A model generated the notes under the pieces. That model ran no database searches and had not been told where the DNA came from. It worked only from the letters and a program-made list of their open reading frames with translations. This document shows positions 1 to 64,000 of a stretch of 64,000 bases of DNA, in pieces; within the stretch, counting starts at the first letter, position 1, and each line of letters starts with the position of its first letter. The position numbers and the translations under genes were made by a program. The stretch is from Halogranum rubrum (GTDB lineage Archaea; Halobacteriota; Halobacteria; Halobacteriales; Haloferacaceae). The DNA is taken from contig NZ_FOTC01000004.1 of assembly GCF_900114455.1 (NCBI RefSeq), forward strand, positions 89,964-153,963. The letters run 5' to 3'.

Positions 1-299
1 TGCTACGGTCCATCCCGGAGACCCACGAGATGAAATCGGAGCTCACGGTCATCAAGGGGACGCCCCCGGACCTCCGGGAGCCACCTTCGGGCTGCCGCTA
101 CCACCCTCGGTGTACGAAGGTGTGTAGCGACGCTTGTGAGACCGGTGACATCCCGCAGGAGTACCGAGAGGACGGCTCGGTCGTCCGGTGTTACCTGTAC
201 GATCCAGCCGAGAACCCCGAGTACGAGGGCTCCGCAAAGGTCGACGAGGGACAACGGGACGGCCAACTCGAGAGCCCCGAACGGGGGGATCAGCTGTGA
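1..299 (+). CDS. Oligopeptide/dipeptide ABC transporter ATP-binding protein, C-terminal fragment (5' end outside window)
   Basis: Open from the left edge in the frame beginning at base 3 and ending with TGA at 297-299, so only about the last 98 residues are present. The fragment holds the oligopeptide-transporter C-terminal signature, GTPPDLREPPSGCRYHPRC, whose cysteines are typical of DppD/OppD ATPases, followed by an acidic tail. The ATPase core lies upstream of the window. It overlaps the next ATPase gene by four bases, so the two are co-translated and probably form the ATPase heterodimer of one importer. The permease genes are expected just upstream. Role from family knowledge: energising uptake of peptides or similar solutes at the membrane. 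Confidence 0.88.
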   Translation, partial: LRSIPETHEMKSELTVIKGTPPDLREPPSGCRYHPRCTKVCSDACETGDIPQEYREDGSVVRCYLYDPAENPEYEGSAKVDEGQRDGQLESPERGDQL

Positions 300-1333
300 C
301 CGACCCGATACTGGAGGTCGACGGACTCACGAAGCAGTTCGCCCTGAACAGCAGCGTGCTCTCACGCCTTCTGGGGAACACCCGGACGCTCACTGCCGTC
401 CGCGACGTCTCCTTCGAGGTCGGGAGGGGTGAGACGCTCGCGCTCGTCGGCGAGAGTGGGGCGGGCAAGTCGACCGTCGGCAACATCGTCACCCGTATCC
501 ACCAGCCGACGTCGGGGGCGGTTCGCTACCGCGGCGACGACATCCACGAACTGTCCAACGAAGGTCTGAGAGAGTACCGACAGTCCGTCCAGATGGTGTT
601 TCAGGATCCGTACTCCAGTCTCGACCCACGCTACCGAATCGGTGCGACGATCGCCGAACCGCTGAAGATCCACACGGATCTCTCGAAAGCGGACCGTCGC
701 GAGCGCGTCGCCGAGCTGTTGGAGACGGTCAATCTGGATCCGGACTTCGCAGACCGGTACCCACACGAACTGAGCGGCGGCCAGCTACAGCGTGTCTCGA
801 TCGCGACTGCGCTGTCGGTCGACCCGGAGTTCCTCATTCTCGACGAACCCGTCTCCGCGCTGGACGTGTCCGTCCAGGCCCGGATCCTGAACCTGCTCAT
901 GCAGCTCCAGCGCGAGCGGAACCTGTCGTACCTGTTCATCTCTCACGACCTCGGCGTGGTCAAACATCTCAGCGACCGGGTCGCGGTGATGTATCTCGGA
1001 GAGATCGTCGAACAGGGTGAAACCGCCTCCTTGTTCGAGAGGCCAGCCCACCCATACACCGAAGGACTGCTGGCCTCCGTCCCCCAGGCGAATCCACACG
1101 TCCGCCGCCGCGGACAGCGACTGACGGGAGAGATTCCGTCGCCGATCAACCCACCGAGCGGCTGTCCGTTCCACCCGCGCTGTGAGTATGCTACCGAGGA
1201 GTGTGAGAGCGACCACCCGCCGCTGGAATCGGTCTTCGAAGGGCGTGAGGCTGCCTGCCACCACTGGGAGGAAGTAAGCGCGTTCGAGCACGTCGGCGAG
1301 ATGTCGGCAGAAGAACGTCGGGAAGCTAACTGA
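296..1333 (+). CDS. Oligopeptide/dipeptide ABC transporter ATP-binding protein (DppF/OppF type)
   Basis: A complete 345-residue ABC ATPase with Walker A GESGAGKST at 52-60, Q-loop VFQDP at 101-105, signature LSGGQ at 159-163, Walker B FLILDEP at 179-185 and H-loop His near 217. The C-terminus carries the oligopeptide-transporter cysteine motif ending CPFHPRC at 290-296. The start is GTG at 296, overlapping the previous stop as GTGA. This is preferred over an upstream in-frame ATG inside the previous gene because residue 2 onward (TDPILEVDGLTKQF) is a normal ATPase N-terminus. It acts on the cytoplasmic face with the preceding ATPase. The substrate is probably a peptide or amide-linked solute, inferred from the peptidase, racemase and binding-protein genes that follow. 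Confidence 0.93.
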   Translation: MTDPILEVDGLTKQFALNSSVLSRLLGNTRTLTAVRDVSFEVGRGETLALVGESGAGKSTVGNIVTRIHQPTSGAVRYRGDDIHELSNEGLREYRQSVQMVFQDPYSSLDPRYRIGATIAEPLKIHTDLSKADRRERVAELLETVNLDPDFADRYPHELSGGQLQRVSIATALSVDPEFLILDEPVSALDVSVQARILNLLMQLQRERNLSYLFISHDLGVVKHLSDRVAVMYLGEIVEQGETASLFERPAHPYTEGLLASVPQANPHVRRRGQRLTGEIPSPINPPSGCPFHPRCEYATEECESDHPPLESVFEGREAACHHWEEVSAFEHVGEMSAEERREAN

Positions 1334-1340
1334 CAGGTGG

Positions 1341-2522
1341 TCAGGCCACCCGGACGCCGTCTTTGAACACTCCGGCCGGATTCTCGAGAGCGCTGATGTC
1401 TGCTGTCGGGTCGTCGTCGAGCAACACGAGGTCTCCTCGCTTGCCAGGGGTGACGCTGCCGACCTCGTCCTCTCGATCTATCGCGCGCGCTGCGTCGAGC
1501 GTAGCGGCGTTCAACGCCCGCTCCGTCGTCGCGCCGAGCTCGACGATTTTACCAGCCTCGTAGTACATGTACCCGTGCATACTGTCGGTCCCGATGGCGA
1601 TGTTCACGTCGGTCTCGAGGATCTGCTGCCAGGCATCGGCACTCTTCACTCTCGACTCTCTGAGCTTCGCCATGATCGCCGGGTTGTCGGCGTCTCCTGT
1701 CTCGATTCCGCGGGGGTGAGAGCCAATCGCGAAGTTGCCCACGACGTACTGGTCCGACCCCTCCAGCATGTCGATCTCCTCGTCGCCGAAGAGGTTCGCG
1801 TGTTCGATCGTGTCGACTCCCTCCTCGATGGCCATCCGTGCCCCAGCACCACCGTGGGCGTGGGTTGCGACGTGTTTTTCGTGCCGGTGCGTCTCGTCGA
1901 CAATCATCTGTATCTCCTCACGCGAGTACTGAGACTGTCCCGGTGACCCCGTATCCGAGGAGATACCGCCTGTAGCGAAGAACTTGGTGTGCGTCGCCCC
2001 CTCTCGCATGTTCTCCCGGATGCGACGTCGGATCTCCTCGACACCGTCGGTCGCGCTGTGGACCATCCCGTGCCCGTCGGTCGGCGTGAGGTGGATTCCG
2101 CTCGGTAGGAGCCGTGGGCTCTCGATTTCGCCCGACTGTTCGGCCTCGGCCAGCCTGACGTCGAGGTAGCCTTCCTCGGCCATCAGTCGCATCGTCGTCG
2201 TTCCCGCTTCGAGATCGGTTCGGAGGTTGTTCACGGCCTTGACCGTCGCCGTGGTTCGGTGGGCACCGAGTTGTCCGATCTGGTCGCCCTCCCACGGTCG
2301 GATCGTGGCGTGAGAGTGGGCATCGACGAGTCCGGGAATCGCCACACCGTCGTGGTCGGCGACGAGGGGAACATCGTTCGGGACGTCGTCTCGAAGCTCA
2401 CTCACGCGGCCCCCCTCGAACACGACCACGGTCTTGTCGTAGTCGCGGCTCTCGGGGTTGTAGATGCCCTTCGTTCGTACTGCTCGCAGTTCAGCGCTCG
2501 TCTCAGTGTCTAGGTCGTTCAT
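1341..2522 (-). CDS. Amidohydrolase family protein (prolidase / imidazolonepropionase-like)
   Basis: A 393-residue metal-dependent hydrolase. The binuclear-metal pattern is visible: HSH at 69-71 after the first beta strand, a Lys in THTKFFATGG that could be the carboxylated lysine, HAHGGAG, IEHAN, and an Asp in GTDSMHG. The C-terminal GKRGDLVLLDDDP strand closes the composite domain. This pattern is that of the Xaa-Pro dipeptidase/imidazolonepropionase-like amidohydrolases, which cleave dipeptides or cyclic amides in the cytoplasm. The ATG at 2522 is preferred over an in-frame GTG at 2561, because the 13 extra residues look like untranslated leader. It converges on the ABC ATPase and fits the peptide-use cluster. 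The exact substrate cannot be read from sequence. Confidence 0.85.
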   Translation of the reverse strand: MNDLDTETSAELRAVRTKGIYNPESRDYDKTVVVFEGGRVSELRDDVPNDVPLVADHDGVAIPGLVDAHSHATIRPWEGDQIGQLGAHRTTATVKAVNNLRTDLEAGTTTMRLMAEEGYLDVRLAEAEQSGEIESPRLLPSGIHLTPTDGHGMVHSATDGVEEIRRRIRENMREGATHTKFFATGGISSDTGSPGQSQYSREEIQMIVDETHRHEKHVATHAHGGAGARMAIEEGVDTIEHANLFGDEEIDMLEGSDQYVVGNFAIGSHPRGIETGDADNPAIMAKLRESRVKSADAWQQILETDVNIAIGTDSMHGYMYYEAGKIVELGATTERALNAATLDAARAIDREDEVGSVTPGKRGDLVLLDDDPTADISALENPAGVFKDGVRVA

Positions 2523-2650
2523 GTCGATAGTGGGTGGTCCGTCGGGTAGTCGAGTTCGCACGCAGACGGTCCGGACGGACCTGACGTCGGACGCCTGCCG
2601 TGATGCTGTGATAGTCTGCTGTGCCGTGGCCGCCGGAGAGCCGTTTCCCG

Positions 2651-3397
2651 TCAGTCGTCCGCTGTGAGGGGTCCCGATCCCAGCAACCCGTCGAGCTTAC
2701 TCCGGTCGGCACTGGGGTACGTCTCTCGACTGTGTGTCATCCCGTGTCGAGCCCACGTGCTCGCGGTTTCGAGACTGACGGTCACCGGATCGATAAACGG
2801 CACGCCCACGGCATCGGCGATTTCGTCGTGAACCTGCATAAAGGAGAGACTCATACAGCCCGGGACGAGTGCTTCCGCACCGTCGTCTGCCACCGCGTCC
2901 CGACCTGCATCGATCATGTCCTGAACGATAGCATCCGACCCGTGGTCGATATCGAGTACCGGCGCCTCCACGACCGGGACGCTCGCCAGTCGGTCGCCCA
3001 GCCCGTACTCGTGTACGAGCCGTCGTGTGAACGGTTTCGTCGACTCGAGGATGGTGAGACAGGAGAAGCGGTCGGCGAGTTGCACAGCCGTGTGAAACGA
3101 CGCCGCGGCCGGTCCGACGATAGGCGTGTCTGTCAGTTCACGGGCCGCAGCCAACCCTGGGTCACCGAAACAGCCGACGACGAATGCGTCGACGTCGGCT
3201 TCGTGCTCGGCGACACTTTTCATCACGCCGACGGTGCTCCACTCCTCTTCGACCGTACTCTCGATCGAGAGTGGCCCCTCTCCTGCCTCGATGACTCGGA
3301 CGTCGTCCGTCACGAGGTCGTTGGCGATCGCTTCTCGGCGGTCGAGCTCTTCGTCGTCGAGGCCGACACCTGGCACAAGGTATGCTATCGAAGGCAT
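2651..3397 (-). CDS. Asp/Glu/hydantoin racemase family protein
   Basis: A 248-residue protein with the two-cysteine plan of PLP-independent racemases: CFGDPG with Cys76 and PGCMSLSF with Cys181, in the expected half-domain positions. Hydantoin racemase and aspartate/glutamate racemase are the nearest families. Members invert the alpha-carbon by a two-base thiol mechanism. The ATG at 3397 is chosen because a TATA element lies 28 bases upstream, although the frame stays open further. Neighbours are an amidohydrolase, an oligopeptide importer and two peptidases. This suggests inversion of a D-configured amino acid, hydantoin or carbamoyl compound released after uptake, which is inference from context. 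Confidence 0.85.
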   Translation of the reverse strand: MPSIAYLVPGVGLDDEELDRREAIANDLVTDDVRVIEAGEGPLSIESTVEEEWSTVGVMKSVAEHEADVDAFVVGCFGDPGLAAARELTDTPIVGPAAASFHTAVQLADRFSCLTILESTKPFTRRLVHEYGLGDRLASVPVVEAPVLDIDHGSDAIVQDMIDAGRDAVADDGAEALVPGCMSLSFMQVHDEIADAVGVPFIDPVTVSLETASTWARHGMTHSRETYPSADRSKLDGLLGSGPLTADD

Positions 3398-3420
3398 ATG
3401 TGTGATAAACCCACACACCG

Positions 3421-3430
3421 GTATAAATCC
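3421..3430 (-). promoter_or_regulatory. TATA element of the racemase gene
   Basis: On the minus strand this reads GGATTTATAC, centred 28 bases before the ATG at 3397. That spacing predicts transcription starting at or next to the ATG (leaderless mRNA) and decides the racemase start. Confidence 0.7.
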
Positions 3431-3587
3431 ATGCATAGCGGGTTCAGCGAGGGCAAATCGACAGCACGACAGACGCCGACCCGGTGGTACGAGACAAGAT
3501 CGTAACTCCACCGCTTGACGAGGCGCGATAGAGACCGGTTGCGTCGAAACGACGACAAAAAAGCAGAGAGTGGTCGGCGAGCGGCTA

Positions 3588-5267
3588 CTACATGTTCTGG
3601 TCGAGCCAGACCTGCTCGAACCACCACTCCTGGTCGAGAAGCGGGTGGTAGTTCTTGACGCGCGGATGCATCGCCTGGACGGCGTGGTCCCAGTACGGGT
3701 AGTACTTTCCGGCGTCATCGATGTACTGCTGCATGATCTGTCCGTACAACTCCTCACGCTGGGCTCTGTCGGTCGTCTGGCGTGCCTGTGGAACCAGTTG
3801 CTGAATCTCGTCGTTGACGTAGCCGCCGTAGTTGAAGAACGCCCCGTCGACCAGGTTCACGCTGAACATCTGATCGGGATCGAACATCCCGTTGAATCCG
3901 GAGACGGTGAAGCCAAAGTTGTTGTTGCTCTGTTCTTCGAAGACGACGCTCCCGTCGGCGATTTGAATGTTGAAGTTCATCCCCAGGTTCTGGTTGAGCA
4001 TCTCCTGTAAGAGCTCCTGCATCGTGATTCGGATGTTGTCGCCCCGGGTGACGAAGTTGGTGAACTCGACGGTGTGATCGACCTCGGCTTCAGCGAGGAG
4101 TTCTTCGGCCCGTTCTAAATCTTGGCCCTGGTATGGGTCTTCGACGTCGAGGTCCCACCCCGCCTGTGGCGGAATCGGGAAGTTGTCGGCCCGACTCGCG
4201 ACCCCATGAAACGCCACCTCGAGAACGGTATCCCAGTCCATCGCGTGGAGAACAGCCTTCCGGACGTTCGGATCACTGAACGGCGGCGCGGTCGTGTTGA
4301 ACTGCATGATGCCCATGAACGCCCCCTGGCCGCTGTCCTGTGTGACCAGCGTGTCGTGGTTACGGATGCGTTCGACTTCCCGGCGGGGCACGAGGTCGAT
4401 CCAATCCAGTTGGTCTTGTTCCAACGTGGTGAGTTTCGTGTTGACGTCGGGGTAGATGGTGAACTCGATGCGGTCCAGATACGGGAGTTGGGTGCCCTCC
4501 TCGTCTTCCTTCCAGTAGTCGTCGAACTTGTTCACGTAGACGTGGTCGCCGTCGACCCACTCCTCGAACACGAACGGGCCGGATCCGACGGGATCTGTCG
4601 ACATGTCGCCTTCCTTGTCGGCTTTCTCGTTGATGATGCCGACGATGAACCCCAGCGTCGACTCCAGCGAGGCGAACGGCTGCTCACCAGTATCGAACTC
4701 GACAGTGTGTTCGTCTCGGGCAGACACCGTAACGTCCTGAGCAAAGAGCAGAGAGGCGGTATACTGCGGCTGATCGTACAGCGTGTCGAATGTGTAGGCC
4801 ACGTCGTTGGCGGTTACCGGTTCGCCGTTGTGGAACACGGCATCCTCGTTGAGAGAGACCACGAGTGTCGTGTCGTCTTCCCACTCCCACTCGGTCGCCA
4901 AGTCACCCACTAACACGAGTTCGTCGCCGTCACGCCGCCACCGCATCAGCTTCGAGTAGATGTTGTAGAAGACCTGGAACGACTGGAGTCCGGTCACGGA
5001 CCGTCCGTCCATCGTCTCGATACCGACTTTCATCCCCGCGTTCAACGTGCCGCCGGTCTGCGCCTGTGACGAGGACTGTGTCGTTGTCGATGCGGTGTCT
5101 CCATCGCCGCCACCACCACCGTCGCCGCCATCTTCACCACCATTCTCTCCCCCGAGACATCCCGCCAGTCCTATCGCCGCCGCCGCGGGACCAAGCGTCT
5201 TGATTACGTCCCGGCGAGACATCTCTGAGAGGTTTACCATTGTCTTCTCCATCGGCTTCTCGGGCAT
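3588..5267 (-). CDS. ABC transporter substrate-binding protein, family 5 (peptide/nickel/oligosaccharide type), Tat lipoprotein
   Basis: A 559-residue extracellular binding protein. Residues 17-23 (SRRDVIK) give the twin-arginine motif, a short hydrophobic stretch follows, and LAGC at 34-37 is a lipobox placing the lipid-anchored Cys at 37. A Gly/Glu/Asp-rich linker (about 38-60) precedes the mature domain, as is usual in haloarchaeal lipoproteins. The body has the family-5 pattern (signal, NDDTTLVVSLNEDAVFHNGEPVTANDVAYTF-like region, repeated strand-loop units, C-terminal YYPYWDHAVQAMHPRVKNY). The ATG at 5267 follows a TATA element. It probably feeds the Opp/Dpp ATPases at the left edge. Peptides are the likely cargo given the peptidases around it, though family-5 proteins also bind oligosaccharides. 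Confidence 0.92.
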   Translation of the reverse strand: MPEKPMEKTMVNLSEMSRRDVIKTLGPAAAAIGLAGCLGGENGGEDGGDGGGGGDGDTASTTTQSSSQAQTGGTLNAGMKVGIETMDGRSVTGLQSFQVFYNIYSKLMRWRRDGDELVLVGDLATEWEWEDDTTLVVSLNEDAVFHNGEPVTANDVAYTFDTLYDQPQYTASLLFAQDVTVSARDEHTVEFDTGEQPFASLESTLGFIVGIINEKADKEGDMSTDPVGSGPFVFEEWVDGDHVYVNKFDDYWKEDEEGTQLPYLDRIEFTIYPDVNTKLTTLEQDQLDWIDLVPRREVERIRNHDTLVTQDSGQGAFMGIMQFNTTAPPFSDPNVRKAVLHAMDWDTVLEVAFHGVASRADNFPIPPQAGWDLDVEDPYQGQDLERAEELLAEAEVDHTVEFTNFVTRGDNIRITMQELLQEMLNQNLGMNFNIQIADGSVVFEEQSNNNFGFTVSGFNGMFDPDQMFSVNLVDGAFFNYGGYVNDEIQQLVPQARQTTDRAQREELYGQIMQQYIDDAGKYYPYWDHAVQAMHPRVKNYHPLLDQEWWFEQVWLDQNM

Positions 5268-5293
5268 GACTACTGCGATGGGGGTAACGGGGA

Positions 5294-5304
5294 GATATAA
5301 ATCC
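5294..5304 (-). promoter_or_regulatory. TATA element of the substrate-binding protein gene
   Basis: On the minus strand this reads GGATTTATATC, about 31 bases before the ATG at 5267, predicting a leader of only a few bases. The same GGATTTATA core is seen at the racemase promoter. Confidence 0.65.
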
Positions 5305-5445
5305 TGTGGTGAAATACCATACCAAGGTCAGTTATTCTCGGCAAATCACCGGCAGAATACGACAAAATGCTGGAGCACTACCACTTAGCGGGTAGATAGT
5401 CTCCAATCGAGCGGACCGGTCTGTCGGCTGCCGCTTACACAACGT

Positions 5446-5453
5446 CTTTATAC
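5446..5453 (+). promoter_or_regulatory. TATA element of the M28-type peptidase gene
   Basis: CTTTATAC centred about 25 bases before the ATG at 5475, the spacing of a leaderless haloarchaeal promoter. It fixes the peptidase start. Confidence 0.7.
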
Positions 5454-5474
5454 TCTATTCGGGTCCACTACGGC

Positions 5475-7265
5475 ATGAGCCACCGAATTGCCAACGAGTC
5501 CGCACTGTCGGATCTGGAGCGGCGTGTCGTCGAGGACATCGACGACGAAGAGCCGTGGGCGCTCTTGGAGCGGTTCGCCGACCTCGAACGCATCTCCGGA
5601 AGCGACGACGAGGTCGCTGCTGCCGAGTACATTACCGACCGTCTGGACGCGTTCGGCGTCGAGTACGAGCGATACGACCCCGAACTGTACCTCAGCCAAC
5701 CCCACGATGCGTCGGTCAGCGGCGTCGATCGCGATTTCGAGGGGAGTTTCGTCAAGACCGTCTCGTTCGCGGCCGACGCGACGGTTACAGGGTCGGTAGA
5801 GTACGTCGGCTCGGCTGGTCCGAGCTTCCTCGACGATCCGGACCCCGACGAAATACAGTCGGAACCGTACGCCGACGTCGGTGACCTCACTGGGAACGTC
5901 GCCTTGACCGCGGCTGGCAGCCTGTCGATTCGGGCAACTCGAACGCTCGAAGACAAAGGTGCAGAAGCAGTCATCGCGATCCACCAGCACGAACGAGAGC
6001 CGCACAACGGCATCGCGACGCCGATCTGGGGTGGCATCCCGGAACTCGACGAGCAGGACCTCATTCCGGACATCCCGATAGTTCACGTCACTAAGCCCGA
6101 CGGTGCCCAGTTGCGCGAGTGGGCAGAGTCGGACGACGGAGTGACGGTCGAAGTCTCGACGAACCTGACGACCGGCTGGTTCGAGTGTCCACTCGTCGTC
6201 GCCGAGATCGCCCCGTCAGACGTTGATACAGACGAGTTCGTCCTGCTCCACGGTCATTACGACTCGTGGCACGTAGGGATCACCGACAACGCGACGGGGG
6301 ATGCGGGTCTCCTCGAACTGGCGCGGGTGCTCGACAGTCACGCCGACGAGTTCCAGCGGAGTATCCGGATCGCCTGGTGGCCCGGACACTCCACGGGCCG
6401 GTATGCGGGTTCGACGTGGTATGCCGACGCGTTCGGTCTCGATTTGGCACGCAACTGTGTGGCTCACGTGAATATGGACAGTCCCGGAGCGAAGGACGCG
6501 ACGGAGTATACGGACATGTCCTGCTGGACGCCGGAGGCGCACGGCCTCGTGACGGATGCCATCGACGACGTGACTGGCGCCCCCTCACAGGAGCGGTTCC
6601 CGTTCCGAGCAGGCGACTACTCGTTCGACAATCTCGGTATCACCGGCTTCTTCATGCTGTCTTCGAACATTCCCGAAGCAGTCCGCAAAGAGCGAGGCTA
6701 CCACACGGTCGGCGGATGCGGCGGCAACTCCGACGCGTGGCATCTTACGACGGACAGCCTCGACAAGGCCGGTCGCGAGGAACTCGTCCGCGACATCCGC
6801 GTGTACGCCGTGAGTCTCCTACGAGTCCTCACGGCCGACGTCCTCCCGTTCGATCACGGACGCAACGCTGCGAAGATTCACTCGGCAGTGCAGCGGTACG
6901 ACGACGCTGCGGGTGAGCACTTCGACTTCTCGCCGACACTCGAGACGCTCACTCGGCTTACGACAGAAATCGAGGCGTTCGAGACCGCCGTGTCGTCCGG
7001 TCAGGTCGCCCCCACCGTCGCCAACCGAACCATCACGGAGCTCTCGCGGGTCCTCACCCGGTTGAACCTCGTCCAAGAAGGCCAGTTCGAACAAGATCCT
7101 GCAGTATCCAGACAGCCCGTACCGCGCTACGCGCCGGCCGAGCAGTTCGACACCGGCACACTCGATGCAGACGAGCGTCGCTTCCTGACACGCCAGTTGC
7201 AGCGCGAACAGAACAGCGTCGTCTACGAGATCGAACAGGCGCTCGAAAAGATTCCGACCGTCTGA
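5475..7265 (+). CDS. M28 family peptidase-like protein with inserted PA-type domain
   Basis: A 596-residue protein laid out like M28 zinc aminopeptidases: an N-terminal cap, a protease-associated-type insert (about 100-235), then the catalytic core. Metal ligands are visible at HYDSW (His261, Asp263), DNATGD (Asp271), VNMD (Asp335) and WHLTTDSLDKA (His423). The usual catalytic Glu-Glu pair before the GLxGS segment is replaced by WWPGHSTGRYAGS (301-313), so the general base is missing or displaced. An approximately 140-residue helical C-terminal extension follows. No signal peptide is seen, so it is cytoplasmic. It is divergent from the binding protein and convergent with the M19 dipeptidase, which suggests processing of imported peptides. 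It may be a distinct M28 subfamily. Confidence 0.85.
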   Translation: MSHRIANESALSDLERRVVEDIDDEEPWALLERFADLERISGSDDEVAAAEYITDRLDAFGVEYERYDPELYLSQPHDASVSGVDRDFEGSFVKTVSFAADATVTGSVEYVGSAGPSFLDDPDPDEIQSEPYADVGDLTGNVALTAAGSLSIRATRTLEDKGAEAVIAIHQHEREPHNGIATPIWGGIPELDEQDLIPDIPIVHVTKPDGAQLREWAESDDGVTVEVSTNLTTGWFECPLVVAEIAPSDVDTDEFVLLHGHYDSWHVGITDNATGDAGLLELARVLDSHADEFQRSIRIAWWPGHSTGRYAGSTWYADAFGLDLARNCVAHVNMDSPGAKDATEYTDMSCWTPEAHGLVTDAIDDVTGAPSQERFPFRAGDYSFDNLGITGFFMLSSNIPEAVRKERGYHTVGGCGGNSDAWHLTTDSLDKAGREELVRDIRVYAVSLLRVLTADVLPFDHGRNAAKIHSAVQRYDDAAGEHFDFSPTLETLTRLTTEIEAFETAVSSGQVAPTVANRTITELSRVLTRLNLVQEGQFEQDPAVSRQPVPRYAPAEQFDTGTLDADERRFLTRQLQREQNSVVYEIEQALEKIPTV

Positions 7266-7273
7266 ATCGGTAC

Positions 7274-8449
7274 CTACCAGACTTCGTCGAGTACGCGGAT
7301 GACGTTGCCACCGAGCACCTTTCGAATGTCCTCGTCGGAGTACCCCTCTCGCACCAGCCACCGGGGGATGTTGTTCCAGGCCTCCGTGGGATTCTCGAGT
7401 CCCTTCACGTAGGGGTTCTGCATCGTGCTCTCCGGTAGTTTGACACCGTGGAACTCTCCCAGTACCTCGAGTAACGAGGTGTGGTCGCCGTAGAGCACGT
7501 CCGGCCCGAACGCGACGTGGTCGATTCCCACCAGGTCAACTACGTACTCGAAGTGCTCCATGTAGGTCTCGATGTCTGGTAGGTGGGTCGAACAGAGGAT
7601 TCCGATGACGCCGCCGGTGTCGGCGATGGCACGTAGCTCTTCGTCCGAGGAGCCACGCTGGCCCATTCCGCCGGTCTGAGCGAGCGCGTGGGTGTCGAAG
7701 ATCGGTCGCTCGGTGACCTCACACACGTCGAGGGTCGTTTGCGGGCTGGAGTGGCTGGTCGAGACAGCCATCCCGACCGCGTTCATCCGCTGGACGGCGT
7801 CGACCCCGAAGGCGGTGAGTCCGCCATCACGCTCGTAGATATCACCCTGTCCCGTCCCGAGTGAGTTCGACGCGTTGTACGTGATTCCCATGCAGCGGAC
7901 ACCCATTCCGTAGAGGAGTTCGATCCGATCGAGTTCGTTTTCGATCATCGCCGCCGACTCCAGTGCGGGAACGATAGCGATCTTCCCCTCTTCGTGTGCA
8001 CGGAAGATGTCGTCGACGTCGCTACACCGCATCGCGTAGTCCGAATGGGCGATATCGCACGCCCGCATCGAAACGTCGTGGACGATGTCGTCCCACTTCC
8101 ACCCGTGCTTCGAGTGGATACCCGAAAGTCCGTCGAGATGCATGTCGAACGCCGCATCGAGCGGCGTCTGTGCGAGGAATTCGTAGGCGGTGTGGACTCT
8201 CCCTTCGCGGACGTAGTCCCAGAGGTTCTCGTGGACGTCCTCGGGGAAATAGAACGGGTGGTCGTGGAGAGAGACTACGACCTCGTCTGCGACGAGTGAC
8301 TCCATTCGTGCCTGCTCGTCTTCCGAGAGCGGTATTTCGTGTGCGTCGTATCCGGAGAACATCTCCGCCAGTTCGAAACTGGCGTAATCCTCGTCTTCTT
8401 CGAGGTAGTCGTACGACTGGTAACCGTCATACTGCTTGTCCGAACCCAT
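7274..8449 (-). CDS. Membrane dipeptidase-like protein (M19, renal dipeptidase family)
   Basis: A 391-residue TIM-barrel metallohydrolase of the M19 family. Recognisable pieces are HDHP at 62-65 (the place of the usual HxD ligand pair), a Glu in VPALESA, SHSS where M19 enzymes have the bridging His, and the closing segment LGGNVIRVLDEVW, which is nearly the family's GxNxLRV ending. M19 enzymes hydrolyse dipeptides, including ones with D-residues at the C-terminal position. The first 40 residues are acidic and lack a signal, so the protein is predicted cytoplasmic. It lies tail to tail with the M28-type gene, 8 bases apart. Together with the racemase this suggests use of D-amino-acid peptides, which is inference. 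Confidence 0.85.
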   Translation of the reverse strand: MGSDKQYDGYQSYDYLEEDEDYASFELAEMFSGYDAHEIPLSEDEQARMESLVADEVVVSLHDHPFYFPEDVHENLWDYVREGRVHTAYEFLAQTPLDAAFDMHLDGLSGIHSKHGWKWDDIVHDVSMRACDIAHSDYAMRCSDVDDIFRAHEEGKIAIVPALESAAMIENELDRIELLYGMGVRCMGITYNASNSLGTGQGDIYERDGGLTAFGVDAVQRMNAVGMAVSTSHSSPQTTLDVCEVTERPIFDTHALAQTGGMGQRGSSDEELRAIADTGGVIGILCSTHLPDIETYMEHFEYVVDLVGIDHVAFGPDVLYGDHTSLLEVLGEFHGVKLPESTMQNPYVKGLENPTEAWNNIPRWLVREGYSDEDIRKVLGGNVIRVLDEVW

Positions 8450-8471
8450 GCGCTAACAAGGAGCACCCGCT

Positions 8472-8482
8472 GTAATATACTT
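8472..8482 (-). promoter_or_regulatory. TATA element of the M19 dipeptidase gene
   Basis: On the minus strand this reads AAGTATATTAC, about 27 bases before the ATG at 8449. Leaderless layout. Confidence 0.65.
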
Positions 8483-8573
8483 TGACGTCGGCTCTGTGTT
8501 CCTTCTGAGTGAGAGACCATCTCAGGAGTTCGCGATTACAAATCGTCTCGCACAGGACGAGTGGCAGTGGCCA

Positions 8574-8824
8574 CTCGTGAACTATCTCGACGAGATTACT
8601 GTCGAGGAACTTCGGTGGACGATTGACGAACTCGAAGAGGATGAGCCAACACAACGGTGTACCACAGCGATTACGCACAAACGATGTCACAGAGACCGAA
8701 CTTGTCGAGTGGTACAGTGTCCAGAGGCGAACGTGTTACAGTCAGCTCAATCGACTCGAAGGGAGAACTGTTCGAGCAGGCTGTGCAGGATGGTCATCGC
8801 TCCGAAGTGCCGTGCGAAATATAG
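8574..8824 (+). pseudogene. Remnant of IS630-type haloarchaeal transposase (N-terminal helix-turn-helix)
   Basis: Three short stretches in successive frames together spell the N-terminal half of a common haloarchaeal transposase. LDEITVEELRWTIDELEEDE, followed by PTQR, starts at 8586. TNDVTETELVEWYSVQRRT continues from about 8677 after a frameshift near 8680. ELFEQAVQDGHRSEVP begins at 8765 after a second shift and ends at TAG 8822-8824. The helix-turn-helix part is recognisable but no catalytic DDE domain follows, and no clean start codon precedes it. It marks an old insertion between the peptide cluster and the next genes. Confidence 0.7.
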
Positions 8825-9482
8825 GTCATAATTAACTAGATACATTCAAACACTGACTAACTGAGACGAGAGTCGACGCGCTAGCGTGGGCGCCGGTACT
8901 TCTCGACGATTCTTCTCGGTGAGAAACCGTCGACATCAAGTCCTCACGCGCCAGTTATCGTCGGTTGGTGAAAACATGGATTAGTTCGCGTAAAGCCCCC
9001 TCGAACAACTGTCGAAGCAGAGTCGGAAGACTGAGGCGAGTTCCACGGCGAACTCGCAAACTGAGAGTGAACATAGGTAGTTCGTATCGACTAGAACAAG
9101 AGAAACGTACGATTCGGGCCGTTTACTGGGTGTTTTCTACACTCCAGGCACCCATCGGTCGAACGTTCTAGCCAACGTGACGAGTACTGGGCCTGACCGT
9201 CTCTTGTCACGGTTTGAAGGTGTGCGACCGCCGGTCACGCGAATCCGTCATTCTCACGCGACGCATAAGTCCAATTAAATGCGATTCCCACACTCGACGG
9301 GACACAATCGTCAGCGTCAGAGATAACCCAACAGCTACGGGGATGTTTCCAGAGTATAGCGTGCTATGGATAATTAGGGTTTATCTGTCGAGAGATGTGT
9401 CGAATTCGCTCGATGGATGAGTGAGCTACGGACTCCTTCGATGTAATCGAGAGTAGCCTGCCACTGTGTCCACGCTGTGGGC
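8825..9482. other. Gene-poor stretch of about 660 bases
   Basis: No credible coding region. Short open frames here are basic in composition and unlike haloarchaeal protein. GC is lower than in the neighbours, and the stretch follows a transposase remnant, so it may be decayed mobile-element DNA. No terminal repeats were found by eye. Confidence 0.4.
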
Positions 9483-9728
9483 TCAGTGAATGAGGTGAAC
9501 GGTGGCGTCCGTTACCCGTTCGACTCGGTTATTATCGAGTCGATAGGTGTTCTGTTCGCGTGGGTCTGCCCATCCGAGTTTATCTAGTAGAGTGTCTCTG
9601 AACTCGGAGTCTGGGTTGACGTACGCGCCTCCCGGTATGACTTTGACAATCCGACCGACGTCGTTTCCGCGAGCACTTATCACACGCTTCCCCTCGTCAG
9701 CCTCAGTGAGCACGGCTTTCTCCGTCAT
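9483..9728 (-). CDS. Small PRC-barrel domain protein
   Basis: An 81-residue acidic protein of the haloarchaeal PRC-barrel type. It has an N-terminal ADEGKRVISARGNDVGRIV strand pair, then GGAYVNPDSEFRDTLLDKLGWADP and a C-terminal RVERVTDATVHLIH strand. Such small proteins are widespread in Halobacteria and of uncertain function; PRC barrels elsewhere bind RNA or photosynthetic and ribosomal partners. The ATG at 9728 gives the canonical N-terminus (MTEKAVLTEADEGKR). A longer in-frame start at 9857 would add 43 residues without family character. Confidence 0.75.
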   Translation of the reverse strand: MTEKAVLTEADEGKRVISARGNDVGRIVKVIPGGAYVNPDSEFRDTLLDKLGWADPREQNTYRLDNNRVERVTDATVHLIH

Positions 9729-10140
9729 CGCATCGAACGATGGTTCGGAGAGAGATGAGCGTGTTCCTTGTAGGACACCGTCTGAACGAGTCTGTTTGGC
9801 GTCACGTGAGATATCTCCGGTCTCCAACTGAAGACGTGTCAGCAAACGATTCGCCAACCGACGCTCTCCGATGCCTAGTACGAGGTCATCGAGAAACCCT
9901 CGACATAGGTTACTTCACTTCCGAACACCGCGTCGCCGGTGAGTGTCCCCAGTCGTTGGTGGGCGTGGCAACGAAGAAGAGTTGATAGTCACGTATGAAG
10001 ACGACTGGAAGCGAATCTTTTCCTTCGAGTCAGCGGGAGGCCAAGGCGGACCCACCCGACGAATATCGACAGGGTGGCAAACCGCTGGCGAGACGACCCC
10101 GACAGTCCCTTTTGACAGGTCCTCGCCCGAGACGAACCGG
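9729..10140. other. Non-coding stretch
   Basis: About 410 bases with no supportable gene on either strand. The open plus-strand frame that runs through here into the next gene is basic, Ser/Thr/Pro-rich and antisense to the permease, so it is not coding. Confidence 0.4.
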
Positions 10141-11052
10141 TCAATCTTCGGTGGGCGCCGGAGAGAGCGATGCCGTCTCCTCTTCTCCGGTCCCTTCTCC
10201 GGCCCCTAGTCGGCTGACGCTTCGCTTCCCGAACTCGCCGCCGGCGACCAACAGTACCACCAACATCAGTAGCGCCCCAACCAACAGCGTGACCACCACG
10301 TCGGGGTCCGCGAAGTTCCCCGCGCCGACGACGAGCGCCGCGGAGATGTTTCGTTGGGCGGTCCCGAGTCCGACGACGGACTTGGTCTCTCCGGTCGGGC
10401 CACCCAAGAGATACCCCACGACGAGTGAGAGAACGACGAGCGACAGCAGCGCGACTATCAGTCCCGTCCCGACGACGCCAACGATGTTCCAGAAGTTCAG
10501 TACCAGCATGAGCACGACCAGAAGTACCAACGCCGTGTTCGACGTCTGTGCCATCTTCGGCTGGACCGTCGCCGCCACGTCGGCGTACCGCGCCCTGACG
10601 GCCAGCCCTACCGCCAGCGGCAGGAGCATCAGCACGACGAGAGAGCCAGCGATGTCGAGCGGGTTCACTTGCACACCCGGAAGTAACAGCGGCAATACCA
10701 GTGGAACGTACGCCACCGTCACCACCATCAGCAAGACCATCAGTCCGACGCCGAAGGCCACGTCGCCCTTCGCGGTCTGTACCAACACCGGGAGAAATGG
10801 TGCGCCGGCCGCAGTCGCGAGCAGTACGAGACCAACTGACTGAGGCTCCGAAAGAGGGACGACGAAGAGAATCACGAACGCAATCACCGGGACCACGACG
10901 AAGTTCGCGAGGAGCGCAGTTGCGACCCGCCTCGCATCCCGGAGCGGACCGAGTATCTGGCTCACAGTCAGGTTCAACCCCATCGCGAGCATACTCGTCA
11001 CGACGAACACGAGCACTGCCAGCGTGGCCACCGATTCGAGAACGACTGCCAT
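10141..11052 (-). CDS. Bile acid:sodium symporter (BASS) family permease
   Basis: A 303-residue integral membrane protein with about nine or ten hydrophobic helices and short loops. The N-terminal MAMGLNLT-like segment, the discontinuous-helix region LVLLATAAGAPFLPVLVQ, and the later TAQRNISAALVVGAGNF segment are the hallmark crossing region of BASS transporters. The family moves organic anions such as bile acids, pantoate or 2-keto acids with sodium, a sensible driving ion in a halophile. The C-terminal tail (about 275-303) is soluble and Gly/Glu-rich. It has no clear operon partner. The sulfatase gene further right is in the same direction, separated by 305 bases. The substrate is unknown. 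Confidence 0.88.
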   Translation of the reverse strand: MAVVLESVATLAVLVFVVTSMLAMGLNLTVSQILGPLRDARRVATALLANFVVVPVIAFVILFVVPLSEPQSVGLVLLATAAGAPFLPVLVQTAKGDVAFGVGLMVLLMVVTVAYVPLVLPLLLPGVQVNPLDIAGSLVVLMLLPLAVGLAVRARYADVAATVQPKMAQTSNTALVLLVVLMLVLNFWNIVGVVGTGLIVALLSLVVLSLVVGYLLGGPTGETKSVVGLGTAQRNISAALVVGAGNFADPDVVVTLLVGALLMLVVLLVAGGEFGKRSVSRLGAGEGTGEEETASLSPAPTED

Positions 11053-11357
11053 CGTTCGCTACGCTCCTCGGAGTCCGTCAGTAGAGTGGTCAGTCGGGCG
11101 GTCTGTCGTCTCCTCTCGGTCGTCAGATGTCATGGGTTGGTCCTCCCCTCCGCTGCAGGAGTCGATACAGGAACTACGGCGTCGAGTCGTATAAACACGA
11201 CTTCGACTTGGTCTGAAATCACCGCCCCGAGCGTCGACGTGCTCGCTCCTTCACCGCAGTCGAGTCAGCCTCCGACGATAAACTTCAGTTCCGTGCCGAT
11301 TCACGGTCGTCGATAGGTGTTCGACTCGCTTCGGTCAGGGACAGTGGTTCCCGCTCG
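11053..11357. other. Intergenic gap with small inverted repeat
   Basis: No gene is seen. AGTCGT (11185-11190) and ACGACT (11197-11202) flank the AT-rich ATAAAC, a six-base stem around a TATA-like core that could be a regulated promoter or a weak hairpin. Confidence 0.35.
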
Positions 11358-13676
11358 TCACTCTCGTGCCATGAGGATGTCCATCTCGGCTTCCTCGTGG
11401 ACGAACGGTTCGCCGCTGACGTCGACGGTCACCCGAGAGATGTCGCCGGTGAACGCGAACGGCGTCTGCTCACGGTACTCGGCAGCGACCGCGTTCAGGG
11501 CATCACGGCCACAGCTCAGTCCGGCCGTGAGACCGGTCGTGATGGGCAACGTCACCGGAATCTCGCCCTCGCCGACCTGCTCGTCACCGTGGTAGAGCCG
11601 GACGACACCGGGGGCCCCCTTGCCCTCACCCGGGGTTGCCTCTCCGGTGGTCTCGAACTCCATCCGAAGCTGCACTGCTCCCTCGGGGATTGGCTCGTCG
11701 GCGACGACTTGGTACTCCTCGGCGCCGACGTAGTTGTGGACGTACCGAAGTCGGTCGCCCATCACGTACAGCGAGTAGCCGCCAGAGCGCGACCCGTGTG
11801 CGAGGAGGACGCCTTCGGCCCCGCCGTCGGGGACGGTCACGTCGGCGGTGATACTGTGGTCGCGGTTGAGTACCTTGACCGCCGCGTTCTCCGGGATGTA
11901 CTGACCACCCGGGTAATAGACGTATCTGTCGCGGGGTTTGCCGGGCTGTGGCCGTGGCTCGGCGAGCCGCTGGGTGGCGCGACCATCGAGCGGTAGGACG
12001 TCGTGCTTGCCCGCCTCCGTCCACCACAGTTGGGCGAGTTCGAGCACCTTCTCGGGATGCTCGCTCGCTACGTCGTGGGCCTCAGAGAAGTCTTCGGCGA
12101 CGTGGTACAGCTCCCAGCCGGAGTCGTCCAGCGTGGTCGCTGAGAGGTCCGCGGCCGTGATGGGCTTGCCGAGCGGCCAAGGGTGAACCGCTCGCCAGCC
12201 GTCGTTGTAGATGCCACGGGTGGCGAGCATCTCGAAGTACTGTGTAGTGTGCTGTTCGGGGGCGTCAGGTTCGTCGAACGTGTACGCGAAACTCGTCCCC
12301 TCGATGGGAGACTGGGCGACGCCCTTCACGTCGTCGGGAGTGTCGATACCGATGACTTCGAGCACCGTCGGGACGAGGTCGATCGCGTGGACGAACTGTG
12401 TTCGAATCTCGCCGCGGGCGTCGATGCCGTCCGGCCACGAGACCACCATCGGGTCACTCGCGCCGCCGCGGTACGTCTCGCGTTTCCAGCGGCGGAACGG
12501 GGTGTTGCCGGCCCACGTCCACCCCCACGGGTAGTGATTGAAGTACTTCGGACCGCCGAGTTCGTCCATCGCCGCGAGGTTGTCTTCGAGGTCCTCCGGG
12601 ACGTTGTTGAAGAAGCGGTTCTCGTCGACCGACCCGGTCGGACCACCCTCGGCACTCGCACCGTTGTCCGAGACGAGCATCACGAGCGTGTTGTCGAGTT
12701 CGCCGAGTTCTTCGAGGTAGTCGAGAATCTTCCCGATCTGCGCGTCGGTGTGTTCGAGGAAGCCCGCGAACACTTCCATCATCCGGGCGTAGAGTTTCTT
12801 CTCGTCGTCGGACAGCGAGGCCCACTCCGCTACGTCCTCGTTGTGTGGAGAGAGCTCCGTGTTCTCGGGGACGATACCGAGTTCTTTCTGTCGTTCGAGT
12901 ATCCGCTCGCGCGCTTCGTCCCAGCCCATGTCGAACTTCCCGCTGTACTTGTCGGCCCACTCTTTCGGGACTTGGTGGGGCGCGTGACACGCGCCGGGAC
13001 AGAAGTACGTGAAGAACGGCTTGTCCGGGTCGACCTGCTTTGCATCCCCGATGAACTCGATGGCACGCTGGGCAAGATCTTCGGTCAAGTGGTACCCTTC
13101 CTCGGCGGTCGCCGGGGGCTCGACTTGATGGTTGTCGTAGATGAGCGACGGTGTGTACTGGTCGGTGTCGCCGCCGAGGAAACCGTAGTACCGTTCGAAG
13201 CCTCGGCCCAACGGCCACTGGTCGTACGGTCCCGCGGCGCTGTTGGACTCGGCGGCGGAGAGATGCCACTTCCCCAGAGCGAGGGTAGTGTACCCTCGTT
13301 CGACGAGCGTTTCCGAGAGGAAGCCGTTCTCGTGGGGGATGTGACCGTTGTATCCGGGGAACCCCGTCGAAATCTCCGTGATGCCGGCCATCCCGTTGGA
13401 GTGGTGGTTCCGACCGGTCATCAGACAGCTTCGCGTCGGCGAGCAGAGCGCAGTCGTGTGGAAGTTGCGATACTGTAGACCGTTCTCGGCGATTCGGTCG
13501 ATGTTCGGGGTGTCGATTAGGCCGCCGTAGCAGCCTAACTGGCCGAAGCCGACGTCGTCGAGGGTAATCAGCAGGACGTTCGGGGCGTTCTCGGGGGGCC
13601 TGATCTGTTCTGGCCACCACGGTTCTGATTCGTCGTACGTGCGGCCGATTCGGCCGTGGAATTCCTTTGTTGTCAT
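11358..13676 (-). CDS. Arylsulfatase (type I, formylglycine-dependent)
   Basis: A 772-residue sulfatase of the large arylsulfatase group. LLITLDDVGFGQLGCYGG (35-52) supplies metal-binding Asp residues, and CSPTR (78-82) is the CxPxR motif whose Cys is converted to formylglycine. MTGRNHH, GKWHL and VSDNGASAEGG follow in the expected order. A C-terminal beta domain of about 170 residues ends the protein. No Tat or Sec signal is visible, so it is predicted cytoplasmic. The ATG at 13676 (MTTKEFHGRIGRTYDESEPWW) is chosen over an upstream frame extension because arylsulfatases of this type begin in this way. It removes sulfate from an aryl or sugar sulfate. No formylglycine-generating enzyme lies in the window. 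Confidence 0.93.
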   Translation of the reverse strand: MTTKEFHGRIGRTYDESEPWWPEQIRPPENAPNVLLITLDDVGFGQLGCYGGLIDTPNIDRIAENGLQYRNFHTTALCSPTRSCLMTGRNHHSNGMAGITEISTGFPGYNGHIPHENGFLSETLVERGYTTLALGKWHLSAAESNSAAGPYDQWPLGRGFERYYGFLGGDTDQYTPSLIYDNHQVEPPATAEEGYHLTEDLAQRAIEFIGDAKQVDPDKPFFTYFCPGACHAPHQVPKEWADKYSGKFDMGWDEARERILERQKELGIVPENTELSPHNEDVAEWASLSDDEKKLYARMMEVFAGFLEHTDAQIGKILDYLEELGELDNTLVMLVSDNGASAEGGPTGSVDENRFFNNVPEDLEDNLAAMDELGGPKYFNHYPWGWTWAGNTPFRRWKRETYRGGASDPMVVSWPDGIDARGEIRTQFVHAIDLVPTVLEVIGIDTPDDVKGVAQSPIEGTSFAYTFDEPDAPEQHTTQYFEMLATRGIYNDGWRAVHPWPLGKPITAADLSATTLDDSGWELYHVAEDFSEAHDVASEHPEKVLELAQLWWTEAGKHDVLPLDGRATQRLAEPRPQPGKPRDRYVYYPGGQYIPENAAVKVLNRDHSITADVTVPDGGAEGVLLAHGSRSGGYSLYVMGDRLRYVHNYVGAEEYQVVADEPIPEGAVQLRMEFETTGEATPGEGKGAPGVVRLYHGDEQVGEGEIPVTLPITTGLTAGLSCGRDALNAVAAEYREQTPFAFTGDISRVTVDVSGEPFVHEEAEMDILMARE

Positions 13677-14142
13677 CTGTTGGCTAGTTGCTCGTCGGTT
13701 GTGGGGTCGACGTGACCTGACGGTTCTCGGATAGAAGGAGGCTCTTCTGCCGGATGCGAGTACGTCGCAGTTCATCGTCGAACGGGGGCCGGAATCGCCT
13801 TCGTGGTGTCGGGTTCCAGTGCAATTCGGCAGGCCATTCGACCTGAATCACGACACTGGACCGCTTCTCTCCGATACGTATCAAACCACTGTATCGGATA
13901 TAGCACTAGCCATTGGTGAGTGGAGCTGAACGTCCGAATTTCGGGACGATACTGGGCCTCTCGACGGTTTCGGCGGACACGAAGTCGACCGGAAGCCCGG
14001 GACAAAGAGACGAAACGATGCCGTCACAGCCCGAGGGAGCTAGGCGTGACTCTCCGACGACGAGGCGAGCGAAAGACTATCTTTCGACGCGGCTCTATAT
14101 CGTAGTACGACTGGCCGAGAGCGAGTCGGCGGAACAACTGCC
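13677..14142. other. Intergenic region with inverted repeat
   Basis: About 470 bases between divergent genes, no gene seen. CCGATAC (13871-13877) and GTATCGG (13891-13897) form a seven-base inverted repeat with a 13-base spacer, inside which GATACGTATC (13873-13882) is itself palindromic, so a regulator site is possible. A TATA-like CTATAT at 14094-14099 lies about 46 bases before the AI-2E family start. Confidence 0.4.
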
Positions 14143-15417
14143 ATGGCCGAAGAACCCACCGAGACATCGCCGGTAGCGGACCCGACAGAGAACCCCACCG
14201 TCCAGCATACCACGACGACACTGGAGTGGGTCCCGCTGGACCGTAAGCGGGCCGCGCTCTGGGGTGTCACTGTGGTGTTTTTCCTCGTGCTTCTCTACGT
14301 CGGGTGGCGATACGTCGGGACTGCAGTCATGGGTATCTTCGTGTACTACGTCGCACGCCCCGTGTTCCGACGCATCCACACCCGAATCGCGAGCCGGACG
14401 CTCGCCGTCGGAGTGACCCTGTTGGTGGTCGCTCTCCCACTGCTCGTCATCGTCGGCTGGGCGTTCGCTATCCTGGCCAACGCGCTGGGCGACCTCCTCG
14501 GGTCGGATGCGTTCGTGGAGGTCGAAACGTTCCTTCAGCCGTACATCGGTCTCTTCTCGGAGGTCGAGGCGTTCGTCGACGACGTGCTCGCAGACCCCAC
14601 TCGACTGGCTGACCTCGAGTTCGGACCGCTTCTCAACGACCTGCTGAACTCGTTAGTCGTCTGGGTGGGTGCCGCGTTCAACGTCGGTATCCACGGATTC
14701 ATCGTGCTCATCGTCGTCTTCTACCTCCTCAGGGACGACTACCGCCTCGCCCGCTGGGCGCGCAGCACGTTCGTCGAGGAGGGTGGAGTACTGGAGTCGT
14801 ACTTCACGACCGTCGACCGCGACCTTCACAACGTCTACTTCGGGAACATCCTGAACGCACTCATGACCGGTCTGCTCGCAGCGGTAGTGTACACCGTCCT
14901 CAACCTGTTCGCACCGCCGGTCAGTCGAATTCCCGAGGCAGCCTTCCTCGGGATGCTCGTCGGCGTAGCGAGTCTCGTCCCGGTCGTCGGCATCAAGCTC
15001 GTCACGTGGCCAGTCGGAGCGTATCTCTTGGGCCGCGCGCTCTGGCTGGCTCCCGAAGCGGTGTGGTTCCCCGTCGTGTTCCTCGTCGTCTCGTTCGTCA
15101 TCGTGGACTACATCCCGGACCAACTGCTCCGGCCGTACGTCAGCGGTCGAACGCTCCACGTCGGAGCGGTGATGCTCGCGTACACCCTCGGACCGCTGCT
15201 GTTCGGGTGGTACGGCATCTTCCTCGCGCCGCTCCTGTTCGTAGTCATCTTCGAGTTCGGTCGCATCGTGTTCCCGTGGCTGCTCGACCCGGACCGATCC
15301 GACGCGACACTCGCAGACCGCACGACAGACCCGGTGGAACCGGAGATGGAGGCGAGTGAGCAACAGTCGGTCGACACCGACGACTGGAGCCCGAACGAAC
15401 GCCTCGAACCCCGCTAA
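14143..15417 (+). CDS. AI-2E family transporter (PerM/YdiK type membrane protein)
   Basis: A 424-residue membrane protein with two helices at the N-terminus (about 45-75 and 85-115), a long amphipathic soluble segment (about 120-180), then five or six further helices, the AI-2E transporter topology. Recognisable family segments include VFYLLRDDYRL, GNILNALMTGLLAAVVYTVL and PDQLLRPYVSGR. Both termini are acidic and cytoplasmic. Family members export autoinducer-2 or act as sodium/proton antiporters; in haloarchaea the role is unknown, and antiport is a plausible alternative. It is divergent from the sulfatase and read singly. Confidence 0.88.
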   Translation: MAEEPTETSPVADPTENPTVQHTTTTLEWVPLDRKRAALWGVTVVFFLVLLYVGWRYVGTAVMGIFVYYVARPVFRRIHTRIASRTLAVGVTLLVVALPLLVIVGWAFAILANALGDLLGSDAFVEVETFLQPYIGLFSEVEAFVDDVLADPTRLADLEFGPLLNDLLNSLVVWVGAAFNVGIHGFIVLIVVFYLLRDDYRLARWARSTFVEEGGVLESYFTTVDRDLHNVYFGNILNALMTGLLAAVVYTVLNLFAPPVSRIPEAAFLGMLVGVASLVPVVGIKLVTWPVGAYLLGRALWLAPEAVWFPVVFLVVSFVIVDYIPDQLLRPYVSGRTLHVGAVMLAYTLGPLLFGWYGIFLAPLLFVVIFEFGRIVFPWLLDPDRSDATLADRTTDPVEPEMEASEQQSVDTDDWSPNERLEPR

Positions 15418-15646
15418 ACGTCCGTGTGTCCGCTGGTCGGCACACCTCGCCAGTCGGTGCGTAACCGCACGGCGTACTATGGTCGTAGACCGGTCCGCCG
15501 AGGAGACCGTTCCAGCACTAGTGATACGAGTAGATATCCCGAGAGAGTATATTGTACTCATGGCTCCAAGAGCGGACCGGCGAAAGCACCGTCGCGGCCC
15601 CCTCGGACGACGAACCGACGAGGCAGGGAAGCCTGAGCGATACCAG

Positions 15647-16117
15647 ATGACACAGAAGCTCGTCTCTATCGGCGACGATTACTTCGTCGAGAACGCGGCC
15701 GGCGAGCGAGCGTTCCGAATCGACGGGAAGGCACTCAGAGTCCGTGAGACGCTCCTGATGGAGGACTTACAGACCGGCGACGAGTACCGACTCCAAGAGA
15801 AACTGCTCCGCGTCAAGGACTCGATGACGGTAACGAAAGACGGGCAGAGAGCCGCAGTGGTCAAGAAAGCTATCGTCAGTCCCATCCGTGACCGATTCAC
15901 CGTCTCTATCTCGGGCACGGGGGATCTGAAAATCAAGGGAAACGTGCTCGACCACGAGTACCGTCTGATGCGGGACGGTGACCGGGTTGCCGAGGTGTCG
16001 AAGAAGTGGTTCCGGGTCCGAGACTCCTACGGCATCGAAGTGGAACCCGGGATGGACGCCGGCCTCGTCGTCGCCTGCACCGTCGCACTCGATATGATGG
16101 CCCACCAGGGTCGCTGA
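15647..16117 (+). CDS. LURP-one-related (LOR / tubby-like) family protein
   Basis: A 156-residue protein made of repeated short beta strands (QKLVSIGDDYFVENAAGERAF, then YRLQEKLLRVKDSMTV, RFTVSISGTGDLKIKGN), the pattern of the LOR/DUF567 beta-barrel related to tubby and scramblase folds. The start is uncertain. ATG 15647 gives the family's usual N-terminus and length. An ATG at 15560, in the same frame, would add 29 basic residues and lies only 7 bases past a TATA-like GTATATT (15547-15553), which more likely drives a leadered transcript. Function in Halobacteria is unknown; a membrane-lipid association is suggested only by the fold. Confidence 0.8.
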   Translation: MTQKLVSIGDDYFVENAAGERAFRIDGKALRVRETLLMEDLQTGDEYRLQEKLLRVKDSMTVTKDGQRAAVVKKAIVSPIRDRFTVSISGTGDLKIKGNVLDHEYRLMRDGDRVAEVSKKWFRVRDSYGIEVEPGMDAGLVVACTVALDMMAHQGR

Positions 16118-16185
16118 ACGATAGACTCCGGTCGTAGTGGCTAACCTGTCATCCTGTTCATATTCTTGTGCGTTGTACACATGGT

Positions 16186-17565
16186 ATGCGCTTAGTGCAA
16201 GTGTTGATTCCGGAAGGGACGCGCGCGAGCGTCGTGGCCACACTCGACGAGCAGGGTATCGATTACGCGATTTTCGACGAAGTCGGCCGCGGTGATTTCG
16301 AGGCGATGGTACAGTTTCCCGTCCCGCCGAGCGGCGTCGAGTCGGTGCTGGAAGAGCTAACGGCGGCAGGGATCCGAGAAGAGGCTTACACTATCGTCCT
16401 GCCGACCGAGACTGTCGTCTCGGAACGACTCGCCGCACTGAACGAACGCTTCCCTGGGCTGCGAATCTCGCGTGACGAACTGTACGCGCGAGCCCAAGAC
16501 CTCGCACCGGCGAACTCCACCTTCTTCGCGTTCCTCCTGTTGAGTACCGTCATCGCGGCCACCGGTCTCTTGCTCGACTCGGCGGCGACCATCATCGGAG
16601 CGATGGTGGTCGCTCCGCTCATGGGACCGGCCATCTCTGCGAGCGTCGGGACGATTCTCGACGACCGCGATATGGCCGCCCGAGGGGTACGGCTCCAAGT
16701 CGTCGGCCTACTCGCCGCAATCGCGACTGCGGCGGTTCTGGGTTGGTTACTACAGCAGACGTTTCTCATCCCGCCCGGTCTCGATATTCGAACCATCTCA
16801 CAGGTCGCAGAGCGAACCAGTCCAAACTTCCTGTCGCTGTTCCTCGCGCTCGGTTCGGGCATCGCGGGGGCCATCAGCATCATGCGCGGGTCCGGGTCGA
16901 CACTCGTCGGAGTGGCCATCGCCGTAGCCCTCGTTCCGCCGGCGGCAACCTCTGGACTCGGCCTCGCGTTCGGTCTGCCGGGTGTCGCACTCGCCGGCGC
17001 CGTACTCGTCGTCGTCAACCTGCTCGCGATCAACCTCTCGGCGCTCATCCTCTTCTACGTGGCTGGGTTCAAGCCGCTCGACGCCGGGAAGTACGAAGGC
17101 GTCAGGTCGTCGCTCGTCTCCCGCGTCACCACCATCGCAGTCGGCATCGCGGTCCTCTGTATCGTCCTCGGAGCGGTCACCGTCTCGACGTACCAGACAC
17201 AGTCCTACGAACGGCAGACACAGGTAATTCTCGAACAGGAGTTCGAGCAGGCGAACGTCGAAGGCGTCGTGCTGGTGAGTGTCACTGTCGACTACACGCC
17301 CGTCGACTTACTGATCGATGAAGACCCGGTCGTCGACGTACTGGTCGGTATTCCACGCGACCTTCAGGCCCCGCCGGACCTCGCGCAACGATTCGACGAT
17401 ACGCTGACCGAACAGCTCGGTCGAGACGTCGTCGTTCGCGTCGGGTTCGTCGAGGCGCAGGTGTCGGACGGGGAGACGCCGACCAGCCCGCTCGCGTCCA
17501 GTCCGCGAATTACATCGGGAGGAAGTATCGCCCTCGCTTCGAGTGCTCCCGCTCTGAGTAGCTAA
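16186..17565 (+). CDS. DUF389 / TIGR00341 family membrane protein
   Basis: A 459-residue protein. The N-terminal 100 residues form two small ferredoxin-like repeats (MRLVQVLIPEGTRASVVATL; FEAMVQFPVPPSGVESVLEEL). About seven helices follow, containing the family's SAATIIGAMVVAPLMGPAIS and ISIMRGSGSTLVGVAIAVALVPPAA segments. The remaining 160 residues are soluble. This is the TIGR00341/DUF389 family, of unknown function, common in haloarchaea and cyanobacteria. The ATG at 16186 is preferred over GTG 16168 and ATG 16181 (different frame) because a TATA-like CATATTC lies about 25 bases before it. Confidence 0.88.
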   Translation: MRLVQVLIPEGTRASVVATLDEQGIDYAIFDEVGRGDFEAMVQFPVPPSGVESVLEELTAAGIREEAYTIVLPTETVVSERLAALNERFPGLRISRDELYARAQDLAPANSTFFAFLLLSTVIAATGLLLDSAATIIGAMVVAPLMGPAISASVGTILDDRDMAARGVRLQVVGLLAAIATAAVLGWLLQQTFLIPPGLDIRTISQVAERTSPNFLSLFLALGSGIAGAISIMRGSGSTLVGVAIAVALVPPAATSGLGLAFGLPGVALAGAVLVVVNLLAINLSALILFYVAGFKPLDAGKYEGVRSSLVSRVTTIAVGIAVLCIVLGAVTVSTYQTQSYERQTQVILEQEFEQANVEGVVLVSVTVDYTPVDLLIDEDPVVDVLVGIPRDLQAPPDLAQRFDDTLTEQLGRDVVVRVGFVEAQVSDGETPTSPLASSPRITSGGSIALASSAPALSS

Positions 17566-17743
17566 CCCTTTCTGGGTGTCGCGTTCGTCGCCGATAACTT
17601 GGACGAGTGTGGGCTCAAGGCTCGGAGCCGGGAACGCAGCGACTCCGCGCCGTCAGTCCCCCTACCAACTATCCAATTGCAACAAAGAGTAGCACGAACA
17701 GGGACAGTAACAGTATCTCCCTACGACGGTCACGGACGTCCGA

Positions 17744-18358
17744 TTAGACGCCGCCAACCCCGGTTGCAGGCTCCGCGTCTGACGGGGTGGCGAGACCACG
17801 TGCACCGAGGGCGAGTGCAATCATCGAGCCACCGGTGACGAGGAGGTTGACACCGAACAGGACGCCGACGGCCCACAGAGCAGTCGAGGGGAATCCGATC
17901 CACAGCATCACGGCGAGAGCGATACCGATGAGCCCGCTCACGATGCTCAATCCCCAGTACCTCTCACCACGGAGCTGTATCCCCATCACGACCTCGACCA
18001 CACCGGAGGCGAGGAGATAGCCGATGACGAGCAGCGTCAGCGTCATGAGACCGAACATCGGGTTCAACAGGACCGCTGCGCCAGCGATCAACGTGACGAC
18101 ACCGAGCGCGATCTGCCAGACGAACCCCTTCCATCCCCGTCCCCTGAACGCGCCGATGAAGTGGAATACGGCGCTCCCGACGAGGAGGACACCGACTAAC
18201 AGCGCGATCGAAATTCCGACGAGGAACGGGGCGAGCGTCGCGACGAGTCCGAGTACCGTGACGGCGATTCCCGCGATGAGTAGCATCCGCCAGTTAGACT
18301 GGAGCGTACTCGTTAGTGAGTCATTCGATCCCATGATATCCGCGTCACTTGTGGCCAT
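17744..18358 (-). CDS. HdeD-family (DUF308) membrane protein
   Basis: A 204-residue protein with six hydrophobic helices arranged as three similar hairpins (GIAVTVLGLVATLAPFLVGI; LGVVTLIAGAAVLLNPMFGL; IGIALAVMLWIGFPSTALWA). These DUF308 repeats are found in the acid-stress protein HdeD of enterobacteria. The molecular role is unknown. ATG 18358 follows a TATA-like CTTTATGC (minus strand, about 18388-18395). A shorter in-frame start nine codons downstream (MGSNDS) is possible. It is divergent from the DUF1269 gene, with which it shares a 147-base control region. Confidence 0.88.
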   Translation of the reverse strand: MATSDADIMGSNDSLTSTLQSNWRMLLIAGIAVTVLGLVATLAPFLVGISIALLVGVLLVGSAVFHFIGAFRGRGWKGFVWQIALGVVTLIAGAAVLLNPMFGLMTLTLLVIGYLLASGVVEVVMGIQLRGERYWGLSIVSGLIGIALAVMLWIGFPSTALWAVGVLFGVNLLVTGGSMIALALGARGLATPSDAEPATGVGGV

Positions 18359-18505
18359 AGTACGAGTGTAGAGTCGCTGTGTGCCAGCATAAAGTGCTGT
18401 TCGTGCCCGAGCAGAGGGTCCCACCGTTTGGAGACTCCATCGTTCCCGAATTCCCGACGTTCCGTGAACTGCATTGATGTTTCTCCACGGCAATATACTG
18501 CTGCG

Positions 18506-19003
18506 ATGAGTAGTTTAGTAGTACTTGCCTTCGACAACATGACCGGCGCAAAGGACGTACGTGACAAACTGTACGAACTGCAGAAAGAGGAGCTAATCAA
18601 GCTAGAGGACGCCGCGGTGGTCGTCCGCGACGAGGACGGGAAAGTAAAAGTCGATCAAGCCGTCGGCCTCGTCGGCAGCGGTGCTCTCGGCGGCGCCTTT
18701 TGGGGGATGCTCATCGGACTCCTCTTTTGGGCGCCGTGGCTCGGGATGGCCATCGGGGCGGTGACCGGCGCCATCTCCGGGAAGTTCGCCGACATCGGTA
18801 TCGACGACGACTTCATCGAGAGCGTGAGCGAGTCCATCGGACCGGGTAACTCGGCGATCTTCCTGCTCATCCGCGACGTTCAGAAAGAACGTGTCATGGA
18901 GGAAATCGAGGGGTACGCACCCACCGTCCTCCGAACCAACCTCTCTCCCGAGCAGGAAGAGAACCTTCGCGAGGCCTTCGGAACGGAAGCCCCACCGGCC
19001 TGA
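18506..19003 (+). CDS. DUF1269 family protein
   Basis: A 165-residue protein with the DUF1269 order: an N-terminal alpha/beta segment (MSSLVVLAFDNMTGAKDVRDK), a Lys/Asp-rich middle, a Gly-rich hydrophobic hairpin (VGSGALGGAFWGMLIGLLFWAPWLGMAIGAVTGAISG, about 53-89), then GPGNSAIFLLIRDV and an acidic tail. Such proteins are thought to be membrane-associated stress proteins, but no biochemical role is known. ATG 18506 is chosen over an in-frame ATG at 18428 that adds a non-family basic leader. The promoter is probably shared with the divergent HdeD-like gene. Confidence 0.85.
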   Translation: MSSLVVLAFDNMTGAKDVRDKLYELQKEELIKLEDAAVVVRDEDGKVKVDQAVGLVGSGALGGAFWGMLIGLLFWAPWLGMAIGAVTGAISGKFADIGIDDDFIESVSESIGPGNSAIFLLIRDVQKERVMEEIEGYAPTVLRTNLSPEQEENLREAFGTEAPPA

Positions 19004-19385
19004 TCGGTGCTCAACCGCCGAGTGCGCCACTGCTCAACAGCGGTTGCGCTCGGAGGTATTCACATCGACTCTCACACGGCGGACTGAGTCTCACGATGAG
19101 AACAGAGAGCGTATCGACCAAGTGTTCGACCAGCTGGACGAGTGCCTGAAAAGAGGAGGAAACAATCCCGCCAACAGGAGTTTGTCATCCTCACATCTGC
19201 GGAGTGTATGAGAAAATTGCTGTCGGAAGTGCGCGTTTAATTGGACAATATTCTCGTACATCTCCAAATACAGTATCGAGTACGGTATTATCCGGTCGTT
19301 GTAGAGCCTCTGACGTTGTGGTTCGTCGGTGCTCACGGACGCAGGAGTAGGAACTACTGATCTAACTCGGACGAGCGGCCCTCAC
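19004..19385. other. Gap between DUF1269 gene and methyltransferase remnant
   Basis: No gene is seen. The last part (from about 19350) may already belong to the eroded 5' end of the methyltransferase pseudogene. Confidence 0.35.
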
Positions 19386-19902
19386 CGTACGTATCTCGAA
19401 ATCCCTGAATGGTCTGGTCGCACTCGCGTTGGCCGAAAGTACCGGACACGTCGTCGGCCGTGACATCAGTGACGGAATGATCACCTAGACGCGGTCGAAA
19501 GCGGCCGACAGCGGTATCGAGAACGTTGAATTCGGCTACGGTGAGTTCCGAGATCCGAAGTACGACGGCAAAGTGGACATTGTCGTCTCGAACTTCGCCC
19601 TCCATCATCTCCCTGACGACGAAAAACGCGAGGCTATCGAGGTCATCGCCGACCTCGGTCCGCGTCGGTTCGTCCTCTGTGATGCGATGTTCTTCGGGTC
19701 GACAGATTCCGACGAACCACTGTTCGGCCACGGCGTCGATGGGGCGACCGTCGGGATGCTCGTGGACGTCCTCACCGACGTCGGGTTCGTGATCACTGCA
19801 GTCAAGCGCGTACACGACCAAGTGGGTGTTCTCGTCGCCGAACGGGTCGGTGACGAGGCGGGTACAAACACACTCTCCTCAGAGGCCATATCCGAGCGAT
19901 AG
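19386..19902 (+). pseudogene. Broken SAM-dependent methyltransferase
   Basis: The C-terminal half of a class I methyltransferase is clear: AADSGIENVEFGYGEFRDP, then VDIVVSNFALHHLPDDEKRE (motif IV region) running to TAG/TAA after 19902. Upstream in the same frame LALAESTGHVVGRDISDGM, the motif I/II strand, is followed by an in-frame TAG at 19486-19488, where relatives usually have Gln. Before that, YLEIPEW (from 19392) sits in another frame directly next to GLVALALAES, so the Gly-rich motif I appears deleted. At least one deletion and one nonsense codon make this non-functional. Confidence 0.75.
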
Positions 19903-20399
19903 TCTAACATTACAATCGTATTGTTGTAATATCTCAGTCAGTCACGCTTCAACAAAGTCTCTGGATACAGACTACTCGCTGGTAGCTATGTGTTCTGCAA
20001 TAGAGAATAGATTCATTCTTGGAACGAAGGACAGGACGCGGTAACTGAGATATGCAGAGAGACGACGGCGTTTCAGAGGCAGACTGTGCCACAGTCGTGG
20101 CTTCATCGACTGCTCAGTAGCAACGGTTCGGATCGAACAGGCGACAGTTCACTGTCTATTCGTTCCCAATGAGAGAATATCGACAGACCAGCAGCAGATC
20201 CAGCTTTCGACTGGGTCGAGTCGGTTCCTGGACGAGTAATGCTCACGTATCTATACGGACGAGCTACAAGTCAGACGAATGATTGTTTCCTCCTCGAGAA
20301 CAGGTTCATCCTGTCGAATGCCAGAAGTCGGGTGACGTACAGGAATTGCTAGTTCGGCACGGTCAGGGGCCGGGACTACAGAGACGTCGGTCGGACTAC
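19903..20399. other. Non-coding left border of the carbohydrate island
   Basis: About 500 bases with no credible gene. It contains a copy of the 17-base motif at 19992 and a short hairpin, GACTGTG-C-CACAGTC, near 20082-20096. Confidence 0.4.
19992..20008 (+). promoter_or_regulatory. 17-base near-palindrome, candidate IclR operator (copy 1)
   Basis: GTTCTGCAATAGAGAAT, differing from the best copy (GTTCTGAGATAGAGAAC at 29265) at four positions. It lies beyond the 3' end of the FAH gene, not at a promoter, so its role is less certain than that of the others. Confidence 0.4.
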
Positions 20400-21284
20400 T
20401 CAGACGACGATTGTATCGTTGGCAAGCCGGCCGATGTTGTCGATATCGATGGAGACCCTGTCGCCTGCTTCGAGTGTGAACGTCTCTGGCGGAACGAGTG
20501 CCGTCCCAGTGAGTAACACGAGCGTCTCGGGGAGGTCGTTGTGCCGGCGGAGATACGCGACCAGTTCTTCACATGAGGTAGCCATCTCACTCGTCGAAGT
20601 CGAGTCTTCGTAGACGACCGCACCGTCGCGCTCGATGGTGAGCAACATCGTAAGGTCGTGGGGGTCCTCGACGGTTTCGGAAGTCGAGACGCAGGGACCG
20701 ATCGAGCAACAGCGGTCGTAGACCTTCGCCTGCGGGAGGTACAGTGGATTCTCGCCTTCGATGTCACGGCTCGACACGTCGTTGCCGACGGTGTATCCGA
20801 CGACCTCGCCGCGGTGGAGAACGATACCTAGTTCGGGTTCCGGCACGTCCCAGTCCGAGTCACCGCGAACACCGATCGCGTCGTGCGGCCCGACCGTCCG
20901 CGAGGGTGTCGCCTTCAAGAACAGTTCGGGGCGCTCGCTCTCGTAGACGTCGATGTAGACCTCCGGTTTTCCGCTCTCTGCCTTCCGAGCCTCCTCACTG
21001 ATACTGTAGGTGACGCCTGCAGCCCACACCTCGTCCGGGACGACCGGTCGAAGCGCGTCGGCCTCGACGTCGTCGAGGTCACGTGGCTCCGCCTCGGGGA
21101 TTCGATCACGAGCGATAGCGTCTATCGACTGGTTGCTGGCGTTGGCCGCCCGCGCGAGTTCGGTGAACGAACCGAGGTCCTCGGACGCTGACGTCAGGTC
21201 GTACGCGTCGCCCTCGTCGTCGATAACGACGAGTGAATCCGACGACGACTGCTGCTCTCCGCCGGGAAGTCTGTAATACTGCAT
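20400..21284 (-). CDS. Fumarylacetoacetate hydrolase (FAH) family protein, probable 2-keto-3-deoxypentonate dehydratase (XacE-like) or diketo-acid hydrolase
   Basis: A 294-residue protein with an N-terminal alpha/beta domain and the C-terminal FAH fold. Metal-site residues show in VPEPELGIVL (Glu-x-Glu) and YTVGNDVSSRDIEGENPLYLPQAK, with a catalytic Lys in LFLKATPS. Haloarchaeal members act as 2-keto-3-deoxypentonate dehydratase, forming 2-oxoglutarate semialdehyde from keto-deoxy-xylonate or -arabinonate. Relatives cleave 2,4-diketo-3-deoxyrhamnonate. The sugar-acid dehydratase and semialdehyde dehydrogenase next door favour the pentose role, while the rhamnogalacturonan lyase in the island makes the rhamnose role possible. 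It has its own leaderless promoter. Confidence 0.85.
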   Translation of the reverse strand: MQYYRLPGGEQQSSSDSLVVIDDEGDAYDLTSASEDLGSFTELARAANASNQSIDAIARDRIPEAEPRDLDDVEADALRPVVPDEVWAAGVTYSISEEARKAESGKPEVYIDVYESERPELFLKATPSRTVGPHDAIGVRGDSDWDVPEPELGIVLHRGEVVGYTVGNDVSSRDIEGENPLYLPQAKVYDRCCSIGPCVSTSETVEDPHDLTMLLTIERDGAVVYEDSTSTSEMATSCEELVAYLRRHNDLPETLVLLTGTALVPPETFTLEAGDRVSIDIDNIGRLANDTIVV

Positions 21285-21306
21285 ATCCGTTGATGATTAC
21301 CGGTCA

Positions 21307-21316
21307 GTAAAAATGT
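21307..21316 (-). promoter_or_regulatory. TATA element of the FAH-family gene
   Basis: On the minus strand this reads ACATTTTTAC, 28 bases before the ATG at 21284. Leaderless layout. Confidence 0.65.
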
Positions 21317-21418
21317 ACCGTCCAAAGAAGAACGAGAGAAAGAGAAGAATTCGTGTCTGTGTGGCTTACGCCTCGTCGAACAGCGCAGCACTCCGTACTG
21401 CTGGCTCGACGAGTCGTT

Positions 21419-22660
21419 TCACTCCTCGTCGAACAACGTATCACCCTCGACCATGTGCTCCTCGACGACGTCGAGGTCGAGCGTCAGACCAAGACCGGGC
21501 TTTTCGGGAATCTCCATGCGACCTTCGCTGATGAGGTTGTCCTCTTCGACCAGGTCTTCCCACCAATCGAGTTGGTAGGAGTGGTACTCGACGGCTAGCG
21601 AGTTCGGGATGGCGGCGGCGACCTGTGCGGATGCCATCGTCCCGATGGGCGAGGAGACGTTGTGCATCGCGACTGGGACGTAGTAGGTGTCGGCCATGTC
21701 CGCAATCTTTCGCGTCTCACGCATTCCGCCGACGCGGGGGAGGTCGGGTGCGATGATGTCGACGGACTGCTCTTCGAGGAGTCGGCGATGGCCGTGTTTC
21801 CGGTAGACGTTCTCCCCCGCTGCGATTGGCGTCGTCGGTGCCGAAAACGTCACTTCACGCTGGACGTCGTGATTCTCCGGCGGGACGGGGTCTTCGAGCC
21901 ACCACACGTCGTAGTCGGCGATGGCCGCCGCGAGACGCTTCGCGCTTCCACCGGCGAACGACCAGTGGCAGTCGAAGGCGACGTCGGCGCGGTCGCCGAC
22001 GGCCTCGGTGACCGCCTCGACGATTTCGACCTTGTGGTCGATCTCCGGGCCGCGGAGGTGACGGTTCGCTCGGTCTTTCTCGTGGCCCGATGGAACGTCC
22101 AGGTCGAACTTGATGGCGTCGTAGCCGAGTTCTTCGACGACGCGTTCACCCTCGGCAGCACAGGCTTGGGGGTTAGCCTCGTCTTCTGTGTGGAGGTCAC
22201 AGTAGATGCGAACCTCGTCGCGGTACTTCCCGCCGACGAGTTGGTAAGCCGGGATGTCGAGTAACTTGCCAGCGACGTCGTGGAGGGCGATCTCGATACC
22301 CGAGATGGCCGAGACGGCCTTCCCGGAGATAGACCCTTCACCGGACATCTTCTGGATCAGGTGCTCGTAGAGTCGGTCGATGTCCAGCGGGTTCTCGCCG
22401 ACGAGGAACGGCTTCATCCGCTCGATGATAGCCGTGTCACCACCGCCCCAGTACGACTCACCTGTGCCGACGACGCCCGCGTCCGTGTAGACGCGAACGA
22501 GAATCCACGGATAGTTCCCGTCGACCATCGTCGTCTGAATATCCGTGATCTTCGCGTCGCGGACGCCGCCGCGTTCGTTGGTGATACCCATCGTCTCCGA
22601 CGACAGGTCCCGCATCGTGTACTCTGCGTTCGGGTCGCTAAGCTTCGCGTACTCGACCAT
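21419..22660 (-). CDS. xacD: Sugar-acid dehydratase, enolase superfamily (xylonate/arabinonate dehydratase type)
   Basis: A 413-residue mandelate-racemase-like enzyme. Visible active-site residues are Lys in KFDLD, Asp in AFDCHW, Glu in LEDPVPPEN, Glu in AGENVY and the His of MHNVSSP, the set of acid-sugar dehydratases. From memory the whole sequence, including the start (YAKLSDPNAEYTMRDLS), closely follows Haloferax XacD, which dehydrates D-xylonate and L-arabinonate (also gluconate) to 2-keto-3-deoxy acids. Cytoplasmic, Mg-dependent. It is divergent from the aldehyde dehydrogenase across 187 bases and next to the FAH gene, giving dehydratase, second dehydratase and oxidase side by side. The substrate could be another aldonate. 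Confidence 0.9.
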   Translation of the reverse strand: MVEYAKLSDPNAEYTMRDLSSETMGITNERGGVRDAKITDIQTTMVDGNYPWILVRVYTDAGVVGTGESYWGGGDTAIIERMKPFLVGENPLDIDRLYEHLIQKMSGEGSISGKAVSAISGIEIALHDVAGKLLDIPAYQLVGGKYRDEVRIYCDLHTEDEANPQACAAEGERVVEELGYDAIKFDLDVPSGHEKDRANRHLRGPEIDHKVEIVEAVTEAVGDRADVAFDCHWSFAGGSAKRLAAAIADYDVWWLEDPVPPENHDVQREVTFSAPTTPIAAGENVYRKHGHRRLLEEQSVDIIAPDLPRVGGMRETRKIADMADTYYVPVAMHNVSSPIGTMASAQVAAAIPNSLAVEYHSYQLDWWEDLVEEDNLISEGRMEIPEKPGLGLTLDLDVVEEHMVEGDTLFDEE

Positions 22661-22683
22661 TGCGTTCGTATATCCCGAAACCC

Positions 22684-22694
22684 GATACTAAAGC
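22684..22694 (-). promoter_or_regulatory. TATA element of the sugar-acid dehydratase gene
   Basis: On the minus strand this reads GCTTTAGTATC, about 29 bases before the ATG at 22660. Confidence 0.6.
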
Positions 22695-22815
22695 TTGCGG
22701 GTCGGTAGCGACACTACTAGCCAGAGAAGTGAGACGGGAGGAGAACTCAGACCAGACGACTGCTCGGACCAGCCCGTCGTAACGAAAGGCTAGCAGAGAG
22801 GTAGGGAACCGTAAG

Positions 22816-22824
22816 AATAGTATG
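22816..22824 (+). promoter_or_regulatory. TATA element of the semialdehyde dehydrogenase gene
   Basis: AATAGTATG about 28 bases before the ATG at 22848. It supports that start over the in-frame GTG at 22833. Confidence 0.6.
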
Positions 22825-22847
22825 TGTGAACGGTGAATAGATATCCG

Positions 22848-24296
22848 ATGACGGAGACAAAGGCTAACTACGTTAACGGAGAGTGGGTCTCCTCGGAGAC
22901 GGGAGAGACTATCGACGTCGAGAATCCTGCAAACCCGAGTGAGACCGTCGCACGCTATCAACAGTCTAACGCTGCCGACGCGGCCGAGGCGGTCGAGGCT
23001 GCCGTCGACGCCCAAGACGACTGGGCGACGACACCCGGGCCGGAGCGTGGCCGTATCCTCCGAGAAGCGGGGAACGTTCTCGCCGACCGCAAAGACGAGT
23101 TGACGGATGCACTCGTCGCCGAGGAAGGAAAAGCGCACGCTGAGGCCGCTGGTGAGGTCCAGCGAGCGATCGATATCTTCTACTACTTCGCCGTGAAGGC
23201 TGCCGACCTCGGTGGAACGACGAAGTCACCCAGCGGCCGACAGAAGAACCTCTATATCCGGCAGGAACCCGTCGGTGTCGCCGCACTGGTCACACCGTGG
23301 AACTACCCCATCGCCATCCCGGTGTGGAAGCTCGCGCCGGCGCTGGCAGCAGGGAATACGGCCGTCTTGAAGCCCGCATCGCAAGCGCCGGGAGTCGCCG
23401 TCGCCGTCGCTGAAGCGTTAGACGAGGCAGGCCTCCCGGACGGCGTGTTGAACGTCGTCACCGGCCCCGGTAGTACAGTCGGAACCGAGTTCATCGAGAA
23501 CGAGGGAACGGATGCCGTCTCCTTCACTGGTAGCAGTGAGGTCGGTGAACTCGTCTACGAACAAGCGACCGACGCAGGCAAGCGCGTCCAGACCGAACTC
23601 GGTGGCAAGAACCCGACGCTCGTCACCGACTCGGCCGACCCCGCCGAGGCGGCCGACATCGTCGCCAACGGGGGCTTCGGGACGACAGGACAGTCGTGTA
23701 CCGCCTGCTCCCGCGCCATCGTTCACGAGGACGTCTACGACGACTTCGTCGCGGAGCTAGTCGACCGGGCAGAGTCCGTCGACATCGGTCCCGGCGACGA
23801 CCACGAGATGGGGCCACAGGTCAGCGAGAGCGAACTGGAGTCGACTCTCGACTACATCGACGTCGCCGAGAACGAAGGAGCAACGCTCGCCGCGGGCGGC
23901 GAGGTTCCCGAAGGTGAGGCAGTCGACGAGGGCTACTTCGTCGAACCGACCGTCTTCACAAACGTCGACCACGAGATGCGTATCGCCCAAGAGGAAGTCT
24001 TCGGCCCGGTTGTCGCCGTGCTGAAGGTAAGCGACTTCGAGGAAGGTCTCGAAGTCGCGAACGGCGTCGACTACGGTCTCTCGGCCAGTGTCGTCACCGA
24101 CGACCATACCGAGGCGAACCGCTTCGTCGACGAGTCGGAAGCCGGCGTCGTGAAAGTCAACGAGAAGACGACCGGTCTCGAACTCCACGTCCCGTTCGGC
24201 GGCTTCAAGCGCTCCTCTTCGGAAACCTGGCGTGAGCAGGGCGATGCTGGTCTCAACTTCTACACCATCGAGAAGACGGTCTACGACAACTACTGA
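22848..24296 (+). CDS. xacF: 2-oxoglutarate semialdehyde dehydrogenase (aldehyde dehydrogenase family)
   Basis: A 482-residue aldehyde dehydrogenase. The cofactor-binding TPWNYPIAIPVWKLAPALAAGN region (about 147-168), catalytic Glu in ELGGKNPT, catalytic Cys in GFGTTGQSCTACSRAIVH, and the C-terminal PFGGFKRSSSETWREQG are all intact. The sequence closely follows, from memory, Haloferax XacF, which oxidises 2-oxoglutarate semialdehyde to 2-oxoglutarate as the last step of oxidative pentose degradation. It is cytoplasmic and is divergently transcribed from the dehydratase with its own TATA element. A 10-base-stem hairpin follows the stop codon by 14 bases. A general succinate-semialdehyde-type activity cannot be excluded. 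Confidence 0.9.
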   Translation: MTETKANYVNGEWVSSETGETIDVENPANPSETVARYQQSNAADAAEAVEAAVDAQDDWATTPGPERGRILREAGNVLADRKDELTDALVAEEGKAHAEAAGEVQRAIDIFYYFAVKAADLGGTTKSPSGRQKNLYIRQEPVGVAALVTPWNYPIAIPVWKLAPALAAGNTAVLKPASQAPGVAVAVAEALDEAGLPDGVLNVVTGPGSTVGTEFIENEGTDAVSFTGSSEVGELVYEQATDAGKRVQTELGGKNPTLVTDSADPAEAADIVANGGFGTTGQSCTACSRAIVHEDVYDDFVAELVDRAESVDIGPGDDHEMGPQVSESELESTLDYIDVAENEGATLAAGGEVPEGEAVDEGYFVEPTVFTNVDHEMRIAQEEVFGPVVAVLKVSDFEEGLEVANGVDYGLSASVVTDDHTEANRFVDESEAGVVKVNEKTTGLELHVPFGGFKRSSSETWREQGDAGLNFYTIEKTVYDNY

Positions 24297-24310
24297 CCGT
24301 CTACTTGATC

Positions 24311-24332
24311 GTTGGTGACGTCCGTCACCAAC
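24311..24332. terminator. Perfect 10-base inverted repeat after the aldehyde dehydrogenase
   Basis: GTTGGTGACG, two bases, then CGTCACCAAC, starting 15 bases after the stop codon. The position suggests a 3'-end hairpin. There is no long T tract, so an operator role is an alternative. Confidence 0.45.
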
Positions 24333-24500
24333 GAGGTTAGCGTCAGACCATCGTACTGACCATACTTCGCTCACGGTCGTCGTGTTACGGTCAGTGTCTC
24401 TCTCTTTCTCGTGTTCATCGAAGTCTCGGTAGCGGGTTTTCGACGCTCGGTCCGTCGTCGGACAGAGTCAACTGCTACTAACTGCTACCGATGGCCGGTT

Positions 24501-24527
24501 CGTGAGAACGACAGATGTGTTCTCACG
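24501..24527. repeat. 9-base inverted repeat in convergent gap
   Basis: CGTGAGAAC (24501-24509) and GTTCTCACG (24519-24527) with a nine-base loop. It overlaps a 17-base motif copy. It could terminate transcripts from both sides or be part of a double operator. Confidence 0.45.
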
Positions 24528-24535
24528 CTCAGAAC
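24519..24535 (-). promoter_or_regulatory. 17-base near-palindrome, candidate IclR operator (copy 2)
   Basis: On the minus strand this reads GTTCTGAGCGTGAGAAC; the outer half-sites GTTCTGAG and GAGAAC match the 29265 copy exactly, with three centre bases different. Confidence 0.45.
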
Positions 24536-24674
24536 AGAGAGAAGGAACCACGTCGTAGTCGTTACAGAGATAGCGTTGTAACGAATATGGCTCGAACGCG
24601 TGGAAGGCTGGTGTAGTGGAGTTCACGACGACGACGCGAGACGGGACAGCGATATTCTGAAGTAGAGAATGGAG

Positions 24675-25430
24675 TCAGTAGTTGATGTTGAGTTCGACGA
24701 CGTTCGCCGCACTGAGGACGCGTTCGGGGAGCGCTCCGTGGAGATCTTCGTCGCTGACGCGGCTTGCAGGGGCTGAAACGCTAATCGCACCCAACACCGC
24801 TCCAGAGGACGCCTTGACTGGCGCGGCGAGACACCGTAATCCTTCCAGTCGTTCACCGTCGTCGATGGCGTAGCCACGCTCGCGGACGTCGTCAAGTACG
24901 TCGAACAACTCGTCGCGCGTCCCGACGCTCTTCGGCGTCTTTGTCTCGAGTCCGTGCTGGTCGATGATCTCTTCGACTCGCGACTCGGGAAGGTTGGCGA
25001 GAATCACCTTCCCGAGTGCAGTCGTGTGGAGGTTCGTCCGCAAGCCCGCGTACGTGTCGAGATCGACGGCGTCGTCACCCTTCGCCCGCATGAGGTAGAC
25101 ACCCACTCCCTGCTCTTCGACGAGGAGATTGGCTAACTCGCCTGTTTCGGCCGCTAGCGCCTTTACCTCTGGTTCGGCAACCTCGTAGAACTCCATCGAC
25201 TTGCGGATATGTCCCCCAATTTCGAGAAACTTCAGCCCGAGTCGGTACTCGCCGTCGGCCTTCAGCACGTAGCCGTGGCTCTGGAGTGTCGTCAAGTGAT
25301 TGTGTACTGCACTCTTCCCCATGTCGAGTTCGTGCGACAGTTCTGTCACCCCGTACGGGCCCCCCTCGATCAACTGCTCGATCAGCGCGAGCGTCTTCTC
25401 GGTGGTTTGCACCGGGTGCTTGGCGTCCAT
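24675..25430 (-). CDS. IclR family transcriptional regulator (XacR-like)
   Basis: A 251-residue regulator. Residues about 10-70 form the IclR winged helix-turn-helix ([20 protein letters not shown] followed by [21 protein letters not shown]), and about 85-245 form the effector-binding domain, with the family's [20 protein letters not shown] near the end. IclR proteins bind short palindromes as dimers and sense small acids. In Haloferax an IclR protein (XacR) controls pentose oxidation genes, and the flanking xac-like genes suggest the same job here. ATG 25430 is chosen because of the TATA element about 27 bases upstream. A longer open frame runs to 25568. A 17-base palindrome lies immediately upstream of its TATA element, suggesting autoregulation. 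Confidence 0.9.
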
Positions 25431-25447
25431 GATACCAGCTGTCAGTG

Positions 25448-25459
25448 TATATTGATAAG
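25448..25459 (-). promoter_or_regulatory. TATA region of the IclR gene
   Basis: On the minus strand this reads CTTATCAATATA, about 21-28 bases before the ATG at 25430. It directly abuts the palindrome at 25461, so a bound regulator would contact the TATA/BRE region. Confidence 0.6.
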
Positions 25460-25460
25460 C

Positions 25461-25477
25461 GTTCTGCCTTAGAGAAC
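25461..25477. promoter_or_regulatory. 17-base palindrome, candidate IclR operator (copy 3)
   Basis: GTTCTGCCTTAGAGAAC, adjacent to the iclR TATA element. It is nested in a second inverted repeat, CGTTCTG (25460-25466) and CAGAACG (25477-25483). Confidence 0.55.
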
Positions 25478-25787
25478 AGAACGTCAGTTTGAGAATGTCA
25501 ACCAGTTCACTCTCGACAAAGCGTTCAGTACTAGAACGGGAGGTTCTTGTGACTTTGTCGAACAACAATCATCGTCCCGTCTAAGCGTCGCTACTACCGA
25601 CAGCGCCCGCCTTCCTCGGGTAGTAGTCGTTGAAGTGTTTCTCGAGCGCTGTTTGCTGTCCAGTTCTGAGATAACAAACGCACAACACGGGCCACGTTGA
25701 GAGTCACTCAACTCTACGTGTGGTACCCGAGCTACGAAAACGGTAGTACCGAGTCGAATACGCGAGGAGAAGACCGGACCCCGCCGA
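25478..25787. other. Intergenic region upstream of the IclR gene
   Basis: No gene is seen. It contains the fourth motif copy at 25663. Open frames here are Ser/Arg-rich and not coding. Confidence 0.4.
25663..25679 (+). promoter_or_regulatory. 17-base motif, candidate IclR operator (copy 4)
   Basis: GTTCTGAGATAACAAAC, identical to the 29265 copy over its first 11 bases and matching 14 of 17 overall. Confidence 0.4.
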
Positions 25788-26570
25788 TTACGACTTACTT
25801 CCCCACCCGAACGAGAGCCATCCGCCGTCGGGGTGGAGGATTTCGCCGGTCATGAAGTGGTCTTCGGCGGCCAAGAACCGCACGCAGTTCGCCACCTCTT
25901 CGACGGTGCCGTACCGTCCTTTCGGCGTCCGGTCGACGACGTCCTGTTCGTCGAAGCCGATTTGGTCCTGTGCGTCACCGACCATCTCCGTCTTGATGTA
26001 GCCGGGTGCAATCGCGTTGACGTCGATATCGTGTTCCGCCCACTCGACGGCCAGACAACGCGTGAGGTTGTTGACACCCCCTTTCGAGGTGTTGTACGGG
26101 GTACGGCCGGTCTGTCCCTGTTCGCCCATCATACTGGAGATGTTGACGATACTGCCGCCGATTCCGTGTTCGATCATCTTCTTTCCGGCGACCTGCGCCC
26201 CGTAGAAGGTTCCAGAGAGATTCACGTCGAGCACCTGATGCCAGTCCTCGATAGCCATCTCTTCGGCAGGGCCCCGAATGTTGATTCCAGCGTTGTTTAC
26301 CCAGACATCGAGCGAGCCAAAGCGGTCGATAGTCTCGTCGGCCAGTGCTTCGAGCGAGTCGTAGTCGGTCACGTCGGCTTCGACGCCGACGATGGAGTCG
26401 TTGTCCGTCTCGGATGTAATCTCCTCTGCGGCCGCCACCGCTCGCTCGTGTGAGCGCGAATTGACGACGACGTTCGCACCCTGCGCGGCGAACTCCCGAG
26501 CGATGCCGAATCCGATACCGCTACTTGAACCAGTGACCACTGCGGTCTTGTCTTCTAGTTGACTGTCCAT
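25788..26570 (-). CDS. Short-chain dehydrogenase/reductase (SDR), probable sugar or sugar-acid dehydrogenase
   Basis: A 260-residue classical SDR. NAD(P)-binding TGSSSGIGFGIA is at about 13-24, NNAGIN is near 91, the catalytic Ser is in NISSMMG and the Tyr-Lys pair is in YNTSKGG. A PGYIKTEM loop and a C-terminal MTGEILHPDGGW strand complete the fold. Glucose, gluconate-5- and rhamnose dehydrogenases all look alike at this level. Its position between the IclR gene and a GntP permease suggests oxidation of a sugar or aldonate. It has its own promoter and the divergent GntP gene begins 291 bases away. Confidence 0.88.
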   Translation of the reverse strand: MDSQLEDKTAVVTGSSSGIGFGIAREFAAQGANVVVNSRSHERAVAAAEEITSETDNDSIVGVEADVTDYDSLEALADETIDRFGSLDVWVNNAGINIRGPAEEMAIEDWHQVLDVNLSGTFYGAQVAGKKMIEHGIGGSIVNISSMMGEQGQTGRTPYNTSKGGVNNLTRCLAVEWAEHDIDVNAIAPGYIKTEMVGDAQDQIGFDEQDVVDRTPKGRYGTVEEVANCVRFLAAEDHFMTGEILHPDGGWLSFGWGSKS

Positions 26571-26593
26571 ACGAAAGGGGAAGCCACGAGAGT

Positions 26594-26604
26594 CTTATTA
26601 ATGT
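26594..26604 (-). promoter_or_regulatory. TATA element of the SDR gene at 25788
   Basis: On the minus strand this reads CATTAATAAGA, 29 bases before the ATG at 26570. Confidence 0.6.
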
Positions 26605-26823
26605 GACTGTCTTGGTGTATTTTTCACCGCACACGTGTGTCGAATAGTCGGGCGACGTGAGAGAGTAGAACTGGGAGATGAGTGAGAGAGCACACTGCAG
26701 GTACTGAGACAGAACCTACAGTTGCACCATCTATTCTCCCGACGATCTGGCGTTACGATATCGCTAGCCGACATAGTGGAATGTTGGGATATCTCGCAGA
26801 TAAGTCATGAGCGCCATGGAAAA

Positions 26824-26833
26824 TATTTTTAAT
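26824..26833 (+). promoter_or_regulatory. TATA element of the GntP permease gene
   Basis: TATTTTTAAT about 33 bases before the ATG at 26862, within an AT-rich run (26815-26834) that stands out from the surrounding high-GC sequence. Confidence 0.6.
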
Positions 26834-26861
26834 GGATGACCATGATGTGCGCATGTAACAC

Positions 26862-28256
26862 ATGGCAATCGAGTTCGCACATAGTCCACTCCTTACGTTC
26901 GCGATTGGACTGACATTAGTTGTATTGCTGCTCGTCGTGTGGGACCTCCCGGCGTTCGTCGGGCTGGCTATCGCCGCGTTTTCCGTCGGCGTAGTCAACG
27001 CGGTGTTCGTTCCGGAGTTCACTCTCGGGCAGGCAGCGACACAGACGGCAACTGCGTTCGGAAACGGGATGGCCGGTATCGGGATTCCGATACTGATGGC
27101 GGCAATCGTCGGAAAGTCGATGCTCGAAAGCGGTTCCGCTCAGCGAATCGTGAGAGGGTTTCAGTCGCTCGTCGGGAAGAACAACAGTGAGTTCGCACTG
27201 TGGGGAAGCAGTACCGTCCTCGCGATTCCGGTGTTCTTCGACAGCGTCTTCTACCTCTTGGCGCCGCTGGCGCGCTCGATGCGCGCGCGAATGGGAAAGA
27301 ACTACGCGCTCTATATCGTGGCCGTCGGTGCTGGTGGTGCGACTGCTCACGTGTTCATCCCGCCGACGCCCGGACCGCTCGCCGTTGCTAGTGAAATCGG
27401 TGTCGACCTCGGCATCACGATGCTTATCGGTGTCGCCGTCGCGATTCCGTCGGCGACGATGAGTGGTCTCGTCTACGGACACTGGATCAACAACCGCCTC
27501 GACATCCCGCTACGTGATTCGATGGGGACGACGAAGGAAGAGCTTGAAGAACGTGCGAGTAGGAGCGCCGAGTCCCTTCCGGGGGTTCTCGAATCGATCG
27601 CACCGATCGTTCTCGCGGTCGTCCTCGTCAGTTCGCTCACGCTCGTCAACGCCCTGGAATCGTTCTATCCTGCGCTGGCGAATGTGACGCCCGTCGTCAC
27701 CTTCATCGGTGACAAGAACGTTGCGCTCACGATTGCAGCAATCGCGGCCGCGCTCACGTACCTTCGCTGGAGTAACCTCTCGCGCTCCGAGTGGGAAGGC
27801 GAACTCACCGAGGCACTGAAGAGCGGTGGGAATATTGCGGCAATCACGGCGATGGGTGGGGCGTTCGGTGCACTCCTCGCCGCATCGGGAATCGGTCCGT
27901 ACTTCGCAGATGGACTCGAAGGAATCGGCATCGGTCTGCTCGTCACGGCGTGGCTGATTGCCGCAATCGTTCGTATCGCACAAGGTTCCGCGACAGCAGC
28001 GATGCTCACCGCGGCCGGTATCATGGCTCCGTTGGCGAGTCAACTCGCCGTGCATCCCGTCTACCTCGTGATGGTCATCGGTGCAGGTGGGAACATCTGT
28101 TCGTGGTACAACGACTCTGGCTTCTGGCTCGTCAAGGAGATAGGAGGACTCACGCAGACAGAGACGTTGAAGACGTGGACTGCCCTGACGACGATTATCT
28201 CGATAACTGGGTTAGTCTCCGTCTTAGTACTCTCTACGCTGTTCCCACTGGCGTAA
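26862..28256 (+). CDS. GntP family gluconate/organic acid permease
   Basis: A 464-residue, about 12-14-helix membrane protein. GntP segments are clear: GNGMAGIGIPILMAAIVGKSML, then GSSTVLAIPVFFDSVFYLLAPLARS, HVFIPPTPGPLAVA, GGNIAAITAMGGAFGALLAASGIG and the C-terminal GAGGNICSWYNDSGFWLV. Family members import gluconate and related aldonates, ketogluconates or hydroxy acids with protons (or possibly sodium here). Next to dehydratase, semialdehyde dehydrogenase and SDR genes, it probably brings in an aldonic or uronic acid. It is followed, in the same direction, by a UspA gene. Confidence 0.9.
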   Translation: MAIEFAHSPLLTFAIGLTLVVLLLVVWDLPAFVGLAIAAFSVGVVNAVFVPEFTLGQAATQTATAFGNGMAGIGIPILMAAIVGKSMLESGSAQRIVRGFQSLVGKNNSEFALWGSSTVLAIPVFFDSVFYLLAPLARSMRARMGKNYALYIVAVGAGGATAHVFIPPTPGPLAVASEIGVDLGITMLIGVAVAIPSATMSGLVYGHWINNRLDIPLRDSMGTTKEELEERASRSAESLPGVLESIAPIVLAVVLVSSLTLVNALESFYPALANVTPVVTFIGDKNVALTIAAIAAALTYLRWSNLSRSEWEGELTEALKSGGNIAAITAMGGAFGALLAASGIGPYFADGLEGIGIGLLVTAWLIAAIVRIAQGSATAAMLTAAGIMAPLASQLAVHPVYLVMVIGAGGNICSWYNDSGFWLVKEIGGLTQTETLKTWTALTTIISITGLVSVLVLSTLFPLA

Positions 28257-28651
28257 GCCGGCGACGTACCGTCTCGCGTTCGTCTTCGTTCGTCGACGAC
28301 GTCACGGACAGTTCACCCACCAAACGAGTGGACGGACGCTATCAAAATCGCGGTGGATTTTTCTTGTTCGTATCATACAATATAGTACAACACGGCGATG
28401 ATTCTCGACATCGCGTCGTTCGAACATAGAGTGTATCACGAGGACGTAAGAGGCCCCACCAGTTGCTCGGCCGTCAAACACCATTGTGAAGAAAATGGCT
28501 GGGCGAAGACGGAGAGATTTGTCCAGAGTCCGGATTTCTATCCGATAATCGATAACGCCCTCGGAGGTTGTACGAAGACATTCAGAAACGAATGTGTTAG
28601 ATTAACTGAGACTCCCATAGATTCTTGTGAGTGGAATCGGGTGGTGGAAGC
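28257..28651. other. Gap between GntP and UspA genes
   Basis: About 395 bases. An AT-rich patch near 28371-28390 could be a promoter with a long leader for the UspA gene. ACATTC (28578-28583) and GAATGT (28590-28595) form a small inverted repeat. An open frame at 28398-28667 is rejected as a gene. Confidence 0.35.
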
Positions 28652-29098
28652 ATGGAACGTGTACTAGCCGTTGTCGATCCGACCGAGGTGGCGAAGAACG
28701 TGGTACGGGAAGCAGGCGAAATTGCCGAAGGGATGGATGCAGAAGTCGTTCTCATCCACGTGACGACTGACGAAGAGTACAGCGCACGGCGTAGAGCGAT
28801 GGAAGCACTCCCGAAGATGAACACGAGTTACACGCACGACGACGCGAAGAAAGGAGCCACAGAGTTCGCTCGCGATATCGGCGACGAAATCCTTACCGAA
28901 TTCAACGTGGAGTACGAAGCAGTTGGCTCACTCGGAAACAAGGCAACCGAAATCCTCGACACGGCCGCAGAGTGCGATTGTGACCACATCTTCCTGCCCG
29001 GACGGCAGCGCTCGCCGACCGGGAAGGCGCTATTCGGTGACACCACGCAACGCGTCATCCTCCGGTTCGACGGGTTCGTCACCGTGGCGACCAGTTAG
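28652..29098 (+). CDS. Universal stress protein (UspA family)
   Basis: A 148-residue single UspA domain. The N-terminal strand RVLAVVDPT, the EVVLIHVT strand and the C-terminal FLPGRQRSPTGKALFGDTTQ loop match the ATP-binding G-x2-G-x9-G region of Usp proteins, followed by the last strand FDGFVTVATS. ATG 28652 gives a normal Usp start. A longer in-frame start seven codons upstream is possible. It follows a permease, as its paralogue at 63141 follows a transporter binding protein, and the two share the GRQRSPTGKALFGD loop. In haloarchaea such transporter-linked Usp proteins are thought to regulate transport. That role is inference here. Confidence 0.9.
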   Translation: MERVLAVVDPTEVAKNVVREAGEIAEGMDAEVVLIHVTTDEEYSARRRAMEALPKMNTSYTHDDAKKGATEFARDIGDEILTEFNVEYEAVGSLGNKATEILDTAAECDCDHIFLPGRQRSPTGKALFGDTTQRVILRFDGFVTVATS

Positions 29099-29264
29099 AG
29101 GAGGACACCGAACGGTTGTCGGCGTTCACCGCTCGTACAGATAGGCGCGAAGCACCGAAACGTCGAAAACGGGTTTATCGCCGGTGTGGTCGGTTCTCTC
29201 TTCGATTCTCTCCAGCTCATTACAGACGTAGTGACGTAACGAAATCCAACCGGAGACCGGTGTA

Positions 29265-29281
29265 GTTCTGAGATAGAGAAC
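29265..29281. promoter_or_regulatory. 17-base palindrome, candidate IclR operator (copy 5, best match)
   Basis: GTTCTGAGATAGAGAAC. The arms GTTCT and AGAAC are perfectly complementary around a seven-base centre. It lies about 380 bases before the arabinofuranosidase start. Confidence 0.5.
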
Positions 29282-29389
29282 GCATCTCGACCGACAGCTG
29301 TCGCCGAAACGACCTCACAGAGAACTACTGGCGTCACAGAACCTCGATCAGAGTAGCGCGGTTGTCGTGTATCCAACTGCGGCCGAGGC

Positions 29390-29416
29390 CGAAGCGAGCT
29401 TCGAAACCTCGCTTCG
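29390..29416. repeat. Hairpin CGAAGCGAG / CTCGCTTCG
   Basis: Nine-base stem (29390-29398 with 29408-29416) and nine-base loop. It lies about 290 bases after the UspA gene, so it may end its transcript or another non-coding one. No T tract follows. Confidence 0.4.
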
Positions 29417-29608
29417 AATCGAGAAGAGAGAAGATACTCGGACATTCGACGTAGACGCTGGTCGAATCTTTGTACGGTATCACCGGACCCGGAGTACCGA
29501 TGGTACACCCGGTGACTGGAGGCTACCGACTTGAACGAAGTTCTGGTGAGAGAGTTCGAAACCGTCTGCAGGCATCGTGGTATGTTGGCACGCCCCAGGT
29601 ACCGAATC

Positions 29609-29616
29609 ACTTATGC
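29609..29616 (+). promoter_or_regulatory. TATA element of the GH51 gene
   Basis: ACTTATGC 30 bases before the ATG at 29643. It supports that start over two upstream in-frame candidates. Confidence 0.6.
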
Positions 29617-29642
29617 CGTCTCTGCTATCAACGCTAAGACGT

Positions 29643-31136
29643 ATGAGTGACTCCCGTGTGACAGTCCACACAGAGGCCAGAATCGACAGAATCGAACCCG
29701 AAATCCACGGACACTTCGCCGAACATCTCGGCCGATGTATCTACGACGGAGTCTGGGAAGACGAGAGTTCCGAAGAAAACGGATACCGCGACGACGTGGT
29801 CTCACTCCTCAGAGAACTGGAGATGCCGGTACTTCGATGGCCCGGTGGCTGTTTCGCCGACGACTACCACTGGGAAGACGGTGTCGGACCGCGTGAAGAG
29901 CGGCCTCGACGTCGGAACCTCTTCTGGGCGCAAGGAACCGAAGAGCGGCCGGAAGAATCGAACGCATTCGGGACAGACGAGTTCCTCCAACTGTGTGAAC
30001 ACCTCGGAACGGAAGCGTATCTCGCTGCGAACGTCGGGTCGGGAGATCCACAGGAGGCGGCCGACTGGGTCGAATACTGTAACTACGACGGCGACACCGA
30101 CTTGGCCGAGCGGCGCCGTGAGAACGGCCACGACGAACCCTACGGGGTTCGCTATTGGGGACTCGGTAACGAGAACTGGGGCTGTGGTGGTCGCATGTCT
30201 CCCGAACAGTACGCACGAGAGTATCGTCGCTTCGCGACGTACGTCGGGTCGATGGACAACCTACTGCTCGACCACGACGTCGAACTCATCGCGTGTGGGT
30301 TCGAGCACCACGAGTGGAATCGTCGGTTCATGGAAGAGGTCGGAAACAACGCGTGGGGGGCAGACTTCCCGCTCGACCACCTGACGCTGCACCACTACTA
30401 CGGCGGGACGATGAGCGTCGCAGAGGCCGACGAGGACCAGTACGACCAGTTCCTCGTCGACGCCCTCGAGATGGACCGCCACATCGAGCGTATCGCCGCC
30501 GCAATCAACGCTGTCGCGACAACGCGAGATATCGGCGTCATCATCGACGAGTGGGGGGCTTGGCACCCGGAAGCGGTCGCCGAAAACGGACTCGAACAAC
30601 CGGGGAACGTCCTCGACGCGCTCTCTGCGGCCGCCGTCCTCGACATCTTCAACCACCACAGCGACGTGATGACGATGTCGAATATCGCACAGACGGTCAA
30701 CGTGCTCCAATGCCTGGTCGAGACCGACGGTGACGACGCGTGGGCACGGCCGACGTACCACGTCTTCGACCTCTATGCACCACACAAGGGGAACGAAGCC
30801 ATCCGGACCTCTGTCGACACCCCCGTCAGGGCAGTGGACGACGACGAACTCCCGCTCGTCGGCGCCTCTGCATCGGTCGGTGACGACGAAACGTACGTCA
30901 CCCTCACGAACCTCGACTGCCGTGATTCGCAGACGGTCGAAATCGTCCTCGAGGGTACGACCGACGAACCGACTGTCGACGCGACGGTCCTCTTCGAGGG
31001 ACGTGACGTGGACGTAACGGTCGACGCCAGCAACGCACACCAGTACGAACCCGAAGAACTCGACGTCGAGGTAGACGAGAGTCGGTTGACCGTAGAACTA
31101 GCTCCGTCGACTGTAGCAGGTATCTCTCTCTCCTAG
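29643..31136 (+). CDS. Alpha-L-arabinofuranosidase, GH51
   Basis: A 497-residue GH51 enzyme. RWPGGCFADDYHW (about 65-77) is the family substrate-site segment, GLGNENWG holds the acid/base Glu177, and IDEWGAW holds the nucleophile Glu303. A C-terminal beta domain of about 130 residues follows the barrel. There is no signal peptide, so it works in the cytoplasm on imported arabino-oligosaccharides, removing terminal alpha-L-arabinofuranose from arabinan, arabinoxylan or pectin side chains. Released arabinose would enter the nearby xac-like pathway. It is convergent with an alcohol dehydrogenase gene, 66 bases apart. Confidence 0.93.
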   Translation: MSDSRVTVHTEARIDRIEPEIHGHFAEHLGRCIYDGVWEDESSEENGYRDDVVSLLRELEMPVLRWPGGCFADDYHWEDGVGPREERPRRRNLFWAQGTEERPEESNAFGTDEFLQLCEHLGTEAYLAANVGSGDPQEAADWVEYCNYDGDTDLAERRRENGHDEPYGVRYWGLGNENWGCGGRMSPEQYAREYRRFATYVGSMDNLLLDHDVELIACGFEHHEWNRRFMEEVGNNAWGADFPLDHLTLHHYYGGTMSVAEADEDQYDQFLVDALEMDRHIERIAAAINAVATTRDIGVIIDEWGAWHPEAVAENGLEQPGNVLDALSAAAVLDIFNHHSDVMTMSNIAQTVNVLQCLVETDGDDAWARPTYHVFDLYAPHKGNEAIRTSVDTPVRAVDDDELPLVGASASVGDDETYVTLTNLDCRDSQTVEIVLEGTTDEPTVDATVLFEGRDVDVTVDASNAHQYEPEELDVEVDESRLTVELAPSTVAGISLS

Positions 31137-31202
31137 GTACGTGGCCAAACGGCCTATTTGGTTGGCATCGACGTTCGATAGCCTGTGAAAAACGTGACTC
31201 GC

Positions 31203-32246
31203 TCAGTCGTGGAGGACAGAGACGTCGAAGACGGGTTTACAGGTCTCGCCGGCGACGAACGCCTCGAACGCTTCGTCGGCGTCAAGTAGCGAGAAGCGGT
31301 CGTCGATGAACGTCTCGGCGTCTACGTCGCCGCGGTCGATGAGTCTGAGCGAGCGTTCGAAGTCCTCGTACATCGAGGCGTAGGAACACTGGAGGTCGAT
31401 TTCCGCTCTGACGAGCGGAGAGTACTCCATCGTCGTCTCACCCGTTTGACCGACGAGAACGATCTGGCCGCCTTTCCGGACCGCTTCGGCCGCCGACGTG
31501 AGACCGGACGGGTGGCCAGTCGTATCGAAGACGACGTCGTATCCGACCCCGTCGGTCAGTTCGTCACGACGAGCGTCCACGTCGTCTTCGGTGACGTTGA
31601 TCGTCTCGAACCCGAGTTCCTCCGCGAGAGGGAGTCGGTAGGAGCCATCTTGTCCAACACCAGCGACGACGACAGTTCCACCCTGCGAATCGGCAATCTG
31701 TGCCGTGAGCAGTCCGATAGGCCCCGGCCCTTCGACGAGGACTCTATCGCCGGACGTGACACGGGAGTTCTCGATGACCGCTCGGGCCCCGATACTCGTC
31801 GGTTCGACCACGGCAGCGTGCTGTTGGTCGACCGAGTCAGGGACCGGATGCAGCGCGTCCTCCGGGACGGCGACGAACTGTTCGTAGGCACCGTCGTGGT
31901 CAACTCCGGTAATGACGGCGTTCTGGCAGACGTTCGACTCCCCAACGTTGCACTGATAGCACTCGCCACAACCGCGTATCGGTCGTTCGACGACGCGGTC
32001 TCCGACTTCGAACTTCGTGACGTCGTCTCCGACTTCGACCACATGGCCTGCGTACTCGTGTCCAATGACCGTCGGGAGGTTCATTCGCTCGAACGCCGAC
32101 TCGAACTCGTAGATACCTGCATCACTGCCACAGAGGCCAGCGTAGTCGACTTCCACTAGTGCCTCGTCGGCGGCGGGTTCCGGACGAGTGCGGTCGACCA
32201 ACTCCATCGCTCCGTGGCTCCGTCGGACCTTAGCTAATCCACGCAT
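31203..32246 (-). CDS. Zinc-dependent alcohol dehydrogenase, sorbitol/threonine dehydrogenase type
   Basis: A 347-residue medium-chain dehydrogenase. Catalytic-zinc residues are in AGLCGSD and GHEYAGHVVEVGD, the structural-zinc Cys cluster is GCGECYQCNVGESNVC, and the NAD fold begins at VLVEGPGPIGLLTAQIA. The family oxidises polyols, aldoses or threonine. It is a paralogue of the gene at 49985 (same order, similar ends, KPVF near the C-terminus). The ATG at 32246 (MRGLAKV) is preferred; ATG 32273 would add nine residues. It is divergent from an SDR and next to the arabinofuranosidase, so a sugar or polyol substrate is likely. Confidence 0.88.
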   Translation of the reverse strand: MRGLAKVRRSHGAMELVDRTRPEPAADEALVEVDYAGLCGSDAGIYEFESAFERMNLPTVIGHEYAGHVVEVGDDVTKFEVGDRVVERPIRGCGECYQCNVGESNVCQNAVITGVDHDGAYEQFVAVPEDALHPVPDSVDQQHAAVVEPTSIGARAVIENSRVTSGDRVLVEGPGPIGLLTAQIADSQGGTVVVAGVGQDGSYRLPLAEELGFETINVTEDDVDARRDELTDGVGYDVVFDTTGHPSGLTSAAEAVRKGGQIVLVGQTGETTMEYSPLVRAEIDLQCSYASMYEDFERSLRLIDRGDVDAETFIDDRFSLLDADEAFEAFVAGETCKPVFDVSVLHD

Positions 32247-32314
32247 ACGCGTTTCGACCCGTTGAAGAGTCATAGTTCTATGGTTAGAACGGTACGGTTC
32301 GGCTTCCACAAGCA

Positions 32315-32322
32315 TCATATAG
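32315..32322 (+). promoter_or_regulatory. TATA element of the SDR gene at 32344
   Basis: TCATATAG centred about 25 bases before the ATG at 32344. Its reverse complement could also serve the divergent alcohol dehydrogenase with a longer leader. Confidence 0.6.
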
Positions 32323-32343
32323 TCACACAGTAACACAGTTGCC

Positions 32344-33117
32344 ATGGATTCGTACGAGCACACTCCCGTCACCGTGAGTGACAAACGGGCCGTGGTAATC
32401 GGGGGAACCAGCGGTATCGGACAAGCAATCGCACTCGGATTCGCAGCAGAGGGTGCGGACGTCGTCGCGACCAGCAGACGAGAGAGCGCCGTCGACGAGA
32501 CGGCGACGGCCATCGAAGAACGCGGGGCGAACACCACCCGAGTCACGTGCGACGTAACGGACGCCGCCTCGTTAGAGGACGTTCGGGAGACTGCCGTCGA
32601 GACGCTCGGTGGTATCGACGTCGTTGTCGCCTCGCAGGGGGCGATATCGCGCGACGAGGTTCTGGAGATCGAGGACGAAAGCTGGGACTTCGTCACCGAC
32701 GTCGCTCTCGACGGTGTGCGACGCGTCACGCAAGCGATGGTTCCGGGCATGGACGAGAACGGGTCGATTATCAACATCTCTTCGCTTGCCGCTCGACTGT
32801 CGATGTCGAATCTTCCGGCTTACTCGGCGGCCAAAGGCGGTGTAGAAGCGTTCACTCGTGCGTCGGCGAAGGAACTCGCGCCGTCGGTTCGAGTCAACGC
32901 CATCGCACCGGGGTTCGTCATCACCCCACAGAACGCCGAAACGTACGCCGAGGGAACCGAGAAGCGAGCGAAGATAGACGACCGAACGCCACTCGGTCGC
33001 GTCGCCGAACGCGAAGAAGTGGTCGGGGCAGCCGTCTATCTGGCTAGTGACGCCGCTTCCTACGTGACCGGCGAAGTACTCACCGTAGACGGGGGGTTCG
33101 CTGACAGCGCGTTCTGA
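32344..33117 (+). CDS. Short-chain dehydrogenase/reductase (SDR)
   Basis: A 257-residue classical SDR with cofactor motif GGTSGIGQAIALGFA near 19-33, VASQGA in place of the usual NNAG, catalytic Ser in NISSLAARLS, YSAAKGG for Tyr and Lys, and the C-terminal VTGEVLTVDGGF. The cofactor loop ends in TSRRES, where Arg residues after strand 2 favour NADP. It is divergent from the zinc alcohol dehydrogenase and probably partners it in sugar or keto-acid oxidation. The substrate cannot be assigned; a 2-keto-3-deoxy-rhamnonate or aldose dehydrogenase is possible. Confidence 0.88.
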   Translation: MDSYEHTPVTVSDKRAVVIGGTSGIGQAIALGFAAEGADVVATSRRESAVDETATAIEERGANTTRVTCDVTDAASLEDVRETAVETLGGIDVVVASQGAISRDEVLEIEDESWDFVTDVALDGVRRVTQAMVPGMDENGSIINISSLAARLSMSNLPAYSAAKGGVEAFTRASAKELAPSVRVNAIAPGFVITPQNAETYAEGTEKRAKIDDRTPLGRVAEREEVVGAAVYLASDAASYVTGEVLTVDGGFADSAF

Positions 33118-33583
33118 GCCTCTCGCTCGGCCTTTCGTCTCCTCGGGAGTCGCAAACGTTCTTGGCGACGACTCGTCGAGACGGGAGGGAGAGTACTGTC
33201 CTCGCGTGATTCGTGTCCGGCATCTCCGGATAGTCCGCGGTGTTTGACGCGGGATTCGTCGCTTACAGCGCAGATAGATTCGAGGTATTTCCGAGAGAAT
33301 ACAATAGCTATCGACCGACCGAACACCAATCGGCATCTCGCCAGTCAGTTCGGCAACCGTTCTCGACTACCACAGAACAACTATTCAGAGATAGACGAGT
33401 ACGGTAATGTCGTACGTACGTCGACAGCGACCGGCGGCCGCGCACGTCGAGGTGCACTTAGCGGACTAGAAGTATGCTCTCGTCTCAGGATAGTGAGAGA
33501 CGACAAGGCCCTAATATACATTTAAGTTTGGCCCATAATTTTATATTGGTTAGTTAAGAATAGCGGATGGTGCTCGAGAGACA
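33118..33583. other. Intergenic region with AT-rich promoter of the PL11 gene
   Basis: No gene is seen over about 465 bases. Bases 33511-33560 are strikingly AT-rich (for example ATAATTTTATATTGG at 33536-33550, about 40 bases before the PL11 start), indicating the lyase promoter with a short leader. CGTACGTACG near 33414 is a small palindrome. Confidence 0.5.
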
Positions 33584-35566
33584 ATGACAAACTCGAACGA
33601 CAGACAGTATCGAAGTTATCGACGCGAGTTCTTGAGTGGTGTTGCAGTGGGAACGGGAGCGCTCGCAACGGGCGCTGTCGGGTCCGTAACGGCAACTGGC
33701 CCCGGCAACTCCGAAGAGAACGGGTCGTCCACGCGCCAGATGGAGTCCCTCGACCGGGGAGTCGTAGCAGTTCCCGTCGATGGTGGGGTTCTCGTCCGGT
33801 GGCGGCTGTTCGGTACAGAGCCGACTGATCTGGGCTTCCACGTCTTCCGTGACGGAGACCGAGTGAACAACAAGCCGATTACCGACAGCACGAACTACCT
33901 CGATAGTGACGGAACGACAGAGTCCACGTACGCGGTCCGACCGGTCGGCGTCGGCCGAGCAGGTGGCGAAACAGGCGGTGGGCGCACCCACAGCGCCAAG
34001 CCGGGGATGTCGAAGTCCGTCGAGGTCTGGGACGAACAGTACAAAGAGATTCCACTGAACAAACCGGACGCCGTCGAAGGAGAGAACGGTGATAGGGTCA
34101 CGTACCACGCGAACGACGCGAGCGTCGCCGACCTCACAGGCGACGGGACGCTCGACATCGTCCTGAAGTGGTCGCCTTCGAACGCGAAAGACAACTCGCA
34201 GACCGGCCACACGAGCGACGTCCTCCTCGACGGGTACACGATGGAGGGGGAACAGTTATGGCGCGTCAATCTCGGACAGAACATCCGGGCTGGTGCACAC
34301 TACACGCCGTTCCAAGTGTACGACTTCGACGGCGACGGAAAGGCCGAACTCGCCGTCAGAACGTCGGACGGAACCACCGATGCGACGGGAACCGTCATCG
34401 GAGACCCGGACGCAGACTACGCCAACGAGAACGGGTACGTCCTCGAAGGGCCGGAGTATCTCACCGTCTTCGACGGAGAAACGGGTGAGGCACTGGCGAC
34501 GAAGCCGTTCGAACCAGCACGCGGTGACGTCTGCGACTGGGGAGACTGCTACGGAAATCGCGTCGACCGATTCCTCGCGGGAACGGCGTATCTCGACGGC
34601 GAGCGTCCGAGCATCGTCATGACGCGCGGCTACTACGCGAAGACGATGTTGGCGGCGTGGGACTTCCGCGACGGCGAACTCACCTCTCGCTGGATCTTCG
34701 ACAGCACGGACGGCTATCCGGAGTACGAAGGGAAGGGTGCACACAGTCTCGCGACGGCGGACGTCGACGGCGACGGAAAAGACGAAATCGTCTACGGTGG
34801 AGCGGTCATCGACCACGACGGTAGCGGACTGCACACGACGACGATGGTCAACCCCGACGCGCAACACTGTGGGGACTTCCTCCCGGACCGCGAAGGGTTG
34901 GAGATATTCGTTCCGTCGGAGTACCCGCCCGAAGGTGCGCCGAGTGCGTCGATGCGCGATGCGGCCACGGGTGAGTACATCTGGGCTGCCGACGGAGACG
35001 ACGTGGGTCGGGCGATGGTCGCCGACGTCGACCCCGCGTACAGAGGGGCCGAGGCGTGGGCGTCCGGCGGTGTCGGGACGTGGACGGCGAACGGCGAACA
35101 GATCCGCGAAGAGCCGATCAGTTCGATCAACTCCGCGGTCTGGTGGACCGGTGACCTCCATCGAGAGTTACTCGACCACGACTGGAACACAGAGCAGAAC
35201 TACGGCGTCGGAAACCTCGCGAAGTGGAACCCCGAGACCGAAACGCTCGACCGATTGAAGACGTTCGACGGGACACGCTCGAACAACTGGACGAAGGGGA
35301 ACCCCTGTCTCTCCGGCGACATCCTCGGCGATTGGCGTGAGGAAGTGCTCTGGCGTCGCGAAGACAGCGAGGCGTTGCGTCTATACGCCACGCCCTACGA
35401 GACCGACCACCGTCTGTACACGCTGCTACACAATCCGCAGTACCGGACCGGAATCGCGCGACAGAACGCGGGTTACAACCAACCACCGTGGCCGAGTTAC
35501 TTCCTCGGTCACGAGATGGAAGAGCCACCGATGCCCGACATCGAACTCGTCTCGACCGACGACTGA
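33584..35566 (+). CDS. Rhamnogalacturonan endolyase, PL11, Tat-secreted
   Basis: A 660-residue protein. YRREFLSG with Arg13-Arg14 and a hydrophobic stretch to about 38 form a Tat signal. There is no lipobox, so the enzyme is released or wall-associated. The mature part follows PL11 lyases throughout: ALDRG-type start (MESLDRGVVAV), VYDFDGDGKAE and other calcium-binding DGDG loops of the eight-bladed propeller, EPARGDVCDWGDCYGNRVDRF, GARGYY-type strand and the terminal YRTGIARQNAGYNQPPWPSY. PL11 enzymes cut the Rha-GalA backbone of rhamnogalacturonan I by beta-elimination, leaving unsaturated ends. This is the clearest extracellular enzyme of the island and names its probable substrate. Confidence 0.94.
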   Translation: MTNSNDRQYRSYRREFLSGVAVGTGALATGAVGSVTATGPGNSEENGSSTRQMESLDRGVVAVPVDGGVLVRWRLFGTEPTDLGFHVFRDGDRVNNKPITDSTNYLDSDGTTESTYAVRPVGVGRAGGETGGGRTHSAKPGMSKSVEVWDEQYKEIPLNKPDAVEGENGDRVTYHANDASVADLTGDGTLDIVLKWSPSNAKDNSQTGHTSDVLLDGYTMEGEQLWRVNLGQNIRAGAHYTPFQVYDFDGDGKAELAVRTSDGTTDATGTVIGDPDADYANENGYVLEGPEYLTVFDGETGEALATKPFEPARGDVCDWGDCYGNRVDRFLAGTAYLDGERPSIVMTRGYYAKTMLAAWDFRDGELTSRWIFDSTDGYPEYEGKGAHSLATADVDGDGKDEIVYGGAVIDHDGSGLHTTTMVNPDAQHCGDFLPDREGLEIFVPSEYPPEGAPSASMRDAATGEYIWAADGDDVGRAMVADVDPAYRGAEAWASGGVGTWTANGEQIREEPISSINSAVWWTGDLHRELLDHDWNTEQNYGVGNLAKWNPETETLDRLKTFDGTRSNNWTKGNPCLSGDILGDWREEVLWRREDSEALRLYATPYETDHRLYTLLHNPQYRTGIARQNAGYNQPPWPSYFLGHEMEEPPMPDIELVSTDD

Positions 35567-35714
35567 ACGACGCTCACTCGCCGTCGCACCACCTGCTCGA
35601 CGACGGAACCGTGTTCGAGGAGGGGCCGCGAGGTAGACGACGGGGCGATAGCGACGGCGACGTTCGGGCGACCCAACTTCTGCGAGACGGCCGAAGTACC
35701 GCAGTGTGACTGGT

Positions 35715-35721
35715 CTTTATG
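35715..35721 (+). promoter_or_regulatory. TATA element of the sulfatase gene at 35746
   Basis: CTTTATG 28 bases before the ATG at 35746. An alternative upstream ATG (35719) lies inside this element, so it cannot be the real start. Confidence 0.7.
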
Positions 35722-35745
35722 CTCTCGGTATACGAAGCGGGGACG

Positions 35746-37182
35746 ATGCGTTCTGCCAGCCCTAACGTCCTGTTCGTGATGACGGACCAACAGCGGTTCG
35801 ACACGATTCGGGCACTCGGTAACAGCCGAATCTACACGCCGAACATCGACCGCCTCGTCGGACGAGGCGTCTCGTTCACGAACGCCTACTCGGCGGACCC
35901 GATCTGTATTCCGGCTAGACACACCATCCGAACCGGCTGTGAAGCGGTGACGACTGGCTATCTCGGAAACGAGAAACGCGATGCGACACACCTCGAAGAC
36001 CGCTGTGGTCCCTTCCTCGCACGCGCGATGGGTGCTCGTGGCTACCGGACGTTCCTCGTCGGAAAGTACCACGCCCACCCTCGTGATATCGACCTCGGCT
36101 ACGACACTCGCCTCAGCGTCGAAGCGTACAGAGCCGACACCGGTCACGAGGTCAAGACGACTGCCCGTCAAGGGGCGATGGTGCATCTCCCCCAGCAGAA
36201 TACGCTTCCGAGAGACTCGAACTACGAGGCGTGGATGACCGACCGCGCGGTCGAGTGTATCGAACGAGAGAGCGAAGAGCCGTTCTTCGGACTCGTCTCG
36301 TACGAACCACCGCACCCGCCGTTCGCACCGTCGGCACCGTTCGACCGGATGTACGACCCCGACAGGCTCTCGAACCCAGTGAAAGGGGACCCGGACGTCG
36401 ACCACATGGACGAGAAGATTCCAGCCCAGAACGATCACTTCTGGACCACACGCGACGGCGGTATCGACGACACGATCGTCCGGGTCATCAAAGCGTACTA
36501 CTACGGGATGATTTCGGAAGTCGACCGTCATATCGGCCGTCTAATCGACGCTGTCGAGGGACGCGAGGACGGTGACAACACCCTCGTCTGTTTCTTCTCT
36601 GACCACGGCGAACTTCTCGGTGACCACCGTGGATGGGAGAAGTCGTCGTTCTTCGAGTCGTCGTGTCGCGTCCCGTTTCTCGTGAGTTGGCCGGCGGAAC
36701 TCCCGCGCGGAGAACGGCGCGACGACCTCGTCACGCTGACCGACCTGTTCGGAATCGCGACGACGGCCGCCGGAGAACCGAATCTACGGGACGGTGTCGA
36801 CGTCCTCGGCGTGATACGCGGCGACGCCGAACCGCGTGAGCGGCTGTTCGGCTACCACCGTACCCCACGGTTGCCGCCGAACTTCACCGCGATGGTTCGA
36901 GAAGAAGACTGGAAGTACGTCTTCATGCGCAACGGCGGCCGAGAGCAGTTGTTCGACCTCTCGACGGATCCCAACGAACTCGACGAGTGCAGCGACGCGT
37001 TTCCCGAGAAGACGGCCGCTCTTCGGGCGGCACTCGTGGAGAAACTGACCGCCGAAGGACAGACCGAGTTCGTCGAGAACGGACGGCTTCGTCGTGCGCC
37101 CTACCAGCAAATCGACATGGGGCGGTTGGTCCGCAAGCCGTATCCGGAGGCCCCGGAGGACGTACTGGCAGAGTTAGAGTGA
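35746..37182 (+). CDS. Sulfatase, formylglycine-dependent
   Basis: A 478-residue sulfatase. PNVLFVMTDQQRFDT (6-20) gives metal-site Asp residues, CIPAR (54-58) is the CxPxR motif, and GKYHAHP, FFSDHGELLGDH and a C-terminal GYHRTPRLPPNFTAMVREEDWKY segment follow in family order. No signal peptide, so cytoplasmic. It belongs to the heparan/choline-sulfatase-like branch rather than the large arylsulfatase branch of the gene at 11358. Placed between a rhamnogalacturonan lyase and the GH115 gene, it suggests that the imported glycan is sulfated or that sulfate esters come with it. The maturation enzyme is not in the window. Confidence 0.92.
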   Translation: MRSASPNVLFVMTDQQRFDTIRALGNSRIYTPNIDRLVGRGVSFTNAYSADPICIPARHTIRTGCEAVTTGYLGNEKRDATHLEDRCGPFLARAMGARGYRTFLVGKYHAHPRDIDLGYDTRLSVEAYRADTGHEVKTTARQGAMVHLPQQNTLPRDSNYEAWMTDRAVECIERESEEPFFGLVSYEPPHPPFAPSAPFDRMYDPDRLSNPVKGDPDVDHMDEKIPAQNDHFWTTRDGGIDDTIVRVIKAYYYGMISEVDRHIGRLIDAVEGREDGDNTLVCFFSDHGELLGDHRGWEKSSFFESSCRVPFLVSWPAELPRGERRDDLVTLTDLFGIATTAAGEPNLRDGVDVLGVIRGDAEPRERLFGYHRTPRLPPNFTAMVREEDWKYVFMRNGGREQLFDLSTDPNELDECSDAFPEKTAALRAALVEKLTAEGQTEFVENGRLRRAPYQQIDMGRLVRKPYPEAPEDVLAELE

Positions 37183-37187
37183 GGCTG

Positions 37188-39110
37188 TCAGTCCGACCGC
37201 GCGACTCGGTCGACGAACGCCTCGGGTAAGTCGTCGACTTCGCCCGCCTGCACCTTCCAGAGGTTCGCGTACAGTCCGTCCGCCTGCAGTAGCTCCTCGT
37301 GGTCCCCGCGTTCGACGATTTCACCGTTCTCTAAGACGAGAATCGTGTCCGCCCCTTTCACCGTCGAGAGACGGTGAGCGATGAGAAACGTCGTCCGGTC
37401 GGCCGTAATCCGATCTAGCGACCGTTGGATGAGCATCTCCGTCTCGGTGTCGACGTCGCTCGTCGCTTCGTCGAAGACGAGCACTTCGGGGTCCGTGAGA
37501 ATGACGCGGGCGATGGCGATGCGCTGGCGTTGGCCACCCGAGAGCTTCACGCCCTGCTCTCCGACCTCCGTCTCGTACCCGTGTCTCAGGTCGGTGATGA
37601 ACCCGTGGGCTTCGGCCGCCTTCGCGGCTTCGACGACTGCCTCGTCCTCGGCGACGGCGAACGTCCCGTAGGTGATGTTCTCGCGAATCGTGCCGCCGAA
37701 GAGGTAGTTCTCCTGGCTCACGTAGCCGATGGCATCGCGGAGACTCGACAGTGAGAGCGTCCGGACGTCGTGGCCGTCGAGTGCGACACGTCCGTCGTCC
37801 ACGTCGTACATCCGCATCAGCAGTTGCAGGACGGTCGACTTCCCGGCCCCCGTGGGACCGACGAGCGCAACCGTCTCTCCAGGGTCGACTTCGAAGTCGA
37901 TGCCCGTGAGTACGGGGTCGTCTCCCGCGTCGTAACCGAACGTCACGTCGTCGTACGCGACGCGTCCGTCCGGAGCGGTCAGGTCTCGGGCGTCCGGCGG
38001 GTCGTCGACGCCGACGGGCATCTCCTGCAGGCCGACGACGCGCTTCCCGGAGGCGCGGGCGTTCTCGTACTGCTCGATGAACACCGCAATCTGTTTGAGC
38101 GGGCCGGTGAATCGCTGGCTCATGAAGAGGAACGTCACCAGCGCGCCGACGGTGAGCGTCCCCGAGAGCAACGGAGGCGGCCCGACGACGACCCAGTAGC
38201 CGCCGACGAGGAACGTCACGGCGAACGAGGCGTTCGTGACCAGGCTACTCCCGGGGTGATACACCGTGGCGAGTTTGATTCGGTCCCAGTTCGTCTCGAA
38301 GTAGCGGTAGGAGACGTCGGCGACTCGTTCGGACTCGTAGGGTTCGGTGGCCATCGTCTTGATGAGGTCGATACCTCCGAGGTTGTTCTCCAATCGAGTG
38401 TTCATCGCGCCGACGCTCCCGCGAATCGCGTCGTAGACCGGTTCCACTCGGCGCATGAACCAGAGGGTGAACAGCGTGAGCAGCGGCACGGCGAGAAGTG
38501 TGATGACCGCGAGTTGCCAGTTGAGATAGACCAGAAACGCCGTGATGCCGACGAGCACGGTGACGATTCGCACCGCCCTCGTGAGCGCGTCGTCGAAGAA
38601 CTGCTCGAAGTTCGAGATATCGTTGTTGAGGATGCTCATCAGCTCGCCTTTCTGCTGGTTGTCGAAAAAGGCCATATCCAGCCGCTGCAGTTTGTCGTAC
38701 GTGTTCGTCCGCACGACGTACATCAGGTGGTGACTGTAGTAGTCCGTCGTGAGCATCCGGACCGTAGAGAGCACCGCCGTCAGCGCGAAACAGCCGAAGA
38801 TGAGCGCGAACGAGAACCATAGTTGATCGATTCTCGCGGAGGGAATCCACGCCTCGGGAACGAACGGCAACTGATACGCCGTCTGCTGGGTGAACACGGC
38901 GTCGATAGCGACACCCAAGACGAACGGCGGGACGAGCGACGCCAACCGCTCGAACAGCCCCGTGAAGAGTCCGACGCCGAAGTAGCCGAGTCGGTCGGTC
39001 CCAAACGCCGAAAAGAGCCTCCAAAGAGGTCGCTCGACACCGTCTCGGTACCACTCGAAGGTATGGCTCTCGTCGGTCACGTCCCGTCTCTCGATGTGGG
39101 ATGGTGACAT
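37188..39110 (-). CDS. ABC transporter, fused permease/ATPase (MsbA/MdlB exporter type)
   Basis: A 640-residue half-transporter with six membrane helices (about 40-340) and a C-terminal ATPase. Walker A GPTGAGKST lies near residue 415, signature LSGGQRQR and Walker B VLVFDEATSD follow, and a REGR-type H-loop AHRLSTVKGAD ends the core. Such homodimers usually export lipids, drugs or peptides. In some organisms half-transporters import or export glycans. It sits among carbohydrate genes, tail to tail (5 bases) with the sulfatase and divergent from GH115. Whether it belongs to the sugar pathway or is a bystander is unclear. Confidence 0.92.
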   Translation of the reverse strand: MSPSHIERRDVTDESHTFEWYRDGVERPLWRLFSAFGTDRLGYFGVGLFTGLFERLASLVPPFVLGVAIDAVFTQQTAYQLPFVPEAWIPSARIDQLWFSFALIFGCFALTAVLSTVRMLTTDYYSHHLMYVVRTNTYDKLQRLDMAFFDNQQKGELMSILNNDISNFEQFFDDALTRAVRIVTVLVGITAFLVYLNWQLAVITLLAVPLLTLFTLWFMRRVEPVYDAIRGSVGAMNTRLENNLGGIDLIKTMATEPYESERVADVSYRYFETNWDRIKLATVYHPGSSLVTNASFAVTFLVGGYWVVVGPPPLLSGTLTVGALVTFLFMSQRFTGPLKQIAVFIEQYENARASGKRVVGLQEMPVGVDDPPDARDLTAPDGRVAYDDVTFGYDAGDDPVLTGIDFEVDPGETVALVGPTGAGKSTVLQLLMRMYDVDDGRVALDGHDVRTLSLSSLRDAIGYVSQENYLFGGTIRENITYGTFAVAEDEAVVEAAKAAEAHGFITDLRHGYETEVGEQGVKLSGGQRQRIAIARVILTDPEVLVFDEATSDVDTETEMLIQRSLDRITADRTTFLIAHRLSTVKGADTILVLENGEIVERGDHEELLQADGLYANLWKVQAGEVDDLPEAFVDRVARSD

Positions 39111-39278
39111 ATGGCTTTACCTTCCCGCTATTTTCACCGTAGTCTCGTAGTCGTACCGCTTCGGTCCGGCCGACAGCCGACGGAACTCGACGACGAGTCG
39201 TCTCTGACCTCGGAGCTGTACGACCGGTGGTCCGAGAACAGGGAGAAGCTTTGTGTGCCCGCTGAGAGAGATGCGTGT

Positions 39279-42146
39279 ATGATTAGCAACACTCCCGTCT
39301 CTGACGGAGTGCAACTCGTCTCAGACGGCGTTACAGCGGACGTATACGTCGACGAGAGCGACGCCGACGTCGTGAACATCGCCGCCGAAGATTTCCGAGC
39401 GGACGTCGAGCGAGTCACAGACTATCGACCCGAACTCGTCACCACACTCGACGACCTCTCGTCTATCGCCGTTATCGTCGGAACGGTCAGAAGCGCCGAG
39501 GGCATCCATCGCTGTCTGGACGACTGTGACGGCGTCGACGTCGAGGCGTTAGCCGACGAACGAGAGAGTTTCGTCATTCAGACGGTCGAGGACCCGCTTC
39601 CGAACGTTCGTTCTGCCGTCCTGATTCTCGGGAGCGACCGACGCGGAACCGCGTTCGGCGTCTACGAACTGTCGAAGCAGGTCGGTGTCTCGCCGTGGTA
39701 CTGGTGGGCGGACGTCGCTCCCGACAGTCAGGAGACGGTCGTCGTCGAACCCGGTACGTATCGCTACGGCCCGCCATCGGTCGCGTACCGTGGAGTCTTC
39801 CTCAACGACGAGGACTGGGGCCTCCGACCGTGGGCGTCCGAGACGTTTGCGCCGGAAGAGGCCGCCGAGCGACCCGGACTCGGGCCGACGACCTACGCCA
39901 AGATTTTCGAACTCCTGCTCCGACTCAAGGCGAACACGGTTTGGCCCGCGATGCATCCGGGGACGAAGGCGTTCTACCGCTACCCCGAGAACGCCGACAT
40001 CGCCGACCAGTACGCTATCGTCGTCGGGACCTCACACTGTGAGCCGATGCACCGGAACAACGTCGACGAGTGGGAGGAGTCGTTCGGCGAGTGGAACTAC
40101 GCGACCAACCGCGGCCGCGTGCTGGAGTACTGGCGCACACGGGTCGAGTCGGTCTCGGCGTACGAGAACGTCTTCACGCTCGGGATGCGCGGCATCCACG
40201 ACTCGGGGATGCCGGGCGGCGACACGGAACCGGAGACCCGCGAGTTACTTCAGGCGGTCCTCGACGACCAGCGACAGCTGTTGGCGACGACGCACGACCG
40301 CCCAGTCGAAGCGATTCCACAGGTGTTCTGCCCGTACAAGGAGGTCCTCGACCTCTATCGGAGCGGGCTCGACGTCCCCGACGACGTCTGTCTGATGTGG
40401 CCAGACGATAGCCACGGCTATCTCCGTGAGCTCCCGACCGAAACAGAGCGGGCGCGAGCCGGCGGGTCGGGTGTCTACTACCACCTCTCCTACTGGGGCC
40501 GTCCACACGACTACCTCTGGCTGTCGAGCGTCCCGCTCGGCGTCGTCTCGACGGAGATGCAGAAGGCGTACGACGCCGGGGCGCGGGAGTGCTGGGTGGT
40601 GAACGTCGGCGACATCAAGCCGACCGAGAAGGAACTGGAGTTCTTCCTCGACCTCGCGTGGGACGTCGACCTCGGTGGTCACGAGTCACCAACCGCGTGG
40701 CTGTCCGACTGGGCGGCCCGTGAGTTCGGCGACGCCCACGCCGGCGAGGTTGCCGACATCCTGTCCGAGTACTACCGACTTTCGCTCGCCCGTAAACCCG
40801 AGCACATGGGTTGGTCGAGAGTGTATCCCGACACACAGCCCGGCGACCCCGAGTTCAGCTTCACCCACGCGGGCGACGAGGCTCACCGTCGACTGCGGGC
40901 GTTCGCCGACCTTGCCGAGCGGGCGGAAGCAGTCTACGATGCACTCCCGGCGGCACGACAGCCGAGTTTCTACCAGTTGGTGCTGTACCAACTGCGGTGC
41001 AGCGCCGCGATGTCCGAGAAGTATCTCCACGCGGCGCGAAGCCGCTTCTACGCCGACCACGGGCGTGTGAGTGCGAACCGATACGCCGACGCCGCGTTGG
41101 ATGCGCACGACCGAATCCGAGCGGAGACCGACCACTACAACGAGACGCTGCTCGACGGTAAGTGGGACGGGATGATGTGCGCCTCACCGCGGGACCTCCC
41201 CGTCTTCGACCCACCCGAGGTGGACCGGGTCACACCGAACGAAGGTTCGGCACTCGGCGTCGCCGTCGAAGGACGTCGCCACCCACTCGACGGTGGCGCA
41301 GAGCCCGATGGAGTCCACGGGAAGTTGCCGACGTTCCACGCCGACGTCGAGCGTACGCACTTCGTCGACCTGTTCAACCGCGGTGACACACCGTTCGGAT
41401 GGGCGGCGGCGACGAGTCACGACTGGATCGACCTCGGCGACGAGACGGGGACCGTCGCCGACGAACGTCGCCTCCGGATCAGCGTCGACTGGGAGGCGAT
41501 GCTCGAAACTCGGGAGAAGGGGACGATAACGGTCACTGGCGCGGGTGCGACGTATCGAATCGGCGTCGAGGCAAGCCGATCGACACACGACTCCGAGCGA
41601 GACGTAGCCGCAGACTTCGTCGAGGTGGACGGCGTCGTCGCCATCGAAGCCGAACACGCCAGTCGGACGACGACGGGGTCGCCCGGGCGGTGGGTGTCCT
41701 GTGACGCTCCCGGTCGGCTCTCGGGGGCGACCGTGTGCACCGAGCCGACGCGCTTTCCGAGTCACGACTCACGCGCCACCGCTCCGTGTCTCGAATACGA
41801 CGTCGCACTCGACTCGTACGGGACGGCGACCGTCGACGTGCAGTGTCTCCCCACACAGGCGCTGAACGACCATCGAGACCTCCGGTACGCCGTCGCGTTC
41901 GACGACGGTCCTCGAACTGTCGTCTCTGTCGACCCGGAGGGCGACGAACACCACCCGGAGTGGCAAGCGAACGTGTTGCGCGGCGCTGCAATCGGCACGT
42001 CCGAACACGACGTCGACGCCGCCGAAGCACACACGCTCCGGCTGTGGGCGCTCGACCCCGGACTCGTCGTCGACCGAGTCGTCGTCTACACCGACGCCGA
42101 GCGAGCGACGTACCTCGGTCCGCGCGAGACGGCCATCGACGACTGA
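39279..42146 (+). CDS. Xylan alpha-1,2-glucuronidase, GH115
   Basis: A 955-residue enzyme, the normal GH115 length. An N-terminal alpha/beta domain (SAVLILGSDRRGTAFGVYEL), then the TIM-barrel segment with WADVAP, YRGVFLNDEDWGLRPWA, LLLRLKANTVWPAMHPG and GMRGIHDSGMPGG, which are GH115 hallmarks, then helical and C-terminal beta-sandwich domains. GH115 enzymes release (4-O-methyl-)glucuronic acid from internal or terminal xylose of glucuronoxylan; arabinogalactan-active members also occur. No signal peptide, so it acts on imported oligomers. ATG 39279 is chosen because the open frame upstream overlaps the divergent transporter's promoter region. Mannonate dehydratase follows by 82 bases. Confidence 0.92.
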   Translation: MISNTPVSDGVQLVSDGVTADVYVDESDADVVNIAAEDFRADVERVTDYRPELVTTLDDLSSIAVIVGTVRSAEGIHRCLDDCDGVDVEALADERESFVIQTVEDPLPNVRSAVLILGSDRRGTAFGVYELSKQVGVSPWYWWADVAPDSQETVVVEPGTYRYGPPSVAYRGVFLNDEDWGLRPWASETFAPEEAAERPGLGPTTYAKIFELLLRLKANTVWPAMHPGTKAFYRYPENADIADQYAIVVGTSHCEPMHRNNVDEWEESFGEWNYATNRGRVLEYWRTRVESVSAYENVFTLGMRGIHDSGMPGGDTEPETRELLQAVLDDQRQLLATTHDRPVEAIPQVFCPYKEVLDLYRSGLDVPDDVCLMWPDDSHGYLRELPTETERARAGGSGVYYHLSYWGRPHDYLWLSSVPLGVVSTEMQKAYDAGARECWVVNVGDIKPTEKELEFFLDLAWDVDLGGHESPTAWLSDWAAREFGDAHAGEVADILSEYYRLSLARKPEHMGWSRVYPDTQPGDPEFSFTHAGDEAHRRLRAFADLAERAEAVYDALPAARQPSFYQLVLYQLRCSAAMSEKYLHAARSRFYADHGRVSANRYADAALDAHDRIRAETDHYNETLLDGKWDGMMCASPRDLPVFDPPEVDRVTPNEGSALGVAVEGRRHPLDGGAEPDGVHGKLPTFHADVERTHFVDLFNRGDTPFGWAAATSHDWIDLGDETGTVADERRLRISVDWEAMLETREKGTITVTGAGATYRIGVEASRSTHDSERDVAADFVEVDGVVAIEAEHASRTTTGSPGRWVSCDAPGRLSGATVCTEPTRFPSHDSRATAPCLEYDVALDSYGTATVDVQCLPTQALNDHRDLRYAVAFDDGPRTVVSVDPEGDEHHPEWQANVLRGAAIGTSEHDVDAAEAHTLRLWALDPGLVVDRVVVYTDAERATYLGPRETAIDD

Positions 42147-42196
42147 GTTCGTTCGAGTCCGCCCGTTCACCGCACGGAGACGAGCCCCGAACCGGA

Positions 42197-42204
42197 GCTT
42201 TTTG
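42197..42204 (+). promoter_or_regulatory. TATA element of the mannonate dehydratase gene
   Basis: GCTTTTTG about 28 bases before the ATG at 42229. Confidence 0.5.
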
Positions 42205-42228
42205 TCCCCGCTCGACGGTCATACGAAT

Positions 42229-43296
42229 ATGACACAGCCCACGTCTGACTCGGGAACGGCGGCCGGTTCGAACGTCCGCGTCGGTGTCCGGACCCGCTCG
42301 CTCGCCGATGCTCGACTCCAGTTCGTCCGCCAACTCGGTGCGACGGACGTCTTCGTCGACCACGCCGACGTCGAGGAGGAACCCGACGACTTCAACGACC
42401 GCGACGGCGGGGAGACGCTCGCCGTCGGACGCGACAGGATTCCGACGGTCGAAGAACTCGTCACCGCTCGCGAACGAGTCGAAGCGGCCGGTCTCTCGCT
42501 GACGGGTATCCAGTCGCTCCCCTACTCGCTCTACGGCGACATCATGTTCGGTCGCGACGGGGCCGACACGGCGCTCGACCAGATCACGACGCTGATTCGG
42601 AACCTCGGGGAAGCAGGGGTCCCGATTCTCGGCTACCAGTGGAACCCGCGTGGCGTCGTCCCGATGCGAACGACACCGGTGACGCTCCGCGGTGAGGCGG
42701 TCGGAACCGCCTTCGACCTCGACGAACTCGACGACCCCGACGCGCTCGCACCGGGTCTCGACAGGGCATACACCGAGGCAGAGTTCTGGGACAACTACGA
42801 GCGGTTCCTCGAAACCGTCCTCCCGGTCGCCGAGGAGGCGGGCGTGCGACTCGCGCTCCACCCCGTCGACCCTCCGGTGCTGGAGTCGTTGGGTGGCATC
42901 CCGAGACTCTTCCGCAACGTCGAGAACTTCGAGCGGGCGATGGATCTCGTGCCGAGCGACAACCACGGCCTGAAGCTCTGTCTCGGTTGTTTCTCACAGA
43001 TGGGCGAGGACGTCGAGGCAGTGCTCAGACGCTTCGGTGAACGCGACGACATCGTCTTCATCCACTTCCGCGACGTCGTCGGGACCGTCCCGAAGTTCCA
43101 CGAGACGTTCGTCGACGAGGGGAACTTCCACACCGCCGACGTCGTTCGGACGCTCGACGACATCGGCTACGACGGCGTCGTGATTCCAGACCACGTCCCG
43201 AAGATGGCCGGGGACGACGACTGGCGACATCGAGCGCGTGCGTTCACCGTCGGCTACCTCCGCGGTGTCGTCGACAGCGTCGCGTCCGAACGCTGA
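42229..43296 (+). CDS. uxuA: D-mannonate dehydratase
   Basis: A 355-residue UxuA-family TIM-barrel enzyme. Metal and catalytic residues are visible in LALHPVDPP (His), KLCLGCFSQMG (Cys), FIHFRDVVGT (His) and VIPDHVPKM (Asp/His), matching mannonate dehydratases. The reaction is D-mannonate to 2-keto-3-deoxygluconate in the glucuronate pathway, in the cytoplasm. It directly follows the alpha-glucuronidase gene, so glucuronate freed by GH115 would end here. The isomerase and fructuronate reductase needed before it are not obvious in the window, though one of the dehydrogenases could supply mannonate. It has its own TATA element. Confidence 0.9.
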   Translation: MTQPTSDSGTAAGSNVRVGVRTRSLADARLQFVRQLGATDVFVDHADVEEEPDDFNDRDGGETLAVGRDRIPTVEELVTARERVEAAGLSLTGIQSLPYSLYGDIMFGRDGADTALDQITTLIRNLGEAGVPILGYQWNPRGVVPMRTTPVTLRGEAVGTAFDLDELDDPDALAPGLDRAYTEAEFWDNYERFLETVLPVAEEAGVRLALHPVDPPVLESLGGIPRLFRNVENFERAMDLVPSDNHGLKLCLGCFSQMGEDVEAVLRRFGERDDIVFIHFRDVVGTVPKFHETFVDEGNFHTADVVRTLDDIGYDGVVIPDHVPKMAGDDDWRHRARAFTVGYLRGVVDSVASER

Positions 43297-43315
43297 GGCC
43301 GGACCTCCGAGACCG

Positions 43316-44401
43316 TTAACGCGTCTCGATTTCGACCCGTTCGCCCGTCTCGTCCGACCGGTGAATTGCCTCGACGACCGTCATATCGAAGAGGCCGTGT
43401 TCGCCGTCGGGATGAATCTCGGCGTCGCCGAGTAGTCGGTCGGCGAAGTAGTCGAACTCGTACTCCATCTCGTCGACTTCGTCCAGTTCCGTGTGTTCGA
43501 CGTCGACCGAGAGGTCGCCCTTCTTTACGTGCAGTTGACACTCACCGTGGAACGCGGGACTGAGCTCCAACTGACCCTCGGTTCCGGTTATCCGGAGCAT
43601 CGTGTCCTGTTGGGCGTTCTGTGAGGCCGTCGAGACCATCTGTATCCCGTCGCCGAAGTCGAGCATGAACGAGGCGCGTTCGTCGTCCAACCCCTCGAAC
43701 GCCTCGTGTTCGGAGTAGAGTTGGGCTTGGACAGAACGCGGGTCTCGGTCGAGGAGGAAACGGGCCGTGTTGATGGAGTAGATTCCGAGGTCCATCACCG
43801 ACGTGCCGTAGCCCGTGAGGTCGGGGTTCAGTCGCCACTGGTCGGGGTCCGGGATCATCTCCAGCAACGGCTGGGAGTTGTTGCCGTAGACGTACACGGG
43901 GTCGCCGATGAACCCCGACTCGACGAGTTCGCGGGCGCGGCGAACCGCCGGTTCTGTCTGCATCCGATAGGCGACCATCAACGGAACGTCTGCCGTGTCG
44001 CAGGCGTCGACCATCCGCTCGGCGCGCTCGACGTCGGCCTCCATCGGTTTCTCACAGAGCACGCCCTTGCCGAGTCTCGCCGCCGTCTCGGCGTATTCGA
44101 GGTGGTAGGCGTTCGGCGTCGCGATGTACACCACGTCGTACTCGTCGGCGGCGACACCGTCGTGGAACTCGTCGTACGTGATTCCGGTCTCGACGTCGCT
44201 CGTCTGGGCGATGCGCTCGGCTTTCTCTTTCGAACTACTCACCAGCGTCGTCACTTCGCAGAGTGACGAGGCCTCGATGGCCGGAATCGCCACGTCGGTC
44301 GTCCACCACCCCAGTCCGACCAGCGCGTAGCGAACCGTCCCCTCGGACTGGGTCTTCCAATCTTGCTCGTCGTACCGTTCGAGCCAGTTGTCGAGTGTCA
44401 T
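43316..44401 (-). CDS. Gfo/Idh/MocA oxidoreductase, probable D-xylose 1-dehydrogenase (Gfo6-like)
   Basis: A 361-residue protein with an N-terminal Rossmann domain (RYALVGLGWWTTDVAIPA, about 23-40), the EKP motif in VLCEKPMEADVE and the C-terminal alpha/beta sheet domain with YGTSVMDLGIYSINTARFLL. The GLGWWTTDVAIPA start is, from memory, that of haloarchaeal NADP-dependent D-xylose dehydrogenases, the first step of oxidative xylose degradation to xylonolactone. This fits the xac-like dehydratase genes 20 kb away. It could also oxidise L-arabinose or another aldose. Convergent with mannonate dehydratase, 19 bases apart. Confidence 0.87.
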   Translation of the reverse strand: MTLDNWLERYDEQDWKTQSEGTVRYALVGLGWWTTDVAIPAIEASSLCEVTTLVSSSKEKAERIAQTSDVETGITYDEFHDGVAADEYDVVYIATPNAYHLEYAETAARLGKGVLCEKPMEADVERAERMVDACDTADVPLMVAYRMQTEPAVRRARELVESGFIGDPVYVYGNNSQPLLEMIPDPDQWRLNPDLTGYGTSVMDLGIYSINTARFLLDRDPRSVQAQLYSEHEAFEGLDDERASFMLDFGDGIQMVSTASQNAQQDTMLRITGTEGQLELSPAFHGECQLHVKKGDLSVDVEHTELDEVDEMEYEFDYFADRLLGDAEIHPDGEHGLFDMTVVEAIHRSDETGERVEIETR

Positions 44402-44566
44402 ACGCCCCCATCACCACCGTAGGGCAAAAGGATTCGGTGGCGAAGCGCCCGACTAGACCGCGACTGTCGGCTGTAGTCTCCCTTCGCCACGGTCACGAGA
44501 CGAACTCGGCCGCCCACACGGGGATGACGACGCTCTCGCCGCGTCGGGCGAAGGGTAGAAGAGCGG

Positions 44567-46396
44567 TCACAGAGCATCTGTCCGACAGTTCAACAGTGTC
44601 TCACCGTCGGACGTCTCGGCTACGACGCCGTCGTCGACCCGTTCGAACGTCGGCCTTCCTCGCCAGACCGTCTCACTGTCGGGACTGGCGACGACTGCCG
44701 AAGCGAGCCAGTGTTCGCCCGGTTCGTGCGTCGCCCGCAGCGTCGGGACGACCGTTCGGGGACGAGTGAAGTTGGTGTTCGGATTCTGGGTGACGACGAC
44801 AGGTGTCCGGTCGCCGAACCCGTCGGTAATCTCGCTCACGCCGTTCGGATAGCGAGCGAGTGCTGTCCCACTCTGACAGACGTGTGTGACGTTCGAGTCG
44901 TCGTCGTCACCGGTCTTGTCCGATGCGAACCCGCCTTCTTCGCTGTGGACGAGGCGGTCCGTCTGCAGTCGGTGGACGCGCACGTGCCACGGGAGATTCG
45001 GGGCGAGCCACGTCTCGACGCTCACGCCGTCCCACGGGTCCCAGCGAGACCGGAGGGTCGTGCCGTCCATCGCCGTTCTCGTCGCTGAGGCGGGAATCGT
45101 GTACTGGTCGCCGTCGAGGCTAAGCGCGAGGGCGCTGTCGTGACCCGCCTGTCCCACTCCGGACGTTCGGTCGGCCACGGAGAAGCCGAACTGCGTCGAG
45201 TAGGCGAACTTCGTGTACTTCTCGCGTCCGTGGACGCTGGCCTGTGGGAGCGAGAGCGCGAAGTGGTGGTCGTCGCCTCGGCAGATGACTTTCTTCGCTT
45301 CGGGTTGTGCCGTCGTGTCCGGCAGACTCGGGAGTGGCTCCTCGTCGGCCCGCCAGAACGGATGGTCTCGGTCCAGCGCGAGGGGGAGGAACGCTTTCAT
45401 GGCCCAGTACGGCGAGTTCGGTGAGTTGTACGGCTCGGAGAGTTTCAACGACGGATATCGGTACCCGACCGACAGCAACCCGCCGTCGGTGAATATCGGT
45501 TGGTCTAGCCACCAGCGGACGTTCCGCGCCCAGAGTCCGCGAACGACACCCCACGGGAGCGCTTCGACGTCAGCAAACGCCAGCCCGCCCCAGAACGACG
45601 CCTGTGCGAAGCGGTAGGTCAGACTCCGTCCGTACGGAAGCGCCCGTCCGTCCTCGTCGAACCAGTGAACGTGCGCAGTCGCAAACGTTTCCGCTCTCGC
45701 CCGGAGTCGGTTCGCTCGTTCAGGGTCCTCGTCGCCGGCGACCGTCGCATAGATGAGTCCGTAGAGATGCATCGCCCACGGAAGGTAGTAGTCGACCGGG
45801 CTCTTCGCCTCCTCCGGGCCGTCTGCGTACCACCCGTCGCCGAGAGAGAACGTTTCGAGTCGGTCGAGCGTGGACTGGGTGAGTTCCCAGTCGTGACGCG
45901 CCCCCACCGACCGGAGTCCTACGTTCACCATCACCCGGAAGAACAGCCAGTTGCTGTCGTGGAGTTCGGCGTCGTTGATCTGGTTCAACCACGTGACCAG
46001 TCGTGCCCGTTCGTCCTCCGAGAGCGGGTCCCAGAGGTGCTCCGGCGTGAGCGCGAGGCCGACGCCGATAGCGGCCATCTCGACGTGCTTCTGTGAGTAG
46101 TCGTCCGCACTACCCCAGTACTCCTCGTGGGACGGGTCCGTCCCGTTGACGAGTCCGGTCCGAAACAGCGACCACTGGTCGAATTCGCCGTGAACGCCTA
46201 ACGGAACCAGACCCCACAGCGGCCGTGCGAACCCCTCCAGTTCGGCCGCGACGTCCGGGAACTGAGCCCCGGTCGCCGTCGGTCTCACTCGCGCCCTGCC
46301 AGGGCTGACGTGCGTAAGCAGCGGTTCGACGAGTTGGCGCACTGCCCGTTCGAAGTCACGTCGCGTCTGGAGCGGATTCTCTCTCGCTGGATTCAT
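44567..46396 (-). CDS. DUF2264 family protein, probable glycosidase for uronate-containing glycans
   Basis: A 609-residue protein. The first 350 residues form an (alpha/alpha) barrel typical of DUF2264 (FARPLWGLVPL, DQWSLFRTGL, HDSNWLFFRVMVNVGLRSVG, DGWYADGP); the rest is beta-rich (DHHFALSLPQASVHGREK). My recollection is that DUF2264 proteins overlap CAZy family GH154, whose studied members remove beta-glucuronic acid, but this is not verified here. No signal peptide. The neighbouring esterases and GH115/UxuA genes support a role on uronate-decorated oligosaccharides. It could replace the missing unsaturated uronyl hydrolase. Confidence 0.82.
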   Translation of the reverse strand: MNPARENPLQTRRDFERAVRQLVEPLLTHVSPGRARVRPTATGAQFPDVAAELEGFARPLWGLVPLGVHGEFDQWSLFRTGLVNGTDPSHEEYWGSADDYSQKHVEMAAIGVGLALTPEHLWDPLSEDERARLVTWLNQINDAELHDSNWLFFRVMVNVGLRSVGARHDWELTQSTLDRLETFSLGDGWYADGPEEAKSPVDYYLPWAMHLYGLIYATVAGDEDPERANRLRARAETFATAHVHWFDEDGRALPYGRSLTYRFAQASFWGGLAFADVEALPWGVVRGLWARNVRWWLDQPIFTDGGLLSVGYRYPSLKLSEPYNSPNSPYWAMKAFLPLALDRDHPFWRADEEPLPSLPDTTAQPEAKKVICRGDDHHFALSLPQASVHGREKYTKFAYSTQFGFSVADRTSGVGQAGHDSALALSLDGDQYTIPASATRTAMDGTTLRSRWDPWDGVSVETWLAPNLPWHVRVHRLQTDRLVHSEEGGFASDKTGDDDDSNVTHVCQSGTALARYPNGVSEITDGFGDRTPVVVTQNPNTNFTRPRTVVPTLRATHEPGEHWLASAVVASPDSETVWRGRPTFERVDDGVVAETSDGETLLNCRTDAL

Positions 46397-46420
46397 CGGG
46401 TGAGTATGCCGACTCCACTC

Positions 46421-46430
46421 GTAAATATCG
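46421..46430 (-). promoter_or_regulatory. TATA element of the DUF2264 gene
   Basis: On the minus strand this reads CGATATTTAC, 29 bases before the ATG at 46396. Confidence 0.6.
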
Positions 46431-46530
46431 TTCTCCAGCCTGAATCCGACGCCGCTCGGTCAGCCACCAGAAGTCACAGAACAGCTATGTCGGAGGCTGT
46501 CCATCGTGCGGACGAAGCTGTCACACTCAC

Positions 46531-47472
46531 ATGGCCACTCTCCATCCAGAGATACAGACTGTCCTCGAGGAGCACGACGCAGACGGTGTTCCACGACTGA
46601 GTTCGCTCTCGGTCGCCGGCGCCCGAGAACTGCAGGCAGAGCTGTTCCAACCCCCCGAAGAGCCGATGCCCGTCGGAAGCATCAGCGAGTACCGCATCCC
46701 CGGCCCCGAGTCAGAGATTCCGATTCGCGTCTACGAACCGACGGGGTCGGGACCGTTTCCCGTCCTCGTCTACGTCCACGGCGGTGGCTGGGTCGTCGGT
46801 GACCTGGAGGGCGTCGACCCCATCTGTCGGCTCCTGACGGAAACCGTCGGCTGCGCCGTCGTCTCGGTCGACTACCGACTCGCGCCCGAACATCCGTTTC
46901 CGGCACCCGTCGAGGACTGCTACGCGGCGACGCAGTGGATAGTAGCGAACCCGGAGGTCGCCCACGCGGACCCGACGCGAGTCGCGGTCGGGGGCGACAG
47001 CGCCGGTGGCAACCTCGCCGCGGCCGTCGCCCAACTCGCTCGTGACCGCGGCGGCCCGACCCTCGACTACCAACTCCTGCTCTATCCGGTCACGAACCAC
47101 GCCTTCGACACCGAGTCGTACGAGGCGAACGCCGAGGGGTACTTCCTGACCAGACGCGACATGCGGTGGTTCTGGGACCTGTATCTCGACGACGAACTCG
47201 ACGGGAGAAATCCGTACGCCTCCCCGTTGCAAGCACGCGACCTCTCGGGGCTCCCACCGGCGACGGTGATTACGAGCGAGTTCGACCCGCTCCGAGACGA
47301 CGGCGTCGCCTACGCCGAGCGGTTGTCAGCGGCGGACGTGCCGGTCGAACACCGTGAGTACGAAGGGACGATTCACGGGTTCGTCACGATGCTCGTCGAC
47401 CCCGACTTAGACGTCGCCAGAGACGCTATCGCCGCGTGCAGCGCGGACCTTCGAGATGCCTTCAGCCGATAG
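46531..47472 (+). CDS. Alpha/beta hydrolase, hormone-sensitive-lipase type esterase
   Basis: A 313-residue esterase. Oxyanion-hole HGGGW is at 83-87, nucleophile Ser157 is in GDSAGG, and Asp of FDPLRDDG and His of GTIHGF complete the triad. This HSL/acetyl-esterase family removes short acyl groups. There is no signal peptide. Divergent from DUF2264 and followed after 87 bases by a second, unrelated esterase, it suggests deacetylation of imported acetylated xylan or pectin oligomers. Confidence 0.9.
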   Translation: MATLHPEIQTVLEEHDADGVPRLSSLSVAGARELQAELFQPPEEPMPVGSISEYRIPGPESEIPIRVYEPTGSGPFPVLVYVHGGGWVVGDLEGVDPICRLLTETVGCAVVSVDYRLAPEHPFPAPVEDCYAATQWIVANPEVAHADPTRVAVGGDSAGGNLAAAVAQLARDRGGPTLDYQLLLYPVTNHAFDTESYEANAEGYFLTRRDMRWFWDLYLDDELDGRNPYASPLQARDLSGLPPATVITSEFDPLRDDGVAYAERLSAADVPVEHREYEGTIHGFVTMLVDPDLDVARDAIAACSADLRDAFSR

Positions 47473-47527
47473 CCAACAGCCGGAGTCGTCTCTCGAGGGC
47501 GCACTGTGCGGTACGTCACCAGAAAAC

Positions 47528-47535
47528 GTTTTACC
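47528..47535 (+). promoter_or_regulatory. TATA element of the SGNH hydrolase gene
   Basis: GTTTTACC 28 bases before the ATG at 47560. Confidence 0.6.
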
Positions 47536-47559
47536 ACCCTCCGTGGCAGTAGTTACTAG

Positions 47560-48552
47560 ATGGAGTACGACGACGTCTCGTTTCACAACGTCGGAGAGTT
47601 ACGGCCCGTCGACGGTAGCGACGGACGAAAGCTGCAGCGCGTCCCCGAGTCCGTTCGACAGTCGCTGAACGAGAAGGCACAGGACGTCATGTACCGACCG
47701 GCCGGAGCGGAGATACGATTCGTTCCTACCGACGGGTCGGTCGACGTGACGCTCTCGTCGCCCGACGGAACCTGCGAGGTGGTCCCATTTTGGGGACCGT
47801 TCATGAGTTCCGATCACCGTCACCTCGGGACGGAGCCGGAGACGTTCACGTTCGAGGTTCCGGACCGAGTGACCCACCTCAACCCCGACGACTTCGCGTT
47901 CGCACCGGGTGTCTGTCGACTCGCGCTCTGGGGCGGGTCGGTGGTCGTCCACGACGTCGAAGGCGCTCGCCGTCCACCGACCGAGGCCGAACTCCCCGAC
48001 CGGCAGTATCTGGCGTACGGGACGTCCATCACCTTCGGGAGCAACGCGACCGGGGTCAACCTCTCGTACCCGTGGCGACTCGGGGAGTCGCTCGGTGCCG
48101 ACGTACTCAACCTCGGCTGTCCGGGGTCGGCTTTCTGTGAGCCGGAACTGGCAGACTACGCCGCGAGTCTCGACTACGACGTGGCGACGCTCGCGCTCTC
48201 GGTGAACATGATAGCCGTCGGGTTCTCCACAGAGACCTTTCGAGAACGGGCGCGCTACTTCGTCGAGACTGTCGCCGAGGGAAATCCGGACGCCCCCGTC
48301 GCCGCCATCACGCTGTTTCCCTTCTTCGCCGACGTCGTCGACGACCCCGAGGCCGACGAGATGGTATCGACCCCGACGGCGTACCGGGAGGCACTCCGCG
48401 AGATAGCCGCCGAGGCACCGTCGAACGTCGCCGCGGTGGACGGACCCGACCTCCTCGGCGTCGAGGGACTGACGACGGACCTCGTCCACCCGTCGGACCG
48501 CGGGATGGGGCAGATTGCGGCGGGGTTGGCCCGCCACTTCGGCGTCGAGTGA
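47560..48552 (+). CDS. SGNH/GDSL-type hydrolase, probable carbohydrate acetyl esterase
   Basis: A 330-residue two-domain esterase. Residues 1-140 are a beta-sandwich; 150-330 are an SGNH hydrolase with nucleophile Ser156 in YGTSIT, Asn in LSVNM and the Asp307/His310 pair in DLVHPSD. The jelly-roll plus SGNH order is that of carbohydrate esterases (CE2/CE20-like) and of rhamnogalacturonan acetylesterase relatives. No secretion signal, so it acts on imported oligosaccharides. It lies in a run of plus-strand genes with the HSL esterase before and the COG3618 hydrolase after, each with its own promoter. Confidence 0.85.
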   Translation: MEYDDVSFHNVGELRPVDGSDGRKLQRVPESVRQSLNEKAQDVMYRPAGAEIRFVPTDGSVDVTLSSPDGTCEVVPFWGPFMSSDHRHLGTEPETFTFEVPDRVTHLNPDDFAFAPGVCRLALWGGSVVVHDVEGARRPPTEAELPDRQYLAYGTSITFGSNATGVNLSYPWRLGESLGADVLNLGCPGSAFCEPELADYAASLDYDVATLALSVNMIAVGFSTETFRERARYFVETVAEGNPDAPVAAITLFPFFADVVDDPEADEMVSTPTAYREALREIAAEAPSNVAAVDGPDLLGVEGLTTDLVHPSDRGMGQIAAGLARHFGVE

Positions 48553-48573
48553 CCGGGCGCACCGGCGGAGGAA

Positions 48574-48581
48574 GATTTAGT
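48574..48581 (+). promoter_or_regulatory. TATA element of the COG3618 hydrolase gene
   Basis: GATTTAGT about 32 bases before the ATG at 48610. It supports that ATG over an in-frame start at 48592. Confidence 0.5.
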
Positions 48582-48609
48582 ACGTCGGTCGGTGGACGTG
48601 CATACGACA

Positions 48610-49485
48610 ATGGTACTCGATTCACACACCCACTCGTGGGGGCCGCCGAGTGCGGACCACCCGTGGGTTAACGGGCCAATCGTCGAGAACGACGTCGCCG
48701 ACTACTCAGTCTCGACGGTCTTTCGGAACGAAGCGCTGTTGGCAGAGATGGACGCCGCAGGTGTCGACGAGGCGGTCGTCGTCGGTTATCCCGTCTGTGA
48801 GTGGACGGACAACTGGTACACGGTCGAGGCGGCCGAAGAGCACGACCGACTGTACGGCATCGTCATGGTCGACCAGTTCGCCGACGACGCCGCGCAGACG
48901 CTCAGAGACGCGATGGCCGTCGACGACGTACTCGGCTTCCGACTCGGCGGAATCTGTCCGTACGACCGCATGTGGGAGACGTTCGATACGAGCGTCACGT
49001 GGCTTCGGGACGCTATCCACGAGACCGAGTTCTGGAACGTTGCCGTCGAGACTGACGCCGTCGTACAAGTGCTCGTCCACGTCGACCAACTGGACCAAGC
49101 GGTCGAACTCGTCGAAGCGTATCCCGAGTTGACGTTCCTGTTCGATCACTTCGCCTATGCGGATCCGGAGACGCCACTCGACGAGGGGGGCTTCGACCGG
49201 TTCGCCGACCTCGCCGAATACGACTCCGTCGGGGTGAAGATTTCGGAGGTCGTCCACCAGTCGAACACGGGCTACCCGTACACCGACATGCACGACCACG
49301 TCCGCTGGTTACTCGACGCGTTCGGCCGCGAACGAGTCGTCTGGGGTTCGGATTTCCCCAACGTCAGCGACGAAGCGAGGTACGAAGAGACGCTGACGTG
49401 GCTCGACCACGTCGACGAACTCTCCGACGTCGACCGTGAGTGGCTGACTGGTCGCTCGTTCCGCCGTCTCACGGGTCTCGAATAG
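48610..49485 (+). CDS. COG3618 amidohydrolase family, probable sugar-acid lactonase
   Basis: A 291-residue TIM-barrel metal hydrolase. DSHTHSW (4-10) is the N-terminal metal-ligand motif, LTFLFDHFAYAD supplies His, and VWGSDFPNVSD near the C-terminus supplies the last Asp. COG3618 includes L-fuconolactonase, L-rhamnono-lactonase and 2-pyrone-dicarboxylate lactonase. In this setting hydrolysis of an aldonolactone made by one of the Gfo/Idh/MocA or SDR dehydrogenases is the likely job, with rhamnono- or galactarolactone as candidates. Cytoplasmic. Confidence 0.85.
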   Translation: MVLDSHTHSWGPPSADHPWVNGPIVENDVADYSVSTVFRNEALLAEMDAAGVDEAVVVGYPVCEWTDNWYTVEAAEEHDRLYGIVMVDQFADDAAQTLRDAMAVDDVLGFRLGGICPYDRMWETFDTSVTWLRDAIHETEFWNVAVETDAVVQVLVHVDQLDQAVELVEAYPELTFLFDHFAYADPETPLDEGGFDRFADLAEYDSVGVKISEVVHQSNTGYPYTDMHDHVRWLLDAFGRERVVWGSDFPNVSDEARYEETLTWLDHVDELSDVDREWLTGRSFRRLTGLE

Positions 49486-49984
49486 CGTCGTCCAGCCCGT
49501 TTTAGGTAGTGCGACCATCGCCGAGCGAACAGTCTCTACCTCTAGTCGTCGTGTGCTGAACGAGATTTTGGCGCGAACGTCCGGCATCGTCGGACGAAGA
49601 AGCGAAAAACGCAGCCATCCACCGCACTCACGCACGAGACGAACTGTATCTTCCGAATACAGGCAGTGTGGCAGTCTAAGTCGCGCCTATTTCAACCGCA
49701 CGATTACAGCACTACGGACGTAACACTCTACGCGACGAGGCCGAGCGACGCTTCGACACGACGTTCAGTGTTCGGGAATACCGGACGTGTAGCCTCTCCG
49801 CACATGGTCACAGTGGCGCTGTGAACCACTCCGTGGGCAGTTGGACGTATCTGTGGGTGTCACGTTCTATGCGCTATCGAGTGACGTCCGGTAATATCGG
49901 ATAGTGAGGAGTGTACCGAGTCGGTCGTCAGTGGCCCGTCTGGGGGTCGAGTCCTGTCTCGTAGTCGCTCTCCCGGACTATTGG
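49486..49984. other. Non-coding gap of about 500 bases
   Basis: Nothing recognisable on either strand. No strong palindrome or promoter facing either neighbour was noticed. Confidence 0.4.
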
Positions 49985-51016
49985 TTAGTCGGCGAAGCTG
50001 AACACGGGTTTGATGACTTCCGAGTTGAGAAACGCCTCGAACGCACGTGCGGGGTTGGACGTCGAGAACGACGTGTCGACGATGTCGTCGGCGTCGATAG
50101 TTCCGTTCTCCATGAGACGAAGCGCCTGCTCGAAGTTCGACCACGTCGAGCCGTAGGAGGTGTTGATGTCGATCTCCCCGCGAACGACCGGCGTCATAAA
50201 CACGTTACTCGGTTCGCCGGGGAGTCCGACGACGACGACCTGCCCGCCTTTTCGTGTGACGTCGATACCTGTCTCGACGCCGCTTCGGTGACCCGTCGTA
50301 TCGAAGACGACGTCGAACCCGCCGCCGTTGGTCCGACTGTCGACTTCGTCTTCGAGTGAGTGAGACTCGACGTCGATGGTGTCGATGCCGAGACGCCGCA
50401 TCTGAGGGAGTCGCGACTTCGCGTCTTGTCCGAGACCGGAGAGGAGAACGTTCGCACCCATCGAATCGGCGATAGACGCGACGAGAACACCGATCGGACC
50501 GGGGCCTTCGACGAGAACCTGGTCGCCAGGTGTGACGTCCGACTGCGAGAACACTGCTCGAGTCGCGATACTCGTGGGTTCTGTAATCGCAGCGTGACTC
50601 AGTGAAACGCTGTCCGGAATCGGATGCAAGTGGTGCGGTTCGACCACCGTGTACTCGGCGTACGCACCGTCACGATGCATCCCAGTAATCGAGAAGTTCT
50701 GACACACGTTCTCTTGGCCGTTTCGGCACTGAAAACACTCTCCACAGTGGTGAATCGGTTCTTCGACGACACGCTGACCTTCTCGAATACTCGTTACCTG
50801 GTCGCCGACCTCGACGACTTCGCCGGAGTATTCGTGTCCCATGATACGAGGGATGGGAATCCACTCGTATCCACCTTCGTACTTATACGCGTGTGCGTCG
50901 CTTCCGCAGAGTCCTGCGGTGTGTACACGTACCAGTACCTCGTTGGGACCGGGTGTCGGTTGTTCGCCTTCCTGAACTTCGACAGCTTCTGGACCGGTTT
51001 GGACTATCTGCTTCAT
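49985..51016 (-). CDS. Zinc-dependent alcohol dehydrogenase, sorbitol/threonine dehydrogenase type (second copy)
   Basis: A 343-residue medium-chain dehydrogenase and paralogue of the gene at 31203. Catalytic zinc site AGLCGSDAH and GHEYSGEVVEVGD, structural zinc HCGECFQCRNGQENVC, NAD fold VLVEGPGPIGVLVASIA. ATG 51016 is preferred over an in-frame TTG at 51022. Unusually for this window it has a Shine-Dalgarno-like AAAGGAG ten bases before the ATG and a TATA element about 53 bases before it, so its mRNA has a short leader. Polyol or sugar oxidation is likely; the Gfo/Idh/MocA gene upstream reads the same way. Confidence 0.88.
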   Translation of the reverse strand: MKQIVQTGPEAVEVQEGEQPTPGPNEVLVRVHTAGLCGSDAHAYKYEGGYEWIPIPRIMGHEYSGEVVEVGDQVTSIREGQRVVEEPIHHCGECFQCRNGQENVCQNFSITGMHRDGAYAEYTVVEPHHLHPIPDSVSLSHAAITEPTSIATRAVFSQSDVTPGDQVLVEGPGPIGVLVASIADSMGANVLLSGLGQDAKSRLPQMRRLGIDTIDVESHSLEDEVDSRTNGGGFDVVFDTTGHRSGVETGIDVTRKGGQVVVVGLPGEPSNVFMTPVVRGEIDINTSYGSTWSNFEQALRLMENGTIDADDIVDTSFSTSNPARAFEAFLNSEVIKPVFSFAD

Positions 51017-51026
51017 ACACAAGTAG

Positions 51027-51033
51027 CTCCTTT
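51027..51033 (-). promoter_or_regulatory. Shine-Dalgarno-like site of the second alcohol dehydrogenase
   Basis: On the minus strand this reads AAAGGAG, ten bases before the ATG at 51016. Rare among the otherwise leaderless-looking genes here; it decides the start. Confidence 0.6.
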
Positions 51034-51065
51034 CGAGCTTTCGCTACTGCAACTGTGCGCACTAG

Positions 51066-51073
51066 GTATAAAG
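51066..51073 (-). promoter_or_regulatory. TATA element of the second alcohol dehydrogenase
   Basis: On the minus strand this reads CTTTATAC, which would place the transcript start about 25-27 bases before the ATG at 51016 and include the AAAGGAG site in the leader. Confidence 0.6.
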
Positions 51074-51127
51074 ATGTTGGGGGGGAACACGACCGAACGG
51101 TCCGGAATTCGTCCGTTTCTGGCCCTC

Positions 51128-52126
51128 TCAGAGCGTGACGTCGACTGTAGTCCCCGTTCGGGCGGCCTCGTACGCCGCTTCGAGCAGCGCCGTCACTCGA
51201 AGTGCGTCTTCGGCCGTCGCGGGAGGTTCCGAACCCGTCTCTATCGCCTCGACGAGTGCCTCGAACTTCGTCTGTGTCGCCGCGTCGTCCACCTCGGGCC
51301 ACGTCCGCTGGCCGTCCTCGTCGACGAGCGAGAGTTCCCGTGGCTCCCACCCTTCGCCTTCGAGATACACCCCGCCCTCCTCGTCCCACAGGTGGATATG
51401 TTCCATCGTCCCGGGAGCGATGCCCGAGTCACCGAAAGCGGCGATAGCGCCGTTGTCGAACGTGACCGTCATCGCAGACCGCTTGTCGATACGCTGGTCG
51501 TCGTCGTCGAACTCCATCTGAGCCGTGACGGACACCGGCGTCAGTCCGGTCAACCAGAGGACGGACTCGACGACGTGCGTACCCACGCTGAACAGATGTC
51601 CGCCACCACCGACCTCCGGGTCCATCCGCCAGTTCGTTCCTCGGTCGTAGTGGTGTCGCCAGTCTTGCGTGAGCGAACCGGTGATGAACGTCGGTTCGAG
51701 GTCGCTGTCCTGCCATCTGCGCCGAGCGGCGACGAAACTAGGGTTCAGATGCCGCTGGTAGCCAGCCATCAACACGTTCGACTCGTCTCGAACCCACTGC
51801 GCGACTTGCCTCGCTTCCTCGACGTCGACGACGACGGGTTTCTCACAGAGCACGTGGAGACCCCTGTCGAAGGCTTCCCGAATCTGGTCGAAGTGAAACC
51901 CGGGCGGTGTCGCGATGATGACGACGTCGAGCGACTCCTCGGCGTACATCGCCGCTTCGTCGGTGTAGAGTGACGATTCGTCGACGTCGAACTCCTCGCT
52001 CGCTCGTGAGAGGTTGTCCGTGTTCACGTCGACGACGGCTTCGATTACCCCATTCGAGTGTGCGCGAACCTCGTTCGCGAGGTGGTAGCCGATACCGCCC
52101 ATGCCGATGATACCAGTTCGGAACAT
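51128..52126 (-). CDS. Gfo/Idh/MocA family oxidoreductase
   Basis: A 332-residue NAD(P)-dependent sugar oxidoreductase. Rossmann motif GIIGMGGIGYHLA at 5-17, catalytic-region LCEKPVVVDVEEARQ near 93-107 and the C-terminal domain with GGGGHLFSVGTHVVE, where the His is the usual proton relay. Members oxidise a sugar hydroxyl at C1, C3 or C5, or deacetylate/hydrolyse glycosides by a redox route (GH109). It lies upstream of and codirectional with the second alcohol dehydrogenase, and is divergent from the GH2 gene, sharing a 108-base control region. Confidence 0.88.
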   Translation of the reverse strand: MFRTGIIGMGGIGYHLANEVRAHSNGVIEAVVDVNTDNLSRASEEFDVDESSLYTDEAAMYAEESLDVVIIATPPGFHFDQIREAFDRGLHVLCEKPVVVDVEEARQVAQWVRDESNVLMAGYQRHLNPSFVAARRRWQDSDLEPTFITGSLTQDWRHHYDRGTNWRMDPEVGGGGHLFSVGTHVVESVLWLTGLTPVSVTAQMEFDDDDQRIDKRSAMTVTFDNGAIAAFGDSGIAPGTMEHIHLWDEEGGVYLEGEGWEPRELSLVDEDGQRTWPEVDDAATQTKFEALVEAIETGSEPPATAEDALRVTALLEAAYEAARTGTTVDVTL

Positions 52127-52234
52127 CTCGTGTACCGGCTTTCGCGCGTGCTAATGAGCGTTTTCCTTCACGAGGTCCGACCACCGGCCGGGAAACGCTT
52201 ATCTTGTGACCGAAAGGACCTGTGAGTAGAGTCG

Positions 52235-55123
52235 ATGACAGAGCACACCAAGACCGTCTCGGAAGCGTCGCGCTCGCTGGCGGGTGAGTGGCGGTTCTCG
52301 CTGGATGCCGACGACGTGGGCCTCGACGAACGGTGGTTCACCTCGGCGTTGGGCGACACGATACGCTTGCCCGGGACGACAGACGAAGCGAAGAAGGGCG
52401 AACCGAAGTCGACACGCGAACCGAACCACCTCACACGAACTCACCCGTACGAGGGTCCCGCGTGGTATCAGCGACGAGTGACGGTTCCCGAGCGATGGGC
52501 CGGGAGGCGACTCACGCTGACGCTCGAACGAACCCGGTCGACGCGAGTCTGGGTCGACGACACCGAAGTCGGCCGCTGTGACTCGCTCTCGACGCCACAG
52601 GAGTACGACCTCACCGACGCGCTCGAACCCGGTGAGCGGTTGCTGACGATTCGCGTCGACAACGACTCGTCGGTCCTGTCGTTACCGGGCGTCCAGCGGT
52701 CGCATATGGCGACGGAACACACGCAGACGAACTGGAACGGTATCGTCGGCGACATCCGACTAGCGGCGACGCCGCTCGTGTGGGTCGAAGACGTGCGTGT
52801 GACGCCAGACACTACCGGTGTCGCACAGGTCGACGTCACGCTCGGAAACCGAACCGACGAGGCAGTCGACGGCCGTCTCTCGCTCGCCATCGCCGACAAG
52901 TTCGACAGAGAGAATGCACCGACAGACTCGGACGAACCGGGTGAATTACTCGAAACGAGTACGGCGGTGACCGTCGAGGCGATGTCGACCGAGACACCCG
53001 AATCCGCGGCGTCAACCACAGTCTCGCTGACGTGTGACCTCGGCGACGACCCGGCCCGCTGGGACGAGTTCGCACCCGTGTCGTACAGCCTGTCGGTTCG
53101 ACTGGAGGCGACGCTGCCTGCCAGCGACGGCGAATCGCGAGTGACGCACTCGAAGACGACGCCGTTCGGTGTCTGTGATTTCGACACCGAGGCGACGAAG
53201 TTCGTCGTCAACGACCGGACGACGTTCCTGCGCGGCAACGTCGACTGCTGTATCTTCCCGGAGACGGGCTACGCGCCCACGACTCGGGCGGCCTGGCGTG
53301 ACGTGTTCGAGACGGCGCGCGAGTACGGTCTCAACCACTACCGCTTCCACAGTTGGTGCCCGCCGGCGGCCGCCTTCGAGGCTGCCGACGAACTCGGCGT
53401 CTACCTCCAACCCGAACTACCCTTCTGGAACAGTGAGACGGCTCTCGAAGACGAGGAGTCGCGCGCGTTCTACCGCGCCGAGGCCGAGCGCATCCTCGAC
53501 GCGTACGGCAACCATCCCTCGTTCGTCATGTTCGCACTCGGGAACGAGTTGTGTGGGAGCCACGAGGCGATGGTCGGACTCGTCGACCACTGCCGTGAGT
53601 ACGACGGCCGGCCGCTGTACGCGATTGGCGCGTACAACTTCCTCAGCGAGTCGACGGTGACGGAGACGGACGACTACTGGATCACCGCGTCGGCACCGTC
53701 GGTCCGAGACGACGCCGACAGCGAACGGCGACTCGTCCGTGCGGCCGAACTCGACGAGCGGTCGCCGTCGACGACCCGAGACTACGACGACGTCGTCGAC
53801 GATATCCCGATTCCCGTCGTCTCACACGAGATCGGACAGTACCAGTTCTATCCCGACTTCACCGAACTGCCGAAGTACACCGGCGTGCTCCGTGCCCGCA
53901 ACCTCGAACTCGTCCGCGACCACTTGGAAGCACACGGGATGCTCGACCGTGCGGCCGAGTTCGCGCACGCTTCGGGGCGACTCGCGCTTCGGTGTTACCG
54001 CGAGGACGTCGAGGCGACGCTCAGAACGAAGCAACTCGGGGGGTTCCAACTGCTCGCGCTCCAAGACTTCCCCGGCCAGGGGACCGCACTCGTCGGCATC
54101 CTCGACTCGTTCATGGACTCGAAAGGTGTCGTCACGCCCGAGACGTGGCGGAACTTCTGTGGGCCGACCGTCCCGCTCGCACGGATGGACGCACGGACCT
54201 GGGAGACAGACGAGATGTTCGTCGCGACACTCCAACTCGCACACTACGGACCGTCGGCGCTCACGGGTATCGACACCCGCTGGTCGCTCCGTACTGCAGA
54301 CGGTGAGACTGTCGCCTCGGGGACGGTCGTCCCGACGGACGTCCCGCAGGGGACACTGACCGACCTCGGACGAGTCGAAGTCGACTGCGGCGGCGTCGAC
54401 GCTCCGGAGTCACTCTCGTTCGAGATGTCGGTGACGTGTGCCGAGTGTGACCTCGACGTTCAAAACCAGTACGACGTGTGGGTCTACCCGGAGGACGCAT
54501 CGGAACCTGTCGTCTCGGAACCGAACACCGACGAGCCAACTGCCGACGAGTCGAGCGTGGGAGGGCCGAGCGACGGCGGAGACGGAGTCGTCGTCAGCCG
54601 AGCGTTCGACGACGCGACACGGGCGCTGTTGGCGGAGGGAGAGAGCGTCCTCCTCGTCCCGGAACACGACGACCTTCGGTACGCCGTCGACGGGACGTTC
54701 CAGCCGGACTTCTGGTCGTACGCCCTGTTCAAGCGGCGAGCACCGCCGGGAACGATGGGGCCGACCTTCGACGCGACACACCCACTGTTCGCCTCGTTCC
54801 CGACCGATGACCACGGCGACTGGCAGTGGTGGCATCTCCTGAAGCACTCTCGGCCAATCGTCCTCGACGACGCACCCGACGAGTACGACCCGCTCGTCCA
54901 GATGGTCGACAACATCGAGCGCAATCAGAAGCTCGGACTCGTCTTCGAGACGGCCGTCGGCGACGGCAACCTCCTCGTCTGTGCTATCGACCTCTTCGAC
55001 TGTGGAGACGAAGCATCTGCCCGGCAGTTCTACGACGCGTTGACGAGTTACGCGGCGTCGCCGGCGTTCGACCCGGACGACACCGTGCCCGAAGCGGTGT
55101 TGACGAAGCTCCTCACCTCGTAG
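52235..55123 (+). CDS. Glycoside hydrolase family 2 (beta-galactosidase / beta-glucuronidase / related)
   Basis: A 962-residue GH2 enzyme. An N-terminal jelly-roll sugar-binding domain (YEGPAWYQRRVTVPERW; TRVWVDDTEVGRCDS), an immunoglobulin-like domain, and a TIM barrel with acid/base Glu438 in ALGNELCGSHE and the nucleophile Glu532 in SHEIGQYQFYPD. An acidic spacer (about 760-790, rich in Asp, Glu and Ser) leads to a C-terminal domain ending near the stop. No signal peptide. GH2 specificity (galactose, glucuronate, galacturonate, arabinose) cannot be told from motifs; pectic galactan or uronide side chains are plausible. A TATA-like CTTATC lies about 33 bases upstream. Confidence 0.9.
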   Translation: MTEHTKTVSEASRSLAGEWRFSLDADDVGLDERWFTSALGDTIRLPGTTDEAKKGEPKSTREPNHLTRTHPYEGPAWYQRRVTVPERWAGRRLTLTLERTRSTRVWVDDTEVGRCDSLSTPQEYDLTDALEPGERLLTIRVDNDSSVLSLPGVQRSHMATEHTQTNWNGIVGDIRLAATPLVWVEDVRVTPDTTGVAQVDVTLGNRTDEAVDGRLSLAIADKFDRENAPTDSDEPGELLETSTAVTVEAMSTETPESAASTTVSLTCDLGDDPARWDEFAPVSYSLSVRLEATLPASDGESRVTHSKTTPFGVCDFDTEATKFVVNDRTTFLRGNVDCCIFPETGYAPTTRAAWRDVFETAREYGLNHYRFHSWCPPAAAFEAADELGVYLQPELPFWNSETALEDEESRAFYRAEAERILDAYGNHPSFVMFALGNELCGSHEAMVGLVDHCREYDGRPLYAIGAYNFLSESTVTETDDYWITASAPSVRDDADSERRLVRAAELDERSPSTTRDYDDVVDDIPIPVVSHEIGQYQFYPDFTELPKYTGVLRARNLELVRDHLEAHGMLDRAAEFAHASGRLALRCYREDVEATLRTKQLGGFQLLALQDFPGQGTALVGILDSFMDSKGVVTPETWRNFCGPTVPLARMDARTWETDEMFVATLQLAHYGPSALTGIDTRWSLRTADGETVASGTVVPTDVPQGTLTDLGRVEVDCGGVDAPESLSFEMSVTCAECDLDVQNQYDVWVYPEDASEPVVSEPNTDEPTADESSVGGPSDGGDGVVVSRAFDDATRALLAEGESVLLVPEHDDLRYAVDGTFQPDFWSYALFKRRAPPGTMGPTFDATHPLFASFPTDDHGDWQWWHLLKHSRPIVLDDAPDEYDPLVQMVDNIERNQKLGLVFETAVGDGNLLVCAIDLFDCGDEASARQFYDALTSYAASPAFDPDDTVPEAVLTKLLTS

Positions 55124-55271
55124 GTCACCCCGCGGTCTGTCGCCACGTAAATATTCGACCGTCGATAGGGGCTCACCGCAGGACGGGTCAGAGAGCCAAC
55201 TAACGTTCGTTCGACGGCCGATAGTCTGCGATGCAGTAACTTGATAACGTATCACGGGATAGTAGTCGACG

Positions 55272-56243
55272 ATGACGGTCAGACTCGCGTTTATCGGTGC
55301 CGGCGGTATCGCTTCGACTCACCTCGACCATCTCGAATCACACGATGGGGCAGACGTCGTCGCAATCTGTGACATCGACGAAGACGTCGCGGCGGCCGCC
55401 GCCGAACCACACGGCGCGTCAGTGTTCACCGACCACCACAGCATGTACGAAGCGGGCGGCTTCGACGCCGTCGTCGTCGGAATTCCGCCGTTCGCACACG
55501 AAGACCAAGAGCGCCTCGCGGCCGAACACGGCGTCGACCTCTTCGTCGAGAAACCGCTCGCACTCGACAGCGAGACGGTTCGCGAAAACGCAGAGGCGAT
55601 AGCGGAAGCCGAAATCCTCACGCAGGTAGGCCACATGACGCGGTACGCCGACTCCGTCCAACGGGCGAAGAGCCTCATCGGCGACCGGACGGTCGCACTC
55701 GTCGACGGCCACTGGTGGTGTGGCATCCCCGGAAACCCGGACCACTGGTGGCGACGGAAGGAGCTCTCGGGAGGACAGGTCGTCGAGCAGGCGACACACA
55801 CGTACGACGTCGTTCGATACTTTGCCGGCGACGTCGAGTCGCTGTCGGCGGTCGGTGGCCACGAAGTCAACGCCGACGAACTCGACTTCGAGGACTCCAC
55901 GTCGGCGTCGATGCGACACGAGACGGGCGCTATCAGTCACGTCTCGGCCACGTCGACCTCGGCGCGGTTCGGTCACGGGTTCCGCCTGTCGGGCGACGGG
56001 TTCTCACTCGAACTCGACATCGGCGAGGACACGCTCGTCGGAACGGTCGACGGCGAACCGGTGGACTTCGAAGGCGACGGTGAGATGTACGGCCCCGAGA
56101 TGGACGCCTTCGTCGACGCAGTCGAGACGCGAGACGCCTCGTTGCTCGAATCACCCTACGACGACGCACGAAAGACGTTCGAGACGACGCTCGCAGTCGA
56201 GGAATCGCTCGCGACGGACGAGCGGCAGGTGATGACGGAGTGA
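55272..56243 (+). CDS. Gfo/Idh/MocA family oxidoreductase, paired with an isomerase
   Basis: A 323-residue oxidoreductase. Rossmann start RLAFIGAGGIASTHLDHL, then LFVEKPLALDSE and a substrate domain with SGGQVVEQATHTYDVVRYF. The stop overlaps the start of the next gene by four bases, so the two products are made together. The pair, an oxidoreductase and a TIM-barrel isomerase, recalls systems that oxidise a sugar at C3 or C5 and then isomerise or eliminate. The donor could be an inositol, a keto-glycoside or a free sugar. Confidence 0.88.
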   Translation: MTVRLAFIGAGGIASTHLDHLESHDGADVVAICDIDEDVAAAAAEPHGASVFTDHHSMYEAGGFDAVVVGIPPFAHEDQERLAAEHGVDLFVEKPLALDSETVRENAEAIAEAEILTQVGHMTRYADSVQRAKSLIGDRTVALVDGHWWCGIPGNPDHWWRRKELSGGQVVEQATHTYDVVRYFAGDVESLSAVGGHEVNADELDFEDSTSASMRHETGAISHVSATSTSARFGHGFRLSGDGFSLELDIGEDTLVGTVDGEPVDFEGDGEMYGPEMDAFVDAVETRDASLLESPYDDARKTFETTLAVEESLATDERQVMTE

Positions 56244-57028
56244 ACTTCACCATCAGCGCGAACACGAACATGGTGTTCGGTGTCGACGACCCCGTCGACG
56301 CCGTCGCGACGGCCGCGGACCTCGGTCTCGACGCCATCGAGTTTTGGGGTATCGACGGCGTCGACACCGAGGCGCTCCGCGAGCGATGTGCCGAACACGA
56401 CGTCGCCGTCTCGGCCTCGACCTGTCTGGGTGTCGCAGCCAACACGCAGGGCGAGGGCCCCGGTATCACCGACCCCTCGCTCCACGACGAGGCCGTCGAC
56501 GACATCGAACGCTCGCTCGAACTGGGGCGAGAAGTCGGCGTCGACGCCCTCGTCGTGACGGTCGGTCCCGAACAGGACGACCTTCCTCCCGGTACGGAAC
56601 ACCGAGCCATCGTCAACGTCCTCCGCGACGCCGCACCGGCCGCAGAGGAGGCGGGTATCGACCTCGTCGTCGAACCGCTCAACCATCCGGTCGACCACGG
56701 CGGCTACTATCTGGACTCGTCGTACGAGGCGTACGAAATAGTCGACGCAGTCGACAGCCCAGCAGTCTCGGTGCTCTTCGACATCTACCACCAACAGATC
56801 ACCGAGGGGAACGTCATCCAGAACCTCACCGAACACGTCGAGTTCGTCGGCTACGTCCACGTCGCGGACGTCCCCGGCCGTCACGAACCCGGTACCGGCG
56901 AACTCAACTACGAACGTATCTTCGAGGCGCTCGACGACGCCGGCTACGACGGCTACGTCGGATTAGAGTACGCCCCGGTCGACGACGCCGCCGAGACAGT
57001 CGAACACGTCTACGATATCGCGCCGTAG
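56240..57028 (+). CDS. Hydroxypyruvate isomerase (Hyi) family / sugar isomerase-epimerase
   Basis: A 262-residue TIM-barrel of the xylose-isomerase-like superfamily. VEPLNHPVDHGGYYL, LFDIYHQQITEGN, HVADVPGRHEPGTGELNY and GLEYAP carry the metal-binding Glu, Asp, Gln/His and Glu of Hyi and OtnI-type isomerases. The start is GTG at 56240, inside the previous stop (GTGA), so translation is coupled. Known members interconvert hydroxypyruvate and tartronate semialdehyde or 2-oxo-tetronates, others epimerise keto-sugars. The substrate is probably the product of the coupled oxidoreductase. Confidence 0.87.
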   Translation: MNFTISANTNMVFGVDDPVDAVATAADLGLDAIEFWGIDGVDTEALRERCAEHDVAVSASTCLGVAANTQGEGPGITDPSLHDEAVDDIERSLELGREVGVDALVVTVGPEQDDLPPGTEHRAIVNVLRDAAPAAEEAGIDLVVEPLNHPVDHGGYYLDSSYEAYEIVDAVDSPAVSVLFDIYHQQITEGNVIQNLTEHVEFVGYVHVADVPGRHEPGTGELNYERIFEALDDAGYDGYVGLEYAPVDDAAETVEHVYDIAP

Positions 57029-57170
57029 TCCGCGGGAGCGTTCACGGGTCCTCTCCGTTCTCGTCATCTCACCGCTCCGACGTCGAGGCCGGGTGTACGC
57101 ACTTGCGGAACTGTTAGCGTGCGAAAGGCGAGGTAGACGAACCTAGCACGAGAGACTCCCAAGCAACAGC

Positions 57171-57178
57171 TATTTTAC
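57171..57178 (+). promoter_or_regulatory. TATA element of the GH4 gene
   Basis: TATTTTAC 29 bases before the ATG at 57203. Confidence 0.6.
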
Positions 57179-57202
57179 ACCGCTCCGAAATGTGACAGGC
57201 GT

Positions 57203-58654
57203 ATGCATCAACTCCAGCGGCGCGAGCACGCTGGCTCGGACACCGCGACGGGCGACGTCAAAATCGGGTACGTCGGCGGCGGAAGTCAGGGCTGGGCGCA
57301 CACACTCATCAACGACCTCGCACAGTGTGAGGACGTCTCGGGGACGGTCGCACTCTACGACGTCGACCACGAGGCGGCGGCGAAGAACGCCGAACTCGGC
57401 AATCGGGTCGTCGAGCAGGAAGGCGCGTCGGGCGAGTGGACGTTCGAGGCACACCGGAGCCTCGAGGAGGCGCTCGACGGCGCAGAGTTCGTCATCTGTT
57501 CGATTCAAGACCCGCCCGACGAGACGTTCGTCCACGACATCGACGTCCCCGCGACGTACGGCATCTATCAGACCGTCGCCGACACCGTCGGCCCCGGCGG
57601 CGTGTTTCGATCACTTCGTGCTATCCCGCAGTACCGACGAATCGCGGCGACGGTCCGAGCGCACTGTCCGGACGCTTGGGTCATCAACTACACCAACCCG
57701 ATGACCGTCTGCACGCGGGCGCTCTACGAGGAGTATCCCGACATCAACGCCATCGGCCTCTGTCACGAAGTCTTCGGGACCCAACGCCTGCTCGCCGAAC
57801 TGGCCGAGAAGTACGTCGCGGAGGCGAACGATGTCTCGGCCGAGGATATCGACGTGAACGTCAAAGGCGTCAACCACTTCACGTGGGTCGACGAGGCGTA
57901 CTGGCAGGGACACGACGTCTTCCAGTACCTCGACGAGGAACTCGCCGCGCGGAAACCGCTCCCCGGCAACGACCCCGGCGACTTCGACGGCGAGTCCTAC
58001 TGGATAAACAACCACCAAGTCGCCTTCGACCTCTACGACACGTTCGGCCTCCTCGGCGCGGCGGGCGACCGTCATCTCGCGGAGTTCGTCCCGTGGTATC
58101 TCGATATCGACGAACCGAGCGAGATTCAACGCTGGGGGATTCGACTTACGCCGAGTTCGGCCCGTGTCGACGACGGCGACGGTCCGGCGAAAATGGAGCG
58201 CTACCTGAGCGGCGACGAGACGTTCGAGTTCAAGGAGTCCGGCGAGGAGGCAGTCGACATCGTCCGCGCGCTTCTCGGTCTCGAACCCCTCAAGACGCAC
58301 GTCAACTACCCCAACGTCGGGCAGACGCCCGACCTGACGGACGGCGCAGTCGTCGAGACGAACGCACTCATCACGGGTGACCGAGTCGCACCGGTGACCG
58401 CCGGGACGTTGCCACCGGAGGTTCGGTCGATGGTTCAGACGCACGTCACCAACCAAGAGACGCTCGTGGCGGCTGGCTTCGCGGGCGACCTGGACCTCGC
58501 GTTTCGGGCGTTCTGCAACGACGCGCTCGTGACCGTCCAACCGGACGAGGCGAAGGCGCTGTTCGCCGAACTCGTCGCCCTCGAACGCGACTACCTGACC
58601 GACTACGACCTCGACGATGCGGCCGTCCTCGACGCCGTCGCCCTCGACGACTGA
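57203..58654 (+). CDS. GH4 glycosidase, probable alpha-galacturonidase (CHEV motif)
   Basis: A 483-residue NAD- and metal-dependent GH4 enzyme. NAD-binding GYVGGGSQGW at 22-31, TNP at 164-166, the metal-site tetrapeptide CHEV at 187-190, and NHFTW (224-228) with the second metal His. GH4 enzymes cleave by oxidation at C3, elimination and re-addition. CHEV in place of CHGH, CHSV or CNVP has been described as specific to alpha-galacturonidases. That fits a rhamnogalacturonan island, since it would free galacturonic acid from short GalA-Rha oligomers after PL11. Cytoplasmic, own TATA element. A role on other alpha-uronides remains possible. Confidence 0.9.
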   Translation: MHQLQRREHAGSDTATGDVKIGYVGGGSQGWAHTLINDLAQCEDVSGTVALYDVDHEAAAKNAELGNRVVEQEGASGEWTFEAHRSLEEALDGAEFVICSIQDPPDETFVHDIDVPATYGIYQTVADTVGPGGVFRSLRAIPQYRRIAATVRAHCPDAWVINYTNPMTVCTRALYEEYPDINAIGLCHEVFGTQRLLAELAEKYVAEANDVSAEDIDVNVKGVNHFTWVDEAYWQGHDVFQYLDEELAARKPLPGNDPGDFDGESYWINNHQVAFDLYDTFGLLGAAGDRHLAEFVPWYLDIDEPSEIQRWGIRLTPSSARVDDGDGPAKMERYLSGDETFEFKESGEEAVDIVRALLGLEPLKTHVNYPNVGQTPDLTDGAVVETNALITGDRVAPVTAGTLPPEVRSMVQTHVTNQETLVAAGFAGDLDLAFRAFCNDALVTVQPDEAKALFAELVALERDYLTDYDLDDAAVLDAVALDD

Positions 58655-58689
58655 CCGACAGACCAGCGACCGTCACGGTCCGGTTACGT

Positions 58690-60045
58690 TTACAGTCCGG
58701 CCACGTTTCGCCAGTTGTAGCCGACGGCCGCGAGTCGCTGTGCCTTCCGATAGTACGGGTGGGCGTATCGCTGGTGAGCGACGTCGCCGTCGGTGGCGTT
58801 CGAGTCACCCCACAGCCTGATTCGACCGTCTTCGGTGTACGTGAGGAACTGTTCGCCGGGGAGGTCGAACAGTTTCGACGGCGGGAACCGAGCCACCCGG
58901 TCGTCGACGTCGCCGAGTACGTCGCCGCGATGGTCGACGACTCGCCCTTCACGGTCGAACATCTCGTAGACGAGTTCGTGGACGCCGTCGCCGTCGAGGT
59001 CAACCGGCAACGTCGAGTAGACGGGGTAGTCGAGCGTGCGTTCGTCGCCGGTGAACACGTCCCACGCGTACTCGCGCATCTCGTCGTACGCGGCGTGTTT
59101 GTTCGCGCCGGCCATCGCGACTCGGCCGCGGTCACCGAGGCGTGCGGTCCACCCGGTGTGCATGTGTCCCTCGTCGAGAGCAGACCAGACTCGCTCACCT
59201 GCCGCATCGTACGTCACGACGCGCGGTGGTTCCTCGGTGTGTGACTCCCGGCAGGTGTAGATGTACCACGTGTCACGCTCGTGGTCGAGCGTCGGTTGGA
59301 CGATGTCGGAGTGTCCCGACCAACTGTCGCGGTCTGCACACCACAACTCCTCGCCGCCGTCGAGTTCGAGCAGTCGCTCGCCCCACAGCACCTCGTCGAC
59401 GCCGTCGTCGTTCACGTCGAGCACCGGACAGAGGTGACTCCCACGGGAACCGGGGTCGTCGCGTGCGAACGTCGTCTCCCAGCGCGGACTCAGGTCGGGG
59501 TTCCACCCCTGAAGCCGCATCTCGCGGTACGTCCCTTGGGCGGTGACCAAGACCGGTTCGCCGTCGGCGTGGCCACCGAAGATGAAGTTCCGGTACGCCA
59601 TGCTCATCGGTTCGTAGGGGTAGTCGGGCCACTCCCACATCCCGGTGCGTTCCCCGGTCGTCGCGTCGATTCGACCGAGGCGGTGGCCCGTGAGGCTGAA
59701 CGGGTGGCTCGGGTCCTCCGTGTCGACGTACCAAATCTCGTCGACGCCGTCCCCGTCGAGGTCGAAGGGGAAGACGGGACAGAACCACACGCCGGGAACG
59801 ATACCCTCGCCTACGTCGTGGGTCCACCGTACGTCCTCGTCGGCCGTGACGAGCGTCAGTTTCAACGTGTCCGTCGGGAGCGTGAAGTGGTTCTGTCCCG
59901 GGTCGACGCCGGGATGGGCGCTGTGGACGCAGAGCAGCGCGTCTTCGCGACCGTCGCCCAGTCTGACCGGTGCTGCCCGCAGTTGTCGGAGTTCGTCTGC
60001 CACCCGGACTTCGTACAACGAATCGAGTGAGATATCGTCGGTCAT
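58690..60045 (-). CDS. Cytoplasmic beta-propeller protein related to rhamnogalacturonan lyases
   Basis: A 451-residue protein of repeated DGDG-type strand-loop units (FPFDLDGDGVDEIWYVD; CPVLDVNDDGVDEVLWGE; LPVDLDGDGVHELVYE), the calcium-binding propeller loops of PL11-like proteins. The end, YYRKAQRLAAVGYNWRN, parallels the PL11 ending YRTGIARQNAGYNQP. It lacks the N-terminal PL11 domain and any signal peptide. It is therefore probably an intracellular lyase or oligosaccharide-processing enzyme of undescribed type. ATG 60045 is chosen from the TATA element about 32 bases upstream. It is divergent from the SMP-30 gene and convergent with GH4. Confidence 0.78.
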   Translation of the reverse strand: MTDDISLDSLYEVRVADELRQLRAAPVRLGDGREDALLCVHSAHPGVDPGQNHFTLPTDTLKLTLVTADEDVRWTHDVGEGIVPGVWFCPVFPFDLDGDGVDEIWYVDTEDPSHPFSLTGHRLGRIDATTGERTGMWEWPDYPYEPMSMAYRNFIFGGHADGEPVLVTAQGTYREMRLQGWNPDLSPRWETTFARDDPGSRGSHLCPVLDVNDDGVDEVLWGERLLELDGGEELWCADRDSWSGHSDIVQPTLDHERDTWYIYTCRESHTEEPPRVVTYDAAGERVWSALDEGHMHTGWTARLGDRGRVAMAGANKHAAYDEMREYAWDVFTGDERTLDYPVYSTLPVDLDGDGVHELVYEMFDREGRVVDHRGDVLGDVDDRVARFPPSKLFDLPGEQFLTYTEDGRIRLWGDSNATDGDVAHQRYAHPYYRKAQRLAAVGYNWRNVAGL

Positions 60046-60073
60046 CCTCTTCCCGTCGGTGCTCCGCGGACGG

Positions 60074-60082
60074 TGATATACC
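60074..60082. promoter_or_regulatory. Shared TATA region between beta-propeller and SMP-30 genes
   Basis: TGATATACC lies 29-37 bases before the minus-strand ATG (60045) and 40-48 bases before the plus-strand ATG (60122). It may serve the minus gene as GGTATATC and the plus gene with a short leader. Confidence 0.5.
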
Positions 60083-60121
60083 TTCCCCACGCGGTGCCCG
60101 CGAGACAGGGGCTACGTTGAT

Positions 60122-61042
60122 ATGGCCACCACGAAAACGAATGGCATGGTACGAATCGAGCGGGTCGCCGACGTCCACGCCGAGACAGGCGAAGGGGCGC
60201 TCTGGCATCCGACCGAGCGACGACTCTACTGGCTCGACATTCCCCGCGGACGGCTCTACCGATACGACCCGGAGACGGACACGAACGAAGTCGCACACGA
60301 GACGGCGGACGGGTCGGCCGTCGGCGGGTTCACCGTGGAGACGGACGGTGCGCTACTCCTCTTCGGTGCCGGCGGCCGCATCCAGCGTTGGGACCCGGCT
60401 ACCGGCGAGGTGAGCACAGTACTGGAGGGAATCGCCGCCGAGTCCGAGAGCCGGTTCAACGACGTCATCGCCGCCCCCGACGGGAGCGTCTTCTGTGGGA
60501 CGATGCCGTCCGAAGACCGCCTCGGGTCGCTCTACCGACTCGGCACGGACGGGTCGATACAGACCGTCGTCGACGACGTCGACATCGCCAACGGGATGGG
60601 GTTCTCGCCCGACGAACGGACGTTCTACTTCACCGAGTCGAACGCACGCCGTATCTACGCGTTCGACTACGACACGGCGAGCGGCGAACTCTCGTCTCGT
60701 CGGACGGCCGTCGAGACACCCGTAGACGAGGGCGTACCCGACGGGATGACCGTCGACGAAGCGGGTGCACTCTGGTCTGCCCGCTGGGGCGGCGGCGTCG
60801 CCGTCCGATACGACCCGAGCGGCGAAGTTCTCGATAGCGTCGACTTCCCCGCGCGGAAAGTCTCCTGCGTCACGTTCGGCGGCCCGGAGTACGACGACCT
60901 CTACGTGACGACCGCACTCGGAGATGGACGTCGGGCGACCGAAGGCGACGGTGCGGGGGCGCTCTTTCGAGTGCCGGGAGTCACGCCGGGCGGCACCCCG
61001 CCGTCGCTATCTGCCGTCGCCTCCCGCGACGAAGCCCGGTGA
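60122..61042 (+). CDS. SMP-30/gluconolactonase/LRE family lactonase
   Basis: A 306-residue six-bladed propeller. ETGEGALWHPTERRLYWLDIP near the N-terminus holds the metal Glu, and SRFNDVIAAPDG, NGMGFSPDERTFYFTES and VPDGMTVDEAGALWSARWGG hold the Asn and Asp ligands, as in regucalcin and sugar lactonases. Haloarchaeal members open xylono- or arabinonolactone. Here it probably hydrolyses the lactone made by the Gfo6-like xylose dehydrogenase or a related enzyme. ATG 60122 is used; an in-frame ATG at 60146 (MVRIERVADV) is nearly as likely. Confidence 0.88.
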   Translation: MATTKTNGMVRIERVADVHAETGEGALWHPTERRLYWLDIPRGRLYRYDPETDTNEVAHETADGSAVGGFTVETDGALLLFGAGGRIQRWDPATGEVSTVLEGIAAESESRFNDVIAAPDGSVFCGTMPSEDRLGSLYRLGTDGSIQTVVDDVDIANGMGFSPDERTFYFTESNARRIYAFDYDTASGELSSRRTAVETPVDEGVPDGMTVDEAGALWSARWGGGVAVRYDPSGEVLDSVDFPARKVSCVTFGGPEYDDLYVTTALGDGRRATEGDGAGALFRVPGVTPGGTPPSLSAVASRDEAR

Positions 61043-61152
61043 GCCGTCACCCGACGATGCGGTCGAAGCGCGAGGACGGCACGTCCTCACTCCCCACCTT
61101 CGGCCATCTCCGACTTCGCGGACTGGTCGTACGCGGTCGATGTTGCAAAAGA

Positions 61153-61160
61153 ACTATATG
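61153..61160 (+). promoter_or_regulatory. TATA element of the second family-5 binding protein gene
   Basis: ACTATATG about 28 bases before the ATG at 61185. Confidence 0.6.
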
Positions 61161-61184
61161 GTAGATTGTGACACATAGACATGC

Positions 61185-63008
61185 ATGACACGTGGCAACA
61201 GACAGGTCACTCGCCGCCAGTTGCTCGGAGCCGGCGGCGGAGCGCTCGCCGCCGGACTGGCCGGATGTGCGGGTGGACAGACAAATAGCGGGTCGAACCA
61301 GAGTGAGAGTGCGGGGTCGGGGGGGTCGGGTTCCGGACAGGCGTTGACCATCATGGACGCCCGGCAGTTGACGAAGATTCACTTCAACCCCTTTAACGCG
61401 GCCAACTTCGCGAACTCGTGGAACGTCATGACGCACGACATCGTCGCGGCGGGACACTCCGACGGCGCCGTTCGGACGGACCTCGCAGAGGAGTTGACGA
61501 CGGACGGCAAGACGCTGACCATCTCGTTCCCCGAGGACCGAAAGTGGTGGAGCGGCGATGACCTCACCGCCGAGGACTTCTTCATGGAACTCGAAATCAC
61601 TCGGCTACAGGACCCGGAGAGTTCTGCGTACGAGTCCCACGAACTGGTAGACGACTACACCATCGAGCGGACGTTCAAAACTGAGACGACGCCCGAACTG
61701 ATGCGAGCGAGCGTCGCCGGATTCGTCGTCGACACCCCGCGGTGGATCTTCCGAGACTACTACGAACGGTACCAGGAGGCGAGTACACAGGACGAACGCG
61801 ACGCTGTCACCGAAGAACTCCTCGGGATGACCATCTCGGCCCAGCAACTCGTCGACGAAGGACTCGGCAACTCCCTCTATCGACTCACGCGGTTCAACTC
61901 CTCGGAGGGAGTCCTCGAAAAGTTCGAGGACCACCCGCACGCAGACCGGACAGACGTCACGGAGACGCGGGTCATCCCGTGGGAAGCCGCCGACCCCGAG
62001 TCGTTCATCGTTCAGGACAAAATCGACTTGGCCTTCGGTGACTACATCACCGAGTCCAAGCGGGACCGGTACCCGGACAACCTCGAGAATCAGTACGAGT
62101 TGGAGTGGTTCCGGACGCAGAAATTCACGTTCAACTACAAGAACGAACATCTCGCGAAGCGGAACGTCCGACGAGCGGTCGCCTGCGCGGTGGACCTCAA
62201 CTCCATCGTCGCGGCCGCGAACCAAGCCGGCATCGTCGGGACGCCGACGCAGGTGCAGACGGGTCTCCGGTCGTCGATTCACGACCGGTATCTCGGCGAC
62301 GGGTTCACCGACAAACTCATCCAGTATCCGGTCGGCAAAGACCTCGAACGGGCGACGCAGTACATGGAACAGGCCGGGTACTCGAAGTCGAACGGGCAGT
62401 GGGTCGACGACAGCGGGTCGTCGTTCTCGTTCACCATCATCGCCGACTCGAAGAACGCACAGACGCAGGCGACGAAGGTGTTCTCCGACCAGTTGAACGC
62501 CTTCGGTATCGGCACCGAAGTACAGTCTATCGGGCTGGACTACTACACGAAACTGCAGGAGTACGAGTTCGACATCGCGTGGATTTGGCATGTCGCGAAG
62601 GCGCTGTGGCATCCGACGGCGTACTACTCGAACAACTTCTACGGTGTCGAAGTCGGCGACCCCGCCAGCGACGACGACACCGGACCGACCGGCATCCCCT
62701 TCGAGACGACGATTCCGAACCAAGTCGGTGCAGAGAAGACGTCCGGCAGCGGCCAGACGATTCAGCCGGCACAGTTGATGACCGACCTCCCGGTCGCTTC
62801 CTCCACCGACGAAGTGACGGAGATGACCCAGACGCTCGTCCAGTGGTTCAACTACGACCTTCCGGCACTCGTCTACGTCCAAGAGAACAGCGGGTACTGG
62901 GGCGATACGGCCAACTTCTCGTTCGAGATGCCCGAAGACGAGACGCTGATGTCGCGGACGAAGCCCGGCCGCGTCGCGTGGCTTCACGGCTGGGTCAGCA
63001 GCAAGTAA
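61185..63008 (+). CDS. ABC transporter substrate-binding protein, family 5, Tat lipoprotein (second copy)
   Basis: A 607-residue binding protein. Arg10-Arg11 in QVTRRQLLG, a hydrophobic stretch and lipobox LAGC (25-28) show Tat export and lipid anchoring; a Ser/Gly linker follows. The body has family-5 features (FNPFNAANFANSW; ELTTDGKTLTISFPEDRKWW; a CAVDLNSIV helix; WHPTAYYSN). It is only distantly similar to the one at 3588. No permease or ATPase genes accompany it in the window. The next gene is a UspA. At the end of a carbohydrate island, its cargo is more likely an oligosaccharide than a peptide, as with cellobiose-type family-5 proteins in other prokaryotes; that is inference. Confidence 0.92.
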   Translation: MTRGNRQVTRRQLLGAGGGALAAGLAGCAGGQTNSGSNQSESAGSGGSGSGQALTIMDARQLTKIHFNPFNAANFANSWNVMTHDIVAAGHSDGAVRTDLAEELTTDGKTLTISFPEDRKWWSGDDLTAEDFFMELEITRLQDPESSAYESHELVDDYTIERTFKTETTPELMRASVAGFVVDTPRWIFRDYYERYQEASTQDERDAVTEELLGMTISAQQLVDEGLGNSLYRLTRFNSSEGVLEKFEDHPHADRTDVTETRVIPWEAADPESFIVQDKIDLAFGDYITESKRDRYPDNLENQYELEWFRTQKFTFNYKNEHLAKRNVRRAVACAVDLNSIVAAANQAGIVGTPTQVQTGLRSSIHDRYLGDGFTDKLIQYPVGKDLERATQYMEQAGYSKSNGQWVDDSGSSFSFTIIADSKNAQTQATKVFSDQLNAFGIGTEVQSIGLDYYTKLQEYEFDIAWIWHVAKALWHPTAYYSNNFYGVEVGDPASDDDTGPTGIPFETTIPNQVGAEKTSGSGQTIQPAQLMTDLPVASSTDEVTEMTQTLVQWFNYDLPALVYVQENSGYWGDTANFSFEMPEDETLMSRTKPGRVAWLHGWVSSK

Positions 63009-63106
63009 TCGTCGGTTCGTCGGACAAGACGGGAAACGACGGGGCGAACAGTATCGGGGGTGGAGAGCGGTCGGTGCGTCGCCTTCTCTTCGTAGCGCCG
63101 TCGATG

Positions 63107-63116
63107 GCTTTATACC
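63107..63116 (+). promoter_or_regulatory. TATA element of the second UspA gene
   Basis: GCTTTATACC centred 29 bases before the ATG at 63141. Confidence 0.7.
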
Positions 63117-63140
63117 GACTCGAGAGGTGGTTACGCTAAG

Positions 63141-63590
63141 ATGAAACAAGGATTAGTCGTCGTCGAAGAGTCCGACCGTTACCGCAATCTCCTCGAAGAA
63201 GCCGCCGAACACGCCGCAGGGGCCGGGTCGGACCTGCTCTTTCTCGTGACGCTCACGGACGAAGAGTACGAAGCGGACGCCGAGACACTCGAGTCCGTCA
63301 AGTCGGTCGAGGACGTCAGCTACGACGTCTTCGCGACCACCGAAAACAGCGTCCGCGATACGGTCGACGAAGTGCTCTCGGCCTACGACGTCGACTACGA
63401 CGTCCTCGTCCGAGTGGTCGACGACGACAAACGCGCCCGAGCGGTCGTCGAAGTCGGCGACGAACACGGCTGTGACCACGTGTTCATCCTCGGACGGCAG
63501 CGGTCGCCGACCGGGAAGGCGCTGTTCGGGGACTTCGCACAGAAAGTCATCCTCAACTTCGACGGGTTCGTGACGATCGCGACCGCCTGA
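63141..63590 (+). CDS. Universal stress protein (UspA family), paralogue of the one at 28652
   Basis: A 149-residue single UspA domain: GLVVVEESD, LLFLVTLTDEEYEAD, FILGRQRSPTGKALFGDFAQ (nucleotide-binding loop) and the last strand FDGFVTIATA. The loop is almost identical to that of the gene at 28652, although the middle of the protein has diverged. Both lie just after a transport gene in the same direction, hinting at transporter-linked regulation by ATP or related signals. A separate TATA element shows that it can be transcribed independently of the binding protein. Confidence 0.92.
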   Translation: MKQGLVVVEESDRYRNLLEEAAEHAAGAGSDLLFLVTLTDEEYEADAETLESVKSVEDVSYDVFATTENSVRDTVDEVLSAYDVDYDVLVRVVDDDKRARAVVEVGDEHGCDHVFILGRQRSPTGKALFGDFAQKVILNFDGFVTIATA

Positions 63591-64000
63591 GTTCGACCGA
63601 AGTCCCGCGACACACTTGTCGTCTGGACCGCCGCCGACGTTCTCGGCGCGGGCGACGACACGAGAACACCACCGTGTGCGTCACCGGCAGTCGTATCCGA
63701 ACTCGTGTGAGGCGGCCCGTGACGCAGGCATTCACCCGCTACAGCCCCGAGCGTCGAGATAACGCGCGTCCGACTCTACTGACGCTACAGAACGCGGAGC
63801 CGACCGTCTGCCTCGCTGTCGGGTCTTTCTATCACGCTACTTTCGAGACTCGGACGCACGCGTGTAGAGGTCCGGACAGGCATCTCAGAGGTCCATCCGA
63901 CATTATCGGACGCACGAATAGACTCCGCCGAGAACGGTCGAACGGCCGTCTCAGTCCGTAATACGCCTCAATACGCCGAATACTGAGCTTGCCGCTCGGC
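63591..64000. other. Right-edge stretch without recognisable genes
   Basis: About 410 bases. Open frames are basic and unlike the local protein composition. The permease genes expected for the second binding protein, if linked, would have to lie beyond this edge. Confidence 0.4.

Follow-up and report, generated by a model that had tools for sequence, protein, structure and literature searches.

A GH4 enzyme of the CHEV lineage in a pectinolytic island of Halogranum rubrum: a predicted cytoplasmic alpha-galacturonidase

The 64,000-nucleotide stretch of the Halogranum rubrum genome analyzed here (the window) encodes a 483-aa protein of glycoside hydrolase family 4 (GH4) that is likely to be a cytoplasmic alpha-galacturonidase of the CHEV (LplD-like) lineage. 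A sequence-only reading of the same DNA had predicted this activity from the CHEV motif and a PL11 gene in the same island, and the prediction is now supported by the placement of the protein in the CHEV lineage and by the pectinolytic neighborhoods of the gene and its close relatives. The assignment follows from the combination of motif, gene context, and residues shared with LplD of Bacillus subtilis. Family, predicted fold, lineage, motif, and locus content were observed directly, while the cofactors and chemical steps are those known for the family and galacturonate as the substrate is suggested by the context. A literature search found no published haloarchaeal CHEV enzyme.

Domain structure and solved relatives of the GH4 protein

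The intact open reading frame (Table 1) matches both GH4 domains in Pfam, Glyco_hydro_4 (PF02056, 177 bits) and Glyco_hydro_4C (PF11975, 142 bits), against gathering scores of 23 to 24, and the predicted fold includes the Rossmann NAD-binding domain. Its start codon is supported by the M-[HY]-x-L N terminus that recurs among lineage A relatives (see below). The protein has no export signal and is strongly acidic (pI 4.27, with 87 Asp and Glu versus 31 Lys and Arg residues), as expected in a high-salt cytoplasm.

The best solved relative is LplD (PDB entry 3FEF; 392 bits over residues 18 to 458), which is deposited as an alpha-galacturonidase. It is the sole strong one, the next being a 6-phospho-beta-glucosidase at 99 bits. 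An AlphaFold2 model built from 49 sequences (mean pLDDT of 93.2) likewise retrieved 3fef as the top Foldseek match (E value of 1.3e-45; TM-score of 0.92 by target), with all other GH4 structures at ∼1e-22 or weaker and GH4 proteins throughout matches 1 to 49. The two proteins share 45 to 47% identity over nearly the whole length, the CHEV and AGDRH motifs, the fold, and a pectin-related setting. In contrast to LplD, the window protein belongs to a haloarchaeal sister lineage, is strongly acidic, and has a gene that shares its island with those for PL11, GH78, and a Gfo-TIM pair; its importer is of the SBP_bac_5 type, whereas the one beside LplD in Bacillus is of the SBP_bac_1 type. The GH4 alpha-glucuronidase TM0752 of Thermotoga maritima (1VJT, 6KCX) has the same fold and also acts on a uronic acid but scores only 62 bits, with 19 to 20% identity in the structural alignment.

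Table 1. Features of the GH4 gene, its island, and CHEV-type genes at other loci
Feature	Coordinates	Strand	Basis or remark
GH4 CHEV-lineage enzyme, predicted alpha-galacturonidase	57203..58654	+	Pfam, LplD relative, tree, model, Foldseek
GGGS, residues 25-28, presumably the NAD-binding loop that follows strand 1 of the Rossmann fold	57275..57286	+	Role as known for the GH4 family
CHEV, residues 187-190, metal-site tetrapeptide	57761..57772	+	Present in all CHEV-lineage rows
N224-H225 (in NHFTW), presumably the second metal/substrate-site motif of GH4	57872..57877	+	Invariant in both alignments; role from family knowledge
A287-G-D-R-H291, candidate uronate-binding site	58061..58075	+	CHEV rows have D289 and R290 fixed, CHSV rows have other residues; role inferred
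Sulfatase	11358-13775	-	In pectin island
FAH-family protein, MR/MLE dehydratase, 2,5-dioxovalerate dehydrogenase	20400-24296		Near GH51
GH51 arabinofuranosidase	29577-31136		Island member
PL11 rhamnogalacturonan lyase	33584..35566	+	PF21348, 765 bits; twin-arginine-like signal (YRREFLSG)
Sulfatase	35719-37182	+	Adjoins PL11
GH115	39111..42146	+	PF15979; without export signal
DUF2264/GH154	44567-46396		Island member
GDSL hydrolase, possible pectin/RG acetylesterase	47560..48552	+	Pfam
GH2, resembles exo-beta-1,4-galactosidase BT4151	52235..55123	+	770 bits, below cut-off of 1500
Gfo/Idh/MocA oxidoreductase	55272..56243	+	Pfam; 4-base overlap with next gene
Xylose-isomerase-like TIM barrel (hydroxypyruvate/2-oxo-tetronate isomerase-like)	56240..57028	+	Pfam, NCBIfam, PDB relatives 1k77 and 6wn6
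PL11-like protein, 466 aa	58690-60090	-	RGL11_C, 42 bits
SMP-30/gluconolactonase-like protein	60122..61042	+	PF08450, 253 bits
SBP_bac_5 lipoprotein, likely oligosaccharide binding (inferred)	61185..63008	+	Pfam; N terminus with twin-arginine/lipobox-like signal
Lineage B CHEV GH4, example	L082:9205-10719	+	Glucuronoxylan locus (among loci L079-L092)
Lineage B CHEV GH4, example	L085:8905-10356	-	Glucuronoxylan locus (among loci L079-L092)
Nitratireductor thuwali plasmid CHEV GH4	L181:7974-9368	+	PGAP: alpha-galactosidase

Phylogeny and the CHEV motif

Haloarchaeal relatives collected in a survey of 391 genomes fall into bands of identity to the window protein: lineage A at 65 to 77%, A2 at 57 to 60%, B at 44 to 52%, and clade C at ∼30%. 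In the maximum-likelihood tree, rows with CHEV are separated from those with CHSV by a branch with 100/100 support, and the CHEV clade is monophyletic, with the window protein inside it. Bacterial LplD (98/95), lineage A (100/99), and lineage B (100/100) each form one group. The haloarchaeal CHEV groups are sister to bacterial LplD rather than nested within it, so that the characterized bacterial group does not include the window protein, and the node uniting all haloarchaeal rows is weak (65/51). This sister position lowers confidence in a direct transfer of the LplD substrate and leaves the CHEV-class placement unaffected. The sequence-only reading had named phylogeny within GH4 as a check on its prediction, with placement outside the LplD-like clade as a refuting outcome; the tree does not show such a placement.

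The CHEV tetrapeptide, which that reading located at residues 187 to 190, is found at exactly those residues and aligns with C169-H170-E171-V172 of LplD. The CHEV class of GH4 alpha-galacturonidases was reportedly described by Thompson et al. (FEBS Lett 587:799, 2013). In the haloarchaeal GH4 set, CHEV is present in every A, A2, and B protein examined, while every clade C protein has CHSV or CHSI, which shows that the tetrapeptide did not arise by chance. About two dozen positions are fixed or nearly fixed across the 57 CHEV-lineage rows and different in the CHSV rows, including W31, W79, E189 of the motif itself, D289, R290, R321, Q374, T386, and N387; among these, D289, R290, and R321 are candidate binders of the uronate carboxylate. 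A further set of residues, M167, D276, Y299, and L442, is common to lineage A and LplD but is replaced in lineage B by V, E, F, and Q, respectively.

A role for the window protein as a common GH4 enzyme of the MelA type, acting as alpha-galactosidase or alpha-glucosidase, is scarcely credible in light of these data. Its top NCBIfam model is indeed an alpha-galactosidase (NF011657), and PGAP gives that name to a CHEV relative encoded on a Nitratireductor plasmid. However, the score of 278 bits is far below the model cut-off of 486, and MelA-type CHSV enzymes, which share the GH4 fold and (for the window protein, judging by its family) redox-elimination chemistry, are only ∼30% identical to it and lie on the opposite side of the 100% branch. 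In addition, the same genome encodes a separate enzyme with the CHSV motif, its only other GH4 protein (at C6:363830). The MelA-type function was therefore rejected on the basis of motif, tree, and model score. The Nitratireductor thuwali plasmid protein itself, a long-branch CHEV GH4 encoded in a pectin/uronate locus with kduI, uxaC, and GH88, is probably misannotated as alpha-galactosidase.

The pectinolytic island of the window

The PL11 gene that the sequence-only reading had placed in the same island is full length and lies ∼22 kb upstream of the GH4 gene. Just beyond the window end (locus L096) are genes for a GH78 rhamnosidase, a PL22-type oligogalacturonate lyase, a complete SBP_bac_5/ABC importer, and an L-rhamnonate dehydratase-like protein. 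The Gfo/Idh/MocA and TIM-barrel genes form a pair directly upstream of the GH4 gene, and the Gfo-TIM-GH4 order is repeated in Halopiger xanaduensis and at loci L062, L063, and L065, in several other genera. The PDB relatives of the TIM-barrel protein include 6wn6, a 3-keto-glucoside 4-epimerase; no PDB relative of the Gfo protein was found at an E value of 1e-20.

Several other genes of the island deserve mention in their own right. The PL11-like protein encoded next to, and convergently with, the GH4 gene is devoid of the N-terminal beta-sheet domain, has no visible export signal and no PDB relative at 0.01, and finds only weak relatives in three surveyed genomes (G359, G121, and G345); it possibly represents a new intracellular PL11-related family. 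Two sulfatases are also encoded in the island, the second of them adjoining PL11. The genes near GH51, including a 2,5-dioxovalerate dehydrogenase that scores above its cut-off, look like the haloarchaeal oxidative pentose route. Their initial interpretation as rhamnose genes was dropped, since that dehydrogenase fits the pentose route and the L-rhamnonate dehydratase-like gene is downstream of the window.

Genomic neighborhoods of lineage A

Close relatives of the window gene are found in similar company. In Halopiger xanaduensis, a gene for a rhamnogalacturonan lyase comes after Gfo-TIM-GH4, and GH28, PL22, RhcD, and GH115 are nearby, and in Halomontanus rarus the lineage A gene is surrounded by those for a rhamnosidase, a GDSL hydrolase, GH115, PL22, and GH28; GH115 thus accompanies GH4 in both organisms as well as in the window. 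Across 20 lineage A loci, the neighbors included relatives of rhamnonate dehydratase (12 loci), GH78 and GDSL hydrolases (8 each), PL11 (7), and PL22 (5), and Pfam counts of lineage A neighbors agree with this tally. Lineage A is present in 14 of the 18 genomes (among 391) with a strong PL11 match versus 1.5 expected (Fisher test, 7e-14) and, by genus, in 9 of the 11 PL11 genera versus 2.0 expected (1e-6), although these genomes are related to each other and the p-values overstate their independence. PL11 is encoded within 10 kb of 9 of the 37 lineage A genes and none of the 35 lineage B genes. Counting against the galacturonidase reading, PL11 is missing from 18 of the 32 lineage A genomes; with PL11 absent from more than half of them, homogalacturonan fragments may be the more general substrate.

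Five genomes (G057, G379, G357, G181, and G192) carry two lineage A copies each, ∼70% alike and at separate loci, which points to possible substrate specialization. In three others (loci L075, L076, and L078 of G264, G228, and G271, respectively), A2- and B-type CHEV genes neighbor each other on opposite strands of a stretch of ∼4 kb.

Lineage B and the specificity of the motif

The neighborhoods of lineage B are of a different kind. Its 92 neighboring proteins include UxuA (9), UxaC (7), GH10 (6), GH3 (5), GH11 (4), and GH67 (3, confirmed at loci L087 and L091), and one of them scores above the cut-off for Gfo6 xylose dehydrogenase. The glucuronate isomerase UxaC is encoded within 10 kb of 22 of the 35 lineage B genes versus 0 of 37 in lineage A (Fisher test, 8e-10). 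UxaC can serve galacturonate too, while UxuA belongs to the glucuronate branch. Because of UxuA, and because the xylanases point to glucuronoxylan, the lineage B proteins, publicly annotated simply as glycoside hydrolase family 4, are probably alpha-glucuronidases. They differ from the window protein in these loci, in overall identity, and at positions 167, 276, 299, and 442, but share with it the CHEV motif and the other lineage-wide fixed residues.

It follows that CHEV alone is insufficient for functional assignment. The sequence-only reading had regarded the tetrapeptide as characteristic of alpha-galacturonidases; the motif of the LplD class is there, but its occurrence in glucuronoxylan loci deprives it of specificity, so that it is no proof of a galacturonidase and is weaker evidence than that reading implied. 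On balance, we lean toward regarding CHEV as a uronidase motif, with the haloarchaeal enzymes split into a pectin lineage A acting on galacturonate and a glucuronoxylan lineage B acting on glucuronate, set apart by the few substitutions at positions 167, 276, 299, and 442, which would switch sugar recognition, e.g., of the C4 hydroxyl.

If CHEV marks uronic acids generally, the window protein could itself be an alpha-glucuronidase that removes glucuronate from, e.g., the GlcA side groups of pectin-associated glycans. This appears unlikely. Besides the example of lineage B, such a role would be in line with the presence in the island of GH115 and DUF2264/GH154, from both of which glucuronidases are known. 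Against it stand the absence of glucuronate isomerase genes near any lineage A gene, the retention by lineage A of LplD residues where lineage B differs, and the pectic character of lineage A neighborhoods. Moreover, a whole-genome search of Halogranum rubrum detected no UxaC. Nor did it detect an altronate/galactarate (GD_AH_C) dehydratase or GH88/105, despite PL11, PL22, and GH4. Catabolism through uronate isomerase or through altronate/galactarate dehydratase was thus looked for and not found, and these absences also count against the galacturonidase reading.

Proposed role in pectin utilization

As an alpha-galacturonidase, the window protein would act at the end of a short chain of events. 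Exported PL11 and its partner enzymes would cut pectin, mainly rhamnogalacturonan I, to oligosaccharides that the ABC importer would carry into the cell. There, GH4 would take off non-reducing alpha-linked galacturonate in an NAD- and divalent-metal-dependent reaction, alternating with the GH78 rhamnosidase; the natural link cut could be GalA-1,4-GalA or GalA-1,2-Rha. In GH4 enzymes, Mn is bound at the Cys-His site, and a galacturonate residue retains the C3 hydroxyl and C2 hydrogen that the family requires. The reaction is predicted to begin with oxidation at C3 and abstraction of the C2 proton, after which the leaving group at C1 is eliminated, water is added, and the product is re-reduced.

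The C3 hydroxyl and C2 hydrogen are also kept by the 4,5-unsaturated galacturonate end left by PL11, and since GH4 needs nothing else, the enzyme might act mainly on this residue, standing in for the missing GH88/GH105. Indeed, GH88/105 was not detected in this genome, and strong matches are lacking in 8 of the 18 PL11 genomes. Nevertheless, lineage A and GH88/105 occur together in 21 haloarchaeal genomes versus 3.4 expected, the opposite of what replacement predicts, and the GH154 protein is another candidate for the task. Because of this positive association, replacement of GH105 was rejected as the main role, and we consider this reading very improbable.

For the alpha-galacturonidase reading, the chemistry is that of the family, in which bound NAD oxidizes C3, the leaving group departs by beta-elimination, water is added, and bound NADH reduces the product; elsewhere, the same four reactions (oxidation, elimination, hydration, and reduction) are divided among separate enzymes of the Gfo and TIM families (PMC10628242). 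The Gfo and TIM neighbors of GH4 may process 3-keto or glycal products that leak from it, or galacturonate itself. The Gfo, SMP-30, and GH154 genes are no more than candidates for dealing with galacturonate or the unsaturated end. As regards growth, related haloarchaea that carry genes of this kind were not grown on pectin (PMC9726719), which counts against the galacturonidase reading; one natronoarchaeon was obtained from rhamnogalacturonan plates (PMC12343721).

Implications

The window protein adds an archaeal member to an enzyme class that was already known; what is new is that haloarchaeal CHEV enzymes divide into two lineages with different gene contexts. A predicted cytoplasmic galacturonidase whose gene accompanies those for PL11, rhamnosidase, and rhamnonate dehydratase in many genera makes the use of rhamnogalacturonan by these organisms likelier and marks rhamnogalacturonan I oligosaccharides as a candidate substrate. 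Naming CHEV proteins as galacturonidases from the motif alone would mislabel lineage B. Taken together, lineages A and B offer a natural pair for finding the basis of galacturonate versus glucuronate specificity in GH4.
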